Made by a program: the position numbers and the translations under genes. DNA of 64,000 nucleotides, from positions 1,914,052 to 1,978,051 of the forward strand of contig NZ_KB900536.1 in assembly GCF_000378965.1 (NCBI RefSeq), written 5' to 3'. Below are positions 1-64,000 of the stretch, one piece after another. Numbering within the stretch: position 1 is the stretch's first letter; each line of letters starts with the position of its first letter. The notes under the pieces are model-generated. The model was given only the letters and a program-made list of their open reading frames with translations, ran no database searches and had not been told where the DNA came from. The DNA comes from Thioalkalivibrio thiocyanodenitrificans ARhD 1 (GTDB taxonomy: Bacteria; Pseudomonadota; Gammaproteobacteria; Ectothiorhodospirales; Ectothiorhodospiraceae).

Positions 1-588
1 CGAATGGTCCAGATCTCCACCGACTATGTATTCGACGGCACCCTGGCGCGTCCCTGTCGGCCGGACGACCCCGTCAACCCCGTCAATGTCTACGGCGAAA
101 GCAAGCTCGCCGGGGAGATCGCGACCCGGGAGATCCTGGGCGATGACCTGCTGATCCTTCGCACTGCCTGGGTCTATGCGCCACATGGCCGAAACTTCCT
201 CACCACCATGCTTCGACTCATGGGCGAGCGCAGTGAGTTGAAGGTCGTCGAGGACCAGGTCGGCACACCGACCAGCGCGTTGACGCTTTCGTCCACGATC
301 CTGTCCGCGCTGGAAAAGGAGATCACCGGAACGCACCACTGGACCGACGCTGGTGTCGCCAGCTGGTATGACTTTGCCTGCGCCATTCGCGACCTGGCCA
401 TGGAAGCCGGGCTGAAGCTTGGCGTACGCCGGATATTGCCGATCACGACCGCCGACTACCCCACGCCTGCCAGGCGACCGGCATGCTCCCTGCTGGACAA
501 GCAATCGCTGCGCACGGCGATCGCCGACGACGGCATGCACTGGCGTGAGGCATTGCAAAGGGCCGTGGCACGGTCCGCGGGTTTGTAG
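1..588 (+). CDS. rmlD: dTDP-4-dehydrorhamnose reductase, C-terminal part (cut by window start)
   Basis: This is the C-terminal two thirds of an RmlD-type reductase, the NADPH enzyme making dTDP-L-rhamnose for surface polysaccharides. The frame is open to base 1, so the N-terminal Rossmann half lies outside the window; the ATG at base 4 is internal. The visible part begins with the family signature ISTDYVFDG and has the catalytic Tyr-x3-Lys in VYGESK, as expected of an extended short-chain dehydrogenase. The tail carries the RmlD-like RPACSLLD segment. The next genes (acetyltransferase, ATP-grasp ligases) point to a polysaccharide locus extending to the left. Confidence 0.9.
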   Translation, partial: RMVQISTDYVFDGTLARPCRPDDPVNPVNVYGESKLAGEIATREILGDDLLILRTAWVYAPHGRNFLTTMLRLMGERSELKVVEDQVGTPTSALTLSSTILSALEKEITGTHHWTDAGVASWYDFACAIRDLAMEAGLKLGVRRILPITTADYPTPARRPACSLLDKQSLRTAIADDGMHWREALQRAVARSAGL

Positions 589-865
589 TCAGAAGGGGCC
601 CGGGTTGGTACCGCATCGATCACTATTGTGATACCGCGTCGGAACCCGCTTGATCGGTGCCGCGGCCCGGCGGCATACTGCCTGCAAGATCCTTGGATTT
701 CCTGCGCTTTTTCGCGGAGGGCCCGCTTCCAGTGATCGCCCACTTTTCAATCCGGGCACGGGACACCGCCATCACCGTCCGGCATGGAGGGACACGTCCG
801 TCCGCCCATTGCCACAGCGCCGGTCTCCGCACGCCCCCCTCTACGCATTCACCCCGGAATCAAAC

Positions 866-1462
866 GTGAAGCAGACCCACGGCCGGATCCTGGACCGGAT
901 GCTGCGGCACGGGCGATGGGCCGTTTCCCTGCTGCGCAACCTGCGCGCGTGCCACGGGCTCCCGGCGATCGCGTCCACGGAATACAAGGGATACCGGATC
1001 GCCGGGCTGGAGCGGGCCGATCTGCCGGCTTTGCGCAGGCTGCACCGGAGCCTGCGCAACGGATCGGACCTGACGCCGTGGAGACGGATCCTGTACCGCC
1101 TGCACGGCCGGTCCCTGGTGGCGGTCGCCCGGGATCCGTCGGGCAACGTGGTCGGATTCGAGATGTTCTACTTCGAGAAGGGGGGCGCGCGGAAGGCCGT
1201 GATACACGCGGCATTCATCGGCGTGGCTCCGCATTGCCGCAACATGGGCCTTGCCACGCGCCTGCGGCAGGTGGCTGCCCGCCATTTCGCCGGTGCGGGC
1301 CTGCGCGGCATCAGCTCCCGGGTTCGCGAGGACAACGTGGCCTCGCTCCGATCGGCGATTGCCTCGGGATTCGAGATTTCACACAGGCGCGTGGAAAGCG
1401 ACGGCGTCACGACCCTGACCATGCTGCGGCGTCTGGAGGACATCGGCGAGTGTGTGGCGTGA
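866..1462 (+). CDS. GNAT family N-acetyltransferase
   Basis: A 198-residue GNAT protein from the in-frame GTG at 866; upstream codons in this frame have no family-like content. The acetyl-CoA site (motif A) is visible as IGVAPHCRNMGLATRLRQVA, followed by a helix and an NVASLRSAIASGFE segment typical of motif B. The acceptor is unknown. It sits between rmlD and two ATP-grasp genes in the same direction, so acetylation of a polysaccharide, a sugar nucleotide or its amino-acid decoration is the likely job (inference). The ribosome binding site is weak and the start is uncertain. Confidence 0.7.
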   Translation: MKQTHGRILDRMLRHGRWAVSLLRNLRACHGLPAIASTEYKGYRIAGLERADLPALRRLHRSLRNGSDLTPWRRILYRLHGRSLVAVARDPSGNVVGFEMFYFEKGGARKAVIHAAFIGVAPHCRNMGLATRLRQVAARHFAGAGLRGISSRVREDNVASLRSAIASGFEISHRRVESDGVTTLTMLRRLEDIGECVA

Positions 1463-1502
1463 CTGCAACCCGTCCGGCGCCACGACCGGACAGGCGGCCC
1501 GA

Positions 1503-2396
1503 ATGACGCGCCTGATTCTGGTCAACGGGCTCCGCCCCGAAATGTCGGCCGATCTCTACATCGACGTGGCGGGGAGACTGCGGACACAGGGCATCGACGT
1601 GGTCCTGGTACACGCGGCGTGTGACCGGCTGCCGGATGTGCACCCGACGGACCTCGTGGTCAGCAACGGCCCGCTGCCGGCGGGATTCGTCCATCACGGG
1701 GCGATCCATGCGGGACGATCCGTCCCACGTCCGGAGTCCATGCAATGGATCGCGTCTGCCGGCATCTCGACCATGGACTGGTCACTGGCCCGGACGCGCC
1801 GGGAAGTCCGCCGCCTGTTCGCACAGTGGCAGGTGGACCGCCTGATTCTCAAGCCCTCGTTCACCGGTGGCGGCCGCGGTGTCCGGGCATTCTCGCAGGG
1901 CGCGCTGTGGCGTATCCGGTGGCACGCGGAGCGGGACATCTTCTGCCGTGAAGTGAATCCCGGGGACGGCACCGTCTACAAGGCGGAACTCTTCAATGGC
2001 CGCCTGATGATCGCCTGGATGAGCCGGGCCCCGCCGTTGCGCGACCATTTCACCCGCGGCGTGTACAAGGGTTTGAGGGGTGCATACGGTGAACGCGGGG
2101 CCGTCGATCTCCCCGCGTCCCTGTGCGACCGGTTATGCACCCTGAGCCGCCGGCTGATGGCACTTGGACTGGGCTACGTCAGCGTGGACCTGATGCGCCG
2201 ACCCGATGGCGAGCTGGTCGCCATCGAGTTGAATACGCGGGACGTAGCCAAATGGTGGACGCGCCAGTTCCCTGAGTTCCGCGAGCGCTACGCGGGGGCG
2301 CTGGCGGAACTGGTTCGCGGTAACCGGCACACCGGGGCCGGACACGCTCCGACGATCGGCATCTCCACGTCCGGCCTGCGCAACTCGCCGCCATGA
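1503..2396 (+). CDS. ATP-grasp domain protein (polysaccharide locus)
   Basis: A 297-residue ATP-grasp enzyme. A lysine and glycine-rich loop (ILKPSFTGGGRGV) matches the ATP-binding part of the fold. Near the C-terminus an acidic/Asn metal-binding strand (LVAIELNTRD) gives the Glu-x-Asn of ATP-grasp active sites. These enzymes activate a carboxylate as acyl-phosphate and join it to an amine or other nucleophile. It overlaps the next gene by ATGA, so the two ligases are translationally coupled. The substrate cannot be read from the sequence; amidation or aminoacylation of a surface glycan or its precursor is inferred from the neighbours. Confidence 0.65.
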   Translation: MTRLILVNGLRPEMSADLYIDVAGRLRTQGIDVVLVHAACDRLPDVHPTDLVVSNGPLPAGFVHHGAIHAGRSVPRPESMQWIASAGISTMDWSLARTRREVRRLFAQWQVDRLILKPSFTGGGRGVRAFSQGALWRIRWHAERDIFCREVNPGDGTVYKAELFNGRLMIAWMSRAPPLRDHFTRGVYKGLRGAYGERGAVDLPASLCDRLCTLSRRLMALGLGYVSVDLMRRPDGELVAIELNTRDVAKWWTRQFPEFRERYAGALAELVRGNRHTGAGHAPTIGISTSGLRNSPP

Positions 2397-3388
2397 CCGG
2401 CCTGTTCAGGCTCGTCGATTTCATCCTGTATGCGATCCACCCGGTCATGGTGTTCCGGTTTGTACGGGAACTGGGCCATCTGCCGCGCATCACGCTGCCG
2501 CGCACATACAACGAGAAAATGCTCTGGCGCATGATCTTTGATCGCAATCCGCAGTTCGTCACCTATTCAGACAAACTGGCCACCAAGGCCTGCTTCGCGC
2601 GCGTCTGCCCGGCATTGCGAGTGCCAGGGGTCCTCTGGCAGGGAGATACACCCGAGGAGATGCCCCTTCGCTTCCTGTCGGCACCCGTCGTGATCAAGGC
2701 CAGCCACGGATGCCGATTCAACTGGTTCCCGGCCCGTATGCCGCCGGATCAGGAGGCCTTTCAAAGCGAGGCACACCGGTGGCTTGCAACGGACTATTCC
2801 CGCCAGCTGGGGGAATGGGCCTACCGGGAGGTCCGGCCACGGCTGTTCGTCGAGGAGCGGGTCGAGGCGACCCCGCCCGGCGAAATCATCGAGCTCAAGG
2901 TCCATGTGTTTCACGGCCAGGTGTTCTACACGGTCGTCTATCTCCGCGAAAAGACGAACCGATCCCTGTCCGCCATCTTCGACGCGGCGGGTTCGCGGCT
3001 GACGGTGACCAACTCCGTGGTCGCGGGTGATCCCGGGCGGGCACTGCCGGAGGATTTCCGGCTGCCGGCATGCTACCGCGAGGCCATAGACGCGGCGAGC
3101 AGGATCGCGAACCGGATGGATTACCTGCGCGTGGATTTCATGGTCGCGGACGACATCCTGTTCGGCGGCGAGATCACCGTGTACCCGACGGCCGGCCTCA
3201 TGACGAACTCCAGCCGCGAATGCATGCACGCCCTGGGGCGCGCCTGGGACATTCGTCGATCCTGGCTGCTGTCGACGCCTCAGGAAGGATGGCGCCGCCA
3301 CTATGCCCGATGGATGCGCACGGCCCTCGACTCCCGCGCAAACCCCGGCGACGGACCGCCGGCGGACCCACTGGAAGGCTGCCGATGA
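2393..3388 (+). CDS. TupA-like ATP-grasp amidoligase
   Basis: A 331-residue protein resembling the TupA-like ATP-grasp family, named after an enzyme of teichuronopeptide synthesis and often misannotated as a glycosyltransferase. The N-terminus has the family-like block TYNEKMLWRMIFDRNP and SDKLATKA. Then come the ATP-binding segment VVIKASHGCRFNW, a central ELKVHVFHGQVFYTVVYLRE, and a C-terminal YLRVDFMV...GGEITVYPTAG metal-binding region. It starts inside the stop of the preceding ATP-grasp gene. In known members this fold adds amino acids to polysaccharide uronic acids; that role here is inference. Confidence 0.75.
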   Translation: MTGLFRLVDFILYAIHPVMVFRFVRELGHLPRITLPRTYNEKMLWRMIFDRNPQFVTYSDKLATKACFARVCPALRVPGVLWQGDTPEEMPLRFLSAPVVIKASHGCRFNWFPARMPPDQEAFQSEAHRWLATDYSRQLGEWAYREVRPRLFVEERVEATPPGEIIELKVHVFHGQVFYTVVYLREKTNRSLSAIFDAAGSRLTVTNSVVAGDPGRALPEDFRLPACYREAIDAASRIANRMDYLRVDFMVADDILFGGEITVYPTAGLMTNSSRECMHALGRAWDIRRSWLLSTPQEGWRRHYARWMRTALDSRANPGDGPPADPLEGCR

Positions 3389-3505
3389 AGGCGTGAAAAG
3401 CGCCAAGCGGCACAGGCTCGTCGCGAGCGTACAGCGCATAGCCGCGCCAATACTGAAACCGCGGGCATACAAAAGCCAACCGTTCGCGGTTGGCCTTGGG
3501 GTGTT

Positions 3506-3581
3506 TGGTGGCCAGGGACGGAATCGAACCGCCGACACGGGGATTTTCAATCCCCTGCTCTACCAACTGAGCTACCTGGCC
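3506..3581 (-). tRNA. tRNA-Phe (GAA)
   Basis: Read on the minus strand this gives a 76-nt cloverleaf with the CCA end encoded. The acceptor stem pairs GGCCAGG with CCTGGCC, the D-arm is GCTCAGTTGGTAGAGC, and the anticodon loop TTGAAAA closed by GGGGA/TCCCC gives anticodon GAA. The T-arm contains GGTTCGATTCC. Nothing is unusual. It is downstream of, and on the same strand as, mutY-yggX, separated by a hairpin. Confidence 0.97.
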
Positions 3582-3682
3582 CGGGTCATCTGCCCCACTG
3601 ATCTTGTCCGGAAACGGGTTCCGGGGCGGGGTCGAAGGGGCTGTATTAAAGCGGGCGCGGGGCCCGGCGTCAAGAAGGCAGG

Positions 3683-3735
3683 CTCAAGTGGCAAGGAAGA
3701 TCCGGTTCTCCTTGCCACTTGCCACTTGAGACTTG
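3683..3735. repeat. Heptad-repeat hairpin, TTGCCAC type
   Basis: Left arm 3685-3697 (CAAGTGGCAAGGA) pairs perfectly with 3709-3721, then the right side continues as 7-bp units TTGCCAC, TTGCCAC, TTGAGAC, TTGCTAC. The last unit supplies the TAG stop of yggX. A second copy of the same type lies between ftsY and ftsE. It may end transcription of the mutY-yggX unit, but has no T-tract. Confidence 0.75.
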
Positions 3736-3976
3736 CTACTGCTTATCAGGGTCCACATAGCCCTCGGGCCGGGTGGAACCGCCCGAGAAGAAGAATTTCT
3801 CCATCTCTTCCTCCAGGAACTTGCGGGCCTTGGGATCCACGGGAGTGAGACGGTACTCATTGATGAGCATGGTCTGGTGCTTGACCCACTTCTGCCACGC
3901 CTCCTTGGAGACGTTCTCATAGATCCGCTTGCCCAGGTCTCCCGGGTACGGGGGGAAATCCAGGCCCTCGGCCTCC

Positions 3977-5071
<1,095 letters not shown>

Positions 5072-5104
5072 GGATAGGCATGGTCAGGGTTCGAAGACAA
5101 GGAT

Positions 5105-5854
5105 TCAAGGCGCCGGGAGCGTCGCCGGCCCTGCGCCGTCCGGGGCACGGCGGCGTCGCTCGGCCCGCTCCCGGGCCTCCTGCTCAAGCCTCGGCAGGGC
5201 ATCGGCAAAGCTTCGCTGCACGGTGCGCCGCACGGCGATGGGGCCGATGACCGGCGGAATCCACACGTCCGGCTCGACCCATCCGGAGAAGCGGAAGCGG
5301 GTGTGTTCCGCATCCAGGGCATCGGCACGCCAGACGAAGTGCCCGGCACGCACGTCACTCGCCGCGGGCACACTCACCGCGCTGTTCCATCCGCGTCCGG
5401 CCGCCCGCACGTCCAGCACATGGCGCAGGCGCCGGCAGAACACCAGTATGCAGCCCTCGATATCCGCCCGCACGCGCCCCACGCCGTCGCGAAATTCTCC
5501 CAGCTGCACGCTTTCGACCACCAGGGGAAAGATCCGGTCAAAGCGGTCGTAGTCATGCATCACCGCGTTGAGCTCGGCCAGCGGCGCGTTGAGGACCGCG
5601 TCCAGGCTGATGTCGAGCCGCGTGCCGTCGAAACGGACCTGCGCACCGGGTCCATCGGAGGCGGCGTCACCCGCCGTCAGGCCCGCAAGCAGCAGCCCGC
5701 AGGCAAGCCAGCCCGTCCTGCCGCCCGGAGGCAGGGCCGAAACGGGACCCCGCGCGAGCCCTGACCGACGAAACCCACCATTCAGGCGGCGGGCGGACGC
5801 CACCGCCATTGCCATACGGAAACGCCCGAGGCTAAGTAGAGATCGCCAATACAT
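5105..5854 (-). CDS. Exported SRPBCC/START-like domain protein
   Basis: About 249 residues. A long basic N-terminal stretch leads into one hydrophobic segment (WLACGLLLAGLTAG), probably a signal peptide or anchor. After it comes a START-like fold with a family-typical LNAPLAELNAVMHDYDRFDRI and a late amphipathic helix (RSFADALPRLEQEARER). Proteins of this fold bind lipids or other hydrophobic ligands; the ligand is unknown. The start at 5854 follows a GAGGTG ribosome binding site; an ATG at 5815 would give a shorter leader. It lies 33 bases before mutY, so the genes are likely co-transcribed. It diverges from the gene at 5880. Confidence 0.6.
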   Translation of the reverse strand: MYWRSLLSLGRFRMAMAVASARRLNGGFRRSGLARGPVSALPPGGRTGWLACGLLLAGLTAGDAASDGPGAQVRFDGTRLDISLDAVLNAPLAELNAVMHDYDRFDRIFPLVVESVQLGEFRDGVGRVRADIEGCILVFCRRLRHVLDVRAAGRGWNSAVSVPAASDVRAGHFVWRADALDAEHTRFRFSGWVEPDVWIPPVIGPIAVRRTVQRSFADALPRLEQEARERAERRRRAPDGAGPATLPAP

Positions 5855-5879
5855 CATCACCTCAACCCACGGAGCCGTC

Positions 5880-6350
5880 ATGGACAAGACCGGCGTCTAC
5901 AGCAAGACCCCGAAGGGCCACCAGGAAATCCGGGAGCGGTCCCTCAAGCTTCCCCCCAAGCTTCGACAACTGCTCATCATGATCGACGGGGAGAGCAATG
6001 TGGCGACCCTGATGGAGCGTCTGGAGGCCATGGGTGACATCCGGGGCCATCTGAGCGCCCTGGAGCACCTGGACCTGATCGAGGCCAGCGGCGGGGCGGC
6101 GAATCCCCCATCCTCCGTCTCTGCCGAACCGACGGACGACGCGCTCCAGGAGACCCGGCGCAACCTCAGTCACCTGCTGCTCGACAGCCTCGGACCCAAT
6201 GCCGAATCGCTTGCCATGAAGATCGAGGGAGCGCGCAGCCGCGAGGAACTGCTCGGTCACTGCGAGGCCTCGTTTGCCATTGTGCGGGACATGCTGGGCA
6301 AGACACGGGCAGACACATACTGGGCCCGGGTCCGGGACATACTCGGCTGA
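5880..6350 (+). CDS. Conserved hypothetical protein, winged-helix-like
   Basis: A 156-residue soluble protein with a GGAG site just upstream of the ATG. The first 60 residues (KTPKGHQEIRERS, LPPKLRQLLIMIDGESN, LMERLEAMGDI, LEHLDLIEAS) have the helix pattern of a small winged-helix unit. A linker rich in Ala/Pro/Ser follows, then a helical C-terminus. I recall similar proteins of unknown function in beta- and gammaproteobacteria. No catalytic motif, signal peptide or membrane segment is visible. It is divergent from the START-like gene. Function unknown; a regulatory or scaffolding role would be a guess. Confidence 0.6.
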   Translation: MDKTGVYSKTPKGHQEIRERSLKLPPKLRQLLIMIDGESNVATLMERLEAMGDIRGHLSALEHLDLIEASGGAANPPSSVSAEPTDDALQETRRNLSHLLLDSLGPNAESLAMKIEGARSREELLGHCEASFAIVRDMLGKTRADTYWARVRDILG

Positions 6351-6441
6351 CCCCGGTCCGGCGTCGGTCAGGCACTTACCCTGACCGCGCCGGCGGTTTT
6401 CGCACCGAGTCCGTTCACGGGCGCCCGCCCGCACATCCGCC

Positions 6442-8571
6442 TCACCGGAGCCCGGGAATCCTCGGCAGCTGCTCCCGAAGCCGCTCCTCCAGACGTTCGC
6501 GCTGTTCGTCGAGTTCCGGCTGAATGCGCTCCTCGATGGCGCGGTCCACCTCCTCGCGTACCCGCTCTTCCAGGACCGGCCCCAGGTCCAGGCGAAACGA
6601 CAGGTCATTAAAAGGGCCCTGGATGCGAATGGGCAGGTTCACCCCGCGCAGATCGTCCAGCGGTCGCCCGCCCTGGCCCTCCAGTGTGGCCACCAGCGTG
6701 GTGTCCACGCGGTAATCGAGACGTTCACCGGGCAGGTCGGCACTGCCCTGCCCGCGCACACGCAGCAGCGGCGAGGAGGCGCGCAGGTCATCGTTCGTGA
6801 CCACCCCCTCGCGGATGGTAAAGCTGCCCTGCATTTCGGAGAAATCGGTCTGATTGGGTTCATCGCTTCGCTCCACCGGGCGCCCGCTGAAGCGCGCCTC
6901 GGCATCACGGATGATCTGCGCCACGTTGATGCCCTTGACAGCGCCGTCGGTGAACCGGAACCCGCCGGCACCGTTAAGGCCGGACACCATGGCCCGGATG
7001 CTGTTGCCCCGCGTATCGATGCGCGCCTGGAGGCGGGTGGTGCCCGCGAGCAGTCCCTCGCCTTCGGTGAGGTCGTCCAGCAACGGGCCTGCCCGCACGC
7101 CCTGCAGGGCGTGCTCGAAGGCGTAGCGCGGGGTGCTTTCGCGCACATCCAGACGCATGCTGGCTTCCACGGACCCTTCATAGAGCTGGCCCGTAAACGG
7201 CTTGACCTCCACCAACCCGTCGCGGGCCGTCAGGGTGAGCGACAGGCCGGACATATTCAGGCGGCTGACCACCATCTCGGCGACGGTGAGCCGGGCGTTC
7301 AGGTCGAGGGAACGCAGCATCTCCACCGGCAACTCGATGACGTCGTCGGGCCAGCCCTCGCGCTCGGCGGGGGGTGCCTCCGCCGGCGTCTCGGACGGCG
7401 GCGGCATATACCGGTCCAGATCGATGCGGTCCACGTCCAGCTCGGCGCTAATGGCCGGCCGGTCGTACCGGCTCACCTGCGCGCTGCCCTGCATGCGCGT
7501 GTCGTCGAGACGCAGCTCCAACCCGGTGAGGCTCGCGGCATCCGCGTCGGCCTCGAACTCCAGCTCCAGCGCCACGCGGGTGAGCACATCCGGGTCGGTG
7601 GTCTCGGGCGGTATCTGGCCCAACCCTTCCAGCAGGGTTCGCGCGCTGAACGTGTTGGAGCGCAACTCGCCCGTGGCGCGCGGTGTGTCCGTATCGAGGC
7701 CACGGATCCGCACCTGCCCGGTGAGCTCCATGCCCAGGGTCTCCAGGGTCAGGCGCTCAATGCCGGCCACGCCGCTGGCCAGATCCACACCCATGTCCGC
7801 CTGGATACGGGCGGACATATCGGCGGGCAGCGGCTCGCCGCTCAGGTCCACGGCTGCAGCCAGCCGGCGCAGGTCGTAACGCTGCGCGACGGGATCGAGT
7901 GTCACGCGGGCGTTGAGGTCCAGATCCGCCGTCATGGCGGGATCTTCCTGGTGGAGCGTCAGGGACATCTCCAGCGGGGTCTCGACGCCCGGACGCAGCC
8001 TGCCCAGTTCCAGGTTGAACGGGTCGATGCGAAGCGCCGTGCCGGCTTCGGCGTCACGCCAGGAGACGCGTGCGTCGCGAATCACCACGCCGCCCACGTC
8101 CAGATCGCGAAGCCCCGGGGCGCCGTCGCCCGGCCCGCGTCCGGGATCGTCCTCGGCGGGCTCATCGGCTTCCGCCACCAGGTCGTCCCAGTTGGTGCGT
8201 CCCCGGGCATCACGCTCCAGGTTCAGGGCCAGGCCCTCGAGACGCACGCGCTCCACCTGGAGCTCACGGCGAAGCAGCGGCATCAGCGCCACCGAGAGTT
8301 CCACCTCGCCGATGCGGGCGAAGGGTTCATCGGAAAAACCTTCCGCATTGGACAGCCAGGTCTCTCCCAGGGTCAGCGCCAGCCAGGGGAATATCGACAG
8401 GCCGATGTCCCCCTCGATCACCAGGTCCCGGCCGGTCTGCTCCTTGACCGCCGCACTGATACGCTCCTTGTGATCGTTGGGGTCGAAGGTGGCCACCAGG
8501 TAGGCCGCTGTCGCGCCGGCCAGGATCAGCAGCGCCAGCAGCAGGATCAATATACGTTTGAGCCATATCAT
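6442..8571 (-). CDS. AsmA family protein
   Basis: A 709-residue AsmA-type protein, a family of inner-membrane-anchored, mostly beta-sheet periplasmic proteins related to bridge-like lipid transporters and involved in outer-membrane biogenesis. One N-terminal membrane segment (ILILLLALLILAGATAAYLV) is followed by the AsmA start signature FDPNDHKERISAAVKEQTGR and GDIGLSIFPWLALTLGE. The C-terminal AsmA-2 region is seen as SGLNGAGGFRFTDGAVKGIN and LRVRGQGSADLPGERLDYRV. The start at 8571 has an AAGGG site upstream; an earlier in-frame ATG would add an unlikely leader. It appears monocistronic. Confidence 0.88.
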   Translation of the reverse strand: MIWLKRILILLLALLILAGATAAYLVATFDPNDHKERISAAVKEQTGRDLVIEGDIGLSIFPWLALTLGETWLSNAEGFSDEPFARIGEVELSVALMPLLRRELQVERVRLEGLALNLERDARGRTNWDDLVAEADEPAEDDPGRGPGDGAPGLRDLDVGGVVIRDARVSWRDAEAGTALRIDPFNLELGRLRPGVETPLEMSLTLHQEDPAMTADLDLNARVTLDPVAQRYDLRRLAAAVDLSGEPLPADMSARIQADMGVDLASGVAGIERLTLETLGMELTGQVRIRGLDTDTPRATGELRSNTFSARTLLEGLGQIPPETTDPDVLTRVALELEFEADADAASLTGLELRLDDTRMQGSAQVSRYDRPAISAELDVDRIDLDRYMPPPSETPAEAPPAEREGWPDDVIELPVEMLRSLDLNARLTVAEMVVSRLNMSGLSLTLTARDGLVEVKPFTGQLYEGSVEASMRLDVRESTPRYAFEHALQGVRAGPLLDDLTEGEGLLAGTTRLQARIDTRGNSIRAMVSGLNGAGGFRFTDGAVKGINVAQIIRDAEARFSGRPVERSDEPNQTDFSEMQGSFTIREGVVTNDDLRASSPLLRVRGQGSADLPGERLDYRVDTTLVATLEGQGGRPLDDLRGVNLPIRIQGPFNDLSFRLDLGPVLEERVREEVDRAIEERIQPELDEQRERLEERLREQLPRIPGLR

Positions 8572-8707
8572 TTCGGGATACCCTTTGATCGTCCTGTGGT
8601 CAGTGTAGACCGACGGGTCGGCCCGCGCAGGCGATCGGGACAGGATAAGCATTGGCGATATAAGATGGCGGGCATCGGTTCACGTTGTCCCGGGGAGTTG
8701 GCCGCGC

Positions 8708-9166
8708 ATGGCGCCATACAGAGGCAAACCGGATCTCAGGCGCAGGCCCCGCCTGCTGTTTGTCGACCCCACCAACGGGGCACGCACCCAGATGGCCGAG
8801 GCCTACGGCCGACAGATGCTGTCGGATCGGTTAGAGGTGCGTTCCGCCGGAATCGTTCCACACGACGTCGACCCGCGGGCACTTCAGGTGATGGAGGCCG
8901 ACGGTGTCGATGCCCACGGGCTGTACGCCAAGGTTCTCGATCAGGACCTGCTGGACTGGGCGGATCTGGTGGTCACCCTGTCCACGGAGGCCGGTGACGT
9001 CAAGCTTCGGGAACAGGACAGCTTCGTGCGCAAGCACTGGCCCATGGATGATCCGGCCCGGCTGGCCCGGGACGGCGAAGACGTGGCCCCGTACATCAAG
9101 ACCAGGGATGACATCAAGCGCCGGGTCAGGCAGTTCGCCAATTCGATTCGGCTGATGAACCGATAG
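8708..9166 (+). CDS. LMW protein-tyrosine-phosphatase/arsenate-reductase-like protein without catalytic cysteine
   Basis: A 152-residue protein with the LMW-PTP/ArsC fold. The P-loop reads FVDPTNGARTQMAEAY where family members have (L/V)CxxNxCRSQMAE. Aligned on the conserved Arg (residue 26), the nucleophilic Cys is Asp20 and the second Cys is Ala25. The later redox cysteines of ArsC are also missing: the protein has no cysteine at all. The WPMDDPA segment carrying the general-acid Asp (115) is kept. It therefore cannot use the thiol chemistry of either parent family and is probably a pseudo-enzyme that binds a ligand or partner. No ars gene is adjacent. Confidence 0.8.
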   Translation: MAPYRGKPDLRRRPRLLFVDPTNGARTQMAEAYGRQMLSDRLEVRSAGIVPHDVDPRALQVMEADGVDAHGLYAKVLDQDLLDWADLVVTLSTEAGDVKLREQDSFVRKHWPMDDPARLARDGEDVAPYIKTRDDIKRRVRQFANSIRLMNR

Positions 9167-9172
9167 GGCGCA

Positions 9173-9200
9173 TTCAATATTCAAGGTTCAAGATTCAAAG
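9173..9200. repeat. Heptad repeat, TTCAAGA type, single arm
   Basis: Four tandem 7-bp units TTCAATA, TTCAAGG, TTCAAGA, TTCAAAG lie between the ArsC-like gene and moaC, which are convergent. No complementary arm follows within 60 bases, unlike the paired copies at 12370-12459 and 47777-47872. Confidence 0.8.
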
Positions 9201-9238
9201 GAGAGCGGCGACTCTGATCGCCCCGGAGACCGACCTTC

Positions 9239-9718
9239 TTACGTGGACAGGTTCCAGGTGCCGGACTTGCCGCCGGACTTGTGCACCAGGCGTATGCCGC
9301 CCATGGTCATGGACCGGTCCACCGCCTTGCACATGTCGTAGACCGTGAGCAGGGCCACCTGCACCGCCGTGAGGGCCTCCATCTCCACCCCGGTCTGCCC
9401 GCGGGTCTCGGCGGTGACGCGGCAGTGCACGGAGGGCGGGGAATCCGCCGTGGAGAGTTCCACCTCCACGCGGGTCAGGGCGAGCGGGTGGCAGAGCGGC
9501 ACCAGGTCGGCGGTCCGCTTCGACGCCATAATGCCCGCGACCCGGGCGATGCCCAGCACGTCGCCCTTCTTGTGGCTGCCCGAACGGATCAGGGCCAGGG
9601 TTTCCGGCTCCATGGTGATCTGTCCCTCGGCGATGGCCACCCGGTGCGTCACGGACTTCTCGCCCACATCCACCATGTGGGCTTCGCCTCGGGCGTTGAA
9701 GTGGGTCAGCGTACTCAT
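9239..9718 (-). CDS. moaC: Cyclic pyranopterin monophosphate synthase MoaC
   Basis: A 159-residue MoaC, which makes cyclic pyranopterin monophosphate from the MoaA product in molybdenum-cofactor synthesis. Typical blocks are present: [20 protein letters not shown] near the N-terminus, the [19 protein letters not shown] active-site region and [13 protein letters not shown], with [13 protein letters not shown] near the end. The ATG at 9718 fits the family start. It is divergent from moaD with only 54 bases between them; moaA is not in the window. Confidence 0.96.
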
Positions 9719-9772
9719 AGGGGGTATAATTCCCTTCAGGCTTCGCAACAGTACAGAGTGTAAACCCAAATC

Positions 9773-10006
9773 ATGTCCATCACCGTACGTTACTTCGCGA
9801 GTCTTCGGGAACAGCTGGGGCGCGGCGAGGATCGACTGGAGGCCGGCGACGCCGACACCGCCGCCGGCGTCTGGGCCCGTGCCGTGCCGGACCGGGCCAT
9901 GCCCGAGCGGATACTGATCGCGATCAACCAGGAATACGCCGACGGGGATCACCCGGTGCGCGACGGCGACGAAGTGGCCTTCTTTCCCCCGGTCACCGGC
10001 GGCTGA
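9773..10006 (+). CDS. moaD: Molybdopterin synthase sulfur-carrier subunit MoaD
   Basis: A 77-residue ubiquitin-fold carrier ending in the required C-terminal Gly-Gly (PPVTGG), which is adenylated and thiocarboxylated to deliver sulfur to precursor Z. The opening [16 protein letters not shown] is standard. A perfect TATAAT on the plus strand at 9725-9730 could be its -10 box, though no good -35 is placed 17 bases before it. moaE starts 3 bases after the moaD stop, so the two synthase subunits are co-translated. Confidence 0.96.
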
Positions 10007-10009
10007 GCC

Positions 10010-10444
10010 GTGAGCGTCTCACTGCACCCGAAGCCCTTCGATCCCTGGAGCCTGCTGGCCGATTACCAGTCACGACTGCCCGCCGGCCGTTTCGGCGCCA
10101 ATGCAGTCTTCGTGGGCACCATGCGGGACTTCAACGAAGGCGACGACGTGTGCGCCATGACGCTCGAGCACTACCCGGGCATGACCGAGAGGCATCTGGA
10201 GGACATCGTCGCCGAGGCACACCGGCGCTGGCCACTGGAGGACTGTCTCATCGCCCATCGCGTCGGCGCCATCGAACCCGGCCAGCCCATCGTGCTCACC
10301 GCCGCCTGGTCCGCCCACCGCCAGGCCGCCTTCGAGGCCTGCGGATTCCTCATCGAGGAACTCAAGCACCGCGCCCCCTTCTGGAAACGCGAGACGCTCG
10401 GGGACGGGGAAACGCGCTGGGTGGCGAGGAACACGGAAAGATAA
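10010..10444 (+). CDS. moaE: Molybdopterin synthase catalytic subunit MoaE
   Basis: A 144-residue MoaE, the catalytic large subunit of molybdopterin synthase that inserts two dithiolene sulfurs with MoaD. Family blocks include [39 protein letters not shown] and a C-terminal [13 protein letters not shown] holding the catalytic Lys residues. It starts with GTG directly after moaD. Its TAA stop is immediately followed by a heptad-repeat hairpin shared with the convergent protease gene. Confidence 0.96.
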
Positions 10445-10539
10445 GTGCGAAGGGTGAATTGGGAAGTGCGAAGTGAAAACCCGTTACTTTACTTCCCACT
10501 TCCCACTTCACCCTTCGCAGTTCACTCTCCGCCCTTCCT
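10445..10539. repeat. Heptad-repeat hairpin, TTCCCAC type
   Basis: Left arm of five 7-bp units ending in GAA or AAA (GTGCGAA, GGGTGAA, TTGGGAA, GTGCGAA, GTGAAAA); right arm of complementary-type units (ACTTCCC twice, ACTTCAC, CCTTCGC, AGTTCAC, TCTCCGC, CCTTCCT). It fills the gap between convergent moaE and the degP-like gene and reaches into the TAG stop of the latter. A bidirectional terminator role is plausible. Confidence 0.8.
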
Positions 10540-11917
10540 ATTGCAGCAGCAGGAAGAACGCGCCTTCATCGCGGCGGATATTGAGCAGCAGGCGCTGACC
10601 CGCGCCATCCAGGGCCCGGCGCAAGTCCTCGACGCCGGCCACGGGCTGACGGTTGACGGAGAGGATCACATCTCCCTCGCGCAGGCCGGCGCGCGCCGCG
10701 CGGCTACCGCCCTCCAATGACGCCACCAGCACCCCCCGGACCCGGCCATACAGCGGTGAATCCTCCGGGATGTCGCTGAAGCCGGCGCCGTCCAGAAGCC
10801 GGCTGAGCTGTCCGCCTTCCAGTGTGGTTATCTCGATCTCCCCCACCTGCGCGGTGATCGTGTGCCGCCGGTTGTCGCGCACCACCTCCAGTTCCACTTC
10901 GGCGCCGACCCGCAGGAGACCGATGATATTGCGCATCTCGCCGGCATTGCGCACGGCGCGGCCGTCGACCTGAAGCACCACATCACCTTCCCGCAGGCCC
11001 GCCCGATCCGCTGCCGAGCCTGGCTCCACCCGGCTGATCACCGCACCCCGCGTCTGGGGAATGCCGAAGGCCTGAGCCAGGTCGGGAGTCAGATCCTGGA
11101 CCATCACGCCCAGGCGCCCGCGTCGCACCTCGCCGTACTCCACCAGGTGCTCCATGATCTGCAGGGCCATATTCGCGGGGATGGCGAAGCCGATGCCGAT
11201 ATTGCCGCCGCCCCGGGACAGGATGGCGGTGTTGATCCCCACCAGTTCGCCGCGCAGATTGACCAGGGCCCCGCCGGAATTGCCCGGATTGATCGAGGCA
11301 TCGGTCTGGATGAAATCCTCGTAGGACTCGATGCCGAGGCCGCTGCGTCCAAGCGCGCTGACGATCCCGGACGTGACGGTCTGCCCCAGCCCGAACGGGT
11401 TGCCGATGGCGACCACGAAATCCCCCACCCGCAGGGCATCCGAGTCGGCCACCTTCACCGCGTCCAGGCGGTCTGCCTCAACGCGCAGTACCGCCAGGTC
11501 CGTGGCCGGGTCGGTACCCACCACTTCGGCGTCCAGCCGGCGGCCGTCGTACAGGGTGACGACGATCTCGTCGGCCCGCCGGATCACGTGATAGTTGGTC
11601 AGGATGTAACCGCGTTCCGCATCCAGGATCACCCCGGACCCCAGACCCCGGACCTGGCGCTCCCGGGGCGCCTGGGGCAGATCAAAGAAGCGGCGAAAGA
11701 ACGGATCGTCCAGCAGCGGGCTCTGTTCCACCACCCGCCCGCGGGTGGACAGGTTGACCACCGTGGGCACGGTACGCTCCAGCATGGGCGCCAGCGACGG
11801 CAAGGGTTCGCCATCCACGGCGGCGGGCAGGGTGGCCGATGCCGCCGGCGCAAGGATCAGCAGACAGCACAAGGCAAGACTCAGGGAATACCGGCACACT
11901 CGACGCATTGAGAACAC
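10538..11917 (-). CDS. Periplasmic DegP/DegQ-type serine endoprotease (Do family)
   Basis: A 459-residue HtrA protease/chaperone for misfolded envelope proteins. A signal peptide (LSLALCCLLILAPAASA) precedes a trypsin-like domain with catalytic His110 (TNYHV), Asp140 (ATDLAV) and Ser214 (INPGNSGGAL). Two PDZ domains follow, each recognisable by an AGLREGDV(V/I)L motif near residues 308 and 420. Domain order and length fit DegQ/MucD. An in-frame ATG four codons in (11908) is an alternative start. A sigma-E-like promoter sits just upstream, as expected for this stress gene. Confidence 0.93.
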   Translation of the reverse strand: MFSMRRVCRYSLSLALCCLLILAPAASATLPAAVDGEPLPSLAPMLERTVPTVVNLSTRGRVVEQSPLLDDPFFRRFFDLPQAPRERQVRGLGSGVILDAERGYILTNYHVIRRADEIVVTLYDGRRLDAEVVGTDPATDLAVLRVEADRLDAVKVADSDALRVGDFVVAIGNPFGLGQTVTSGIVSALGRSGLGIESYEDFIQTDASINPGNSGGALVNLRGELVGINTAILSRGGGNIGIGFAIPANMALQIMEHLVEYGEVRRGRLGVMVQDLTPDLAQAFGIPQTRGAVISRVEPGSAADRAGLREGDVVLQVDGRAVRNAGEMRNIIGLLRVGAEVELEVVRDNRRHTITAQVGEIEITTLEGGQLSRLLDGAGFSDIPEDSPLYGRVRGVLVASLEGGSRAARAGLREGDVILSVNRQPVAGVEDLRRALDGAGQRLLLNIRRDEGAFFLLLQ

Positions 11918-11944
11918 ACCCTCGGTTGTACGGTCAGTTGCCTC

Positions 11945-11971
11945 TGTGACTGACGGTACCGGGGGAAGTTC
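11945..11971 (-). promoter_or_regulatory. Candidate sigma-E (RpoE) promoter for the DegP/DegQ gene
   Basis: On the minus strand GAACTT (11971-11966) is followed after 16 bases by TCACA (11949-11945), close to the sigma-E pattern GAACTT-N16/17-TCtgA/TCaaA. It overlaps the stop codon of the upstream DUF1622 gene and lies 28 bases before the protease start. The -10 is imperfect. Confidence 0.4.
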
Positions 11972-12344
11972 AGAGGTCCTTCTCGTTGCTCAGTTCATTG
12001 CGCTCGCGGCGGGTCTGTTCCATCTCACGGGAGAGAAAATAGCTGAGTGCGATACGAATGGCGACGATGGCAGCCAGTACGCCCACGTTCTCCCACGTCG
12101 GCGCCAGGGTGGACTTGATGATGTCGGCTGCAATGAAGAAGTCCAGCCCAAGCAGCAGGTGGGCACCCATGCGCTCACGAATGAGATCGGTTTCCATGAT
12201 CAGGCGCACATGGCCCGGATGACGATCCAGACGCAGCAGGGAAAAACGCCAGGCGCCCTCCACCACCCCGGTCAGCACGATCAGTACCCCGATGCCGGAC
12301 ACCGTGTAGAACACGGTCCAGAGCAACATGTTGAGTATCTCCAT
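11970..12344 (-). CDS. DUF1622 family membrane protein
   Basis: A 124-residue inner-membrane protein of the DUF1622 family, unknown function. The first membrane segment (MLLWTVFYTVSGIGVLIVL) is followed by a cytosolic part, then the family-typical GLDFFIAADIIKS and a second hydrophobic pair (VGVLAAIVAIRIALSYFL). The tail is charged. It lies just upstream of the protease on the same strand, with a probable separate protease promoter at its 3' end. Confidence 0.75.
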   Translation of the reverse strand: MEILNMLLWTVFYTVSGIGVLIVLTGVVEGAWRFSLLRLDRHPGHVRLIMETDLIRERMGAHLLLGLDFFIAADIIKSTLAPTWENVGVLAAIVAIRIALSYFLSREMEQTRRERNELSNEKDL

Positions 12345-12369
12345 GACGCCTCCCGGCAGACAACTCGAA

Positions 12370-12459
12370 TTCCAGGTTCAAGGTTCAAAGTTCAAGGTTC
12401 AAGGGGAAAGCGTGTCCACGTCCACCTTGAACTTTGAACTTTGAACCTTGAACGTTGAA
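12370..12459. repeat. Heptad-repeat hairpin, TTCAAGG type
   Basis: Left arm 12370-12404: five 7-bp units TTCCAGG, TTCAAGG, TTCAAAG, TTCAAGG, TTCAAGG. Right arm 12425-12459: the reverse-complement series CCTTGAA, CTTTGAA, CTTTGAA, CCTTGAA, CGTTGAA. The loop is 20 bases. It occupies the gap between DUF1622 and cbpA, which are both on the minus strand. Confidence 0.88.
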
Positions 12460-12462
12460 CAC

Positions 12463-13395
12463 TCACTTCAGGTGTTCCCTTGGCTCGAAGGGCAGGTCCT
12501 TCTTCATGCGTTCATAGAACGCCCTGGCCTGCTCGGTGTCGGCGGGCGGCGTGACGATCTGCAGGGTCACGTACTGATCACCCGCCTGCCGGCCCGCCAG
12601 ACCCCTGCCCTTCAGGCGCAGGCGCCGCCCCGACTGCGAGCCCGGCGGAATCTTCAGTTCAACCCGGCCCTCCAGCGTGGGCACGTTCACCGTCGCCCCC
12701 AGGGCCGCTTCCCAGGGGGTCACGGGCAGATCCATGTGCACGTCCCGGCCCTCCAGCCGGTAGCGGGCGTGGGGCCGGATGGAGACCTCCAGGTACAGGT
12801 CACCGCCGGGCCCGCCGCCCGCCCCGGGGCCTCCCTGGCCGGCAAGGCGGATGCGCTGGCCCTCGGTGACCCCGGGCGGAATCTTCACCTGAAGCCTTCG
12901 GCCGTTGCCCAGCTGCACGGACATGACGCCGCCATGGGCCGCCTGCTCAAGGGTGATCTCGATTCGTGCGTTCTGGTCCGCACCCCGGGCCTGGAACCCG
13001 CCCCCCGGGCGGCCGCCGCCGGCGCGGTGGAATCCGCCACCGAACAATGTCTCGAAGAAATCGGAAAAGCCGCCTTCCGCATCGCCGAAACCGGCCGATG
13101 CGCGCCGGCCGCCGCCCGTACGCACGCCACCGAAGATATCCTCCCACCCCGGGGGCGGACGGAAATCCTGCCCGGACTTCCAGTTGCTGCCCAGGTCGTC
13201 GTAGGCGCGGCGTTTCCCGGCGTCTCCCAGGACCTCGTAGGCCTCGTTGATCTCCTTGAAACGCTCCTCGGCATCGGCCTCCTTGCTCACGTCCGGGTGA
13301 TACTTGCGGGCAAGCTTTCGGTAGGCCTTCTTGATCGTATCCTGGCTCGCGTCCCTGGAGACGCCCAGAAGTTTGTAGTAGTCCTTGAATTCCAT
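12463..13395 (-). CDS. cbpA: CbpA-like DnaJ-family co-chaperone
   Basis: A 310-residue class II J-domain protein. The J domain (residues 1-70) has the HPD motif in [15 protein letters not shown]; a Gly/Phe-rich linker follows and then two C-terminal substrate-binding domains ([39 protein letters not shown]). There is no CxxCxGxG zinc finger, which separates it from DnaJ and matches the curved-DNA-binding protein CbpA. It stimulates DnaK. It lies directly downstream of hsp20 on the same strand, so the two chaperones may be co-expressed. Confidence 0.92.
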
Positions 13396-13499
13396 GATGC
13401 GTCTACGATAGCGCAAACAAGAGCGCCGCGTGACAACGCGGCGCAGTCATGGACACACGCCATGCACCCCGGGGGAAGGGGCGCATGGCACCCTTCGGA

Positions 13500-13934
13500 T
13501 CAGCCCTCGACCGAGATCCGGCGGGGCTGGACGGTTTCCTGCTTCGGGATACGCACTTCCAGCACGCCGTTCACGCTCTTCGCGGAGATCTTTTCCGCGT
13601 CGGCGGTGTCCGGCAGGGTGAAGCGACGGTAGAAACTGCCACGCACCCGCTCCACACGCTTGTAGTTCTCGCGCTCTTCCGTGGTCTCGGACTTGCGTTC
13701 GCCACGAATCGTGAGTACGCCGTTCTCCATATGGACCTCGATGTCCTTGGGGTCCACACCGGGGATGTCCGCATGCAGCACGTAGGCATCCTTGTCCTCG
13801 CGGATGTCCACCGCCGGTGCCCAGTCACTGGTCGCGGCGGATTCACCCGCGTCCGCCCCGGCGGGATGCAGACGATCCAGCTCACGGGTGAGCTGACTCA
13901 ACAGGCTCCAGGGTTCATATCGCATCATTGCCAT
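13500..13934 (-). CDS. Hsp20/alpha-crystallin small heat-shock protein
   Basis: A 144-residue small heat-shock protein holding unfolded proteins in a refoldable state. The alpha-crystallin domain runs from WAPAVDIREDKDAYVLHADIP to the GVLEVRIPK strand; the oligomerisation motif near the end is seen in ETVQPRRISVEG. The start at 13934 is chosen because GGAGG lies 8 bases upstream, whereas the ATG at 13940 would leave only 2 bases. A strong sigma-32 promoter match lies about 80 bases upstream at 14014-14039. Confidence 0.93.
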   Translation of the reverse strand: MAMMRYEPWSLLSQLTRELDRLHPAGADAGESAATSDWAPAVDIREDKDAYVLHADIPGVDPKDIEVHMENGVLTIRGERKSETTEERENYKRVERVRGSFYRRFTLPDTADAEKISAKSVNGVLEVRIPKQETVQPRRISVEG

Positions 13935-14013
13935 GGTCATGACCTCCGTATGGTCGGGTGCGCGCTCGCGCCACCCGGGTTGTTCGTTGGTGTCTCTTTC
14001 CATGTGCTCCACG

Positions 14014-14039
14014 ATTGGGGCGGGGGCGGGGATTTCAAG
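14014..14039 (-). promoter_or_regulatory. Sigma-32 (RpoH) heat-shock promoter of hsp20
   Basis: On the minus strand CTTGAAA (14039-14033) and CCCCAAT (14020-14014) are separated by 12 bases, nearly the sigma-32 consensus CTTGAAA-N11-16-CCCCATnT. It lies in the 310-base gap between yicC and hsp20, oriented toward hsp20. The rest of that gap shows no gene. Confidence 0.75.
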
Positions 14040-14244
14040 CGTTCCGGGGGGCGCAACAATGACAGTAGGCGCGCCCCGCAGGGCATTCCTTGATCCAGGT
14101 CAGTGTCCGGACGGGCGCGCCGCCACGACCACCGCGCTCCCGGTGGACATCCCGGGGCAGGCAACCCGGGACACCGGGGATGGAGCCGGGGACTGCGCCC
14201 GGCGAAAACGGAACAGGAGGGTACGGCAGTGGTCAGGTACCGGA

Positions 14245-15111
14245 TCATTCCATGTTCTGCACCTGCTCACGCATCTGCTCGATGAGCACCTTCAGCTCCA
14301 CCGCCGCGCGCGTGGTCTCCATGTCGTTGGATTTGGAACCCAGGGTGTTCGCCTCCCGGTTGAACTCCTGCATGAGGAAGTCCAGCCGCCGGCCGACCGG
14401 TTCGTCGCGCTCCAGGATCAGCGCCACCTCCTCCAGGTGGCCATCCAGCCGATCCAGCTCTTCATCCACGTCCAGGCGCTGGACCTGCAACGCCAGTTCC
14501 TGCTCCAGCCGGCCCGGATCCATGTCCACACCCAGGTCGGCAATCCGAGACCGCCATTTATCCCGCAGCGCCTCGACCACCTTCGGGCGGCGGCCGCGCA
14601 CCTGCGCCACCCGTTCGCCCACCGCCCGGCAGCGAGTCTCGATGGCCTCACGCAGGCGCTCGCCTTCCCGGGCGCGGGTAGCAACAAGCTCCTCCAGCGC
14701 ATCGTCCAGCAACTCAAGCGCCTGACCCTCCAGGATGTCCATGTCCGGCGCAGGCTCACGCATCACGCCCGGCCAGCGCAGGATCTCCAGCGCCGTGATA
14801 CGTGCCGAGTTCATCATCCAGTGTTCCACTTCACAGCACACCTCGATGAGCCGCTTGGCCAGCGGTTCGTTCACCTCCAGGCCCGCCTCTCCTCCGGCAG
14901 GCAGCTGATGCCGCAGGGTAACCTCCACCTTGCCGCGGCTCAGGCGGCCCTGAACGCGCTCGCGCACCGCACTGTCCAGCGCTCGGAAGGCCTCCGGCAG
15001 GCGCAGACTCACCTCCAGATAGCGATGGTTGACGCTCTTGACCTCCCACGCCAGGGTGCCCTGCGGGCCCTCCGTCTCGCTGCGGGCAAAACCGGTCATG
15101 CTGTGGATCAT
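14245..15111 (-). CDS. yicC: YicC family endoribonuclease
   Basis: A 288-residue YicC/YloC protein, a conserved family reported to act as an endoribonuclease. The diagnostic N-terminus MIHSMTGFARSE is followed by VNHRYLEVSLRLPE; the DUF1732 C-terminus contains RLDFLMQEFNREANTLGSKS and ELKVLIEQMREQVQN. Length is normal. It is divergent from rph; a GGGGTTA tandem array lies 14 bases upstream of its start. Confidence 0.94.
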   Translation of the reverse strand: MIHSMTGFARSETEGPQGTLAWEVKSVNHRYLEVSLRLPEAFRALDSAVRERVQGRLSRGKVEVTLRHQLPAGGEAGLEVNEPLAKRLIEVCCEVEHWMMNSARITALEILRWPGVMREPAPDMDILEGQALELLDDALEELVATRAREGERLREAIETRCRAVGERVAQVRGRRPKVVEALRDKWRSRIADLGVDMDPGRLEQELALQVQRLDVDEELDRLDGHLEEVALILERDEPVGRRLDFLMQEFNREANTLGSKSNDMETTRAAVELKVLIEQMREQVQNME

Positions 15112-15124
15112 GGGATCTCCGGTG

Positions 15125-15173
15125 GGGGTTAGGGGTTAGGGGTTAGGGGTTAGGGGTTAGGGGTTAGGGGTTA
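15125..15173 (+). repeat. (GGGGTTA)7 tandem repeat
   Basis: Seven exact copies of GGGGTTA on the plus strand, followed by one degenerate unit. Runs of four G every seven bases can form a G-quadruplex. It lies between the divergent yicC and rph genes, within reach of both promoters. Read in phase it is TTAGGGG, the same heptad layout as the other intergenic arrays of this window. Confidence 0.95.
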
Positions 15174-15309
15174 AGGGTAGTTTACGTTGCATGGCGTCGC
15201 CATCCTGGCCTGCGCCTCACGCCTGACACCTATCCTTCACCTCCCACCCCTTACGCCCCCCGGCTCACGCGCTATAATGCGCCCCCCGCACGTACCCGAG
15301 GAGTTCCCC

Positions 15310-16026
15310 ATGCGACCCAGCGGCCGCCAGCCCGACCAGATGCGCACGATCCGTTTCACCCGCAACTACACCAAGCACGCGGAAGGTTCCGTACTGGTGG
15401 AGTTCGGGGACACCCGGGTGTTATGCAACGCGACGGTGGACGAACGCGTGCCCCCGTGGCTGCGCAACAAGGGCCGCGGCTGGGTCACGGCCGAGTACGG
15501 CATGCTGCCCCGCTCCACCAACGAGCGCATGGCACGGGAAGCGGCGCGCGGCAAGCAGGGCGGCCGCACCCTGGAGATCCAGCGCCTCATCGGCCGCTCC
15601 CTGCGCGCGGCGGTCAACCTGGAAGGTCTGGGCGAGCGCCAGATCACCGTGGACTGCGACGTGATCCAGGCCGACGGGGGTACTCGCACCGCCTCCATCA
15701 GCGGCGGCTACGTTGCCCTGCACGACGCGGTGAGCCAGTTACTCGGGCAGGGGAAGATCAGGTCCAACCCCTTGTTCGGCGCCGTGGCCTCGGTGTCCGT
15801 GGGCATCTACCAGGGCGTGCCGGTGCTGGATCTGGACTACGCGGAAGACTCCAACGCCGAGACGGACATGAACGTGGTCATGAATGACGCCGACGCCTTC
15901 ATCGAGGTCCAGGGCACCGCCGAAGGCCACGCCTTTCGCATGGAGGAGCTGGACGGCATGCTGGCCCTGGCCCGGAGCGGCATCGCCGAGATCATCGCCG
16001 CCCAGCGCGCGGCACTGGAGAAGTAA
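15310..16026 (+). CDS. rph: Ribonuclease PH
   Basis: A 238-residue phosphate-dependent 3'-5' exoribonuclease that trims tRNA 3' ends. Signatures: [20 protein letters not shown] at the N-terminus, the [18 protein letters not shown] phosphate-binding region, and the [18 protein letters not shown] catalytic segment with its acidic residues; [18 protein letters not shown] follows. The start at 15310 has GAGGAG six bases upstream, in preference to an earlier in-frame start. It begins a plus-strand run: rph, rdgB, hemW, CPXCG protein, Rof-like. Confidence 0.97.
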
Positions 16027-16096
16027 GGTTTAAGGGATACCGCAGTACCGCGAAAGACGCGGCTCTGCGGCATATCACTTCGAGAGGTGAACAGAC

Positions 16097-16711
16097 ATGA
16101 AGATCGTGCTGGCCACGAGCAATCCGGGCAAGGTGCGGGAGCTTTCCCGGCTGCTTGAGGGCACCGGGATCCAGGTGATGCCCCAGTCCGATTTCGGCGT
16201 TGCGGACGCCGACGAGACGGGCCTCAGCTTCGTGGAGAACGCCATACTGAAGGCGCGCAACGCGGCGACCCATACGGGACTGCCCGCCATGGCCGACGAT
16301 TCGGGCATCGAGGTGGATGCGCTCAACGGCGCCCCCGGCATCTACTCCGCGCGCTACGCGGGACCCGAATGCGATGACACAGCCAACAACCGCAAGCTGC
16401 TGGAGGCCCTCAGGGACGTTCCGGAAGCCGGGCGCACGGCGCGCTTTCACTGCGTGATCGCCTATCTGCGTCACGGCGAGGACCCCGCACCCATCATCAC
16501 CGAAGGCGTCCTGGAAGGCCGCGTGGCACTGGCGCCCCGCGGAGAGGGCGGCTTCGGTTACGACGTCATCTTCGAGCTGCCCGGCCGGGGCGTGACCACG
16601 GCGGAGATCGACCCCGAGGAAAAGAATCGCATCAGCCACCGGGGGCAAGCGCTTGCCCGCATGCTTGCCCGGCTCGCACCGCGTAAGGGAGAAGTTGGAA
16701 CTGGGAAGTGA
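16097..16711 (+). CDS. rdgB: dITP/XTP pyrophosphatase (RdgB/HAM1)
   Basis: A 204-residue house-cleaning nucleotidase hydrolysing dITP, dHapTP and XTP to monophosphates. The family start MKIVLATSNPGKVRELS, the MADDSGIEVDALNGAPGIYSARYAG catalytic region (quoted across two adjoining parts: MADDSGIEVDAL and GAPGIYSARYAG) and GEGGFGYDVIF are present. Translation runs into a heptad repeat, which encodes the last residues (VGTGK) and the stop codon; the functional family core ends before this. Confidence 0.96.
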   Translation: MKIVLATSNPGKVRELSRLLEGTGIQVMPQSDFGVADADETGLSFVENAILKARNAATHTGLPAMADDSGIEVDALNGAPGIYSARYAGPECDDTANNRKLLEALRDVPEAGRTARFHCVIAYLRHGEDPAPIITEGVLEGRVALAPRGEGGFGYDVIFELPGRGVTTAEIDPEEKNRISHRGQALARMLARLAPRKGEVGTGK

Positions 16712-16834
16712 GAAGTGAAATCACCCGAGACCCTGTACACCCTGAGGGCGAGGGACGGAAAGGCCTTTCCCACTTCCCAATTCGCCCTTCCAACTTGAAT
16801 TCCCACTTCCAAATTCCCACTTCCAACTTCATTG
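16694..16834. repeat. Heptad-repeat element with unequal arms, TTCCCAC type
   Basis: Left arm 16694-16721: GTTGGAA, CTGGGAA, GTGAGAA, GTGAAAT. Right side 16767-16834: TTCCCAC, TTCCCAA, TTCGCCC, TTCCAAC, one 5-base slip, then TTCCCAC, TTCCAAA, TTCCCAC, TTCCAAC, TTCATTG. The left arm holds the rdgB stop codon and the right side runs to two bases before the hemW ATG, leaving hemW without a normal ribosome binding site. Confidence 0.85.
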
Positions 16835-16836
16835 CC

Positions 16837-17994
16837 ATGACCCCACTGAGCCTCTACATCCACCTCCCCTGGTGCATACGCAAGTGTCCCTACTGCGACT
16901 TCAACTCCCATGAGGTCCGGGACGAGGTGCCCGAGGATCGCTACGTGGACGCACTGATCGCGGACCTGGAATCGGAACTGCCGCGGGTGTGGGGGCGGCG
17001 CATCGAGTCGGTATTCCTGGGCGGCGGCACGCCGAGTCTGTTCTCGCCCGAGGCACTGGACCGGCTGTTCTCGGCACTGCGTGCGCGATTGCCCTGGCGG
17101 CCGGACATGGAGGTGACGCTTGAGGCCAACCCGGGCACCACGGACGCACAGCGCTTCCGGGGCTACCGGGAGGCGGGGGTCAACCGGCTGTCCATCGGCA
17201 TTCAGAGCTTTGATGACGGGCAGCTGCGGCGTCTGGGACGCATTCACGGCGCCAACGAGGCCCGCGAGGCATTTGCGGCCGCGCGCTCGGCGGGGTTCGA
17301 CAACATCAACCTCGACCTGATGTTCGGACTGCCGGAACAGTCCGTGCAGAGTGCACTGGGTGACCTGGCGCAGGCCCTGGCCCTTGGGCCCGAACACCTG
17401 TCCTGGTACCAGTTGACCCTGGAGCCCAACACCCGCTTCGCGGCCGAACCGCCGATCCTGCCCGAGGAGGACACCGTCTGGGACATGCAGGAGACCGGTC
17501 AGGGGCGGCTCGCGGAAGGCGGCTATACTCAGTACGAGGTTTCCGCCTATGCCCGTCCGGACCGCGAATGCCGCCACAACCTCAACTACTGGCGTTTTGG
17601 CGACTACCTGGGACTGGGTGCCGGCGCACACGGCAAGATCTCGCTGCCGGGCGAAGAGCGCATCCTGCGCCGCTGGAAACTGCGCCAGCCGCGGCAGTAC
17701 ATGGAAGCCGCGCTGACGGGCGACGCCGCCAGCGGTGAATGCACCCTTACCCGGGAGGAACTGGTGTTTGAGTTCGTTCTGAACGCCACAAGGCTCACCC
17801 GCGGCGTGGACACCAAGCTGTTCACGGCCCGCACCGGGCTCGATCCGGACGCCCTCGAGCCCATGAGGCGGCGGGCGATCGAGAGTGGCCTTCTGCACGA
17901 TGACAGCGCACGCATGGCACCCACGGCCACCGGCCGGCGTTTCCTCAATGACCTTCAGGCCCTGTTCCTGGCCGACCCCCGTGGAACCCCTTGA
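16837..17994 (+). CDS. hemW: HemW-like radical SAM haem chaperone
   Basis: A 385-residue radical SAM protein of the HemW family (formerly coproporphyrinogen III oxidase-like). The N-terminal LSLYIHLPWC and the CIRKCPYCDF cluster motif (Cys-x3-Cys-x2-Cys) bind [4Fe-4S]; GGGTPSLF is the SAM-binding GGG region, and INLDLMFGLPEQ plus NYWRFGDYLGLGAGAH are typical. HemN's extra N-terminal Cys arrangement is lacking, favouring HemW. The ATG follows a heptad repeat directly. In many gammaproteobacteria it follows rdgB, as here. Confidence 0.94.
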   Translation: MTPLSLYIHLPWCIRKCPYCDFNSHEVRDEVPEDRYVDALIADLESELPRVWGRRIESVFLGGGTPSLFSPEALDRLFSALRARLPWRPDMEVTLEANPGTTDAQRFRGYREAGVNRLSIGIQSFDDGQLRRLGRIHGANEAREAFAAARSAGFDNINLDLMFGLPEQSVQSALGDLAQALALGPEHLSWYQLTLEPNTRFAAEPPILPEEDTVWDMQETGQGRLAEGGYTQYEVSAYARPDRECRHNLNYWRFGDYLGLGAGAHGKISLPGEERILRRWKLRQPRQYMEAALTGDAASGECTLTREELVFEFVLNATRLTRGVDTKLFTARTGLDPDALEPMRRRAIESGLLHDDSARMAPTATGRRFLNDLQALFLADPRGTP

Positions 17995-18175
17995 GTACGT
18001 GACCATCACCTGCCCCCACTGCGGGGCCTGCAACGACACGGAAGTTGACGTCTCCACGCTGCCCGCGAGTTACGTGGAGGACTGCCAGACCTGCTGTGCA
18101 CCCATCATGATGTCGGCCGCCATGGATCCGGACACCGGCAGCCTGCTGATCCACACCTGCCGGGAGAATGACTGA
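17981..18175 (+). CDS. CPXCG motif-containing cysteine-rich protein
   Basis: A 64-residue small protein of the CPXCG family, function unknown. The N-terminal TCPHCGACNDTEVDVS and the second pair CQTCCAP make a two-knuckle zinc-ribbon-like site; a last Cys lies in IHTCREND. The GTG at 17981 gives the usual family length and overlaps the hemW end by 14 bases; the ribosome binding site is poor, consistent with coupling. The next gene overlaps its stop by one base. Confidence 0.75.
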   Translation: MEPLEYVTITCPHCGACNDTEVDVSTLPASYVEDCQTCCAPIMMSAAMDPDTGSLLIHTCREND

Positions 18176-18435
18176 TGGTGACACGGGACTACACACCCAT
18201 CCCCTGCGCGCTCTACAGTGAATACGAACTGGCCATCATGCGTCGGCGCCCACTCAGGGTGCGATGGAAGGACCGTTACGGCATGGACCGGGTGGAGACC
18301 CTCAAGCCCACCAATCTCAGGACCCGCCGCCACGCCGAGTTCATGATCGCCCGCAATCATCTGGGGCAAAGGCGGGTGCTGAGGCTGGACAGAATCATTG
18401 GAACTGAGAAGTGTGAATTGGGAAGTGCGAAGTGA
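18175..18435 (+). CDS. Rof/YaeO-like Rho-binding antiterminator
   Basis: An 86-residue protein matching the Rof (YaeO) family, which binds Rho and inhibits Rho-dependent termination. The N-terminal YTPIPCALYSEYELAIMRR parallels the Rof start (Y-pI-C-DYD-LE-A), and the body LRVRWKDRYG...RRVLRLDRI matches the Sm-like beta fold. The core ends at about residue 75; the last residues (GTEKCELGSAK) are encoded by a heptad repeat, which also gives the stop. The start is preceded by GGGAG and overlaps the previous gene's stop. Confidence 0.7.
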   Translation: MVTRDYTPIPCALYSEYELAIMRRRPLRVRWKDRYGMDRVETLKPTNLRTRRHAEFMIARNHLGQRRVLRLDRIIGTEKCELGSAK

Positions 18436-18503
18436 AGTGAGAAGTCAGAATTGGGAAGTGGTGGCATTTCGTTCCCACTTCCAAATTCTCAATTCACACT
18501 CCC
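18397..18503. repeat. Heptad-repeat hairpin, TTCCCAC type
   Basis: Left arm: ATTGGAA, CTGAGAA, GTGTGAA, TTGGGAA, GTGCGAA, a 5-base slip, GTGAGAA, GTCAGAA, TTGGGAA. Right arm: TTCCCAC, TTCCAAA, TTCTCAA, TTCACAC. It separates the convergent Rof-like and rimO genes and supplies the stop codons of both (18433-18435 and 18489-18491). Confidence 0.85.
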
Positions 18504-19826
18504 AAAGAGGTCGTGTTCGGACGCAGCCGTGATCCGCACGTCCGCGAACGTGCCCGCCTCCAGTCCCTGCCCGTCCTCGATCACCACCACGCCGTCGATC
18601 TCGGGGGCGTCCGCGCTGGAACGGGCGATGACGGTGCCGTCATCATCCGTGCCGTCCACGAGCACGGTGAGGGTGCGGCCCACCTTCCGCTGCAGGCGGT
18701 CGGCACTGATCTCCGCCTGCACCTCCATGAAGCGCTCCAGGCGCTCGGCCTTGAGCTCTTCGGGTACCGGGTCCGGAAGCGCGTTGGCGGCGGCACCTTC
18801 CACCGGCGAATAGGCGAAACAACCCACCCGATCCAGCTGGGCCTCCCCGATGAAGTCCAGCAATTCCTCAAACTCGTCCTCGGTTTCTCCGGGGAAACCC
18901 ACGATGAAGGTGCTGCGCAGGGTGAGGTCGGGACAGATCTCCCGCCAGGCGCGAATGCGCTCCAGGGCCTTCTCCGAGGCGGCGGGTCGGCGCATCGCCT
19001 TCAGCACCCGGGGGCTGCCGTGCTGCAGAGGCACATCCAGGTAGGGCAGCAGCGCGCCCTCTGCCATGAGCGGAATCAGCGTGTCCACGTGGGGGTAGGG
19101 ATAGACATAGTGCAGACGCACCCAGACCCCCAGGCTGCCCAGTGCCTCGGCCAGCTGCCGGATATGGGTGCGCATGGGGCGGCCGTTCCAGAAGCCTGTG
19201 CGGAACTTCGTGTCCACCCCGTAGGCGCTGGTGTCCTGGGAGATGATCAGCAGTTCCTTCACGCCGGCCGCCACCAGGTTCTCCGCCTCCTGCATCACGT
19301 CGGCCACGGGCCGGCTCACCAGGTCGCCCCGGAACCGGGGAATGATGCAGAAGCTGCAGCGATGATTGCAGCCCTCGGATATCTTCAGGTACGCGTAGTG
19401 CCGGGGGGTGAGCTTCACGCCACCCATGGGTACCAGGGACTCGAAGGGCGCATGGGCCGGGGGCAGATGACGATGGATCTCGGTCATGACCGCCTCGTAG
19501 GCGTGGGGGCCGGTGACCGCCAGCACGCCCGGGTGGGTGTCCCGCACCTTCTCGGCCTCGGCGCCCAGGCAGCCGGTGACGATGACCCGGCCGTTCCCGG
19601 CGAGCGCCTCACCGATGGCCTCCAGGGATTCCTGCACGGCGGCATCGATGAAGCCGCAGGTGTTGACCACCACCAGGTCGGCGCCCTCATAGGTGGGGGA
19701 GATCCCGTAACCCTCGGCACGCAACTGCGTGAGGACCCGCTCGGAGTCCACCAGTGCCTTGGGACAGCCCAGGCTCACAAAGCCCACACGCCCGCCGCCC
19801 GCGGGGGAATCAGGCGTGGTGACCAT
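18489..19826 (-). CDS. rimO: Ribosomal protein S12 methylthiotransferase RimO
   Basis: A 445-residue MTTase that methylthiolates Asp88/89 of ribosomal protein S12. N-terminal UPF0004 domain: [24 protein letters not shown] and [10 protein letters not shown] hold the three Cys of the auxiliary [4Fe-4S] cluster. The radical SAM core has [11 protein letters not shown] (Cys-x3-Cys-x2-Cys). The C-terminal TRAM domain ([20 protein letters not shown]) is complete. The start at 19826 gives the family length; the last residues are encoded in the heptad repeat shared with the convergent Rof-like gene. Confidence 0.96.
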
Positions 19827-20043
19827 GGATGATCCGCCGGAAAACGGCTGTTTTATGCACATGACGGAATCTTTTGGGAAGATTCCGTGCCACTCGGATA
19901 GACCCCATTCCAGAACACCCGCTGAAGACATTTAAAATCATTACAAAACAACACCTTAAATATTTGGTTAAACTTTGACCGGGAAAACAGCCCGTCCGGC
20001 CCTGCGGGATCTTACCCCGTTGATCCCATTGTCTTCCACAGAG

Positions 20044-20066
20044 TTATCCACAGGTTTTGTGGATAA
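20044..20066. promoter_or_regulatory. Inverted pair of perfect DnaA boxes
   Basis: TTATCCACA at 20044-20052 on the plus strand and the same 9-mer on the minus strand at 20066-20058, with five bases between. Both match the strict DnaA box TTATnCACA. The AT-rich stretch lies about 65 bases to the left. Confidence 0.75.
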
Positions 20067-20211
20067 CCCGCTAAGCAGTTGGATGACAAGCACTTACCCT
20101 CGTTTTCTCCACGGGATCGCCGGGTTGCGTGGCGGTGCAGCATAGACGTCCGGCCGGCCCCTGTGAAGCGCGGACGTGCCTGTCCGCCGCCGGCCCCCGC
20201 CCATGCAGGCC

Positions 20212-20240
20212 TTGCCCAATGGGCCGGGATTCAGTATATT
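20212..20240 (+). promoter_or_regulatory. Sigma-70 promoter of rpmE
   Basis: TTGCCC (20212-20217) and TATATT (20235-20240) are spaced by exactly 17 bases and point to rpmE, whose ATG is 45 bases downstream of the -10 box. Confidence 0.65.
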
Positions 20241-20284
20241 GCGCGTCTTTTTCCTTGCCAGCGATGGTTCCAGAGGGCGCTCCC

Positions 20285-20488
20285 ATGAAGGCCGATATTC
20301 ATCCCGATTACCACGAAGTCGCCGTCACCTGCAGTTGCGGCAACACGTTCAAGACCCGCTCCACCTTTCAGGGTTCGGAGATGAGCGTGGAAGTATGCTC
20401 TTCCTGTCACCCCTTCTACACGGGCAAGCAGAAGATCATGGACAGCGCCGGGCAGGTGGACAAGTTCCGTCGCCGCTACGGCCAGTAA
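20285..20488 (+). CDS. rpmE: 50S ribosomal protein L31 (zinc-binding form)
   Basis: A 67-residue L31. It begins [19 protein letters not shown] and carries TCSCGN and [13 protein letters not shown], the cysteines of the zinc-binding (C+) type, so zinc limitation would normally be met by a separate C-minus paralogue not seen here. A well-spaced sigma-70 promoter lies upstream and a strong intrinsic terminator 50 bases downstream. Confidence 0.97.
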
Positions 20489-20514
20489 ACTCCGGAGAGA
20501 TGCTCCGGGATCCC

Positions 20515-21378
20515 ATGGTTCAACGCCGAACCATGACAAGGGCGCGCCGGTGGCGCGCCCTTTTTGCTGCGCGGGCGTTCACGAGCGCTCTGACCTGTGC
20601 GCTGCTTCTGGCGGCCGCGCCGCTTCAGGCCAGCCCGCTCACGCAGTCTGCCCGACTGCCGGGGAGCTGCCAGACACAGCAGCAGTTTGATGCCCGGGCC
20701 ACGGTGGCCCATGTGTATGACGGTGACACGGTACGTTTGCGCGACGGTACCCGGGTCCGGTTGATCGGCCTCGATACCCCCGAGTTCCATTATCGCGACC
20801 CTGACCGCGGGGCCGAGCCCTTCGCCACGGAAGCCGGTGATGCCCTGGCGCGGTTGCTGTCCGCCCACGACCACGAGGTCGGCCTGGTGTACGACCGGGA
20901 ACGCCAGGACCGCTACCGGCGCACCCTGGCCCACCTGTTCACGCCGGACGGAGAGAGCATCACGGCCCGGCTGCTGGTCCAGGGTCTCGCCACCGGTCTG
21001 ACCATCCCGCCCAACGACTGGAACGTGGACTGCTACCGCGATGCGGAGCGCGAGGCGGCGCTCAGGCGACTCAACATCTGGTCGCTCCCCGGGAACCGCC
21101 TGTTCAGGGCCGGGGACCTGCCCCGTGACGCCGAGGGCTTCCGGCGGGTGGAGGGCCGGGTCGTCCGGCTGGGTGAAAGCCCGCGCGCCACGTGGATCAA
21201 TCTGGAAGGGAACGTGGCCCTGCGCATCGACCACGTGGACATGCACCACTTCCCCGATCTGGAGGTCCGGACCCTGGTTGACAAGCGGGTGCGGGCGCGC
21301 GGCCATGTCTATAATTATCGGGGACAGCCGCGTATCCGCATCAGGCATCCCGCGGACCTTGAAATGGTTGAACGATAG
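20515..21378 (+). CDS. Exported staphylococcal-nuclease-like (SNase) protein
   Basis: About 287 residues. A basic start and hydrophobic segment (FTSALTCALLLAAAPLQA) form a signal peptide. The thermonuclease domain follows: VAHVYDGDTVRLRDGTRVRLIGLDTPE has the Asp residues and first catalytic Arg, and DRYRRTLAHLF and the later segments complete the core (quoted in parts). A C-terminal OB-like extension (VEGRVVRLGESPRATWINLEG) follows. The start may be 20515 or 20533; either way an intrinsic terminator lies in the first codons, so expression from the rpmE promoter would be attenuated. Confidence 0.8.
   Translation: MVQRRTMTRARRWRALFAARAFTSALTCALLLAAAPLQASPLTQSARLPGSCQTQQQFDARATVAHVYDGDTVRLRDGTRVRLIGLDTPEFHYRDPDRGAEPFATEAGDALARLLSAHDHEVGLVYDRERQDRYRRTLAHLFTPDGESITARLLVQGLATGLTIPPNDWNVDCYRDAEREAALRRLNIWSLPGNRLFRAGDLPRDAEGFRRVEGRVVRLGESPRATWINLEGNVALRIDHVDMHHFPDLEVRTLVDKRVRARGHVYNYRGQPRIRIRHPADLEMVER
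20538..20565 (+). terminator. Intrinsic terminator of rpmE, inside the nuclease 5' coding region
   Basis: A perfect 11-bp stem (20538-20548 with 20552-20562), a 3-base loop and a run of five T. It lies 50 bases after the rpmE stop and within the first codons of the nuclease gene. Confidence 0.9.
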
Positions 21379-21493
21379 GCCGGGGTTTTCGTCAAACCGA
21401 TGGTCTGTGATTGAACCACGCGTCTGCCACCGACACCCCGAAACTCCTGCACGGCGATCGGGGATAGACTCACGGGCCCCGAGACAGGACTCC

Positions 21494-22324
21494 ATGACAC
21501 ACCGGTATCTCACTGCCTTTTTCGCATTGGCCGTCGCGCTGCTCACCGTGCTGGCGAGCGGCTGCGCCACCAACCCGGTCACCGGCCGCCAGCAGCTCAT
21601 GCTGGTGTCGGAAAGCCAGGCCATCAGCGCCTCGCTCCAGGCCTACGGCGAGATGCTGGAACCGATCCGGCAGGAAGGCCGGCTCAATAACGACCCCGCC
21701 GTCAAGGCGCGCATCGATGCCATCACGGGACGCGTGGTGGCCCAGGCCATCAGGTACCGCCCGGAAACCAGCGAGTGGGACTGGGAGATGCAGGTGATCG
21801 ACAACCCGGAAGTGCCCAACGCCTTCGCCATGGCGGGCGGCAAGATGGCGATCTACACCGGCATGATCGACAAGCTGGAGGCCAGCGACGACGAACTGGC
21901 CCAGGTGATCGCCCACGAGGTGGCGCACGCCCTCTCGGCCCATACCGCCGAGAAGATGTCCGTGTCACTGGCCACCAACCTGGCACTCACCGGCTACGCA
22001 CTGACCGGCGAGCGTTCGGCAGTTGCCATGAGCGGCGCGGTGCTGGCCGCGGCGCTGGCCGTGCAGCTGCCCCACAGCCGGCAGATGGAGCGCGAGGCCG
22101 ACCGCGTCGGCATCGAGCTGGCGGCACGTGCCGGTTACGATCCACAGGCGGCGCCCTCGCTTTGGGAGAAGATGGCAGGGCTCGGCAATGGCAGCCCCCC
22201 ACAGTTCCTGAGCACGCACCCCAGTACGGACAGCCGTATCCGGGACCTGCGTGAGATGGCCCGCCAGATGCAGCCCCTCTATGAAGAGGCCCGGGCCGGA
22301 ACACCGCCAAGCCACCCCATATAG
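21494..22324 (+). CDS. M48 family metallopeptidase, lipoprotein
   Basis: A 276-residue zinc peptidase. The signal sequence ends in a lipobox (VLASGC), giving a lipid-anchored periplasmic protein; NPVTGRQQLMLVSE is typical of this group. Zinc motif HEVAH with the third ligand in READRVGIELAARAGYDP. It resembles the envelope quality-control peptidases LoiP/YggG and the catalytic part of BepA, but lacks BepA's TPR repeats. It follows the nuclease gene on the same strand by about 115 bases and converges on mdh. Confidence 0.88.
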   Translation: MTHRYLTAFFALAVALLTVLASGCATNPVTGRQQLMLVSESQAISASLQAYGEMLEPIRQEGRLNNDPAVKARIDAITGRVVAQAIRYRPETSEWDWEMQVIDNPEVPNAFAMAGGKMAIYTGMIDKLEASDDELAQVIAHEVAHALSAHTAEKMSVSLATNLALTGYALTGERSAVAMSGAVLAAALAVQLPHSRQMEREADRVGIELAARAGYDPQAAPSLWEKMAGLGNGSPPQFLSTHPSTDSRIRDLREMARQMQPLYEEARAGTPPSHPI

Positions 22325-22448
22325 AGCTAGAGCGGATCCCCTCCGATCCGCCGCTGTCACAAGCGGGCACGGGACGCACCATCGGTGCGCGGCACGCCGG
22401 GCCCGTTCCAGACCACTCCGGTCTGCCACGCGGCCCGGCCGTAAACGC

Positions 22449-23429
22449 TCAGGGCAGCAGGTGCGCCACCCCGTCGCGTTCTTCGCAGAGCTCGCGCTCC
22501 GTGGCCTGCATCATGGTACGGCTGAATTCGTCGATATCGAGACCCTGCACAATGCTGTAGCCGCCATCGGCGCAGGTGACCGGGAAGGAGTAGACCAGCC
22601 CTTCCTGGATACCGTAGCTGCCATCGGAAGGGATGCCCATGCTCACCCAGTCACCCTCCGGTGTACCCATCACCCAGTCGCGCACATGGTCGATGGCCGA
22701 GCTGGCGGCGGAGGCCGCGCTGGACGCACCGCGCGCCTTGATGATGGCGGCGCCGCGTTGCTGCACCGTGGGAATGAAGTCTTTCTCGTACCAGTCCCTG
22801 GGCACCAGGCCGGGGGCTGCCTCGCCCTTCACCGTGGCCTGGCTGATGTCCGGGTACTGGGTGGCCGAGTGATTGCCCCAGACAATCATCCTGCGCACAT
22901 CCGTGGTCTCCGCACCGGCCTTCGCGGCCAGTTGCGTCACCGCGCGGTTGTGGTCCAGGCGCGTCATGGACGTGAAGGCACGCGGATCCAGATCCGGTGC
23001 ATTGCGGCTGGCAATGAGCGCATTGGTATTGGCGGGATTACCCACCACCAGCACCTTGATGTCACGGTCGGCCACGGCATTGAGGGCCTTGCCCTGAACG
23101 GAAAAGATCTGCGCATTGGCCTCCAGCAGATCCTTGCGCTCCATGCCGGGCCCGCGCGGCCGTGCGCCCACCAGCAGGGCGTACCGGGCGTCCGCGAAGG
23201 CCTCTTCGGCCTTGTCGGAGAGGGTCACGCCCGCCAGCAGCGGGAAGGCGCAGTCTTCCAGCTCCATCACCACGCCCTTCAACGCCTCGATGGCGGGAGG
23301 GATCTCCAGCAGTTGCAGAATGACGGGCTGGTCCTTACCCAGCATGTCACCGGCGGCGATACGGAACAGCAGGCTGTAGGCGATCTGGCCAGCCGCACCG
23401 GTAACCGCAATACGAACGGGTGTCTTCAT
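22449..23429 (-). CDS. mdh: Malate dehydrogenase
   Basis: A 326-residue NAD-dependent malate dehydrogenase of the TCA cycle. Rossmann motif [15 protein letters not shown]-like ([15 protein letters not shown]), substrate loop [15 protein letters not shown] with its arginines, VGNPANTNA and the catalytic His region [13 protein letters not shown]. The [13 protein letters not shown] form places it with the cytosolic-type enzymes common in proteobacteria, not the E. coli type. The ATG at 23429 has GGGAGAG upstream. Confidence 0.96.
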
Positions 23430-23923
23430 AAAACGCTCTCCCAATCGGATAGTCGTGGACGATTTCGCGCGCCGCGGGCGGTCCGGCATCCCGGACAGGA
23501 CACGCATCGCTGTGGGCAATTGTCCCGGCCCGCAATGTCACCCCGCGAGGTGGCGGAGCCGGGGAAACAGCGGATTCCCGTGTGGCAGGGTCCCGGCCCG
23601 ATCTCGCCATCCTCCACTTACTGCGGAGGCCGAACTGCTCGCTGTGGCGGGACGTACCGGCTGCCAACGGCGGCGAGATATGCGGACTAGTGTAACCCGT
23701 CGTGCTGCGGCGCAACATACCCTGCCTCACGCGCCTGACTGGCCCATCCATGCCATCCGATCATTTTAGCGTGAACGGCACCCCGGCGGGTCTCACGCGG
23801 TGAACCGATGCGGAACGTGACCTGAGGCGGACCGTCAACCGACGGCACCCCCCGCCCGCGTCAAATCCTGTTACTCTTGGACATCCGACCCACTCGCCCG
23901 CTGATCAGAAGCCTTCCCGCCAC
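23430..23923. other. 494-base intergenic region, nothing recognised
   Basis: Between divergent mdh and the exonuclease gene. The mdh promoter must lie here. The GC-rich part at 23520-23620 has short complementary segments but matches no riboswitch or RNA family that I can recognise, and no coding frame looks real. Confidence 0.4.
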
Positions 23924-24853
23924 GTGTCCCGCCGCCCGGATACCGGTCAATCCCCACCCACCGCGCTCTGGCTGGTGGATTCCAGCATCTACGTGTTCCG
24001 CGCCTGGTTCACCCTGCCGGAGGGCATCACGGACCGGAACGGCAACCCGGCCAACGCCGTGCTGGGGTTCAGCGAGTTCCTGCTGCGCCTGCTGACGCAC
24101 ATCTCGCCCGCGCCCGTGGTCTTTGCCTTCGACGAAAGTCTGGCGTCATCCGCGCGCAAACAGATCTATCCCGCCTACAAGGCCAATCGTCCCCCGGCAC
24201 CCGAATCGCTCAAACACCAGTTCCGGCTGTGCCGCACATTGGTACGGGCGCTGGGCTTCGCGGAATTGTCCAGCACCCGCCACGAGGCCGACGACATCAT
24301 CGGCACCCTGGCCGCACGGCACCGGGCAAGAGGCCGTGCCGTTCACCTGATCACGGCGGACAAGGACCTCACCCAGCTGGTGGGCCCGCGGGACCTGTGG
24401 TGGGAGTTTCAGCAGGACCGGCGCCTGGATGCACAGGGCGTGGAGAAACACATGGGCGTGCGCCCCGACCAGGTGGCCGACCAACTGGCCCTGGCCGGCG
24501 ACAAGGTGGACAATATACCCGGCGTGCCGGGCATCGGCATGGCCACCGCGGCGCGGCTGCTGCGCCGCTTCGACAATCTGGACACACTGCTTGCGGACGT
24601 CGACGCCGTGGGCACCATGCAGCTGCGCGGGGCAAAACGCATCGCCGCGCTGCTCGACGGACATCGGGAAACGGTGCGCCTGGCCCGCCGGCTCACCGGT
24701 ATCGACTGTGACATCGATGACCTGCCCGATGGGCTGGACATCACGTCCTCATCGCCCGACCGCGACGCCTTGGGGGCCCTCATGGAACAGCTGGGCTTCG
24801 ACACCTCAAGACGGATACGCTGGCAGGCGCTCGTCTCACGGATGGAGGGCTGA
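23924..24853 (+). CDS. 5'-3' exonuclease (Pol I-type flap nuclease domain, stand-alone)
   Basis: A 309-residue protein equal to the N-terminal 5'-3' exonuclease/flap-endonuclease domain of DNA polymerase I without a polymerase. Acidic metal-binding segments are LVDSSIYVFRAW, VFAFDESLASSARKQIYPAYK, STRHEADDIIGTLA and HLITADKDLTQLV; the H3TH DNA-binding motif is DKVDNIPGVPGIGMATAARLL. It resembles the ExoIX/XNI group in size but keeps the full acidic set. The start is GTG and no clear ribosome binding site is seen; the N-terminus is uncertain by about 15 residues. Confidence 0.88.
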   Translation: MSRRPDTGQSPPTALWLVDSSIYVFRAWFTLPEGITDRNGNPANAVLGFSEFLLRLLTHISPAPVVFAFDESLASSARKQIYPAYKANRPPAPESLKHQFRLCRTLVRALGFAELSSTRHEADDIIGTLAARHRARGRAVHLITADKDLTQLVGPRDLWWEFQQDRRLDAQGVEKHMGVRPDQVADQLALAGDKVDNIPGVPGIGMATAARLLRRFDNLDTLLADVDAVGTMQLRGAKRIAALLDGHRETVRLARRLTGIDCDIDDLPDGLDITSSSPDRDALGALMEQLGFDTSRRIRWQALVSRMEG

Positions 24854-24874
24854 GAACGAATTCCGTGGCGAACC

Positions 24875-25909
24875 ATGACTCCAGGCTCACAACCCATGTC
24901 CATCCCAACCAACCTGATCACCGGATTCCTCGGCGTCGGCAAGACAACCGCAATCCGGCACCTGCTGGCGGCCCGGCCGAAGGATGAACGCTGGGCGGTG
25001 CTGGTCAACGAGTTCGGCCAGGTCGGGGTGGATGACATGCTGCTGGACGCCGAGGGAGTGGCGATACGGCAGGTACCGGGCGGCTGCCTGTGCTGCGTAT
25101 CCAGCCAGGCATTCACGGTCGGTCTCAACCGGATCATCCGCGAACAGCGTCCGGACTGCATCCTCATCGAACCCAGCGGACTCGGGCACCCGGCAAGGAT
25201 CATCGACTTGCTGTCCGGTCCGTTCTATGACGGCGTGCTGGACCTGCGCGCCACCATCACACTCATGGATGCCCGCCACCTGGCATCGCCCCGCCACCGC
25301 GGCCACGACACCTGGACTGACCAGATCCGGCTCGCGGATGTACTGGTGGCCGCGAAGGCGGACCTCTACGGGGACGACGAACACGCTGCATTCCACGACT
25401 TCGCCCTGACGCTGTCGCCGCCCAAGGCACGGCTTGCCCTGGTGACGGCAGGCGCCCTGGATCCCGGCTGGCTGGCCCTGCCCAGGGATCCCGCAAGGCG
25501 GGCCCACTGTCTCGGTGCTCATCCACCGCCCGATGACCACGACCATGGGCACGGCGCATCCGGGCACGCTCCGGATCCGGACGCGTCCTGGCAGATGATG
25601 GAAACCCTGGGCGATGGCTACTGGGGCCTGAGCTGGCTGCCGGGTCCCGGGACCCGCTTCCATAGAGCTGCGCTGGAAACCTTGCTGACAGCGATGCCGT
25701 GGGATCGCATCAAGGGGGTATTGCCCACGGACGACGGCTGGCTGCGCATCAACCGGGTGGCCGGCGAGGGTGACCCGGAACACTGTGATCCACCGCCCTC
25801 GGCCCGGGGGCGTCTTGAGATCATCCATCACGAATCGCCGGACCGTGAAGCGCTGGACCGCCGGTTGCGCGACGCGTGTCTGCCGACCTCCCCGTGCCCG
25901 GAGCGCTGA
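24875..25909 (+). CDS. CobW/ZNG-type GTPase metallochaperone
   Basis: A 344-residue G3E GTPase. Walker A GFLGVGKTT, the metal-binding CxCC motif in GGCLCC, the switch/Walker B EPSGLGHPARI, and a His-rich loop DDHDHGHGASGH before the C-terminal CobW domain. The family inserts or delivers metals, often Zn under limitation. DUF1007 and NicO genes follow at once (3-base gap, then overlap), making a three-gene metal operon. Cobalt or nickel handling is the alternative. Confidence 0.88.
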   Translation: MTPGSQPMSIPTNLITGFLGVGKTTAIRHLLAARPKDERWAVLVNEFGQVGVDDMLLDAEGVAIRQVPGGCLCCVSSQAFTVGLNRIIREQRPDCILIEPSGLGHPARIIDLLSGPFYDGVLDLRATITLMDARHLASPRHRGHDTWTDQIRLADVLVAAKADLYGDDEHAAFHDFALTLSPPKARLALVTAGALDPGWLALPRDPARRAHCLGAHPPPDDHDHGHGASGHAPDPDASWQMMETLGDGYWGLSWLPGPGTRFHRAALETLLTAMPWDRIKGVLPTDDGWLRINRVAGEGDPEHCDPPPSARGRLEIIHHESPDREALDRRLRDACLPTSPCPER

Positions 25910-25912
25910 AAC

Positions 25913-26662
25913 GTGACGGACCGGAGTTTACGCAGCGAAGAACCCTGTGGTAACACAATCCCCCGCCCGGCCGGAGAATACCCCCTGAATCCATTCGTAT
26001 CCCCAATCCGTGCATCACGGCTCTGCGTGTACGCGCTCGTTGTTGCGCTCCTCTGCCTGACGGCGGCCCCGGCACAAGCGCATCCGCACGCCTGGATCGA
26101 CCTGAGGGTGAGCGTGATCTTCAACGACCAGGGTCAGGTGACGGCGCTGCGCCAGTCCTGGCTCATCGACCCGTTCTACAGTCTCGTGCTGATTGAAGAG
26201 ATGGCCGAGGAAGCCGAGGGTGACACCATGGAGGCGAAGATGGCGGACATCGGCCAGCGGATGATCACGAACCTGGGACCCTACGATTACTTTACCGAGA
26301 TCCATCACGGCGATGACCGTATCCGGGGCGCCACCGTTTCGGATCACGGTCTGGACCGCAATGGCGGTCGCCTGGAACTGCGTTTCACACTTAATCTCGA
26401 ATCCCCGCTGGACCCTGCAGCAGCCCCACTGAGCTACGCCGTCTTCGATCCCGGCTACTTCATCGAGATCCTCCATGACGAGGCGTCGGCGGTGGCCCTG
26501 GAGGGCGCCTCGGAGCGCTGCAGTCTGCGCATCGAGCAACCCCGCCCGGACCCGGCCCTGGTTGCCCGGGCGGCGGCCCTTGATGCCAATCAGACGGCGG
26601 AACCCGGCCTGGGCCGTCACTTCACGGAACGCGCGAAGGTGCAATGCGAGCCGTCCTCCTGA
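25913..26662 (+). CDS. DUF1007 family exported protein
   Basis: A 249-residue protein with an N-terminal hydrophobic segment (YALVVALLCLTAAPAQAH) and a periplasmic DUF1007 domain starting HPHAWIDLRVSVIFND, followed by SWLIDPFYSLVLIEE. His and acidic residues at the mature N-terminus suggest metal binding. Such proteins are usually coded next to NicO transporters and are thought to be their periplasmic partner. The GTG start has GGAG nine bases upstream and follows the GTPase stop by three bases; it overlaps the nicO start by 19 bases. Confidence 0.8.
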   Translation: MTDRSLRSEEPCGNTIPRPAGEYPLNPFVSPIRASRLCVYALVVALLCLTAAPAQAHPHAWIDLRVSVIFNDQGQVTALRQSWLIDPFYSLVLIEEMAEEAEGDTMEAKMADIGQRMITNLGPYDYFTEIHHGDDRIRGATVSDHGLDRNGGRLELRFTLNLESPLDPAAAPLSYAVFDPGYFIEILHDEASAVALEGASERCSLRIEQPRPDPALVARAAALDANQTAEPGLGRHFTERAKVQCEPSS

Positions 26663-27633
26663 TCCTGCTGCTGGCGCTTGCGCCCTGGGCGATCGGCTCC
26701 CCCCTGTCCGGGCCGCCGACCCAGGAGCGTACACCGACGCAAGTGCAGGACCCCGGCCTGTGGGAACGCGCCACGCACTGGGTCCTGGCCAAACAGCGCC
26801 AGCTCCACCGCCAGCTGGCCCGGGGCATGGAGACCGTCCAGGGGGCACCCACGCTCACCAACACCCTGGCGCTGGTGCTGATCGGCTTTCTCTATGGGGT
26901 ATTCCACGCGGCAGGCCCGGGGCACGGCAAGGTGGTGATCACCACCTATCTGCTCACCCACCGCCAGCACATGCGCCGCGGACTGATCCTGTCCTGGGCC
27001 TCGTCGCTGCTCCAGGGGTTCACCGCCATCGCGCTTGTTCTGGCCGTGGTCGTGGTGGCCGAGCGCATGGCCCGGGATGCACTGAGCCAGGTGCGCACCC
27101 TGGAGCAGGTCAGCTTCGCGCTGGTGGCGGCGGTGGGGGCATGGCTCGTCTTCCGCGCCCTGCGCGGGCTTTACCGTCTGCGGGGCGCGGGCGCCGAAGG
27201 TCATGGCCACGATCACCCGCATGATGGACACGCCTGCGGCACCTGCGGCCACGCCCATCACGTCACACCCGCCCAGGCTGCGCGCAGCGACAGCCTGGGC
27301 ACCATGCTCGGCACCGTGCTGGCGGTGGGCGTGCGGCCCTGCACGGGCGCCATCCTGGTACTGGCGGTGGCCAATATGCTGGGCCTGTGGATGGCCGGCA
27401 TCGCCGCCGTAATCGCCATGTCCGTAGGCACGGCCATCACCGTCTCGATACTCGCGGTTCTGGCGGTACAGGCCCGGCAATGGGCGGCCCGGGCCGCCGC
27501 CGGCGGAAACTCGGTCGGATGGCAACGGACCGGGCAGGTGGTCGCCCTGGCCGGCGGGGCGCTGATCTTCGCGCTGGGTGCCAGCCTCTTTGGCGCCGGG
27601 ATGGATGTCCCCGTCCACCCGCTGGGGCTGTGA
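26644..27633 (+). CDS. NicO family nickel/cobalt (metal) transporter
   Basis: A 329-residue inner-membrane protein with about six membrane segments after an N-terminal hydrophobic start. Family motifs: [16 protein letters not shown] in the first helices and [14 protein letters not shown] later. A His-rich cytosolic or periplasmic loop ([21 protein letters not shown]) separates the halves. NicO/RcnA-type proteins move Ni, Co or perhaps Zn, either inward or outward. Context with a CobW GTPase and DUF1007 suggests zinc or cobalt homeostasis; direction of transport cannot be read from sequence. Confidence 0.85.
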
Positions 27634-27643
27634 GCCCGGGCCC

Positions 27644-28186
27644 TTGACCCGCATCATCCTGCTCAACAAGCCCTATGACGTGCTCTGCCAGTTCAGGGAC
27701 CGGCAGGGGCGGCCGACGCTGGCGGATTACGTGCCCGAAACGGGTGTGTACGCCGCCGGACGACTGGATCGGGACAGCGAAGGTCTGGTGGTGCTGACAG
27801 ACGATGGAGCCCTGCAGGCCCGAATCAGCGATCCGAAGCACAAGGTGAGCAAGACCTACTGGGTGCAGGTGGAAGGAGTGCCGGACGAAGAGGCGCTCAA
27901 GGCACTCACCGAAGGGGTCCTGCTCAGGGACGGCCTCACCCGCCCCGCCCGGGTGCGGATCATGGACGCGCCCGCCGGGCTCTGGCCCCGGAACCCGCCC
28001 ATCCGCAGCCGCCGGCACATCCCCACCACCTGGCTGGAGCTGACGCTGTCCGAAGGCCGCAATCGCCAGGTGCGGCGCATGACCGCCGCCGTGGGCCACC
28101 CCACGCTGCGACTGATCCGCTACCGGGTGGGTTCCTGGACCCTGGACGGCCTCGGACCCGGGGAGCGGTTGTATCTCGAACTCTGA
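27644..28186 (+). CDS. rluE: RluE-type 23S rRNA pseudouridine synthase
   Basis: A 180-residue RsuA/RluE-group enzyme lacking the S4 domain, as in RluE, which modifies U2457. Family blocks: [11 protein letters not shown], catalytic [17 protein letters not shown] (Asp), KTYWVQVEG, and the C-terminal [21 protein letters not shown]. The start is uncertain: TTG at 27644 fits the family's N-terminus, while ATG at 27605 would overlap the NicO gene. The specific target site is inferred from architecture. Confidence 0.85.
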
Positions 28187-28436
28187 GGACCCTGATCACC
28201 ACGCAGGGTACGAAGAGGCGCCTCCGGTATGCACGGCCCCGGTTGCTCCATTGACATAAGAAACCGGGGGGCCAGCCCCGTTGCTGACCCGTGGATTCGT
28301 TGGACCCCCTCGTTGTCTGTTGAGGCACCGCGCCTTAACCGTCAACGGCACACGCCCTCACGTCAGACAAATATCGCAAACCAAAGCAAATGTGATTGCA
28401 TTAGTTAGGCTGGACTCCTAAAGTCGATTCCAGATC

Positions 28437-30518
28437 ATGACGGTACTCCGGAGACCCATCTTGCATATCCATCGCAAGTTCGCCTGGCTCCTCCTGCCCC
28501 TGCTGTCGGGTCTGCTGGGCGGTTCCGTAGCGGGCACCCTGGAAGAGCGGCTGGAGTCCCAGCGCGCCCTGTTCCAGGCCACCGAGAAGGCGCTGGCGAA
28601 CGGCAACCGGCAGGCCTTTCGTGAAGGCCTTGCGCGGCTGACCGACTATCCCCTGCATTCCTACCTGCTGTTCGCAGACCTGGAATCCCGGCTCGGCCGG
28701 GCCCATGCCGATGAAATCCGGGCCTTTCTGGATGTCCACGGAGACACGCCTCACGGTGAGCGCCTGCGCAACGCCTGGCTTGCCCGTCTTGCCCGGGAAC
28801 GGCGCTGGACCGTGCTGGTGGAGAATTTCGACCCGGACACCGGTTCCACCACCCGGATCTGCGAATACAGGCACGCCCTGTTGCAACTGGATCGCACCAA
28901 GGAGGCCCTGGACGGGGTGGAACACATCTGGTTGCGCGGGCGTTCCCAGCCCGATGCCTGCGACCCGGTCTTCAAGGCCTGGAGGGAGGCCGGAAGGCTC
29001 ACACCCGATCTCGCCTGGGGGCGCATTCGGCTGGCACTGGAGGCGGGACAGACCGGCCTGGCCGGCTACATCGGCCGCTACCTGCCGGAGGCGGAACAGG
29101 TCTGGGCCCGGCGGTGGCTCGACCTCCACCGCACACCGGCCCGGGTGGCCCGGGTGGACTGGGATGCGACCGCCCATGGCCGTGCGCCCCACATGCTCGA
29201 ACACGCCTGGCTGCGGCTGGCCCGCCAGGACCCGGAACAGGCGCTGGACCTCTGGACGCGCCACGGGGATCGCCAGAAACTCTCCGAGGCACAGGCCCGC
29301 GAGATCGACCGGACCATCGCCCTGCGGCTGGTCCTGCGCCGGGGCGCGGACGGCCTGGCGCATCTGGCCAGCCTGCCCGAGGAAACCTTCGACGCACAAC
29401 TGCGTGAATGGCACGTGCGCGCGGCACTGGCGGCAGGGGACTGGTCACAGGTGGCCGCCGCCATCGACACCATGGATACCGAACAGCGCCAGGATTATGC
29501 CTGGCGTTACTGGCGTGCCCGTGCGCTGGCAGAACTGGGCGAGCCGGCGCCGGCCGCCGCCCTGTACGCGGCGTTGGCGGAGGAGCGGAATTTCTACGGA
29601 TTCCTGGCAGCGGACAGGGCCGGCCGCCCCTACCGGATCGGTCATCGCGAGCTGAGCGTTCCCGTGGCGCGCATTCAGGCACTGGCGGAAGAACCCGCCT
29701 TCCAGCGGGCAAGGGAATGGCTGGCCATGGGACGCGGCATCGATGCCCGGCGGGAGTGGGAACGGGCGATCGCCGCACTGGACGAGGAAGATCTCAAGGC
29801 GGCCGCCCTGCTTGCCCACGGCTGGGCCTGGCACGACCGGGCCATCTTCGCCGCCGCCCGCGCCCGGGCATTCGACGACATGGAACTGCGCTTCCCCCTG
29901 GCTTACTCGCGCCTGATCCTGGACCATGCCGCCGGCCAGGGCATCAATCCCGCCTGGGCCCTTGCCGTGGCGCGGCAGGAGAGCGCCTTCATGACGGAAG
30001 CGCGCTCCCACGCGGGTGCCCTGGGCCTGATGCAGGTGATGCCCGCCACCGGGCGCAACATGGCACGGCATGCAAACGTCCGGCTCAATCACGCCCGCGA
30101 TCTGCTCAGGCCCGAGATCAACGTGCCCATCGGCACCTACTACCTGCGCCGCAACCTGGACCGGTTCGGGGGCCATCCGATCCTGTCCACTGCCGCCTAT
30201 AACGCCGGGGCCCACCGCGTGGACAGCTGGCTGCCCGAGCACGGCCCGATGGATGCCGACGTCTGGGCGGAGCTGATCCCCTTCCCCGAGACGCGCGCCT
30301 ACGTGCGCCGGGTGCTGGCCTACCAGGTGATCTACGAGATGCGCCTCGGCCTCACCCCCACCACCCTGAGCAGCCTGCTGCCGCCGATCACCGCCCGCCC
30401 GGACCTGGAGGCCTCCCGCATCGCGCACACCCGGGACTGGCAGGGCCGTACCGGGGGCAGGGTGGCATCGACCCAGGTGTGTGATGCGCCGGGGTTCGTG
30501 GAAAGGCCCTGTTCCTAG
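28437..30518 (+). CDS. slt: Soluble lytic murein transglycosylase (Slt70-like)
   Basis: A 693-residue periplasmic enzyme that cleaves peptidoglycan to 1,6-anhydro products. A signal peptide (FAWLLLPLLSGLLGGSVAG) is followed by a long alpha-superhelical U-domain (about residues 35-440), a linker domain, and the C-terminal lysozyme-like domain with catalytic Glu515 in ARQESAF, then GALGLMQVMPATGRNMA and STAAYNAGAHRV. Length is that of E. coli Slt70. It appears monocistronic, ending at a composite inverted repeat. Confidence 0.94.
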   Translation: MTVLRRPILHIHRKFAWLLLPLLSGLLGGSVAGTLEERLESQRALFQATEKALANGNRQAFREGLARLTDYPLHSYLLFADLESRLGRAHADEIRAFLDVHGDTPHGERLRNAWLARLARERRWTVLVENFDPDTGSTTRICEYRHALLQLDRTKEALDGVEHIWLRGRSQPDACDPVFKAWREAGRLTPDLAWGRIRLALEAGQTGLAGYIGRYLPEAEQVWARRWLDLHRTPARVARVDWDATAHGRAPHMLEHAWLRLARQDPEQALDLWTRHGDRQKLSEAQAREIDRTIALRLVLRRGADGLAHLASLPEETFDAQLREWHVRAALAAGDWSQVAAAIDTMDTEQRQDYAWRYWRARALAELGEPAPAAALYAALAEERNFYGFLAADRAGRPYRIGHRELSVPVARIQALAEEPAFQRAREWLAMGRGIDARREWERAIAALDEEDLKAAALLAHGWAWHDRAIFAAARARAFDDMELRFPLAYSRLILDHAAGQGINPAWALAVARQESAFMTEARSHAGALGLMQVMPATGRNMARHANVRLNHARDLLRPEINVPIGTYYLRRNLDRFGGHPILSTAAYNAGAHRVDSWLPEHGPMDADVWAELIPFPETRAYVRRVLAYQVIYEMRLGLTPTTLSSLLPPITARPDLEASRIAHTRDWQGRTGGRVASTQVCDAPGFVERPCS

Positions 30519-30542
30519 GGGGCAGAGAACACGTTGAGTTCA

Positions 30543-30702
30543 GCCACAGAGGTCACAAAGAAAAGGCTTTGAGCAGTGGTAGGTTGGGGTGAGGAACGAA
30601 CCCCAACACGCCGGGGGCCCGGGAGACCTCCGCCATGTTGGGGTTCGCTGTGCTCACCCCAACCTACGATCCGGTTGTTTTCTTCTCTGTGACCTCTGTG
30701 GC
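30543..30702. repeat. Nested inverted-repeat element (outer GCCACAGAGG arms, inner GTTGGGG palindrome)
   Basis: Outer arms 30543-30557 and 30688-30702 are a perfect 15-bp inverted repeat. Inside, 30579-30667 is a second, imperfect palindrome beginning GTAGGTTGGGGTGAGG and ending CACCCCAACCTAC; the same inner element recurs at 43434-43500. It lies between slt and the DUF3147 gene. Confidence 0.88.
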
Positions 30703-30738
30703 CAATATCCCCCTTCCCGGAGACGCTCGGCTAACCCG

Positions 30739-31095
30739 ATGATTTATTACATTATCAAGATCGCGTTGAGCGCCATTCTGATCGTGATCATCTCGGAATT
30801 GGGCAAACGCCATTCCGTACTGGCCGCAGTCGTCGCATCCGTGCCGCTGGTGTCGGTCCTGGCCATGGTGTGGCTGTATCTGGAAACCCGCAACGTCACG
30901 CAGGTCGCCGACCTCGCGAGCAGCATTTTCTGGCTGGTCCTCCCTTCGCTCATCCTGTTCATCGCCTTCCCGTTGCTCCTGCGTTGGGGGTGGAACTTCT
31001 TCCTGAGCCTTGGCGTCTCCGTCGCGTTGACAACGGCCGGCTACCTCCTGATGCTCCAACTGCTCGGACATGGGGTCAAGTCTAGTAATGTATAG
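30739..31095 (+). CDS. DUF3147 family membrane protein
   Basis: A 118-residue inner-membrane protein with four predicted membrane segments: IKIALSAILIVIISEL, LAAVVASVPLVSVLAMVWLY, IFWLVLPSLILFIAFPLLL and FFLSLGVSVALTTAGYLLML. The pattern ISELGKRHSVLAAVVASVP is typical of DUF3147. Function unknown. The ATG at 30739 is chosen because the upstream frame crosses the repeat element. Confidence 0.65.
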   Translation: MIYYIIKIALSAILIVIISELGKRHSVLAAVVASVPLVSVLAMVWLYLETRNVTQVADLASSIFWLVLPSLILFIAFPLLLRWGWNFFLSLGVSVALTTAGYLLMLQLLGHGVKSSNV

Positions 31096-31251
31096 TTTTC
31101 AACGGGCGCGAACCATGCATGAGGATCCAATGGGTTCAAGCTCGGCATCGCACTTCCTCCGTCTCCGCCAACGCAGACTCCGGCGTCGCCATCCCGGACC
31201 GGACCCCGCCTCCATGCAGGGCGTCCGGGCGGCAAAGGGACACCCCGCCAC

Positions 31252-32280
31252 ATGAACTACCTAGAGGCCATTGACCGCATCTGGCGGCACTCGGACGGTG
31301 CGTTTCGCGATGAGCGGACGCGGCTGAAGGAACTGGTCCGTTACGCCACGCTGGCGCCATCCGGACACAACACGCAATGCTGGCGGTTTCGAATCGGGAA
31401 CCGTTCCGTCGAGGTGCTGCCGGATCTGTCCCGCCGCACGCCGGTGGTCGATCCGGACGACCACCATCTTTACGTGTCGCTGGGATGCGCCGCCGAGAAC
31501 CTGGTCCAGGCGGCGAGGGCATTCGGATACCAAGGTCATGCCGGGTTCACACCCGCCGATGACGGGGCCATCAGGATCGCGCTTGAGCACGCCACGGCGG
31601 AACGATCGCCCATGTTCCAGGCGATCCCGCATCGGCAATGCACACGCACCGACTATGACGGCAAGCCGCTGACCGGGGAGGAACTGCAGCTACTTGAGGC
31701 GGCGGGGACAGGGGACGGGGTCGCACTGGTACTTCTGACTACGCGCGACGCCATGGAAACCGTCCTTGAGTACGTGGTTCAGGGCAACACAATGCAGGTG
31801 GGCAATCCGGCGTTTGTCCGTGAACTGGAACACTGGATTCGCTTCAGTGACAGCGAGGCGATCCGGACCGGCGATGGACTGCCGGCTCGAGCGACCGGGA
31901 ACCCGCGGGTGCCACGCTGGCTGGGGCGGCGGCTGTTCCGAGCCTCCTTTCGCGCAAAACCCGAGAATGACAAGTATGCCCGTCAGATCCGCAGTTCAGC
32001 CGGCATCGGCGTGTTCGTATCCTGCATGGATGACAAGGCACACTGGATGGAGGCGGGCCGCTGTTACGAGCGGTTCGCGCTTCAGGCCACGGCGCTGGGC
32101 ATTCGGAACGCATTTGTGAATCAGCCTGTCGAGGAGTCCCGCCTTCGCCCCGAATTTGCCAAGGCCCTGGGGTTGAGCGAGGGAAGACCCGATCTCGTCG
32201 TGCGCTTCGGCCGGGGGAAGGAAATGCCGAGGTCATTGCGACGGCCGCTTGCGGCCGTGTTGATTGAACCGAACCACTGA
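31252..32280 (+). CDS. Acg-family nitroreductase-fold FMN-binding protein
   Basis: A 342-residue protein with a nitroreductase-like fold. The N-terminal ELVRYATLAPSGHNTQCWRF is the FMN-contacting motif, followed by LYVSLGCAAENLVQAARAFGY and IPHRQCTRTDY. The length, with duplicated halves, fits the Acg family (twin nitroreductase domains in one chain), in which a lid may block normal nitroreductase activity; flavin storage has been proposed. No partner gene is evident; the downstream genes are an MBL-fold and a VOC protein. Confidence 0.75.
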   Translation: MNYLEAIDRIWRHSDGAFRDERTRLKELVRYATLAPSGHNTQCWRFRIGNRSVEVLPDLSRRTPVVDPDDHHLYVSLGCAAENLVQAARAFGYQGHAGFTPADDGAIRIALEHATAERSPMFQAIPHRQCTRTDYDGKPLTGEELQLLEAAGTGDGVALVLLTTRDAMETVLEYVVQGNTMQVGNPAFVRELEHWIRFSDSEAIRTGDGLPARATGNPRVPRWLGRRLFRASFRAKPENDKYARQIRSSAGIGVFVSCMDDKAHWMEAGRCYERFALQATALGIRNAFVNQPVEESRLRPEFAKALGLSEGRPDLVVRFGRGKEMPRSLRRPLAAVLIEPNH

Positions 32281-32457
32281 CATACCGAAAAGGTGACAGG
32301 CCTGTTCGTGCGCCGCACGACTTTGACTCATCCACAGCCGCACTGTCTCCACAGGTACCGCTGCAGACTCACCTGCGTTTCCAGGCAACCGTGAAAGCAC
32401 CGCGACCTTGTTCCAGGGGGCAGTGCCCGCCCATGATCTTCGTTGACGGAGAGGCCC

Positions 32458-33099
32458 ATGAAACAGGTGCAGAACGATATCTGGGAAACCGAGACCGAAA
32501 GTCCCTGCCCGGGGCTGACGACACACGCCTACCTGCTCACCCGGCCGGACGGCAACGTGCTGTTCTACAACACGGGCCACCGTCACGAGATCGAGCAGAT
32601 GGCAGCGCTGGGCGGGGTGGTGTTTCAGTTCCTGAGCCATCGGGACGAGCTGGGGGATACGATCAACCTGCTCCACGAGCGCTTCGGCACCCGGCTGGGC
32701 GGCCATGTGCGCGAGCAGGCCGAACTCGCCCGCGTGCGCGCACCGGACATCCTGTTTGATGGCCGCGAGATGCATCTCGGCAACATCGAGGCGATCCCCA
32801 CGCCCGGGCACACGGCGGGCAGCACCTGTTTCCTCGTGCACGCCCCCAGGGGCAGACGCTACCTGTTTACCGGCGATACGCTGTATCGGGGCGAGGACGG
32901 CACCTGGAAACCCGGACTGCTGCCGTTCAGTGACCGGGATGCACTGGTGGAAAGCCTCGAAACGCTGCGCACGCTGGAGCCGGATGTGGTGTTCTCCAGC
33001 GCCTTCGCGGGTGAGACGGGCTTTCAGGAAATCCGGGGCAGGTGGTCGGACCATGTGGCGAAGGCCCTGGCCGCCCTGCCGCCCGGGTCGGCACGCTGA
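32458..33099 (+). CDS. Metallo-beta-lactamase-fold protein with reduced metal motif
   Basis: A 213-residue MBL-fold protein with a GGAGAGG ribosome binding site before the ATG. The usual HxHxDH motif is replaced by LSHRDELGD (only His61 is in register). PTPGHTAGS (His118) and FTGD (Asp140) are kept, while the last His is replaced in VVFSSAFAG. At most one metal site is therefore likely. Substrate is unknown; the overall layout recalls hydroxyacylglutathione hydrolase relatives. It may be a hydrolase of changed chemistry or a binding protein. Confidence 0.7.
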   Translation: MKQVQNDIWETETESPCPGLTTHAYLLTRPDGNVLFYNTGHRHEIEQMAALGGVVFQFLSHRDELGDTINLLHERFGTRLGGHVREQAELARVRAPDILFDGREMHLGNIEAIPTPGHTAGSTCFLVHAPRGRRYLFTGDTLYRGEDGTWKPGLLPFSDRDALVESLETLRTLEPDVVFSSAFAGETGFQEIRGRWSDHVAKALAALPPGSAR

Positions 33100-33248
33100 C
33101 ACGCGCACGGTACAGTCAGGGCGCGGAGCCTCATGTCGATTCCGGCCGGCGTGATTCGACACCTCGCTGAGGCGGCGAACCCCGCGCCCGAACGGCCTGG
33201 CGGGTCCCGTCACCTTCCCATCCACGTGCACTGACGGGAGGCAGGACC

Positions 33249-34193
33249 ATGACAGCACCTGAACAACGGATCGTGCCGCATTTGTGGTACGACAGGGAGG
33301 CCCGGGAGGCCGCGGAGTTTTACACATCGATCTTCCCGGACTCGGACATCACCCACCTGACCACGCTGCACGGCACCCCGTCCGGGGATGTCGAGGTCGT
33401 ATCCTTCCGGCTCCGGGGGCAGCCCTTCATGGCCATCAGCGCGGGACCCCATTTCACGTTCAACCCCTCGGTGTCGTTCATGGTCAATTACGACCCGCTG
33501 CATTTCGATCCCTCGCCTTCCCGTGAGGAAAACGCCCGGACGAGCCTGGACGCGGCCTGGGCACAACTGTCCGAGGGCGGCACGGTACTGATGCCCATCG
33601 GCGAGTATCCCTTCAGCGCGCGCTACGGCTGGATCCAGGACCGCTACGGCCTGTCCTGGCAGCTGATCCTCACTGACCCGGGAGGGGAACCCCGGCCGCC
33701 GATCCTGCCTTCCCTGCTGCTCACGGGCGAGAACTGCGGGCGCGCGGAAGAGGCGATCGACCATTATCTGTCTGTGTTCCGCGATGCCCGGCAGGGACAA
33801 CTGTTCCGCTACGGCGCGGATCAGCCGCCCGACACGGAAGGCACGGTCATGTTCGCTGACTTCATGCTGGAGCACACCTGGTTCGCGGCCATGGACAGCG
33901 CCCACGGGCACGGCTTCACGTTCAACGAGGCCGTCTCCTTCATCGTAAACTGCGACGATCAGGACAGGATCGACCGGTACTGGAACGCGCTCTCCGCGGT
34001 CCCCGAGGCCGAGCAGTGCGGATGGATCAAGGACCGGTTCGGCGTGTCCTGGCAGATCGTGCCGGCGGAGATGGACCGCATGATGCGAGACGGCACCCCG
34101 GAGCAGATCGACCGATTGACGCGCACCTTCATGCCCATGAAGAAGCTTGACGTCGCCGCGCTCCGGGCGGCCTACGAGGGGGAGGGCGGGTAG
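33249..34193 (+). CDS. Tandem-domain VOC (PhnB-like) protein
   Basis: A 314-residue protein with two vicinal-oxygen-chelate domains of the PhnB/3-dmu-9_3-mt type. Domain 1 starts IVPHLWYDREAREAAEFYTSIFPDS-like (quoted in part: PHLWYDREAREAAEFY) and has FMVNYDP and GWIQDRYGLSWQLI; domain 2 has AEEAIDHYLSVFRDA, FIVNCDD and GWIKDRFGVSWQIVP. The paired repeats are clear from DRYGLSWQ/DRFGVSWQ. Function unknown; the old label 3-demethylubiquinone methyltransferase is not supported. GGGAGG precedes the ATG. Confidence 0.82.
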   Translation: MTAPEQRIVPHLWYDREAREAAEFYTSIFPDSDITHLTTLHGTPSGDVEVVSFRLRGQPFMAISAGPHFTFNPSVSFMVNYDPLHFDPSPSREENARTSLDAAWAQLSEGGTVLMPIGEYPFSARYGWIQDRYGLSWQLILTDPGGEPRPPILPSLLLTGENCGRAEEAIDHYLSVFRDARQGQLFRYGADQPPDTEGTVMFADFMLEHTWFAAMDSAHGHGFTFNEAVSFIVNCDDQDRIDRYWNALSAVPEAEQCGWIKDRFGVSWQIVPAEMDRMMRDGTPEQIDRLTRTFMPMKKLDVAALRAAYEGEGG

Positions 34194-34237
34194 CCGCTTC
34201 GCCCGCCGGGTGCTGGACCTCCACAGAAAGGCGCTTT

Positions 34238-34303
34238 AACCACGAAGAGCACGACGAGGCTTTTCATTCGAATCACTTCGTGCCCTTCGTGGCCTTCTTG
34301 GTT
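34238..34303. repeat. Inverted repeat of nonamer-type CACGAAGNG units
   Basis: Left arm AACCACGAAGAGCACGACG (34238 on) and right arm ending CTTCGTGGCCTTCTTGGTT (to 34303) are complementary with a few mismatches; units repeat about every 9 bases. It lies between the VOC gene and the convergent histidine kinase gene. Confidence 0.7.
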
Positions 34304-34460
34304 CAATTCCCCTCCGGCGGACGCAACGCTCGTTGCCGAAGGCGGGGCTCTTGCGAAGCCGCGAGGGAACGTAGAGGGAATATGGGGATGCAAGGAGAAA
34401 TCTCTCATATCTGCAGCTTGATGGGAAAACAAGCATCGTCAATTCCGTCGCAGTTTGAGC

Positions 34461-35819
34461 CTACGGCAACGTAACCACTGCCTCGAGCCCGCCTCCCTCG
34501 TGATTCCTGAGGGTCAGTTCGCCTCCGTGCGATCGGGCGATGTTACGTGCGATCGCGAGCCCGAGCCCGATCCCACCCGTCGTCCTGGAGCGTGACTCCT
34601 CTACACGATAGAAAGGATCGAATACACGCTCCAGGAGCGGCTCGGGAATACCCCCGCCTGGATCAGAGACCCGAATCACCAGTTGACCGACATTATGACT
34701 GACGTCGATCGTGGCCTCGCCGCCATATTTCACGGCGTTGTCAACCAGGTTCTCCACGCACCGCCTGAGGGCGCCAGGCCGCACGTGATGGACCTCTGCC
34801 CCACCGACCACGCGGACCCGCTGGCCAAGCTCTTCGCGATCGTGCTGGATGGATTCAAGCAAAGCCATGATGTCCACGGGCTGAACCGAATCCCCGACGC
34901 TGACACCACATGTAAACTCCAGCATGGCCGAGGCGAGCTGCTCGATCTGGTCGATATCTCGCCCGATCCTGCTGCGCAGTTCGGAGTCCTCAACCAGTTC
35001 GGCGCGCAGGCGCAGCTTCGTAATGGGTGTCCGGAGATCATGGGAGATGGCCCCCAGCAGAAACTCCCGATCCCGGATCATCCTGGCAAGATGGGCCTGC
35101 ATGCTGTTGAACGCGGATGCGGCATCCTGAACTTCCGGCGGACCCGTTTCAGGCAGCGCAGGGCGCTGGATATCCTTAGTGAGTTCGCCTGCGGCCTCGA
35201 GCAGCATCTGCAATGGTCGGGTAACCCGATGAACCGCGATCCACGACAACAATACCACCGGCACCAGAAGCACGATCAGTGTTAGTACCAGACGTCTGGG
35301 CACCGCGTAGATCTCGACACCCAGACGATGATCAAAACGAACCCATCGCCCGTCCATGAGTTCCACCCAGGCGCTGAAGCCCCGATCCAGCTCCTCTGGA
35401 AAAGCACCGTTGCCCCCGAGCGGCAGGGTGTCCCCTTGCACTCCATGCATGGTCACGACGATGTTTCGCGGCGCGCCCAACGCCCTTGCCAGAAGGGACC
35501 ACAGATGCCCTTCATGGTCCCGCGCGGAGTCTCGATTGCGCGCGGGAAGCGGCGTCGGCGGCCCGGTCGACGTGATCGAGACCGCCAGCGAGGGGCCGTT
35601 GATCGCATCGATCACCAGCTCCGATGCCTGCGGTGACAGTGCCTCCAGCGTGTGCACGATGGTGGAGATACGCTGCGCCGCGTAGAGCCCGCCGGCCTTG
35701 TACATGACTTCACCTCGATCGCGCAGCAGTATGATCCCGGCGGCAAGCTGCGTGACGAGCAGGCCGCTGACCAGTATGAGCACGAGCCGGCTGACGAGAT
35801 TGAGCTTCCGAAGACGCAC
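34461..35819 (-). CDS. Sensor histidine kinase (EnvZ-like)
   Basis: A 452-residue membrane histidine kinase. Membrane segments at about 11-32 and 176-196 enclose a periplasmic sensor of about 140 residues without a recognised fold. HAMP linker at about 197-248, then the H-box LGAISHDLRTPITKLR with His260, N-box ENLVDNAVKYG, and ATP lid motifs DPGGGIPE and GGIGLGLAIARNIA. It starts with GTG directly after the regulator's TGA (TGAGTG), so the pair is co-translated. Its signal is unknown; the divergent cytochrome/Spy genes suggest envelope metal or redox stress. Confidence 0.92.
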   Translation of the reverse strand: MRLRKLNLVSRLVLILVSGLLVTQLAAGIILLRDRGEVMYKAGGLYAAQRISTIVHTLEALSPQASELVIDAINGPSLAVSITSTGPPTPLPARNRDSARDHEGHLWSLLARALGAPRNIVVTMHGVQGDTLPLGGNGAFPEELDRGFSAWVELMDGRWVRFDHRLGVEIYAVPRRLVLTLIVLLVPVVLLSWIAVHRVTRPLQMLLEAAGELTKDIQRPALPETGPPEVQDAASAFNSMQAHLARMIRDREFLLGAISHDLRTPITKLRLRAELVEDSELRSRIGRDIDQIEQLASAMLEFTCGVSVGDSVQPVDIMALLESIQHDREELGQRVRVVGGAEVHHVRPGALRRCVENLVDNAVKYGGEATIDVSHNVGQLVIRVSDPGGGIPEPLLERVFDPFYRVEESRSRTTGGIGLGLAIARNIARSHGGELTLRNHEGGGLEAVVTLP

Positions 35820-36533
35820 TCAGGACGCCTCTTCGACCTTCGCGCAGAACACGTAACCCTCGTTGCGCACGGTCTTGATGAACCGGGGATCTCGACCCGT
35901 GTCGCCCAGACGACGGCGCAACCGGCTGATCAGCACATCGACTGAACGGTCATACGGGCCGGCCTCCCGGCCGTGCAGGAGATCCATCAACCGGTCTCTG
36001 CCCAACACCTGATTCGCGTGCTCAAGCAGTACACCGAGGAGTTTGTACTCCGCACCGGAGAGTGAAACGACGACGCCCTGCGGCGAGATCAGCCGGCGCT
36101 CCCTGACATCCATCACCCAACCGGAAAAACGCAACCGGCAATCCGTCGAGCCCGCCGGACCGGGCACCGGCCGGGTTCGACGGAATAGCGCCCGCACCCT
36201 GGCAAGCAGTTCCCGAGGGCTGAACGGCTTGACCAGATAGTCGTCGGCGCCCATCTCCAGGCCAACGACTCTGTCCACCTCCTGCGCGAGCGCGGTCAGC
36301 ATGATGATCGGCACGCTGGAGCGGGCGCGCAGTTCACGGCACATGGAAAGCCCGTCGGTCCCGGGAAGCATGATATCCAGGATGATCAGATCAATCGGCT
36401 CCGCCTCAAACCGGCTATAGGCGGCCTGGCAGTCGCTGACCGCAAGCGGATCGTAGCCGCTGCGCCGAAGGTAGTCCCGCAGCAACTCACAGATCTCCGG
36501 GTCATCGTCAACGATCAGGATCTTCTCGTGCAT
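35820..36533 (-). CDS. OmpR/PhoB-family response regulator
   Basis: A 237-residue regulator. The receiver has the acidic pocket VDDDPE, phospho-acceptor Asp53 (LIILDIMLPG), Thr80 and Lys102 (DYLVKPFSP). The C-terminal winged helix ends with the recognition region YDRSVDVLISRLRRRLGD and FIKTVRNEGYVF. It precedes the kinase gene and is divergent from the Sox-type cytochrome gene. A 10-bp-spaced direct repeat in the intergenic region (36633-36648) is a plausible binding site. Confidence 0.94.
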   Translation of the reverse strand: MHEKILIVDDDPEICELLRDYLRRSGYDPLAVSDCQAAYSRFEAEPIDLIILDIMLPGTDGLSMCRELRARSSVPIIMLTALAQEVDRVVGLEMGADDYLVKPFSPRELLARVRALFRRTRPVPGPAGSTDCRLRFSGWVMDVRERRLISPQGVVVSLSGAEYKLLGVLLEHANQVLGRDRLMDLLHGREAGPYDRSVDVLISRLRRRLGDTGRDPRFIKTVRNEGYVFCAKVEEAS

Positions 36534-36632
36534 AGGTGATGCCCCGCTATTGCAACGCTCCCCCGAAAACCGGTCGCCGGTCGTTGCCCGTATGCAATGC
36601 GCCCGGCCGGCGGTTCACATTCGGACATGTAT

Positions 36633-36648
36633 TGTTGCGAACTGTTAC
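36633..36648 (+). promoter_or_regulatory. Candidate OmpR-family regulator site (direct repeat TGTTRC, 10-bp period)
   Basis: TGTTGC at 36633 and TGTTAC at 36643 are direct repeats exactly one helical turn apart, the usual arrangement for OmpR/PhoB-type dimers bound head to tail. They lie in the 237-base gap between the response regulator and the cytochrome gene. Confidence 0.4.
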
Positions 36649-36770
36649 AAACAACCCGGCACCAGACACACTGAGATTACACGCATCAGCTTTACTGTTA
36701 TAGAGACGAACAGGAAGTTGGAAATGCACGCTGCACGAATCCAGATCGTCGATGGGGGGGGGAGGAGCCA

Positions 36771-38201
36771 ATGAAATACGGGAGAAATGGCTACAGGGCG
36801 GTGGGGACCACGGGAGTGAACAACCCGCATCTATCGGGAAGGCAATCCGTGTTGTTCGGATTTGCCGCGTCATGCCTTGCGCTTGGCCTGCTCTGCGGGC
36901 AGGCGGTGGCGCAGACAGTGCATCATGGAGGCCACACGCCCCCCAAACCGATGCACAGCGAGCATGCGGCGGACAGGGCACCCGGCCATGACCATGGTCA
37001 TGAAGATCCCCGTGGCGGGCACAAACGCCATGAGGGCGGCCATGGCGAAGGCGGGCACGGAGCGCATGGACAGCACGGGGGACACGGTATGATCGTACCC
37101 GAGTCAAGAGACTTTCCCACCATCGCCTATGACGAGGAGCGTGCCCCCCGGCCGCCCGAAAACGCGACACTGCCGGAGAACACCGGCAACGCCGCAGCCG
37201 GCAAAGCGCTCACCTACAACCCGGGCAAGGGCCGCTGCTTGGCCTGCCACATGCTGGGTCCGGATTCGGAGCAGCCCGGAGACCTGGGGCCGAACCTGAG
37301 CGACTATGGAAAGCGGGGATTCTCCCACGCGTACACCTACCAGCAGATCTGGGACGCCAGGGTTCACAATCAGGATTCCGCGATGCCGCCCTTCGGCACG
37401 AACGAACTGTTGTCCGCGGCGGAGATCATGGACATCGTCGCCTATCTCCACACCCTTACCACTCCGGTCGCCGTGCCGGGTCGACCGAAGGAGCCGCAAC
37501 GATCACGACGGGAGCGGGTGTTCGTGGCGGGTGAGGATCTCAGCGTAGCCGACGATTACGTCGATGCGGGCAGGGCGGCCTTCAGGCGCCCCGGCAACAA
37601 CGGACGCGCCTGCGCGTCCTGTCATGCCGCAGGCGAGGCCGGTGATGACATCAGCCGCGCCGCCGCTCGCTTTCCCCGCTTCGACGAGGCGAAGGACGCG
37701 GTCGTCACCCTGGAGGATCGCGTCAATATGTGCCGTGAAACACACATGGACAGCCCTGCGATCGAATACGGATCGCGCGCGATGAACGTATTGACAAGCT
37801 ACCTGAGGCATCTGTCTCGCGGCCAGAAGATCCAGGTCTCGGCGGAGGGGCCCGCTGCCGAAGCGTTCGAACGCGGCAGGTCCCTTTACTACCGACGAGC
37901 CGGGCAACTCAACTATTCATGTGCCGAGTGTCATGCGAAGCATTCGGGCAAGTGGCTGAGGGGGCAGTATCTGCGCCCTCTTGACGACGTCTCCGGTGAT
38001 TGGCCCAAACACTTCATTGCCGGGCATGATCTTGGCCTGATCAGCATGCAGCAGAGGATCCGACACTGCCAGATCGTGACACGCACGTATCCCCTTGAGT
38101 TGGGATCCAGGGAGTATGCGGAGTTGGAGTTCTATATGACGGTGCTGTCAGAAGGCACGCCGGTCCTTGCGCCGACCAGGTCCCGCCTGCGGGGGGAATA
38201 A
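36771..38201 (+). CDS. SoxX-SoxA fusion cytochrome c with His-rich N-terminal region
   Basis: A 476-residue exported tri-haem protein. Order: signal segment (about 27-48, VLFGFAASCLALGLLCGQAVA), a His-rich region (51-105, 15 His), a SoxX-like domain with haem site CLACH (156-160) and Met ligand in MPPFG (205), then a SoxA-like domain with CASCH (281-285), a conserved RVNMCRETHM (Cys321), QLNYSCAECHAKHSGKWLRG (haem CAECH 384-388) and Cys433 in RHCQ, which matches the cysteine that becomes a persulfide haem ligand in SoxA. SoxXA normally is two proteins that join thiosulfate to SoxYZ. GGGGGGAGGAG precedes the ATG. No soxYZ or soxB is nearby. Confidence 0.88.
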   Translation: MKYGRNGYRAVGTTGVNNPHLSGRQSVLFGFAASCLALGLLCGQAVAQTVHHGGHTPPKPMHSEHAADRAPGHDHGHEDPRGGHKRHEGGHGEGGHGAHGQHGGHGMIVPESRDFPTIAYDEERAPRPPENATLPENTGNAAAGKALTYNPGKGRCLACHMLGPDSEQPGDLGPNLSDYGKRGFSHAYTYQQIWDARVHNQDSAMPPFGTNELLSAAEIMDIVAYLHTLTTPVAVPGRPKEPQRSRRERVFVAGEDLSVADDYVDAGRAAFRRPGNNGRACASCHAAGEAGDDISRAAARFPRFDEAKDAVVTLEDRVNMCRETHMDSPAIEYGSRAMNVLTSYLRHLSRGQKIQVSAEGPAAEAFERGRSLYYRRAGQLNYSCAECHAKHSGKWLRGQYLRPLDDVSGDWPKHFIAGHDLGLISMQQRIRHCQIVTRTYPLELGSREYAELEFYMTVLSEGTPVLAPTRSRLRGE

Positions 38202-38204
38202 GAC

Positions 38205-38247
38205 CGTGTGCCCGGCGTCCCGGAAGCGCCTTGGGGCCGGGCACACG
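38205..38247 (+). terminator. 12-bp perfect inverted repeat between the Sox-type cytochrome and Spy-like genes
   Basis: CGTGTGCCCGGC (38205-38216) pairs with 38236-38247 over a 19-base loop. It begins three bases after the cytochrome stop. There is no T-run, so it may be a Rho-independent-like stall, an mRNA 3' stabiliser, or partial termination reducing the downstream gene. Confidence 0.5.
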
Positions 38248-38369
38248 TCGCCCGGCATGATCCTGGTCATACCATTTGCATCGCTACCCCCCGTAATCCG
38301 ATCCGGGCTCCTGCACGACCGGCAGATGTTCCGCGTCCACCCATGCCACCCCGCATAAGGAGAAGACCC

Positions 38370-38921
38370 ATGCATCGCCTCACCGCGATCCTGCTGGCAC
38401 TCAGCCTGACCCAGGGAGGTCTTTCCGCCGCCGATAACCAGAGTCCCTACGTCGAATACACTGAGCGCCCCATCAAGGCGCTGTCTGCCGAAGAGATCGA
38501 TGGGCTGCGTGCAGGCCGGGGCATGGGTTTCGCCTTGGCCGCAGAACTCAACGGCTATCCAGGTCCCCTTCACGCCCTGGAGGTGGCCGATGCCATTCAT
38601 CTTTCCGAATCCCAGCGCGAACGGACGCAGACCCTGTACAGGGAGATGCTTGATGAAAGCCGCAACCTTGGTGAACGTATCGTGGTTCTCGAAGCGGAAC
38701 TGGATTCTGCCTTCGCCACACGTACGCTCACCGATGAGCGCCTTCGCGAACTGACGGCCCGCATTGCCGAACTCAACGGCCGAGTGCGCTACACGCACCT
38801 GCGCCACCACTTGGAGATGACTGCTCTTCTCAATCCGCATCAGATTGAGCTCTATAACCAGGTGCGGGGTTACGGGACCCGAGATGGCCACGCCCGCGAC
38901 CACCACCACGGAGATCATTGA
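38370..38921 (+). CDS. Spy/CpxP-like periplasmic protein with His-rich tail
   Basis: A 183-residue exported, mainly helical protein. Signal peptide (LTAILLALSLTQGGLSA), then LSAEEIDGLRAGRGMGFALAAELNGYPGPLH (family-like, quoted in parts), the helix EVADAIHLSESQRERTQTLY resembling the LTxxQ motif of Spy/CpxP and of metal sensors such as CnrR, long helices, and a C-terminal DGHARDHHHGDH. Spy-type proteins are chaperones or metal sensors in the periplasm. GGAGAAG precedes the ATG. It lies 168 bases after the His-rich cytochrome gene on the same strand; both have His clusters. Confidence 0.75.
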   Translation: MHRLTAILLALSLTQGGLSAADNQSPYVEYTERPIKALSAEEIDGLRAGRGMGFALAAELNGYPGPLHALEVADAIHLSESQRERTQTLYREMLDESRNLGERIVVLEAELDSAFATRTLTDERLRELTARIAELNGRVRYTHLRHHLEMTALLNPHQIELYNQVRGYGTRDGHARDHHHGDH

Positions 38922-39443
38922 CTTCCTCTGCGGACAGATAGCGGATTCGTCGGGTTTGAAGCGGGCGCCTCCATACCTCCCCGGGCGATCGCGAACAATC
39001 GCGGCCTCCCGACCCATCTCGCGCCGTCGTCTCACGGGAGACGCATAGGGCGGATAAGCAAAGCACATCCACCATGCCTCGGCCCGGTGTGCCGGATGCG
39101 CCTGCGCCTTATCCGGCCTACAAGCTTACCGCAGAGAGCGCCCGGTTCGACCCGAAGTGGAGACTCATGTTCTTTACCGTTTCAGCACGCGACCAGATCC
39201 GTGTGCCCGAACCCCTTGGTGTAATCGAGCACCGAGATCACGGTGGTCGTCATCGCCGCCGCACCGCGGATAGAGGGTGAATCGGATGTGCTGGAGAGCG
39301 CTCATGCGCGCATCGAGACAGTGGCTGCACCGGCGAAGTGATACGGCTGATACAGGCCACGCTCGCAGTGTTGCGCCGATTCGGGCACTGCGATCATGCC
39401 CTGACCTTGCTCCCGCATACCCGCTCGCTGATAGACTGACGCC
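38922..39443. other. 522-base intergenic region with one REP-like element
   Basis: Apart from the palindromic element at 39045-39122, no credible gene is seen. The part 39180-39440 could be eroded coding sequence but no family is recognisable on either strand. Confidence 0.4.
39045..39122. repeat. REP-like palindromic element
   Basis: A left arm beginning ATAGGGCGGATAAGC and a right arm 39091-39122 reading GCCGGATGCGCCTGCGCC then TTATCCGGCCTACA. The right arm itself is palindromic (GCCGGATnnG...CTTATCCGGC) and resembles the palindromic units of enterobacterial REP/BIME elements. Confidence 0.7.
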
Positions 39444-40316
39444 ATGTCAGCACTGAACACTTCGATCAGCGAAGCCACCGGCAAATCCTTTCGCCTCGAC
39501 CACGACCAGTCGGCCGGCGGGGGCTGCATCAACCAGGCGTCCGTCATCACGGGCGCTGACGGCCGACACTTCTTCGTCAAGTGGAACAGCGCCCGGCTGG
39601 CGGACATGTTCGCGGCGGAGGCCGAGGGGCTTGCGACGCTCGCCGAGGCAAGGGCCATTCGCGTGCCCGAACCCGTGTGTCACGGCCTAGAGGACGACCG
39701 CTGTTTCCTGGTGATGGAACTTCTGGAACTGGGCGGACGGCTTGACCCGGCGCGCTTCGGAGAGGGGCTGGCCCGGATGCACCGGCATACGGCCGAGCAC
39801 TTCGGCTGGCACCGGGACAATACCATCGGCGCGACGCCCCAGATCAACGCCTGGCGTGACGACTGGATCGACTTCTGGCGAGAGCAGCGGCTGGGTTTCC
39901 AGATCGACCTGGCCGCGAAGCGGGGCGGCGGTTCATCGCTTCGGGATGCAGTGCAAGCCGTCATGGACACGCTGCCCGCCTTCTTCGACGGCTACCGGCC
40001 CGTTCCGTCGGTGCTGCACGGCGATCTGTGGAGCGGCAACTGGGACGCGGACGGTGAAGGCAACCCCGTGATCTACGACCCGGCCGTCTACTTCGGCGAC
40101 CGGGAGACGGATCTTGCCATGACGGAACTCTTCGGAGGACCGGGACAACGATTCTACGACGCCTACCACGCCACCTGGCCCGTTGACCCGGGCTACCGGG
40201 TACGCAAGGACCTCTACAACCTCTACCACCTGCTGAACCACTTCAATCTGTTCGGCGGCGGCTATGCCGGGCAATCGGAGCGTTTGGCAACGCGCTTGCT
40301 TTGCGAAGTACGGTGA
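39444..40316 (+). CDS. Fructosamine kinase family protein
   Basis: A 290-residue fructosamine-3-kinase-like enzyme of the APH/choline kinase fold; such bacterial proteins phosphorylate ribulosamine or fructosamine adducts so that glycated proteins fall apart. Motifs: GGGCINQASVI, FFVKWN with the ATP-binding Lys, FGEGLARMHRHT, the catalytic loop VLHGDLWSGNWD, and the metal-binding IYDPAVYFGDRETDLAM. Length is normal. A separate transcription unit; it converges on the dehydrogenase gene. Confidence 0.92.
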   Translation: MSALNTSISEATGKSFRLDHDQSAGGGCINQASVITGADGRHFFVKWNSARLADMFAAEAEGLATLAEARAIRVPEPVCHGLEDDRCFLVMELLELGGRLDPARFGEGLARMHRHTAEHFGWHRDNTIGATPQINAWRDDWIDFWREQRLGFQIDLAAKRGGGSSLRDAVQAVMDTLPAFFDGYRPVPSVLHGDLWSGNWDADGEGNPVIYDPAVYFGDRETDLAMTELFGGPGQRFYDAYHATWPVDPGYRVRKDLYNLYHLLNHFNLFGGGYAGQSERLATRLLCEVR

Positions 40317-40344
40317 TTGCCTCAGCGTCGGGCTCAAGCCCGAC

Positions 40345-41226
40345 CTACGCGGGAGCCGGTTTGGCTTGTTCCAACCCGAGACAGAGGGCCGAATAGTCAT
40401 CGTCCCCATGGCCTTCGGCCATCACCCGTTCCAGGTTCGCCCGCACCGGCTCGAGCAGGCCCGCATCCAGCCCCGCCTCCCGGGCCGCCATGGCCACCAG
40501 GTTCACGTCCTTGAGCATGTGCCTGACGGGGAAGTTGGGGTTGGAGAAATCCGCCTCGAGCATCCGTTCCAGCTTTTTGTCGAAAGTGGGCGCATAGAGG
40601 GCACTCTCGCGCAACATCTCCATGAACACCTCCACGGACACACCCTCCCGCCGGACCAGCGCAAGGCTCAGGGAAAAGGCGGCGGTGAGGCTGGCGATGA
40701 GCTGATTGAAGGCGAGCTTGAGCGCGGCGGCCTGTCCCACCTCGCCCACGCGTACCGGGTTGGGGCCGAAGGCGGTGAAGAGATCATGCCACTGATCGAA
40801 CTGTCCATCGGTATCCGCCCCGACCATCACCAGCAGCTTCGAGGACTTCGCCTCCGGGATACTGCCCAGCACCGGCGCCTCCAGATAGGCGCCACCGGCA
40901 CACAGTACCGCATCGCGCACGGCCCGGCTCTCGTTGGGTGCGATAGTGCCCATCTGGATGATCGTGCGCCCGGCGATCTGCGCGCGGGTTTCATCGGACA
41001 AGAGGGTCGCGTCAATGGCGGCCCGGTCGCTGAGCATCAGGATCACCACCCCGGAATCCTCCAGCACTTGTGCCGGTGAATCGCACCACCGCGCACCGGC
41101 ATCCAGCAGGGGCTTCGCCCGCTCGCGGGTGCGATTGTAAACGCGCAGATCATGCCCCGCGTACAGCAACGCCTGGCCCATGGGCACACCCATGAGTCCC
41201 GTTCCCAGTAGTCCCACATGTGTCAT
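40345..41226 (-). CDS. NAD(P)-dependent beta-hydroxyacid dehydrogenase
   Basis: A 293-residue member of the 3-hydroxyisobutyrate dehydrogenase/tartronate semialdehyde reductase family. Nucleotide site VGLLGTGLMGVPMGQAL, substrate-binding YLEAPVLGS, catalytic Lys in AAALKLAFNQLIA and a C-terminal helix FPVRHMLKDVNLV. The Asn/Arg after the second strand (VYNRTRERA) suggests NADP(H). Substrate unknown: succinic semialdehyde, glyoxylate or a hydroxyacid are options for this family. Confidence 0.88.
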   Translation of the reverse strand: MTHVGLLGTGLMGVPMGQALLYAGHDLRVYNRTRERAKPLLDAGARWCDSPAQVLEDSGVVILMLSDRAAIDATLLSDETRAQIAGRTIIQMGTIAPNESRAVRDAVLCAGGAYLEAPVLGSIPEAKSSKLLVMVGADTDGQFDQWHDLFTAFGPNPVRVGEVGQAAALKLAFNQLIASLTAAFSLSLALVRREGVSVEVFMEMLRESALYAPTFDKKLERMLEADFSNPNFPVRHMLKDVNLVAMAAREAGLDAGLLEPVRANLERVMAEGHGDDDYSALCLGLEQAKPAPA

Positions 41227-41283
41227 GCCTTACTCCCGAATTGCCTGCGATATCCGGTTCACGAACGAATCTCTGAAAGCCGC

Positions 41284-41368
41284 ACCGCGAAGGGCGCAAA
41301 GGGATACGCCAAGGATACGAAGGAGATCATATAAAGAAACCTCGCAGCCTTTGCGGTTAGGCTTTGGA
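41284..41368. repeat. Inverted repeat of GCGAAGGNN-type units
   Basis: Units such as CCGCGAAGGGCGCAAAGG on the left and CCTTTGCGGTT on the right are complementary. It lies between the dehydrogenase start and rsmD end and is related to the 9-bp class at 34238-34303. Confidence 0.55.
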
Positions 41369-41374
41369 TCTTGC

Positions 41375-41989
41375 CTACGCTCCGCCGACGGAAGCCTCCG
41401 CAATCGGTCCGGTCAGGAGATGCGCGCTGTCGCCGGCGCGACCTTCTCGGGCAACGTGCCAGCCCTCGGGCAGCGCAGGGAGATCGCCCGAAGCGGCGTA
41501 TTCCAGGTAAACGCGGGCCTCCGGCCGCAGGCATCGGCCTTCGGCGAGGATGGCGAGGGACCGGCTCAGAAGGTCACCCTGAAACGGCGGGTCCAGGAAG
41601 ACCAGGTCGAAAGTCTCGTCGCACCGGCGCAGGTAACGCAACGCATCGTCGGCAACAACCTCGATGCGATGCCCGGCATCCAGCCGTTGCACCTGCTCCC
41701 GGAGATGGGCTGCCACCTCGGGCACGGACTCCACCATCACCACGCGCGCGGCGCCCCTTGAGGCCGCCTCGAATCCCAGACCACCCGCCCCGGCGAACAG
41801 GTCCAGGCAGCGGGCGCCGGGCACGATACCCTGCAGCCAGTTGAACAGGGTTTCGCGCACCCGGTCCGGCGTGGGCCGAAGCCCCTCGGCCTTCGGCACG
41901 GCCAGCCTGCGCCCCCGCCATTCGCCGGCAACAATGCGCAAACGCCCCGGTGCACCGGGGCGTGGCGGGCTTGGGCGGCGGCGTTTCAT
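41375..41989 (-). CDS. rsmD: 16S rRNA (guanine966-N2)-methyltransferase RsmD
   Basis: A 204-residue SAM methyltransferase. N-terminal LRIVAGEWRGRRLAVP and LRPTPDRVRETLFNWL are diagnostic; the SAM site is CLDLFAGAGGLGFEAASRG and the catalytic motif is FLDPPFQ. The ATG at 41989 is preferred over a start four codons upstream. In many gammaproteobacteria rsmD lies near ftsY; here the two M16 peptidase genes lie between. Confidence 0.95.
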   Translation of the reverse strand: MKRRRPSPPRPGAPGRLRIVAGEWRGRRLAVPKAEGLRPTPDRVRETLFNWLQGIVPGARCLDLFAGAGGLGFEAASRGAARVVMVESVPEVAAHLREQVQRLDAGHRIEVVADDALRYLRRCDETFDLVFLDPPFQGDLLSRSLAILAEGRCLRPEARVYLEYAASGDLPALPEGWHVAREGRAGDSAHLLTGPIAEASVGGA

Positions 41990-42081
41990 GTCGTGGCACA
42001 ACCTGTTTCGGCCACAATCGTATCAATCCCGCGCGCAGACACCAGACACCTATCTCCTCACACCTCACTCCTCACGCCGAC

Positions 42082-43398
42082 TCAACCCTCCCCGCCCACA
42101 ATGACCGTGATCATGCGTTCCGGATCGAGTCGGCGCTGGAAGGCTGCACGGATGGCGGACTCGTCCACCGCCTCGACCCGCTCACTGTAGCGTTCCAGGT
42201 AATCCAGCGGCAAATCGTAGAACCCCATCATGGCCAGGTTGCCCACCATGGCGCTGTTGGAAGCGGTGCGCAGCGGGAACCCGCCGGTGATATTGCGCTT
42301 GGAGGCGCGCAGCTGCGCGCTGTCCGGGCCCTGCTCCCGGAACCGAACCAGCGTGTCCCGCATCACCTCGATGGCCTCGTCGGCCTGAGACACCTGGGTC
42401 TGTACGCCCATCAGGAACGGACCGTCCGCCTCCATGGGCGTGAAATAGCTGTAGACGCTGTAGGCCAACCCGCGCCGGGTGCGAACCTCCTCGAACAACT
42501 GCGAAGTAAAGCCGCTGCCGCCGAGCATGTGGTTGCCCACGTACAGGGGAAAGTAGTCCGGATCCCCGCGGCGCATGCCCGGCTGGCCGATGAACACATG
42601 GGCCTGCTCCGAGGGGAATGCCACGCGGATGGTGCGTGCCTCTTCCAGGGGTTCCACCGGCGACAGCTCCGGTGCCGGGCTGCCTTCGGGCAACGCCGCG
42701 GCCACCCGTTCGGCGATGGCTTCGGCCTCGACCCGGTCCAGCCCGCCCACCAGCACCAGCACACCGTTGCGCGCCACGTAGAACGTCCGGTAGAAGGCCT
42801 CCACCTGTTCGCGGGTGATGGCGCGCACGCTCTCTTCCGTACCAAGCGGCGCCATGGCATAGGGATGGTCACCGTACACGGCCTCGAAGAAGGTACGCTG
42901 CGCTACCGAGCCCGGGTTCTGTGCCTGGGACTCCAGGGCAACGAGGGTCTGGCGCCGGGCACGCTCCAGATCGCGCTCCGGAAAACGGGGCTCACCCAGC
43001 ACGGCGGTGAAAGTCTCCAGCGCGGCTTCCAGCCAGTCGGCTTCGGTGAGACTGCGAAGGCTCAGGTACGCCATGTCCCGCAACGCGTCGGCGCCGTACT
43101 GGGCGCCCACCGACTCGAAGCGCTCAGCAATGGCATCCGCATCCCAGTCACCCGCACCCGTGTTCAGCAGCCCGTTGGTGAGTCGGGCAAGACCTGGGGT
43201 GTCCCCGTCCCGGGCACTGCCCGCACGGAACACGACGCGCAGGTCCAGCATGGGCAGGTCGGGCGCCTCCATGAAGTACACCTGGAGCCCGTTGTCCGTC
43301 TCCCACTGTTCGATGGCCGGGCCCGCGTGAACGGGTGCGATAAGCAGCAGCGCCAGCAGGGCGCCGATCAGGATGCGCATGGATCCGAGTTGCTTCAT
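42082..43398 (-). CDS. M16 family peptidase-like protein, non-catalytic partner
   Basis: A 438-residue exported M16 protein. Signal peptide (ILIGALLALLLIAPVHA), then two M16 halves. The HxxEH zinc motif is absent: the corresponding place reads GLARLTNGLLNTG. The C-terminal half keeps the family's GGSGFTSQLFEEVRTRRGLAYS arginine/tyrosine region. It lies just downstream of an active M16 gene on the same strand, the classic arrangement of a catalytic and a non-catalytic subunit forming one periplasmic protease, as in mitochondrial processing peptidase-like pairs. Confidence 0.9.
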   Translation of the reverse strand: MKQLGSMRILIGALLALLLIAPVHAGPAIEQWETDNGLQVYFMEAPDLPMLDLRVVFRAGSARDGDTPGLARLTNGLLNTGAGDWDADAIAERFESVGAQYGADALRDMAYLSLRSLTEADWLEAALETFTAVLGEPRFPERDLERARRQTLVALESQAQNPGSVAQRTFFEAVYGDHPYAMAPLGTEESVRAITREQVEAFYRTFYVARNGVLVLVGGLDRVEAEAIAERVAAALPEGSPAPELSPVEPLEEARTIRVAFPSEQAHVFIGQPGMRRGDPDYFPLYVGNHMLGGSGFTSQLFEEVRTRRGLAYSVYSYFTPMEADGPFLMGVQTQVSQADEAIEVMRDTLVRFREQGPDSAQLRASKRNITGGFPLRTASNSAMVGNLAMMGFYDLPLDYLERYSERVEAVDESAIRAAFQRRLDPERMITVIVGGEG

Positions 43399-43433
43399 GT
43401 ATGTACCTTGTGCCTTGGAACTGTCATTTCACG

Positions 43434-43500
43434 GGTTGGGGTGAGCGAAGCGAACCACAACAATCGGGATATGTTGGGGTTCGCTTCGCTCACCCCAACC
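43434..43500. repeat. 29-bp inverted repeat, GTTGGGG palindrome
   Basis: Arms 43434-43462 and 43472-43500 are 29 bp with one mismatch and a 9-base loop. The sequence is the same element as the inner palindrome at 30579-30667. It lies between the two M16 peptidase genes. Confidence 0.92.
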
Positions 43501-43532
43501 TACGTTCCAAATTCACCCTTCGCGGTTTGGAA

Positions 43533-43567
43533 CCTTCATCCTTCATCCTTCATCCTTCATCCTTCAT
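43533..43567. repeat. (CCTTCAT)5 tandem heptad repeat
   Basis: Five exact 7-bp units, followed by a partial sixth that reaches the stop codon of the upstream M16 peptidase gene (43574-43576). Confidence 0.95.
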
Positions 43568-43573
43568 CCTTCG

Positions 43574-44950
43574 CTAACGAAGGTGTCCCTCGAAGTACCC
43601 CGGCGGATTCTCCGGGTCGATAGGCAGGGGTTCGAGCCAGCCCACGGTGCGCTGGTCCTCGTTGAAGTACTTCCGCGCCACCGCCTGAACCTGCTCGGCG
43701 GTCACCGCGCGCACCCGGTCGGGGATCTCGTCCAGGGTGCGCCAGCCCAGACCCACCTTTTCGAGCACGCCCAGCTGCATGGCCTGCCCCTGCACCGAGT
43801 CCAGTCGATAGACCTCCCGGGCCACCACCTGGGCCTTGACCCGCTCCAGTTCCGTCTCAGAGACCGGTTCCTCCCTGAGGCGCTCCAGCGCTTCGGTGAG
43901 GGCGCCCTCCAGTTCGGCCAGCGAGGTGTCGGATGAGGGTGTGGCACTCAGCATGAACAGCGTGTCCAGCCGGGAGAACGCGCTGTAGCCGGCGCCGGCA
44001 CCGGCAGCCAACTCCCGCTCGCGCACCAGTTCGCGCGCGAAACGCGCACTCTCACCGCCATCCAGGACACCGGCGGCCACCAGCAGGGCATACGGCTCCC
44101 AATCCTCTTCGGCAGTCATAAGCACCGGCACCTTGTAACCCATGAGCACCGAGGGCACCCGTGCCGGCGCACGTACGACCACGCGCCGCTCCCCCCGTTG
44201 CCGGGTTTCCGCGCGGGGCTTGATCTCCGGCAGATCCCGGGCCTTGACAGGCCCGAAGTAGCGGCGCGCCATGCGATGTACGTCATCCGGGTCCACATCG
44301 CCCACCACGACGAGGGTGGCGTTGTTGGGGGCATACCAGCGGTCATACCAGTCACGCAGATCCGCCACCGTATAGTTTTCGATATCGGTCATCCAGCCGA
44401 TCACGGGGATGCCGTAGGGGCTGTTGAGCCAGGCGGTGGCGTTGACGTGCTCGAACAGAAGCGCGTTGGGGTTGTCCTCGGTGCGCAGGCGGCGTTCCTC
44501 CTCGACCACGCGCATCTCCTGGACAAACTCGTCCTCCGGCAGCGTCAGGTTGCGCATACGGTCCGCCTCCAGCCGCAACGCGATCTCCAGCCGGTCAGCG
44601 GCCAGCATCTGATGATAGGCGGTGTAGTCGCGGCTGGTGAACGCGTTCTCCCGCCCGCCCTGCTCCGCGATGATGCGCGAGAACTCGCCGCCCGGATACC
44701 GCGCCGTGCCCTTGAACATCATGTGCTCCAGGGCGTGTGAGATACCCGTGATGCCCCCGTACTCGTGGGAAGACCCCACCCCGTACCACACCTGGGAGAT
44801 CACCACCGGCGCCCGGTTGTCGGGCTTGACCAGCACCTTCATGCCGTTGGAAAGCACATACTCGTGCACGCCTTGGGCGAATGCCGGTACGGAAAACAGG
44901 GTGGCTGCAAGGATGAGAACAATAAGGCCGGACAGCTTTCGATACGTCAT
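43574..44950 (-). CDS. M16 family zinc peptidase (catalytic subunit)
   Basis: A 458-residue exported peptidase. Signal peptide (LIVLILAATLFSVPAFA), then the M16 zinc motif HALEH (His72, Glu75, His76) in GISHALEHMMFKGT, with the downstream Glu ligand in the helix after EMRVVEEERRLR. The second half is inactive-type and contains the expected GGESARFARELVRERELA segment. The start at 44950 fits the signal peptide. It precedes the non-catalytic partner gene and is divergent from ftsY by 62 bases. Confidence 0.93.
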   Translation of the reverse strand: MTYRKLSGLIVLILAATLFSVPAFAQGVHEYVLSNGMKVLVKPDNRAPVVISQVWYGVGSSHEYGGITGISHALEHMMFKGTARYPGGEFSRIIAEQGGRENAFTSRDYTAYHQMLAADRLEIALRLEADRMRNLTLPEDEFVQEMRVVEEERRLRTEDNPNALLFEHVNATAWLNSPYGIPVIGWMTDIENYTVADLRDWYDRWYAPNNATLVVVGDVDPDDVHRMARRYFGPVKARDLPEIKPRAETRQRGERRVVVRAPARVPSVLMGYKVPVLMTAEEDWEPYALLVAAGVLDGGESARFARELVRERELAAGAGAGYSAFSRLDTLFMLSATPSSDTSLAELEGALTEALERLREEPVSETELERVKAQVVAREVYRLDSVQGQAMQLGVLEKVGLGWRTLDEIPDRVRAVTAEQVQAVARKYFNEDQRTVGWLEPLPIDPENPPGYFEGHLR

Positions 44951-45012
44951 TTCCGCTTGTGGTCCCCGGTGGTAGGATGAGCGCTCTCGTGACTGCATAG
45001 ACATCCATATCC

Positions 45013-45999
45013 ATGTTCGGTTTCAGAAAAAATCACCCCGAGGGCGAAGAACAGCCCCGGGACCCGGGGCGCGGGGAAGGCCTATTCTCGCGGCTGCGCA
45101 AGGGATTGTCCAAGACCGGCCAGGCACTTACCGAGGGCATGGCCACCATGGCGATGGGCCGCAAGGCCATCGACGACGAACTCCTCGAGGAGCTGGAAAC
45201 CAGGCTGCTCATGGCGGATGTGGGCGTGGAAGCCACGCAGCGCATCCTCGACGGCCTGACCCGCCGCGTCGCCCGCAAGGAGCTCACCGATGCCGATGCG
45301 CTCCTCACGGCCCTGCGCGACTCCATGACCGAGATCCTTGCGCCCGTCGAGCGCCCCTTGGAGGTGGATGCATCCCGCAAGCCTTTTGTGATCCTCGTGG
45401 TAGGCGTCAACGGCGCCGGCAAGACCACCACCATCGGCAAACTGGCCAGGCGCCTGCAGGCGGAGGACCGCTCGGTGATGCTCGCCGCCGGTGACACGTT
45501 CCGTGCCGCGGCGGTGGAGCAGCTCCAGGTATGGGGCGAACGCAACGGCATCCCCGTCATCGCCCAGGGCAAGGGCGCGGACGCCGCCTCGGTGATCTAC
45601 GATGGCCTGCAGGCGGCAACGGCGCGGGGCGTGGACGTGCTCATCGCCGACACGGCCGGGCGCCTGCACACCCAAAGCAACCTCATGGAGGAGATGAAAA
45701 AGGTTCGCCGCGTGATCCAGCGCCTGGATCCGGACGCGCCCCATGAGACCCTGCTGGTGGTGGATGCCGGTACCGGCCAGAACGCCCTGAACCAGGCCCG
45801 GGAATTCCACCAGGCGGTGCAACTCTCGGGCATCGCCGTCACCAAGCTCGACGGCACCGCCAAGGGCGGCATCGTCTTTGCCATGGCCGAACGCATGGGC
45901 ATACCGATCAGGTTCATCGGGGTGGGGGAAGGCATCGACGACCTTCGGACCTTCCGTGCCGACGATTTCGTGCGTGCCTTGCTCAGCGGAGCCGAGTAA
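45013..45999 (+). CDS. ftsY: Signal recognition particle receptor FtsY
   Basis: A 328-residue SRP receptor GTPase that docks ribosome-SRP complexes at the inner membrane. The acidic A-domain is very short. The NG domain has G1 VGVNGAGKTTTIGKLA, DTFRAAAVEQLQVWG, DTAGRLHTQSNLMEEM and TKLDGTAKGGIVFAM. It heads the ftsY-ftsE-ftsX-rpoH order typical of gammaproteobacteria. Confidence 0.97.
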   Translation: MFGFRKNHPEGEEQPRDPGRGEGLFSRLRKGLSKTGQALTEGMATMAMGRKAIDDELLEELETRLLMADVGVEATQRILDGLTRRVARKELTDADALLTALRDSMTEILAPVERPLEVDASRKPFVILVVGVNGAGKTTTIGKLARRLQAEDRSVMLAAGDTFRAAAVEQLQVWGERNGIPVIAQGKGADAASVIYDGLQAATARGVDVLIADTAGRLHTQSNLMEEMKKVRRVIQRLDPDAPHETLLVVDAGTGQNALNQAREFHQAVQLSGIAVTKLDGTAKGGIVFAMAERMGIPIRFIGVGEGIDDLRTFRADDFVRALLSGAE

Positions 46000-46090
46000 G
46001 TGACAGGTCTCAAGTGGATGGCGGCAGGGAACACCGACCCGCTTGAGCCTTTCCGCTTTTCCTTGCCACTTGAGACTTGCCACTTGCCAC
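46000..46090. repeat. Heptad-repeat element, TTGCCAC type
   Basis: Left units GTGACAG, GTCTCAA, GTGGATG, GCGGCAG; right units TTGCCAC, TTGAGAC, TTGCCAC, TTGCCAC. The array begins right after the ftsY stop and ends eight bases before the ftsE ATG. It shares TTGCCAC/TTGAGAC units with 3683-3735. Confidence 0.8.
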
Positions 46091-46097
46091 TGCTTCC

Positions 46098-46790
46098 ATG
46101 ATCCTCTGCCAGAATGTCGTCAAACGATACCCGGGCGGTCAGGAGGCCCTGTCGCAGGTCAGCCTGCGCATGGACGAAGGCGCCATGGCCTATCTCACCG
46201 GGCACTCCGGCGCCGGCAAGAGCACCCTGCTCAAGCTGATCTCGCTCATCGAACGCCCGACCCGGGGCCGGATCACCGTGAACGGACAGCACCTGAACAC
46301 GCTGCCCCGGCGCAAGGTGCCCCACTTCCGGCGCAGCATCGGCATCATCTTCCAGGACCACCATCTGCTGCATGACCGAACCGTGTTCGACAACGTGGCG
46401 CTGCCCCTGGTGATCCTGGGCTACCGGCGCCCCGAGATCGCCCGGCGGGTGCGCGCGGCACTGGACAAGGTGGGCCTGCTGCACAAGGAACGGGCCCGGC
46501 CGGTGACGCTCTCCAGCGGGGAGCAGCAGCGCGTGGGCATTGCCCGGGCAGTGGTGCACAAACCGGCTGTGCTCCTGGCGGACGAACCCACCGGTAACCT
46601 GGACCCGGATCTGTCCCGGGAGATCATGAACCTGTTCCTGCAGTTCAACCAGGTGGGCGTGACCACGCTGATCGCCAGCCACGACCTGGAGCTGATCACC
46701 ACGCTCGGCAAACCTATCCTACGCCTGGAGGCGGGCAGACTGGTGGAGACCGGGGCCCGGCCGACCCCGCGCGCCGGGGCACCGGCATGA
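46098..46790 (+). CDS. ftsE: Cell division ATP-binding protein FtsE
   Basis: A 230-residue ABC ATPase that with FtsX activates septal peptidoglycan hydrolases. Walker [16 protein letters not shown], signature segment [18 protein letters not shown], Walker [13 protein letters not shown] and the switch His in ASHDLE. The ATG at 46098 lies right after a heptad repeat, so its ribosome binding site is atypical. It overlaps ftsX by four bases. Confidence 0.96.
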
Positions 46791-47767
46791 AGCGGGACAT
46801 GCCTCGCAACTCGCGCACGCGCACCACAGGCGCACCCCCCATCCACTCCCGCTTCCAGGCCTGGGGCGTCAACCACGCCCAGGCACTGGTGTTCAGCCTG
46901 GGCAGGCTGTATCGCAACCCCTTTACCGCGGCCCTTACGCTCACCGTAATCGCCATTGCGCTGGCACTGCCGGCCGGCCTCTGGCTGGCCCTCAAGAATC
47001 TGCAGGCGGCCGGCGGCGAATGGGACCACGGGGCCCAGCTCTCGGTGTTCGTGGCGGATTCCGTGTCCGAGGATGCCCTCAGAATGCTGGCCGGACGCAT
47101 CCAGTCCATGGACACGGTGGAAAGCGCCCGCGCCATCACCCGGGAGGAGGCCCTGGTGGAGTTTCGCGCCCTGTCAGGCTTCGGTGAAGCCCTTGACCTG
47201 CTGGACCACAACCCGCTGCCCGCCCTGGTGCTGGTCACCCCCGCGGCGGATCACCAGGGACCCGCGCGGGTCCAGGCCCTGTCCGCGGAGCTGGAGGCGT
47301 TGGAGGAAGTCACCCAGGCCCAGGTGGACCTGCAATGGGTGCAGCGCCTGCAGGCCATCCTGGAGATGACCCGCCGGGGCGTCGCGCTGGTAGCCGTGCT
47401 GCTGGGGCTGGGCGTGCTCCTGGTGGTGGGCAATACCATCCGACTGGACATCCTCAACCGACGCCGGGAAATCGAGGTGGCCAAGCTGGTGGGTGCCACC
47501 GACGGCTTCATCCGCCGCCCCTTCCTCTATGGCGGCCTGTGGCTCGGCCTGTTCGGCGGACTGCTGGCCCTGATCATTGTCGGCGTCGGCCTGGCCCTGT
47601 TGAACGGCCCGGTTCAGCAGCTCGCCGCCCTCTACGGCAGCGACTTCCGGCTTGAGGGGCCGGGCCTTGCGGGGGCCCTGGCCCTGCTGGGACTCGCCGT
47701 GGCCCTTGGCCTCGGGGGGTCCTGGATCGCCGTGGGGCGCCACCTGAAGGACATCGAGCCCCGGTAA
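46787..47767 (+). CDS. ftsX: Cell division protein FtsX
   Basis: A 326-residue permease-like subunit. The first membrane segment ([24 protein letters not shown]) is followed by a periplasmic domain that contacts EnvC-type activators, and three C-terminal segments including [24 protein letters not shown] and the family motif [23 protein letters not shown] (quoted in part). ATGA overlap with ftsE. Confidence 0.95.
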
Positions 47768-47776
47768 TAAGGATCA

Positions 47777-47872
47777 TTCAAGATTCAAGATTCAAGATTC
47801 AAGGGGAAGCGGGGGCTTCGCCCCGGGCCCTACCCACCTTTGGGTTTTGAATCTTGAATCTTGAATCTTGAA
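47777..47872. repeat. Heptad-repeat hairpin, TTCAAGA type
   Basis: Left arm 47777-47804 (TTCAAGA three times, TTCAAGG) and right arm 47845-47872 (TTTTGAA, TCTTGAA three times) form a long stem with a 40-base GC-rich loop. It lies between ftsX and the rpoH promoter, and may shield rpoH from read-through. Confidence 0.88.
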
Positions 47873-47899
47873 TCCCACTCCCGGAACTCCGGAAGTGGA

Positions 47900-47926
47900 T
47901 TAGCACTCTAAGTCGCAGACTGCTAA
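47900..47926 (+). promoter_or_regulatory. CIRCE-like element (HrcA operator) overlapping the rpoH promoter
   Basis: TTAGCACTC, a 9-base spacer, then GACTGCTAA: the CIRCE consensus TTAGCACTC-N9-GAGTGCTAA with one mismatch. TTAGCA and the overlapping TAAAAT (47924-47929) could act as -35 and -10 boxes 18 bases apart, so HrcA binding would cover the promoter. rpoH begins 42 bases further on. Confidence 0.7.
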
Positions 47927-47968
47927 AATACTGGCAAATCGAGCATTTCAGGGAGGTTCACCCGGCCC

Positions 47969-48835
47969 ATGACATCCACGGCATTGATCAAAGGCGGTCA
48001 GCACCTGGCCGTTCCGGTGGGGAGCCTGGACAGTTATATCCAGGCCATCAGCCGGCTGCCGGTGCTGGACGCCGAGGACGAGAAGGCGCTGGCCCGCCGG
48101 CTGCGCGACCACGAGGACCTCGAGGCCGCGCGGCAGCTGGTCATGCACAATCTGCGCTTCGTGGTGCATATCGCCCGAGGCTACTCCGGCTACGGCCTGG
48201 GGCTGGGCGATCTGATCCAGGAAGGCAACGTCGGCCTGATGAAGGCGGTCAAGCGCTTTGATCCCGAGATGAATGTGCGGCTGATCTCCTTCGCCGTGCA
48301 CTGGATCCGCGCCGAGATCCACGAGTTCATCCTGCGCAACTGGCGCATCGTCAAGGTAGCCACCACCAAGGCCCAGCGCAAGCTGTTCTTCAACCTGCGC
48401 AGCGCCAAGCGGCGCCTGGGCTGGTTCAACAGCGCCGAGGTGAAGGCCGTGGCCGACGATCTTGGCGTCACACCGCAACAAGTGCTGGAGATGGAATCGC
48501 GCCTTGCAGGCCACGACGTCAGCTTCGACCCGGCACCGGCCCGGGACGATGACGACGGCCCCGTCCTCTCTCCCGCGGAGACCCTCGTGGATGAGCAGGG
48601 AGACCCCGCCGAGGCGCTGGAGGCGGAGGACTGGGCATCACACCACGAAGTCCGCCTACGCTCGGGCCTCGACGCCCTGGACGATCGCAGCCGGGAGATC
48701 GTGAGTCGCCGCTGGCTCGCCGAGCAGAAGGCCACACTGCACGAACTGGCCTCGGAGTACGGTATTTCGGCGGAACGGGTGCGACAGATCGAGAGCAACG
48801 CCATGCGCAAGCTGCGCTCGAGCCTGGAGGCCTGA
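47969..48835 (+). CDS. rpoH: RNA polymerase heat-shock sigma factor RpoH (sigma-32)
   Basis: A 288-residue group 3 sigma factor. Region 2 has NLRFVVHIARGYSGYGLGLGD and DLIQEGNVGLMKAVKRFDP; the RpoH box QRKLFFNLR at about 136-144 marks it as sigma-32. Region 4 has the helix-turn-helix ELASEYGISAERVRQIESNAM. The operator upstream suggests HrcA control; hsp20 at 13500 has a matching sigma-32 promoter. A strong bidirectional terminator follows. Confidence 0.97.
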   Translation: MTSTALIKGGQHLAVPVGSLDSYIQAISRLPVLDAEDEKALARRLRDHEDLEAARQLVMHNLRFVVHIARGYSGYGLGLGDLIQEGNVGLMKAVKRFDPEMNVRLISFAVHWIRAEIHEFILRNWRIVKVATTKAQRKLFFNLRSAKRRLGWFNSAEVKAVADDLGVTPQQVLEMESRLAGHDVSFDPAPARDDDDGPVLSPAETLVDEQGDPAEALEAEDWASHHEVRLRSGLDALDDRSREIVSRRWLAEQKATLHELASEYGISAERVRQIESNAMRKLRSSLEA

Positions 48836-48926
48836 CACGCCCCTGACGCGGGGAGCAGGCAGCCCGGAAGGGCTGCAGATGAAGCACCGGGGGGGCACCA
48901 CCAGCCCCTGCGCAACCAGCGATCAC

Positions 48927-48954
48927 AAAAAAGCGGCCGGGTGGCCGCTTTTTT
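48927..48954. terminator. Bidirectional intrinsic terminator (rpoH / cbb3 cluster)
   Basis: A perfect 12-bp stem AAAAAAGCGGCC with its complement around a GGGT loop, giving T-runs in both directions. It ends rpoH on the plus strand and the cbb3 oxidase genes on the minus strand. Confidence 0.95.
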
Positions 48955-48976
48955 CATGGGTCATGCGCCCGGTGTC

Positions 48977-49072
48977 TCAGCCGCCGAACAGCACCACGGA
49001 AAAAAAGCTCAGCCATGCGATCACGATCAGGGCGATGGTGATCGTCATGGGGAAATTCTCGAAACTGAACAT
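48977..49072 (-). CDS. Putative 31-residue single-span membrane protein at the end of the cbb3 cluster
   Basis: A short open frame encoding MFSFENFPMTITIALIVIAW and then LSFFSVVLFGG. A GAGGG ribosome binding site lies eight or nine bases before the ATG. The middle is one hydrophobic helix of about 20 residues. It is the last frame before the terminator on the minus strand, after ccoS. Very small single-span subunits of cbb3 oxidases are known (CcoM in Pseudomonas stutzeri); this could be an analogue, though I cannot show homology. It has no other recognised domain. Confidence 0.5.
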   Translation of the reverse strand: MFSFENFPMTITIALIVIAWLSFFSVVLFGG

Positions 49073-49181
49073 CGTCTCAGCCCTCTGTTCACGGGCACGG
49101 CATCGCCCCGGGAATCAATACACTCGGGCGACACGGCATTGGTCCGCGCCACCCCCGAAAATCGCCCGACATCCTAGTCAA

Positions 49182-49382
49182 TCAGTCGTCGCGCTTCAAG
49201 CCGTCACCACCCCGCCTGCGCTGCTGGCCCGGGATCATCGGGTCGTCGTCATCCATGAGGATGCGGTGGGCGGGGCCGTCCAGGTCCTCGTACTGGCCGG
49301 ATCTGACCGCCCACAGGAAGGCGGCGATCACGATGGCCAGAAAGACCATGCCCAGCGGAATCAGCAGGTAGAGAATATCCAT
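49182..49382 (-). CDS. ccoS: cbb3-type oxidase assembly protein CcoS
   Basis: A 66-residue protein with one N-terminal membrane helix (LYLLIPLGMVFLAIVIAAFLWAV) and the CcoS-typical SGQYEDLDGPAHRILMDDD (given in two parts: SGQYEDLDGPAHRIL, MDDD). It is needed for cofactor insertion into CcoN in other bacteria. It follows ccoI by 15 bases on the same strand. Confidence 0.93.
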   Translation of the reverse strand: MDILYLLIPLGMVFLAIVIAAFLWAVRSGQYEDLDGPAHRILMDDDDPMIPGQQRRRGGDGLKRDD

Positions 49383-49397
49383 GACGTATTGGAACCG

Positions 49398-51886
<2,489 letters not shown>

Positions 51887-51890
<4 letters not shown>

Positions 51891-52708
51891 CCTTCCCGTA
51901 CGGAGGTAATGCCGCGCTGCTCATGCACATTCCCTTCGCGCTCCACCCGCAGGCGCACTTCCCAGGCGCCGGGCATGGCCAGGGCCACCGGCGCCTGGTA
52001 GATGCCCGGCCCCGCCGCCTCAAACCATACCGTGCGGTCCTGGCGCTCATCGGAGGGACGTGCGAACCGGCCCTCCACGCGGGCCCCGCTGAGCGGATTG
52101 CCCTGCCCGTCCAGCACCTTGACCTGGAAGACGGTCTCCCTGCCGAGCCTCGGCGTGCCGATCCAGCCCTGGCGCACCTCCCAGCCGCGCGCTTCCTGTT
52201 CGGCCAGGCGCGCAAGATGCTCGTTGAACAGAGGCTCCTTCTTGAAGTAATCGTTGGCCACGGTGCCCGGGAAATGGGACGTGACATGCTCGGCGCCGCT
52301 GCGCGGTTCGGGCAGGATACGGCCCACCAGGCCGCTGGGCATGCCGTGATTGGCCAGGGAGATGATGGTGGCATCCACCGTGGCGATCACCAGGAAGAAG
52401 GCCACGATGGTGGCCGGCGCCCAGTGGATCCAGCCTCCGCCCCGGCGCCCAGCACCCCGGCTCGCCTCCCACTGGGCCGTGACGATGGCCATGCCGTACG
52501 GGGTGATGACGAACAATGCGAGGTGGATGGCGAACACGTCCACCCCCTGCCAGAACACGATCTGCAGGGGCAGAAAGACGCACAGCATGCCCACGATCAC
52601 CACCAGGGAGACCTGGTAGCCGCGCAACCGGGTGAAACGGTAGATCAGCGCGAAGGCGAGGAATGAAAGCGCCACACCGCCGCCCAGGGTAAGAACCAGA
52701 TTGTCCAC
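51887..52708 (-). CDS. ccoH: FixH/CcoH-like protein with extra N-terminal membrane domain
   Basis: A 273-residue protein. The C-terminal half matches FixH: one membrane helix ([19 protein letters not shown]), a [21 protein letters not shown] segment (quoted in part) and an Ig-like beta domain ([20 protein letters not shown]). Usual FixH proteins are about 150-170 residues; here about 85 extra residues carry three more membrane helices at about 5-22, 33-52 and 57-76. FixH helps in cbb3 assembly. It lies between ccoG and ccoI, as expected. Confidence 0.82.
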
Positions 52709-52760
52709 TGCAAAGACCTCCTTGCGGGAGTATTAGTTTAGCGCCTCACGCCCGGCCGGA

Positions 52761-54167
52761 TCACGGGGTGTGGAAATGCCCCGGAAGTTCCAGCGGGGTG
52801 ATCTCCTGTCCATCCGCCGGCACGATGCGAAAGACCAGATCATGGGGCCCCCGTATGTCGGGATCGACCCGGTAGCGCACCCGCGCCAGCAGGGTGATGC
52901 CGTGCTCCGGCTGCAGACGCACCAGGTCCACGCGGCCCAGGTCCAGGGTCATGCCCTCGGGACCGTCCAGTTCCACGCGCAGTTCCATCAGATCCTGGGT
53001 CTTGTTGTTGACCTTGATCTCGTAGCTGTTCTGAATGGAGCCATCGGAGAGCTGCACGTAGAGCGGCTGGCGCACCTGAGCAACCGTGGCGTCCAGGGGC
53101 GCCTGAGTGGCGATGCTCCACGCCAGCAGGCCGGCCATGACCAGCAGAACCGCCGCGTAGCCAAGGGTCTTGGCCTTTAAGAAGTGCGTGCGCGAACCCT
53201 CCAGTGCGTTCTGGGAGGTATAGCGGATCAGCCCCCGCGGCCAGCCCATGCGATCCATGATGGCGTCGCAGGCATCCACGCACAGGGCGCAGTGTATGCA
53301 CTGATACTGCAGACCATCGCGGATATCGATGCCTGTGGGGCAGACCTGCACGCAGTAGCCGCAATCGATGCAGTCGCCCACGCCGGCGCGCTGGCGCGCC
53401 TCCCGTGTCTTGAGTTCCCCGGCGGGCCTGGCCCGGCCCGTCGGCCCTTCGCCGCGCTGCTCGTCGTAGGAGACGATCAGCGTATCCCGGTCGAACATCA
53501 CCGCCTGAAAGCGGGCGTAGGGGCACATGTAGGTGCACACCTGCTCCCGGGCGAGCCCGGCCATCACATAGGTGGTGGCGGTCAGGAACAGCGCCGTGGC
53601 ATAGGCCGGAAACGGGGCCTGACCGGTGAAGAACCGGCCGATCAGCTCGGGCGCGTCCGCCCAGTACAGGGTGAACGTCAGTCCGGTGGCAAAGGCCGTG
53701 AGCAGCCAGAGGGCATGGGTCAGGCCTTTCTTCACGAACTTCTCTGCCCCCCACGGCTGCTTGTCCAGACGGATGCGCGCCGGGCGCTCCCCCTGGAGCA
53801 GGTGCTCGACGAACATGTACACATCGGTCCACAGGGTCTGGAAACAGAAATAGCCGCAGAACACGCGGCCGGCCACACCGGTCACCAGAAACAGCAGCAC
53901 CGCCGCGATCATCAGCAGGCCCGCCAGCCAGAAGATGTCCTGGGGATGGACGACAAGGTCGAAGAGGTAGAACCGGCGCCCGGGTATATCGAACATCACC
54001 GCCTGGGACGGTCCATGCTCCCGCGCCCAGCGCAGCCAGGGAAGCGCGAAGTACACTCCGTAGGCGAGCGCCAGGATGCCCCACTTCAGGGTGCGAAAGC
54101 GCCCCTTCACCGACCTGGGGTAGATCGGGATCCGGGCCTGGAAATCCTGGTGACGGGTATCGGTCAT
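52761..54167 (-). CDS. ccoG: cbb3 oxidase accessory protein CcoG (Fe-S membrane protein)
   Basis: A 468-residue membrane ferredoxin-like protein, reported to act as a cupric reductase in cbb3 assembly. Membrane helices flank CGYFCFQTLWTDVYMFVE and CTYMCPYARFQ; two [4Fe-4S] motifs are CIDCGYCVQVCPTGID and CIHCALCVDACD. The C-terminal periplasmic Ig-like domain (YEIKVNNKTQDLMELRVEL) is complete. The ATG at 54167 is preferred; an upstream ATG adds ten residues. Confidence 0.95.
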   Translation of the reverse strand: MTDTRHQDFQARIPIYPRSVKGRFRTLKWGILALAYGVYFALPWLRWAREHGPSQAVMFDIPGRRFYLFDLVVHPQDIFWLAGLLMIAAVLLFLVTGVAGRVFCGYFCFQTLWTDVYMFVEHLLQGERPARIRLDKQPWGAEKFVKKGLTHALWLLTAFATGLTFTLYWADAPELIGRFFTGQAPFPAYATALFLTATTYVMAGLAREQVCTYMCPYARFQAVMFDRDTLIVSYDEQRGEGPTGRARPAGELKTREARQRAGVGDCIDCGYCVQVCPTGIDIRDGLQYQCIHCALCVDACDAIMDRMGWPRGLIRYTSQNALEGSRTHFLKAKTLGYAAVLLVMAGLLAWSIATQAPLDATVAQVRQPLYVQLSDGSIQNSYEIKVNNKTQDLMELRVELDGPEGMTLDLGRVDLVRLQPEHGITLLARVRYRVDPDIRGPHDLVFRIVPADGQEITPLELPGHFHTP

Positions 54168-54249
54168 GGGATTGCCGCAGGGCGGCCGTGGCCGCATGGA
54201 GGCCGGCGCCGGATGCGGCAGGCACCGGGTACATCGGCGTCAGCGTTGC

Positions 54250-55176
54250 CTATTGGCCGCCGCCAAGCTGGTGCACGTAGGCGGTGAGCACCTTGATCTC
54301 GGTGGGCGAGAGGCGATCACCGAAGGCCGGCATCTCGCGCTGTACGCCGTTGCGCACCACGCTCTGCACCAGAGCCAGTCGGGCTTCATAGCCTTCGGCG
54401 CCGGCCACGTCAACGATCTGCCAGATGTTGTTGGTCAGGTTGGGCGCGCCCTGGGAGGTGCGGCCCGTGCCGCCCGCATCGTGGCACTGGAAGCAACCCC
54501 CCTCGCTGCCGTTGAAGATCGCATCACCGCGCCGGATCTCGTCATCGTCACCGCCGCTGTAGCCGGCGATGTCGAGCACGTAGGCGGACACGGCGCGCAG
54601 TTGCGCGTCATCGAAGGTCTCACGAAACGGCGGCATGTAGCCCATGCGCCCGTGGACGAGTGTCTGTTCGATACGGTCCACGGTGCCGCCCCACAGCCAG
54701 TCGTCGTCAGCCAGGTTCGGGTAGCGGCCGACGATGCCGGCACCGCCCACCTGGTGGCAGGCGGCACAATAGTCGCCGAATATACCGTGGGCATAAGAAC
54801 GCACAAAGGAGATCCTGTCCGGGTCGCCCAGGATGTCGTCGTAGCTGGCTTCGGCGATCACATCCAGGAATTCACGCTGGCGCAGCGCCGCCGGGCTCGA
54901 CTGCATGTCGCGCACCAGCAGGGCCCGGGTGTTCCAGTGAGTGGTGCGTTCCTCGCCATCCACCTCGTAGGTGACGGTGGCAAAGCCCCTGGTATAGGTG
55001 TCACCGATCGGCCAAGCGGGATACAGGAACCAGTACACCACCGAGAAGACCACCGTGGCATAGAAACCCCACAGCCACCACCGGGGCAGAGGATTGTTGT
55101 ACTCCTGAAGGTCGCCGTCCCACGCATGACCCGTGGTCTGGACCGCATCCTGTCTCTTCTCGCTCGGCTTGCTCAT
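54250..55176 (-). CDS. ccoP: cbb3-type cytochrome c oxidase subunit III (CcoP)
   Basis: A 308-residue di-haem subunit. One or two N-terminal membrane helices (WLWGFYATVVFSVVYWFLYPAW) after EYNNPLPRWW, the CcoP signature, then haem sites CAACHQ and CFQCHDAGG. It takes electrons from soluble cytochrome c and passes them to CcoO. It overlaps ccoQ by four bases. Confidence 0.96.
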   Translation of the reverse strand: MSKPSEKRQDAVQTTGHAWDGDLQEYNNPLPRWWLWGFYATVVFSVVYWFLYPAWPIGDTYTRGFATVTYEVDGEERTTHWNTRALLVRDMQSSPAALRQREFLDVIAEASYDDILGDPDRISFVRSYAHGIFGDYCAACHQVGGAGIVGRYPNLADDDWLWGGTVDRIEQTLVHGRMGYMPPFRETFDDAQLRAVSAYVLDIAGYSGGDDDEIRRGDAIFNGSEGGCFQCHDAGGTGRTSQGAPNLTNNIWQIVDVAGAEGYEARLALVQSVVRNGVQREMPAFGDRLSPTEIKVLTAYVHQLGGGQ

Positions 55177-55376
55177 GACCTGTTCTCGTCTTCGCGATTG
55201 GGCTGTTCGTCCTCATCGTCCTGGAACGGGATGTACCGGTAGGATTCCAGGCGCTCCGAGCGTTTCCTGCCCGTAAATACGTACACAAGGATTCCGACGA
55301 AGGTGGTGGAGAACAGCAGCAGCGCGACGATCTTGCTGTTGCTCATGTCGGCGATCCAGTACCACAAATCAAGCAC
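55173..55376 (-). CDS. ccoQ: cbb3-type oxidase subunit IV (CcoQ)
   Basis: A 67-residue subunit with one membrane helix (IVALLLFSTTFVGILVYVFTG) and the RSERLESYRYIPFQDDE tail typical of CcoQ. It stabilises the complex. It lies between ccoO and ccoP as usual, 50 bases after ccoO. Confidence 0.93.
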   Translation of the reverse strand: MLDLWYWIADMSNSKIVALLLFSTTFVGILVYVFTGRKRSERLESYRYIPFQDDEDEQPNREDENRS

Positions 55377-55426
55377 GTCTTGACCTCTCGGCCGATCCGG
55401 CCCGGCGCGCTGGCCGGAGCAGCGGA

Positions 55427-56161
55427 TCAGCGAAACTCGACGAAGTAGCCCTCGTCATACTGCGTGAAATCCACCATGGTGCCCAGCACCTGCAGATAGG
55501 CGACGAGCGCATCCATCTCGGTGATCCGGGAAGGATCGCCGTCGAAATTGCCTGCCTGCGCCTGGGCCACCAGGTTCTCCTCGGCGCGATTGATGTCGAG
55601 CCAGCGGGCGACCTCTTCGCCGAAGCGCTCCACATTGGCCTCGTACTCCTCGTCCGTGAGGGAATACGGCACGCCCACCCGCCGCAACGCCCGTAGGCGT
55701 GCCTCGATGTCCGCGTAGCGGAGGTCGTTCTCCGCCAGCCACGGATAGCCGGGCATGATGGACTCGGGCACCACGGACTGCGGGCTGATCAGGTGCTGCA
55801 CCTGCCACTCGTTGGAGTACTTGCCGCCCACCCGGGCCAGGTCCGGACCGGTGCGCTTGGATCCCCATTGGAACGGATGATCGTATTGTGACTCCGCAGC
55901 CAACGAGTAATGCCCGTAACGGAGCATCTCGTCGCGGAAGGGGCGGATCATCTGCGAATGGCAGGCATAGCAACCCTCGCGGATGTAGATGTCACGGCCG
56001 CGCTGTTCCAGCGGCTTGTACGGACGCACGCCGTCCACCTCCTCCACCGTATCGTTGATGTAGAAGAGCGGCACGATCTCCACCAGCCCGCCGATGCTGA
56101 TCACGGCCAGCGTGAGGATGATCAGCAACCCGGCATTGGTTTCAATGGTTTCATGCTTCAT
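55427..56161 (-). CDS. ccoO: cbb3-type cytochrome c oxidase subunit II (CcoO)
   Basis: A 244-residue mono-haem cytochrome c subunit anchored by an N-terminal helix ([22 protein letters not shown]). Signatures: [20 protein letters not shown], haem motif [12 protein letters not shown], and [14 protein letters not shown] with the Met ligand region. It starts 26 bases after ccoN. Confidence 0.97.
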
Positions 56162-56187
56162 GGTCTGAAATCTCCGTCAACGCCGGC

Positions 56188-57678
56188 TCAGGAAGAGGTG
56201 CCGGCCATCTTGGCGGCAATCTTCGCTTCCACCCGGGCGGCCTCGCGGCGGGCGGCGGTGATGGTCATAAAGATGTTGTAGGACATGATCAGAATGCCCA
56301 CGAGGAACAACCCGCCGCCGAGGGCGCGCACCACGTAGGGCCGATGCAGGAAGACCACGGACTCGATGAACGTGTAGGCGAGGTTGCCGTACTCGTCGAA
56401 GGCCCGCAGCATCAGGCCCTGGCCGATGCCAGCCACCCACATGGCGGTGATGTAGAGCACGATGCCGATGGTGGCCAGGAAGAAGTGCACGTACACCAGC
56501 CGGACGCTGTAGAGCCTGGCGTTCCAGAGCCGCGGAATCAGATGGTACAGAGAACCGAAGGTGATCATGGCCACCCAGCCGAGCGCCCCGGAATGCACGT
56601 GGCCCACCGTCCAGTCCGTGTAGTGGGACAGCGCATTGACGCTTTTCAGGGACATCATCGGCCCCTCGAAGGTGGACATTCCATAGAACGAAAGCGCTGT
56701 GATCAGAAACAGCATGATCGGGTCCGTGCGCAGTTTGTCCCACGCACCGGAGAGCGTCATGATGCCGTTGATCATGCCGCCCCATGAGGGCAGCAGAAGC
56801 AGGATGGAGAAGGCCGCCGCGAGCGTGGACACCCAGTCGGGCAACGCCGTCCAGTGCAGGTGATGGGCACCCACCCACATGTACAGGAAGACCAGCGCCC
56901 AGAAGTGGACGATAGACAGTCGGTAGGAATAGATAGGCCGCCCCGCCTGCTTGGGGACGAAGTAATACATCATGCCCAGGAAGGCGGCGGTGAGGAAAAA
57001 GCCCACCGCATTATGCCCGTACCACCACTGGGTCATGGCGTCCTGCACACCCGAGAACAGGGAATAGGACTCCAGGCTGAACAGGCGCACGGGCACCTGC
57101 AGGTTATTGAAAATATGCAGGATTGCCGTCGCCAGGATGAACGACATGTAAAACCAGTTGGCCACGTAGATGTGCGGCTGGGAACGGCGCAGCAGGGTCT
57201 GCAGGAAGACCCAGAAATAGGCCACCCAGGTCACGGTGATCAGGATATCGATGGGCCACACGAACTCGGCGTATTCGCGGCCCTGGGTGTAGCCCATCAT
57301 GTAGGTGATCACACCGAGGGCGATGGACAGGTTCCAGCCCCAGAAGGTGAAGGTGGCCAGGGAATCGCCGTAGAGCCGGGTCTGGCAGGTGCGCTGCACG
57401 ACGTAATACGAGGTGGCAAACAGGGCGTTGCCGCCGAAGCCGAAGATCACCAGGGTCGTGTGCACCGGACGGAAGCGTCCGAAGGTGATCTGCGGGATGT
57501 CGAAGTTCAGGAACGGGAATGCCAGCTGCGAGGCGATATAGGTCCCCACACCCATGCCCACCACGCCCCAGACCAGGGCCATGATGGCGAATTTCTTGAC
57601 GATTTCGTAGTTGTACTGCTCCGAGGGAACAGCGGCCGCCCCGGCGTGGGACGACGCGTTGGTCGCGGCTTGGGCCAT
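56188..57678 (-). CDS. ccoN: cbb3-type cytochrome c oxidase subunit I (CcoN)
   Basis: A 496-residue catalytic subunit with 12 membrane helices, holding low-spin haem b and the haem b3-CuB centre where O2 is reduced. Seen: [19 protein letters not shown] with the haem ligand His, the [20 protein letters not shown] region (shown in part: [18 protein letters not shown]), [15 protein letters not shown] with two CuB-type His, and [14 protein letters not shown]. It leads the minus-strand operon ccoN-O-Q-P-G-H-I-S. No FNR-type box was found in the 190 bases upstream. Confidence 0.97.
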
Positions 57679-57868
57679 GTCTCTAACCTACCCCTGAACT
57701 TAGGTGGATGCTCACCGGGCTGGAATTCAGCGCGTGAAGCATACAGGAAACGCCCCGGGGGTCAAATCGAATCCGGAGCGTTTCGCTAAGGATAGCAGGG
57801 GTCCGATGGGGCCACGGTACGACGCGCCGCATAAGGCCTGCTGGTGCGCGCCGCGGCCCGCTCCATGG

Positions 57869-58792
57869 CTACGACATGGCAGGCACCCAGAAGTTCAGGT
57901 AACGGTCCGCCAGCAGGGCCCCGAACAGGGCAAGCAGGTAGACGATGGAGAACAGGAAGGTGCGCATGGCCCGCTGGCGGCTGCGGGTCACGAGCAGCAG
58001 GGTGGCATGGTAGAGAAACATCCCGCCCAGGACCAGCGCCGAGACCATGTACACCCAGCCGCTCATGCCCATGCCCACCGGCAGCAGGGTCACCAGCACC
58101 AGCAGGATCGTGTACAGCAGGATCTGCAGGCGGGTGAAATCCTCACCGTGCGTGACCGGCAGCATGGGGATGCCCGCCCGGGCGTAGTCGTCCTTGCGAT
58201 AGATGGCCAGGGCCCAGAAATGCGGCGGCGTCCAGGTGAAGATGATCAGGAACAGCACCATGGCGATGGGGTCGACCTGACCCGTGACCGCCGTCCACCC
58301 GAGCAGGGGCGGCGTGGCGCCTGCGGCGCCGCCGATCACGATGTTCTGCGGCGTGGCGCGCTTCAGGTACATGGTGTACACCACCGCATAACCCAGCAGG
58401 GAGAACAGGGTGAGCACGGCAGTCAGGGTATTGACACCCAGCAGCAGAACGAGGAAACCCAGCGTTCCGATCACGGCGGAGAATACGAGGCCGTGTTCGA
58501 CATCCAGGTGTCCCGTGGGCAGCGGGCGACGGCGCGTGCGGCTCATGCGCGCGTCCACGTGGCGATCCACCACATGGTTGACCGCCGCCGCGGAGCCCGC
58601 CATCAGGGCAATACCCAGGGTACCGAACACCAGCGCCTGCCAGGGGACCTGCCCCGGGGCCGCCAGCAGCATGCCCACCCATGCGGTGAAGACCATGAGC
58701 GCCACCACCTTGGGCTTGCACAGGGTCAGGTAGTCGCGCCAGCGGCTCAGCAAACCCTGATGCAGACTCAGGGTCAGTGCCTTGATGGTCAT
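57869..58792 (-). CDS. cyoE: Protohaem IX farnesyltransferase (haem O synthase)
   Basis: A 307-residue polytopic UbiA-family prenyltransferase making haem O for the aa3 oxidase. YLTLCKPKVVALMVFTAWVG, the Asp-rich AAAVNHVVDRHVDARMSRT and IIFTWTPPHFWALAIYRKDDYARAGIPMLPV (shown in part: TWTPPHFWALAIYRKDDY) are diagnostic. The start at 58792 has GGGAGGGG upstream. It lies directly after ctaA, the next enzyme of haem A synthesis. Confidence 0.96.
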   Translation of the reverse strand: MTIKALTLSLHQGLLSRWRDYLTLCKPKVVALMVFTAWVGMLLAAPGQVPWQALVFGTLGIALMAGSAAAVNHVVDRHVDARMSRTRRRPLPTGHLDVEHGLVFSAVIGTLGFLVLLLGVNTLTAVLTLFSLLGYAVVYTMYLKRATPQNIVIGGAAGATPPLLGWTAVTGQVDPIAMVLFLIIFTWTPPHFWALAIYRKDDYARAGIPMLPVTHGEDFTRLQILLYTILLVLVTLLPVGMGMSGWVYMVSALVLGGMFLYHATLLLVTRSRQRAMRTFLFSIVYLLALFGALLADRYLNFWVPAMS

Positions 58793-58853
58793 GCGATGCC
58801 CCTCCCGATGAATGTGATCATTGTATGGTGAATCATACCTGTCTCCATGCAAC

Positions 58854-59936
58854 TCATCCCGCCTGCTGCGTCGTGGCGGTCGTGCCCATGCGGACGGGCG
58901 CGCGGCCGCTCTCGCGGACCGGCTGGCGCAACATGTACAGCAGGGTCACCAGGGAGAGCAGCAGCAGGGCCGCACCGCCATTGTGGGCCACGGCCACGGG
59001 CAGCGGCAGGTAGAAGACGATATTGGAAATGCCCAGACCGACCTGGACCAGCAGCAGCACCATCACCGATGCCGCCACGCCGCGCACCGCGCCCTGGCCA
59101 CGCCACAGGAGCAGCAGCGCCAACGCGCCCACCGCCAGAAGCGTGACCACCGCGCCGAGTCGGTGCGTCAGGTGAATCGCCGTCCGCGCGGCCGGGTCCA
59201 GCACACCGAACTCGTAATCCACGCCGACGCCCCGCCACAGGACGAAGCCGTCGCGGAAATCCGTCTCGGGCCACCATTGCTGCTGGCACTGGGGGAAATC
59301 CGGACAGGCCAGGGCCGCATAGTTCGCGCTGGTCCAGCCGCCCAGCGCAATCTGGACCACCAGTACCGCCGTCGCCAGTCCCGCCCAGGGCAGAATGCCG
59401 CGGTGCAGGGCCGGCACCGGGCCGGACTGGTGGCGCACCGGCGGCGTGCTGCGGTCACGTGTGGCGAGCACCAGGAGCCAGAGCATCACCAGAGTGGCGA
59501 ATCCGCCCAGCAGGTGCGCCATGACGATGATGGGCTTGAGTTGCAGCGTCACCGTCCACATGCCCAGGGCTGACTGAAAAATGATCAAACCCAGCAGCGC
59601 CAAGGGGAGAGCCACGGGCTGGCCCGGGTCGCGCCGGCCGCGCCAGGCCAGCACCGCCAGCATCAGGACCACCAGCCCCAGGGTGCCGGCCGCATAGCGA
59701 TGCACCATTTCCTTCCAGGCCTTGCCGACTTCCACGGGCCGATCCGGGAAGGCCTGGTTGGCCAGCTCGACGGTGGCGGACTGGGTGGGGGCCAGCATGC
59801 GGCCATAGCAGCCGGGCCAGTCGGGGCAGCCGAGACCGGCGTCGGACAGGCGCACATAGGCACCAAGAATGATCACGGTCAGGGTGAGGACGACCGCCGC
59901 GCGCACACCGACGAAAAAGAGGGCCCTGGCGTTCAT
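58854..59936 (-). CDS. ctaA: Haem A synthase CtaA/COX15
   Basis: A 360-residue membrane enzyme oxidising haem O to haem A. Eight membrane helices in two halves. Family marks: GAYVRLSDAGLGCPDWPGCYG, EMVHRYAAGTLG and a second-half HLTHRLGAVVTLLA, giving the four His haem ligands with MAHLLGGF and VAHNGGA. The Cys pair CPDFPQC is also present in the second half. It starts one codon after the SCO-like gene's stop. Confidence 0.95.
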   Translation of the reverse strand: MNARALFFVGVRAAVVLTLTVIILGAYVRLSDAGLGCPDWPGCYGRMLAPTQSATVELANQAFPDRPVEVGKAWKEMVHRYAAGTLGLVVLMLAVLAWRGRRDPGQPVALPLALLGLIIFQSALGMWTVTLQLKPIIVMAHLLGGFATLVMLWLLVLATRDRSTPPVRHQSGPVPALHRGILPWAGLATAVLVVQIALGGWTSANYAALACPDFPQCQQQWWPETDFRDGFVLWRGVGVDYEFGVLDPAARTAIHLTHRLGAVVTLLAVGALALLLLWRGQGAVRGVAASVMVLLLVQVGLGISNIVFYLPLPVAVAHNGGAALLLLSLVTLLYMLRQPVRESGRAPVRMGTTATTQQAG

Positions 59937-59937
59937 G

Positions 59938-60558
59938 TCATCCGATGCGCGAGTTCTTGAGCAGTTTCTTCATGTCGATGAACATGCCACGGGACGTGGA
60001 CTCGGTGCTGTAACGCAGGACCAGGTTCCCGTGGGGGTCCACCAGATAGACATGGTCCTCCGCGTCGGCGCCCAGCAGCTGCAGCAGGGGCAACAGTGCG
60101 GACCGGTCTCCCGTGCCGAACTTCAACCCCGGATGTTCCTCGCGCAGGGGCAGGACCTCCCCCGCCGCTTCCGCCTCGGTCAGCAGGTAAAGCCGCTGGA
60201 CGCGATCGATGTCATTGCCCAGGGCAAGGCGCGCCTGGCGCGTCTTGAACAGCGCTGCCTGGCAATAGAGGTCGCAGTGGCCGTCACCCACGTACATGAG
60301 CGTCCAGCGATGGCGCAGGTGTTCAACGGTCAGGCGATCCCCTTCGGCTGTCACCAGGGAAAGGGTCTCGATGGGCCGGGGCGGATCCATCAGTTCGCCG
60401 TGGTTGGTGAAGCGCGTGGGCGTCCACACGTCCGGGTTGTGATAGACCCAGTTGGCGAGCAACAGGGGCAGCGCAAACACCATCACCACGGCTACCAGGG
60501 TCAGCCGCCCGATCAGGCGGCGCCTCGGTGCGGCGGTCATGGATACATCACTTGTCAT
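59938..60558 (-). CDS. SCO/thioredoxin-like protein of the aa3 cluster
   Basis: A 206-residue membrane-anchored protein. One N-terminal helix (LTLVAVVMVFALPLLLANWVY), then a thioredoxin-like domain with RWTLMYVGDGHCDLYCQAAL. Cys95 and Cys99 form the CxxxC copper-binding/redox pair known from SCO proteins. The later segment VYLVDPHGNLVLRY has a His after Asp-Pro that may be the third ligand. It replaces the longer SCO1/SenC in position between SURF1 and CtaA and probably helps deliver copper to the CuA site (inference). Confidence 0.75.
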   Translation of the reverse strand: MTSDVSMTAAPRRRLIGRLTLVAVVMVFALPLLLANWVYHNPDVWTPTRFTNHGELMDPPRPIETLSLVTAEGDRLTVEHLRHRWTLMYVGDGHCDLYCQAALFKTRQARLALGNDIDRVQRLYLLTEAEAAGEVLPLREEHPGLKFGTGDRSALLPLLQLLGADAEDHVYLVDPHGNLVLRYSTESTSRGMFIDMKKLLKNSRIG

Positions 60559-61300
60559 CAGTCTTCGATCTCCTGCGAATTACGAGTACAGCCGCGATGA
60601 CCACCAGGGCGAGCGCCATTGCATACCATTGCACCGCGTAGGCCATGTGGCGCTCCGCGCCCATGGGGAGCACCGGACGCCAGTCCCGATGGTAGCCATG
60701 CGGCGCGTCCGGGTCGAGGCGGATGGTCATGGGGACCACGGGGCCCCCGAGGCGCTGGCCCATGGCCTCGAAATCCAGGTACTGCACCACCCGGGGCCAG
60801 ACCGCCCGCCCGTCATCCATGGCGCCGATACGGTATCCCTCGCCGAACGGGACATAGACCTGCCCCCGTATCACACCCTGCCCGGCAGGCAGTCCGCCGG
60901 CGACATCAGGCAACTGTCCGGGCTGAGCCTCGCGCGGCACCCATCCCCGCTCCACCAGCACCAGCCGGCCGCTGGCGTCGTGCACGGCGGGTGTGATGAC
61001 CCGGTAACCCACACGGCCGTCCCTGATCTGATTGTCCAGCAGAAACTGCCGCTCCGGGAGGTACCGGCCCCGGAACGCCACCCGCTGAAAACGCAGGTCC
61101 TCCCAGGACCTGACGGACAGATCGAGCGGCCGGTGATCGGCCTCCGCGCCCTGCTCGAAGGCCTCCAGAATGGCCTGTTTTTCCCCGGCGCGCTGCCATT
61201 GCCAGTTGCCCAGGGAGACAAACAGCACCAGCAGGATCAGGCCGACCACAAGCGGGAGCCACGTGTAGATGAACGAACGCAATGCGGCCGGGCGCTTCAT
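60548..61300 (-). CDS. SURF1 family cytochrome oxidase biogenesis protein
   Basis: A 250-residue SURF1 protein with two membrane helices at the ends (LPLVVGLILLVLFVSLGNWQ and YAMALALVVIAAVLVI) and a periplasmic domain between. Signatures: LGNWQWQRAGEKQAIL, FRGRYLPERQFLLDNQ, GYRVITPAV, LVERGWVP, and HMAYAVQWYAMA. SURF1 supplies haem A to subunit I. It overlaps the SCO-like gene by 11 bases. Confidence 0.94.
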   Translation of the reverse strand: MKRPAALRSFIYTWLPLVVGLILLVLFVSLGNWQWQRAGEKQAILEAFEQGAEADHRPLDLSVRSWEDLRFQRVAFRGRYLPERQFLLDNQIRDGRVGYRVITPAVHDASGRLVLVERGWVPREAQPGQLPDVAGGLPAGQGVIRGQVYVPFGEGYRIGAMDDGRAVWPRVVQYLDFEAMGQRLGGPVVPMTIRLDPDAPHGYHRDWRPVLPMGAERHMAYAVQWYAMALALVVIAAVLVIRRRSKTDDK

Positions 61301-61363
61301 TGAAAAGGCGCGGGCATACCGGGCTATACTGCCCACTCTATACGCCCGTTTTCAGGAAGCACC

Positions 61364-61573
61364 ATGTTCGCCAAAGCCTTCGTCATAGTCCTGCTGATCG
61401 CCATCCTGGGCAGCCTCGGGTCCGCCCTGTTCTACCTGATGAAAGACACCAACGACGAACGTCGCACCGTCAAGGCCCTCACCTGGCGCATCGGACTGTC
61501 GATCGCCTGTTTCCTGCTCCTCATGGCCGGGGCCGCCACCGGGCTGATCCAGCCCCATGGCATCTACGGCTGA
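61364..61573 (+). CDS. DUF2909 family twin-transmembrane protein
   Basis: A 69-residue membrane protein on the opposite strand to the oxidase genes around it. Two helices (AFVIVLLIAILGSLGSALFYL and IGLSIACFLLLMAGAATGL) flank a charged loop MKDTNDERRTVKALTWRI. It fits DUF2909, often found in cox clusters of gammaproteobacteria and perhaps linked to oxidase assembly. Function not established. Confidence 0.85.
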   Translation: MFAKAFVIVLLIAILGSLGSALFYLMKDTNDERRTVKALTWRIGLSIACFLLLMAGAATGLIQPHGIYG

Positions 61574-61587
61574 CCCGCGGCCGACTG

Positions 61588-62454
61588 CTAGATCCAGTAC
61601 ACGAACACGAAGAGGATCAGCCAGACCACATCCACGAAGTGCCAGTACCAGGCGACCGCCTCGAACCCGAAATGCTCATGGGGCGTGAAATGCCCCTTGA
61701 TGCTGCGTATCAGGATCACGATCAGCATGATGACGCCCAGCGTCACGTGCAGGCCGTGGAACCCGGTCAGCATGAAGAAGGTCGATCCGTAGATGCCGGA
61801 GGCCAGCGTGAGATTCAGATCCCGGTATGCGTGGCCGTATTCATAGGCCTGGAAACCCAGGAAGATGAGCCCCAGGGCCACCGTGGCCGCCAGGCCCCAG
61901 ATGAGATGATTGCGCTTGTTCTCCTTGAGCCCCCAATGCGCCCAGGTGATGGTCACGCCGCTGGTGAGCAGGATGGCGGTATTCAGCGCGGGGATCCCCC
62001 AGGCACCGATCGTCTCGAAGGCACCGCCCAGTTCCATCGGACCACCCGTGGGCCAGGCCGCTTCAAAATCAGGCCAAAGGAACAGGTGCGTGGCCAGCCC
62101 GGTGCCTTCGCCGCCGAGCCAGGGCAGGGCCAGCATGCGGACATAGAACAGGGCCCCGAAGAAGGCGGCGAAGAACATCACCTCGGAGAGGATGAACCAG
62201 CCCATGCCCCACCGGAAGGAACGGTCCACCTGGGCGTTGTACAACCCGGCCTGGCTTTCGGAGATCACGGTGCCGAACCAGCCGAAAACCATGTAAAGCG
62301 TGACGACCACGCCGGTCAGCAACACCCATGTGCCCGGGGCGTACCCATTGAACATCATGGACGCCCCGACCACCATCAGAAACAGACCCACCGTCGCTAT
62401 GATGGGCCATTTGCTGCCGTGCGGAACGTAGTAACCCCCCTGCGCATGCTCCAT
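61588..62454 (-). CDS. ctaE: Cytochrome c oxidase subunit III
   Basis: A 288-residue seven-helix subunit III of the aa3 oxidase. Signatures: RWGMGWFILSEVMFFAAFFGALFY (in part: GMGWFILSEVMFFAAFF), TAILLTSGVTITWAHWGL, GFHGLHVTLGVIML and AVAWYWHFVDVVWLILFVFVYW (in part: WYWHFVDVVWLILF). The ATG at 62454 follows a GAGGGGG site by five bases and is chosen over ATG 62472. Confidence 0.96.
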   Translation of the reverse strand: MEHAQGGYYVPHGSKWPIIATVGLFLMVVGASMMFNGYAPGTWVLLTGVVVTLYMVFGWFGTVISESQAGLYNAQVDRSFRWGMGWFILSEVMFFAAFFGALFYVRMLALPWLGGEGTGLATHLFLWPDFEAAWPTGGPMELGGAFETIGAWGIPALNTAILLTSGVTITWAHWGLKENKRNHLIWGLAATVALGLIFLGFQAYEYGHAYRDLNLTLASGIYGSTFFMLTGFHGLHVTLGVIMLIVILIRSIKGHFTPHEHFGFEAVAWYWHFVDVVWLILFVFVYWI

Positions 62455-62455
62455 G

Positions 62456-63037
62456 TCATCCCCCTCGCTCATCAGATTTTGAATTCCGGCCTTCGGCCAT
62501 ATTCGTAACATCGAAGAATGTGTATGCGAGCGTCACACGTTCCACGTTTGCCGGCAGCCGCGGGTCCACCATGAAGGTAACGGGCATCTCCCTGGACTCC
62601 CGTGGCGTGAATTCCTGGCGCGTGAAACAGAAACACTCGGTCTTGTTGAAATGCCGTGATGCGGTGGCCGGCGACACACTGGGCACGGCCTGACCGACGA
62701 CTTCCGCATTGCGCCGGTTCTGGGCCACGTAGTTCATGGTGTACTGCTTGCCCGGGTGCACCTTCATGGACGACACCTCCGGACGGAAGTGCCAGTCCAT
62801 CTGCTGATTGAGCACGGCCACGAACTCCACGGTCACCATGCGGTTCTCGTCCACCTCGAATTCATCGCCGCCCTCGCTGACCAGGGAGGCACTTCGGCCG
62901 TTGAGTCCGGTCACCTCGCAGATGACGTCATACAATGGCACCAGCGCGAAGCCGAAACCGAACATGCCGAGTACCACGGCCCCCAGCACGGTTACGGTAC
63001 GCCGACTGCTGCGTCGAGTTGTCTGTGTCATGGTCAT
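62456..63037 (-). CDS. ctaG: Cytochrome c oxidase assembly protein Cox11/CtaG
   Basis: A 193-residue membrane-anchored copper chaperone for the CuB site. N-terminal helix (VTVLGAVVLGMFGFGFALVPLYDVIC in part), the conserved ALVPLYDVICEVTGLNG, WHFRPEVSSMKVHPG and the copper-binding Cys-x-Cys in NKTECFCFTRQEF, then TLAYTFFDV. Its ATG overlaps the stop of the 40-residue gene upstream (ATGA). Confidence 0.96.
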   Translation of the reverse strand: MTMTQTTRRSSRRTVTVLGAVVLGMFGFGFALVPLYDVICEVTGLNGRSASLVSEGGDEFEVDENRMVTVEFVAVLNQQMDWHFRPEVSSMKVHPGKQYTMNYVAQNRRNAEVVGQAVPSVSPATASRHFNKTECFCFTRQEFTPRESREMPVTFMVDPRLPANVERVTLAYTFFDVTNMAEGRNSKSDERGG

Positions 63038-63156
63038 CGCATCGAGATACTGATGAAGAATCCCACATAAAACCCCAGGGCGAGCAATGCGATGATCACC
63101 GCCGTCACGATGATCTTGCGACGGCGGCGTCGATCAACATCGACAATCCAGCGCAC
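63034..63156 (-). CDS. Small cytochrome oxidase assembly-type membrane protein (40 residues)
   Basis: GTG start directly after the ctaD stop (TGAGTG) and ATGA overlap with cox11. The product has a strongly basic start MRWIVDVDRRRRRK followed by one helix IIVTAVIIALLALGFYVGFF. Such short proteins with FYVGF near the end are common between subunit I and Cox11 in proteobacterial cox operons. The tight coupling on both sides supports translation. Exact role unknown. Confidence 0.75.
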   Translation of the reverse strand: MRWIVDVDRRRRRKIIVTAVIIALLALGFYVGFFISISMR

Positions 63157-64000
63157 TCACTTCACCTCGGGCGGCGTGTTGAAGCTGTGATAGGGCGCCG
63201 GCGAGGCCAGCGTCCACTCGAGGCCTTCCGCCCCTTCCCAGACCCGGTCGGGGGCCCTGGCACCGCCACGGACGCACTTGACCACGAGGTACAGGAAGAT
63301 CAGCTGCGCGAACCCGAACCCGAAGGCACCGATGGTGGCGATCTCGTTGAAGCCGGTGAACTGCATGGCGTAATCCGGGATACGGCGCGGCATACCGGCC
63401 AGACCCAGGAAGTGCATGGGGAAGAAAGTCACGTTGACGAAGATCGTCGACAGCCAGAAATGCCACTTGCCAAGCGTCTCGTCATACATGTGGCCCGTCC
63501 ACTTGGGCAGCCAGTAGTACACCGCGGCCATGATGGAGAACACCGCACCCGGCACCAGCACGTAATGGAAGTGCGCCACCACAAAGTAGGTGTCGTGATA
63601 CTGGAAATCCACCGGCGTGATGGCAAGCATCAGACCCGAGAATCCACCGATGGTGAACATCACGATGAAGCCCAGGGCGAACAGCATGGGGGTCTCAAAG
63701 GTCATGGACCCTCGCCACATGGTGGTCACCCAGTTGAACACCTTCACCCCTGTAGGCACCGCGATGAGCATGGTACTGAACATGAAGAACAGCAGTCCGG
63801 CCAGCGGCAGGCCCACCGTGAACATGTGGTGCGCCCACACGATGAACGACAGGAAGGCGATGGACGCCGTGGCGTAGACCATGGACGCATAACCGAACAA
63901 CGGCTTGCGGGCGAAGGTCGGGACGATGGTGGAGACAATGCCGAATGCCGGCAGGATCAGGATGTACACCTCCGGATGACCGAAGAACCAGAAGATGTGC
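63157..64000 (-). CDS. ctaD: Cytochrome c oxidase subunit I (aa3 type), C-terminal part (cut by window end)
   Basis: The C-terminal 280 or so residues of subunit I; the frame runs off the right edge, where the active-site helix begins ([11 protein letters not shown]). Present: [11 protein letters not shown] with two CuB His ligands, the K-channel region [25 protein letters not shown]-like segment ([18 protein letters not shown]) holding haem a and a3 ligands, and [16 protein letters not shown]. The catalytic subunit of the haem-copper oxidase pumping protons. Upstream ctaC would lie outside the window. Confidence 0.95.

Follow-up and report, generated by a model that had tools for sequence, protein, structure and literature searches.

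A one-chain form of SoxXA has been described in Halorhodospira, in which SoxX is fused to the N-terminus of SoxA to give a triheme protein (PMC8877833), and within the accessible portions of the open-licence literature on fused SoxXA or His-rich SoxX this is, as far as we found, the only account in which such a fusion is stated. Repeated soxXA genes have been reported in Thioalkalivibrio, and the words "fusion" and "fused" are absent from the main text of that report as available (PMC6382920). The Cys-ligated haem of the related enzyme TsdA forms a cysteine S-thiosulfonate, which has been proposed as a model for SoxA (PMC4423706). The accessible part of the same source treats the role of copper in SoxAX as disputed, with EPR of the Starkeya novella protein speaking for it and, on the other side, structures that contain neither copper nor a plausible site for it (PMC4423706).

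The window analysed here is a stretch of 64,000 nucleotides from Thioalkalivibrio thiocyanodenitrificans ARhD 1. At positions 36771..38201 (+) it contains a single uninterrupted frame, running from ATG to TAA, that encodes a one-chain SoxX-SoxA cytochrome of 476 aa with three CxxCH haem sites, as judged from its translation, profile searches, solved structures and relatives. A GGAGG-type ribosome binding site lies immediately 5′ of the ATG, the coding score of the gene is positive and its GC content (61–65%, compared with 61–71% across the 18 kb profiled) does not set it apart. An earlier sequence-only reading had proposed a fused SoxX-SoxA protein with an excellent ribosome binding site and no stop or frameshift between its domains, and on each of these points the present analysis agrees with it.

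The chain begins with a probable signal peptide (residues 1–48; 36771..36914, +), recognized by eye from a basic start, a hydrophobic stretch and the end AVAQ/TV; the signal peptide of the sequence-only reading is thus retained as probable only, since these features were judged by eye. It is followed by a His-rich arm (residues 51–105; 36921..37085, +), for which the 15 His residues counted previously proved exact. The SoxX domain (residues 153–229; 37227..37457, +) contains the C156LACH160 haem motif and Met205, scores 89.7 bits against the SoxX equivalog profile TIGR04485 (cut-off 61) and matches the SoxX chain 3oa8_B at E 3e-12, with Met205 aligned to the Met of that protein. The SoxA domain (residues 261–469; 37551..38177, +) contains the other two CxxCH motifs (C281-H285 and C384-H388) together with Cys321 and Cys433, and scores 175.3 bits against the SoxA equivalog profile TIGR04484 (cut-off 110). 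The SoxA of 1h31 is the top solved-structure match of the whole protein (E 8.1e-32); we take 1h31 to be the SoxAX of Rhodovulum sulfidophilum and 2c1d that of Paracoccus pantotrophus. In the 1h31 alignment Cys433 (codon 38067..38069, +) falls on the active-site, haem-ligand Cys of SoxA, as the sequence-only reading had placed it, and this column is Cys in all 52 SoxA domains compared. A structure predicted from six aligned fusions reached a mean pLDDT of 48.6 and a pTM of 0.44 and was set aside.

The fusion protein also matches PF21342, a Pfam domain common to SoxA and TsdA, in two stretches, and a TsdBA-like, tetrathionate-forming thiosulfate dehydrogenase with its cytochrome fused in front would account for this, for matches to TsdA structures at E ~2e-5 and for the missing SoxA Arg described below. 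Against such an enzyme, the match to 1h31 SoxA is far stronger (8.1e-32 vs ~2e-5), the SoxA equivalog score is 175.3 bits, no TsdA-named model is among the five NCBIfam families matched at 0.01, and the front domain is SoxX by its equivalog model, so that we consider this identity highly improbable. The protein is best regarded as SoxXA-like rather than as a proven SoxXA, since it passes both the SoxX and the SoxA profile yet does not have an Arg that is nearly constant in SoxA.

The same His-armed fusion was found in two further genomes, a Sulfuriflexus MAG (L061) and an uncultured Gammaproteobacteria MAG (L060). Each encodes it in a single frame, 45–46% identical to the window protein, with the three CxxCH motifs, Met205, Cys321 and Cys433 identical and Arg429 also kept. 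Two genes joined through an error of sequencing or assembly, or a gene in decay, might be suspected from the occurrence of the fusion in just one of five genus genomes, but the fusion is not such an artefact, as its architecture recurs within single frames of two other genomes; with the haem and ligand residues kept and the coding score positive, we count this explanation as refuted, and what likelihood is left to it is negligible. Of the two outcomes that would have overturned the sequence-only reading, neither was found, as the equivalog models and solved structures assign the halves to SoxX and SoxA rather than to unrelated class I cytochromes, and the fusion in two other genomes rules out a joined-gene error.

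Fusions of this kind are rare among the genomes sampled. A whole-protein search of 369 genomes of the class (E 1e-34) gave matches in 13, and in seven of these, own genome included, one frame spanned both halves, the other six having SoxA alone. Five genomes were matched in a sample of 398 from the phylum (E 1e-35), the own genome being the sole spanning case. One genome was matched among 47 of the own order (the own genome; E 1e-38), one among four of the order of G374 (E 1e-38) and one, with a spanning match, among 385 of the class of G413 (E 1e-37). Within the genus a spanning match was seen in the own genome only (1/5), one of the other four being 82% complete. The samples (genus, order, class and phylum) overlap in part, and distant fusions may escape thresholds this strict. 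Six loci (L060–L065) were obtained by scanning named genome contigs; besides the two His-armed relatives they come from Alphaproteobacteria MAGs (L062 and L065), a Thioploca MAG (L063) and a Thiotrichaceae MAG (L064), and the two parts of L065, SoxX and SoxA, lie in different frames. An earlier genome-contig scan with the single protein as query found no relative, and a scan of viral contigs for the fusion protein likewise found none. Sixteen plasmid records were matched, each over less than 80% of the query. The strongest plasmid match, on NZ_CP030127.1 of Indioceanicola profundi (426960–428015), extends in one piece over residues 121–468 at 34% identity with no annotated gene beneath it, and may represent one more fusion of SoxX to SoxA.

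The tree of 52 SoxA domains groups the window protein with L060 and L061 in a single clade (support 100/99). The fused state requires four changes on this tree if L065 is treated as separate and three if it is not counted; L065 was left unlabelled in the three-change count because of its split frames. A single clade of all ten fusions, and with it one origin for all of them, was rejected (p-AU 4e-9), whereas a clade restricted to the window group plus L053, L057, L062, L063 and L064 was not (p 0.36), the set tested being one in which Halorhodospira sequences were not knowingly included. The SoxX tree (48 rows), which is short and weaker, groups the same three proteins (89/82) and gives six changes with L065 separate. 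Since one clade for all ten fusions is rejected, these phylogenies indicate that the fused state has changed more than once.

The His-rich arm is particular to the three-member clade. When His residues were counted from residue 26 to the SoxX haem motif in 47 SoxX-bearing proteins, the leaders of L061, the window protein and L060 had 11 (13.1%), 15 (11.5%) and 8 (9.5%), respectively, the arms of L060 and L061 being shorter than that of the window protein. The remaining 44 leaders, three of them cut 5′ by a locus edge and so incompletely seen, had at most 4.5% His (maximum 1/22, in L053). An arm is thus found in 3/47 SoxX-bearing proteins and in 3/3 members of the clade.

A second feature common to the three proteins lies in the SoxA catalytic domain, where the near-constant Arg noted above is replaced by Phe415 (codon 38013..38015, +). 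The column is Arg in 45 of the 52 SoxA domains and in the 1h31 and 2c1d alignments, Phe in the window protein, L060 and L061, Leu in L046, His in L073 and L019, and Ser in L018. The Arg four residues before the active-site Cys is present as Arg429 and is Arg in 47 of the 52 domains. In the available text of one study, Arg232 of R. sulfidophilum SoxA is called invariant and well placed for thiosulfate binding, and no Cys number that would anchor Arg232 is given there (PMC4423706). Column 415 probably corresponds to this residue in precursor numbering: its Arg, shared with 2c1d, is residue 206 of chain 1h31_A by alignment count, 26 below 232. That offset agrees with a 26-residue signal peptide, the length that we presume for R. 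sulfidophilum SoxA. A second conserved Arg, equivalent to Arg397, is further off and is kept in the window protein; if it were the equivalent of Arg232, the residue lost at 415 would be a different Arg. The presence of Phe instead of the usual Arg points to an altered substrate pocket, and because Phe415 occurs in all three proteins where 45 of 52 have Arg, the same function as canonical SoxAX is not assured.

Other departures from the usual SoxA pattern were observed in the same alignment. His occupies the position of the haem ligand Cys321 in the clade of L053, L057 and L062–L065 (6/52 domains), the active-site Cys being kept. Dihaem SoxA-like proteins from a genus mate (L073:9723-11364) and a family relative (L019:1222-2053) have both Arg positions replaced (by His and Gln). 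In L073 a soxX-like gene appears by eye to lie behind the SoxA-like gene, with regulator and kinase genes in front.

The genome that carries the fusion has further sox genes elsewhere: one SoxB (824.5 bits), two SoxY above the cut-off and one below, a soxY-soxZ-soxB cluster with neither soxA nor soxX seen adjoining, and a second, soxY-soxZ cluster. L058 has separate soxX-soxA genes and L059 a set in the order A-X-A-X, so that the fusion is one of several SoxXA-type proteins. The L058 locus (5669-11643) also contains two weak cytochrome c′-like genes beside soxX-soxA, below the cut-off and one of them HHHH-tailed, with a PccH cytochrome and a histidine kinase nearby. The second soxYZ (L071:9241-10098) equals L070:7990-8919 in SoxZ score and almost equals it in SoxY score, and by eye it has no soxB beside it and adjoins a large regulator and kinase. 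Near the His-armed fusions themselves, in the window, L052/L061 and L060, no other sox gene was recognized by eye among the genes called.

What adjoins the fusion gene in the window is a two-component system. An OmpR-type response regulator (35820..36533, −; Pfam Response_reg and Trans_reg_C) is transcribed divergently from it and is followed by an EnvZ/CpxA-like sensor histidine kinase (34461..35819, −; Pfam HAMP, HisKA and HATPase_c). Repeat and promoter scans of the divergent intergenic sequence (36534..36770) gave no direct repeat, no sigma-70-type site and no regulator site. Downstream of the fusion (38370..38921, +) is a gene for a secreted protein of 183 aa with a His-rich tail that resembles Spy/Metal_resist proteins, and as its scores against PF13801 (Metal_resist; 4.3e-06, 27.3 bits, cut-off 29.2) and LTXXQ (15.2 bits, cut-off 24.3) both lie below the cut-offs, it is named only Spy-like. 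Further off in the window, features read by eye include a trio about 9 kb from the fusion (24875-27633) of a CobW-type GTPase, a small secreted protein and a NicO-type transporter, resembling nickel/zinc loci, and a region (49398-63999) with a cbb3-type oxidase set, a copper-ATPase-like protein and more haem-copper oxidase or assembly genes.

A search with the N-terminal 190 residues of the kinase gave nothing in 57 relatives (1e-6) and, at 1e-8, matches in 21 of the 369 class genomes, among them the own genome. Thirteen of the 20 other homologous-kinase loci were examined, L099 and L103 among them being contigs shorter than 5 kb. Divergent from the regulator or kinase, an LTXXQ protein above its Pfam cut-off is encoded at four of them (L104, L111, L112 and L113), and a small Met/His-rich protein with no Pfam match above cut-off stands in the same place at three (L105, L107 and L109), adjoined by a multicopper oxidase in L105 and L109. 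The other six (L099, L102, L103, L106, L108 and L110) list neither neighbour, and these counts stand without a control set of unrelated two-component systems. SoxXA was not among the listed neighbouring genes at any of the 13 loci. By association with the Spy-like, Met/His-rich and multicopper-oxidase neighbours of its kinase relatives, an envelope or metal-stress signal is plausible for the two-component system of the window.

The fusion, the two-component system and the Spy-like gene occur together in one genome only, and L060 and L061 have no such neighbours. In L060 a cytochrome c′-like gene with one CxxCH (25.5 bits, cut-off 26.5) ends six bases before the fusion start, and in L061 the neighbours are helicase-like and chemotaxis-receptor genes. 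We considered whether the Spy-like gene accompanies the fusion from genome to genome and rejected this, as the Spy-like gene matches in 16 of the 58 relatives, one of them the own genome, and the other 15 gave no spanning match to the fusion; in five other genomes its relatives have no sox neighbour, from contexts read by eye.

These neighbours could be taken further, to a stress enzyme outside Sox whose SoxA site acts on persulfide, polysulfide, tetrathionate or a metal-bound thiol. The seven of 13 kinase loci with Spy-like or Met/His-rich genes, some with a multicopper oxidase, would suit such an enzyme, as would the downstream Spy-like gene, the His arm and the lost Arg; the regulator link being confined to a single genome, the Spy-like protein scoring below its Pfam cut-offs and the SoxA equivalog score being strong, we hold it to be improbable.

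We consider an accessory cytochrome of the SoxXA type, controlled by envelope or metal stress, the likeliest identity of the window protein. In full, our preferred reading, to which we give a probability of roughly 0.5, is that of a periplasmic, one-chain triheme protein of the SoxXA type that serves as an accessory, stress-induced isozyme with a metal-binding His arm and a changed substrate pocket. A Sox-type role is favoured by both equivalog scores, by the alignments to solved SoxA and SoxX, by the soxYZ and soxB genes elsewhere in the genome and by Cys433, Arg429, Cys321 and Met205 in all three His-armed fusions; Phe415, the lack of adjoining sox genes and the restriction of the two-component and Spy-like link to a single genome count against the preferred reading. 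By analogy with SoxAX, the Cys433 haem of SoxA would take electrons from a thiosulfate-type sulfane, which the SoxA site would probably join to SoxYZ meanwhile; the tethered SoxX haem would receive these electrons from the SoxA haems and hand them to a soluble cytochrome. More tentatively, the adjacent two-component system, responding to envelope or metal stress, might switch on both the fusion and the Spy-like protein, and the His arm might bind Cu, Zn or Ni, acting as a metal buffer or as a shield of the thiol-ligated site.

A simpler account is that of a plain extra SoxXA that serves SoxYZ and thiosulfate exactly as SoxAX does, its His arm being no more than a neutral leader of low complexity and its neighbours standing there by chance. 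It would agree with domain scores above the cut-offs, with neighbours that are not conserved in L060 and L061, with the position of fused genes before soxYZB in L062 and L063, and with the fused form in thiosulfate-using Halorhodospira, as far as the available text describes it (PMC8877833). Yet the His arm persists in all three proteins despite only 45–46% identity to the window protein, Phe415 is likewise in all three, and no soxYZB was seen beside any of them, and we regard this account as somewhat unlikely. A bolder reading, which we offer as doubtful, is that the three proteins represent a stress-induced single-chain SoxXA branch, with a His metal arm and a Phe-for-Arg site and encoded off the sox operon, that would handle another sulfane or serve as a metal-tolerant replacement of SoxAX. 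A His-armed SoxXA is a natural object for asking what effect bound metal has on SoxA catalysis. Its one-chain form fixes the SoxX:SoxA stoichiometry, an advantage for work on the haems and on electron transfer, and the need for the usual SoxA Arg can be probed directly at Phe415.

Compared with the SoxAX of 1h31 and 2c1d, the window protein aligns over the whole SoxA domain, with equivalents of Cys433 and Arg429, and has the SoxX haem motif in common; it differs in that those proteins consist of separate SoxA and SoxX chains and have Arg in place of Phe415, and the aligned parts exclude the His arm. The fused SoxXA proteins of L062 and L063 likewise have the order SoxX-SoxA, three CxxCH motifs and the active-site Cys, but are only 27–31% identical to the window protein, have no His arm, and carry Arg where the window protein has Phe415 and His where it has Cys321. 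In L063 the fusion is directly followed by soxY-soxZ-soxB, all three above cut-off, and in L062 by a SoxY-like frame (by eye), soxZ and soxB; since both fusions stand directly before soxYZB genes, fused chains do occur as Sox components. The proteins of L060 and L061 have the architecture, the His-rich arm and the Phe at 415 in common with the window protein, whereas their neighbours differ. The Halorhodospira SoxXA likewise places SoxX ahead of a dihaem SoxA in one chain, and its description, by which rather than by sequence it is compared here, makes no mention of a His arm in the available text (PMC8877833). The fusion of SoxX to SoxA as such is therefore already published, and the window protein is a rare, His-armed variant of it.
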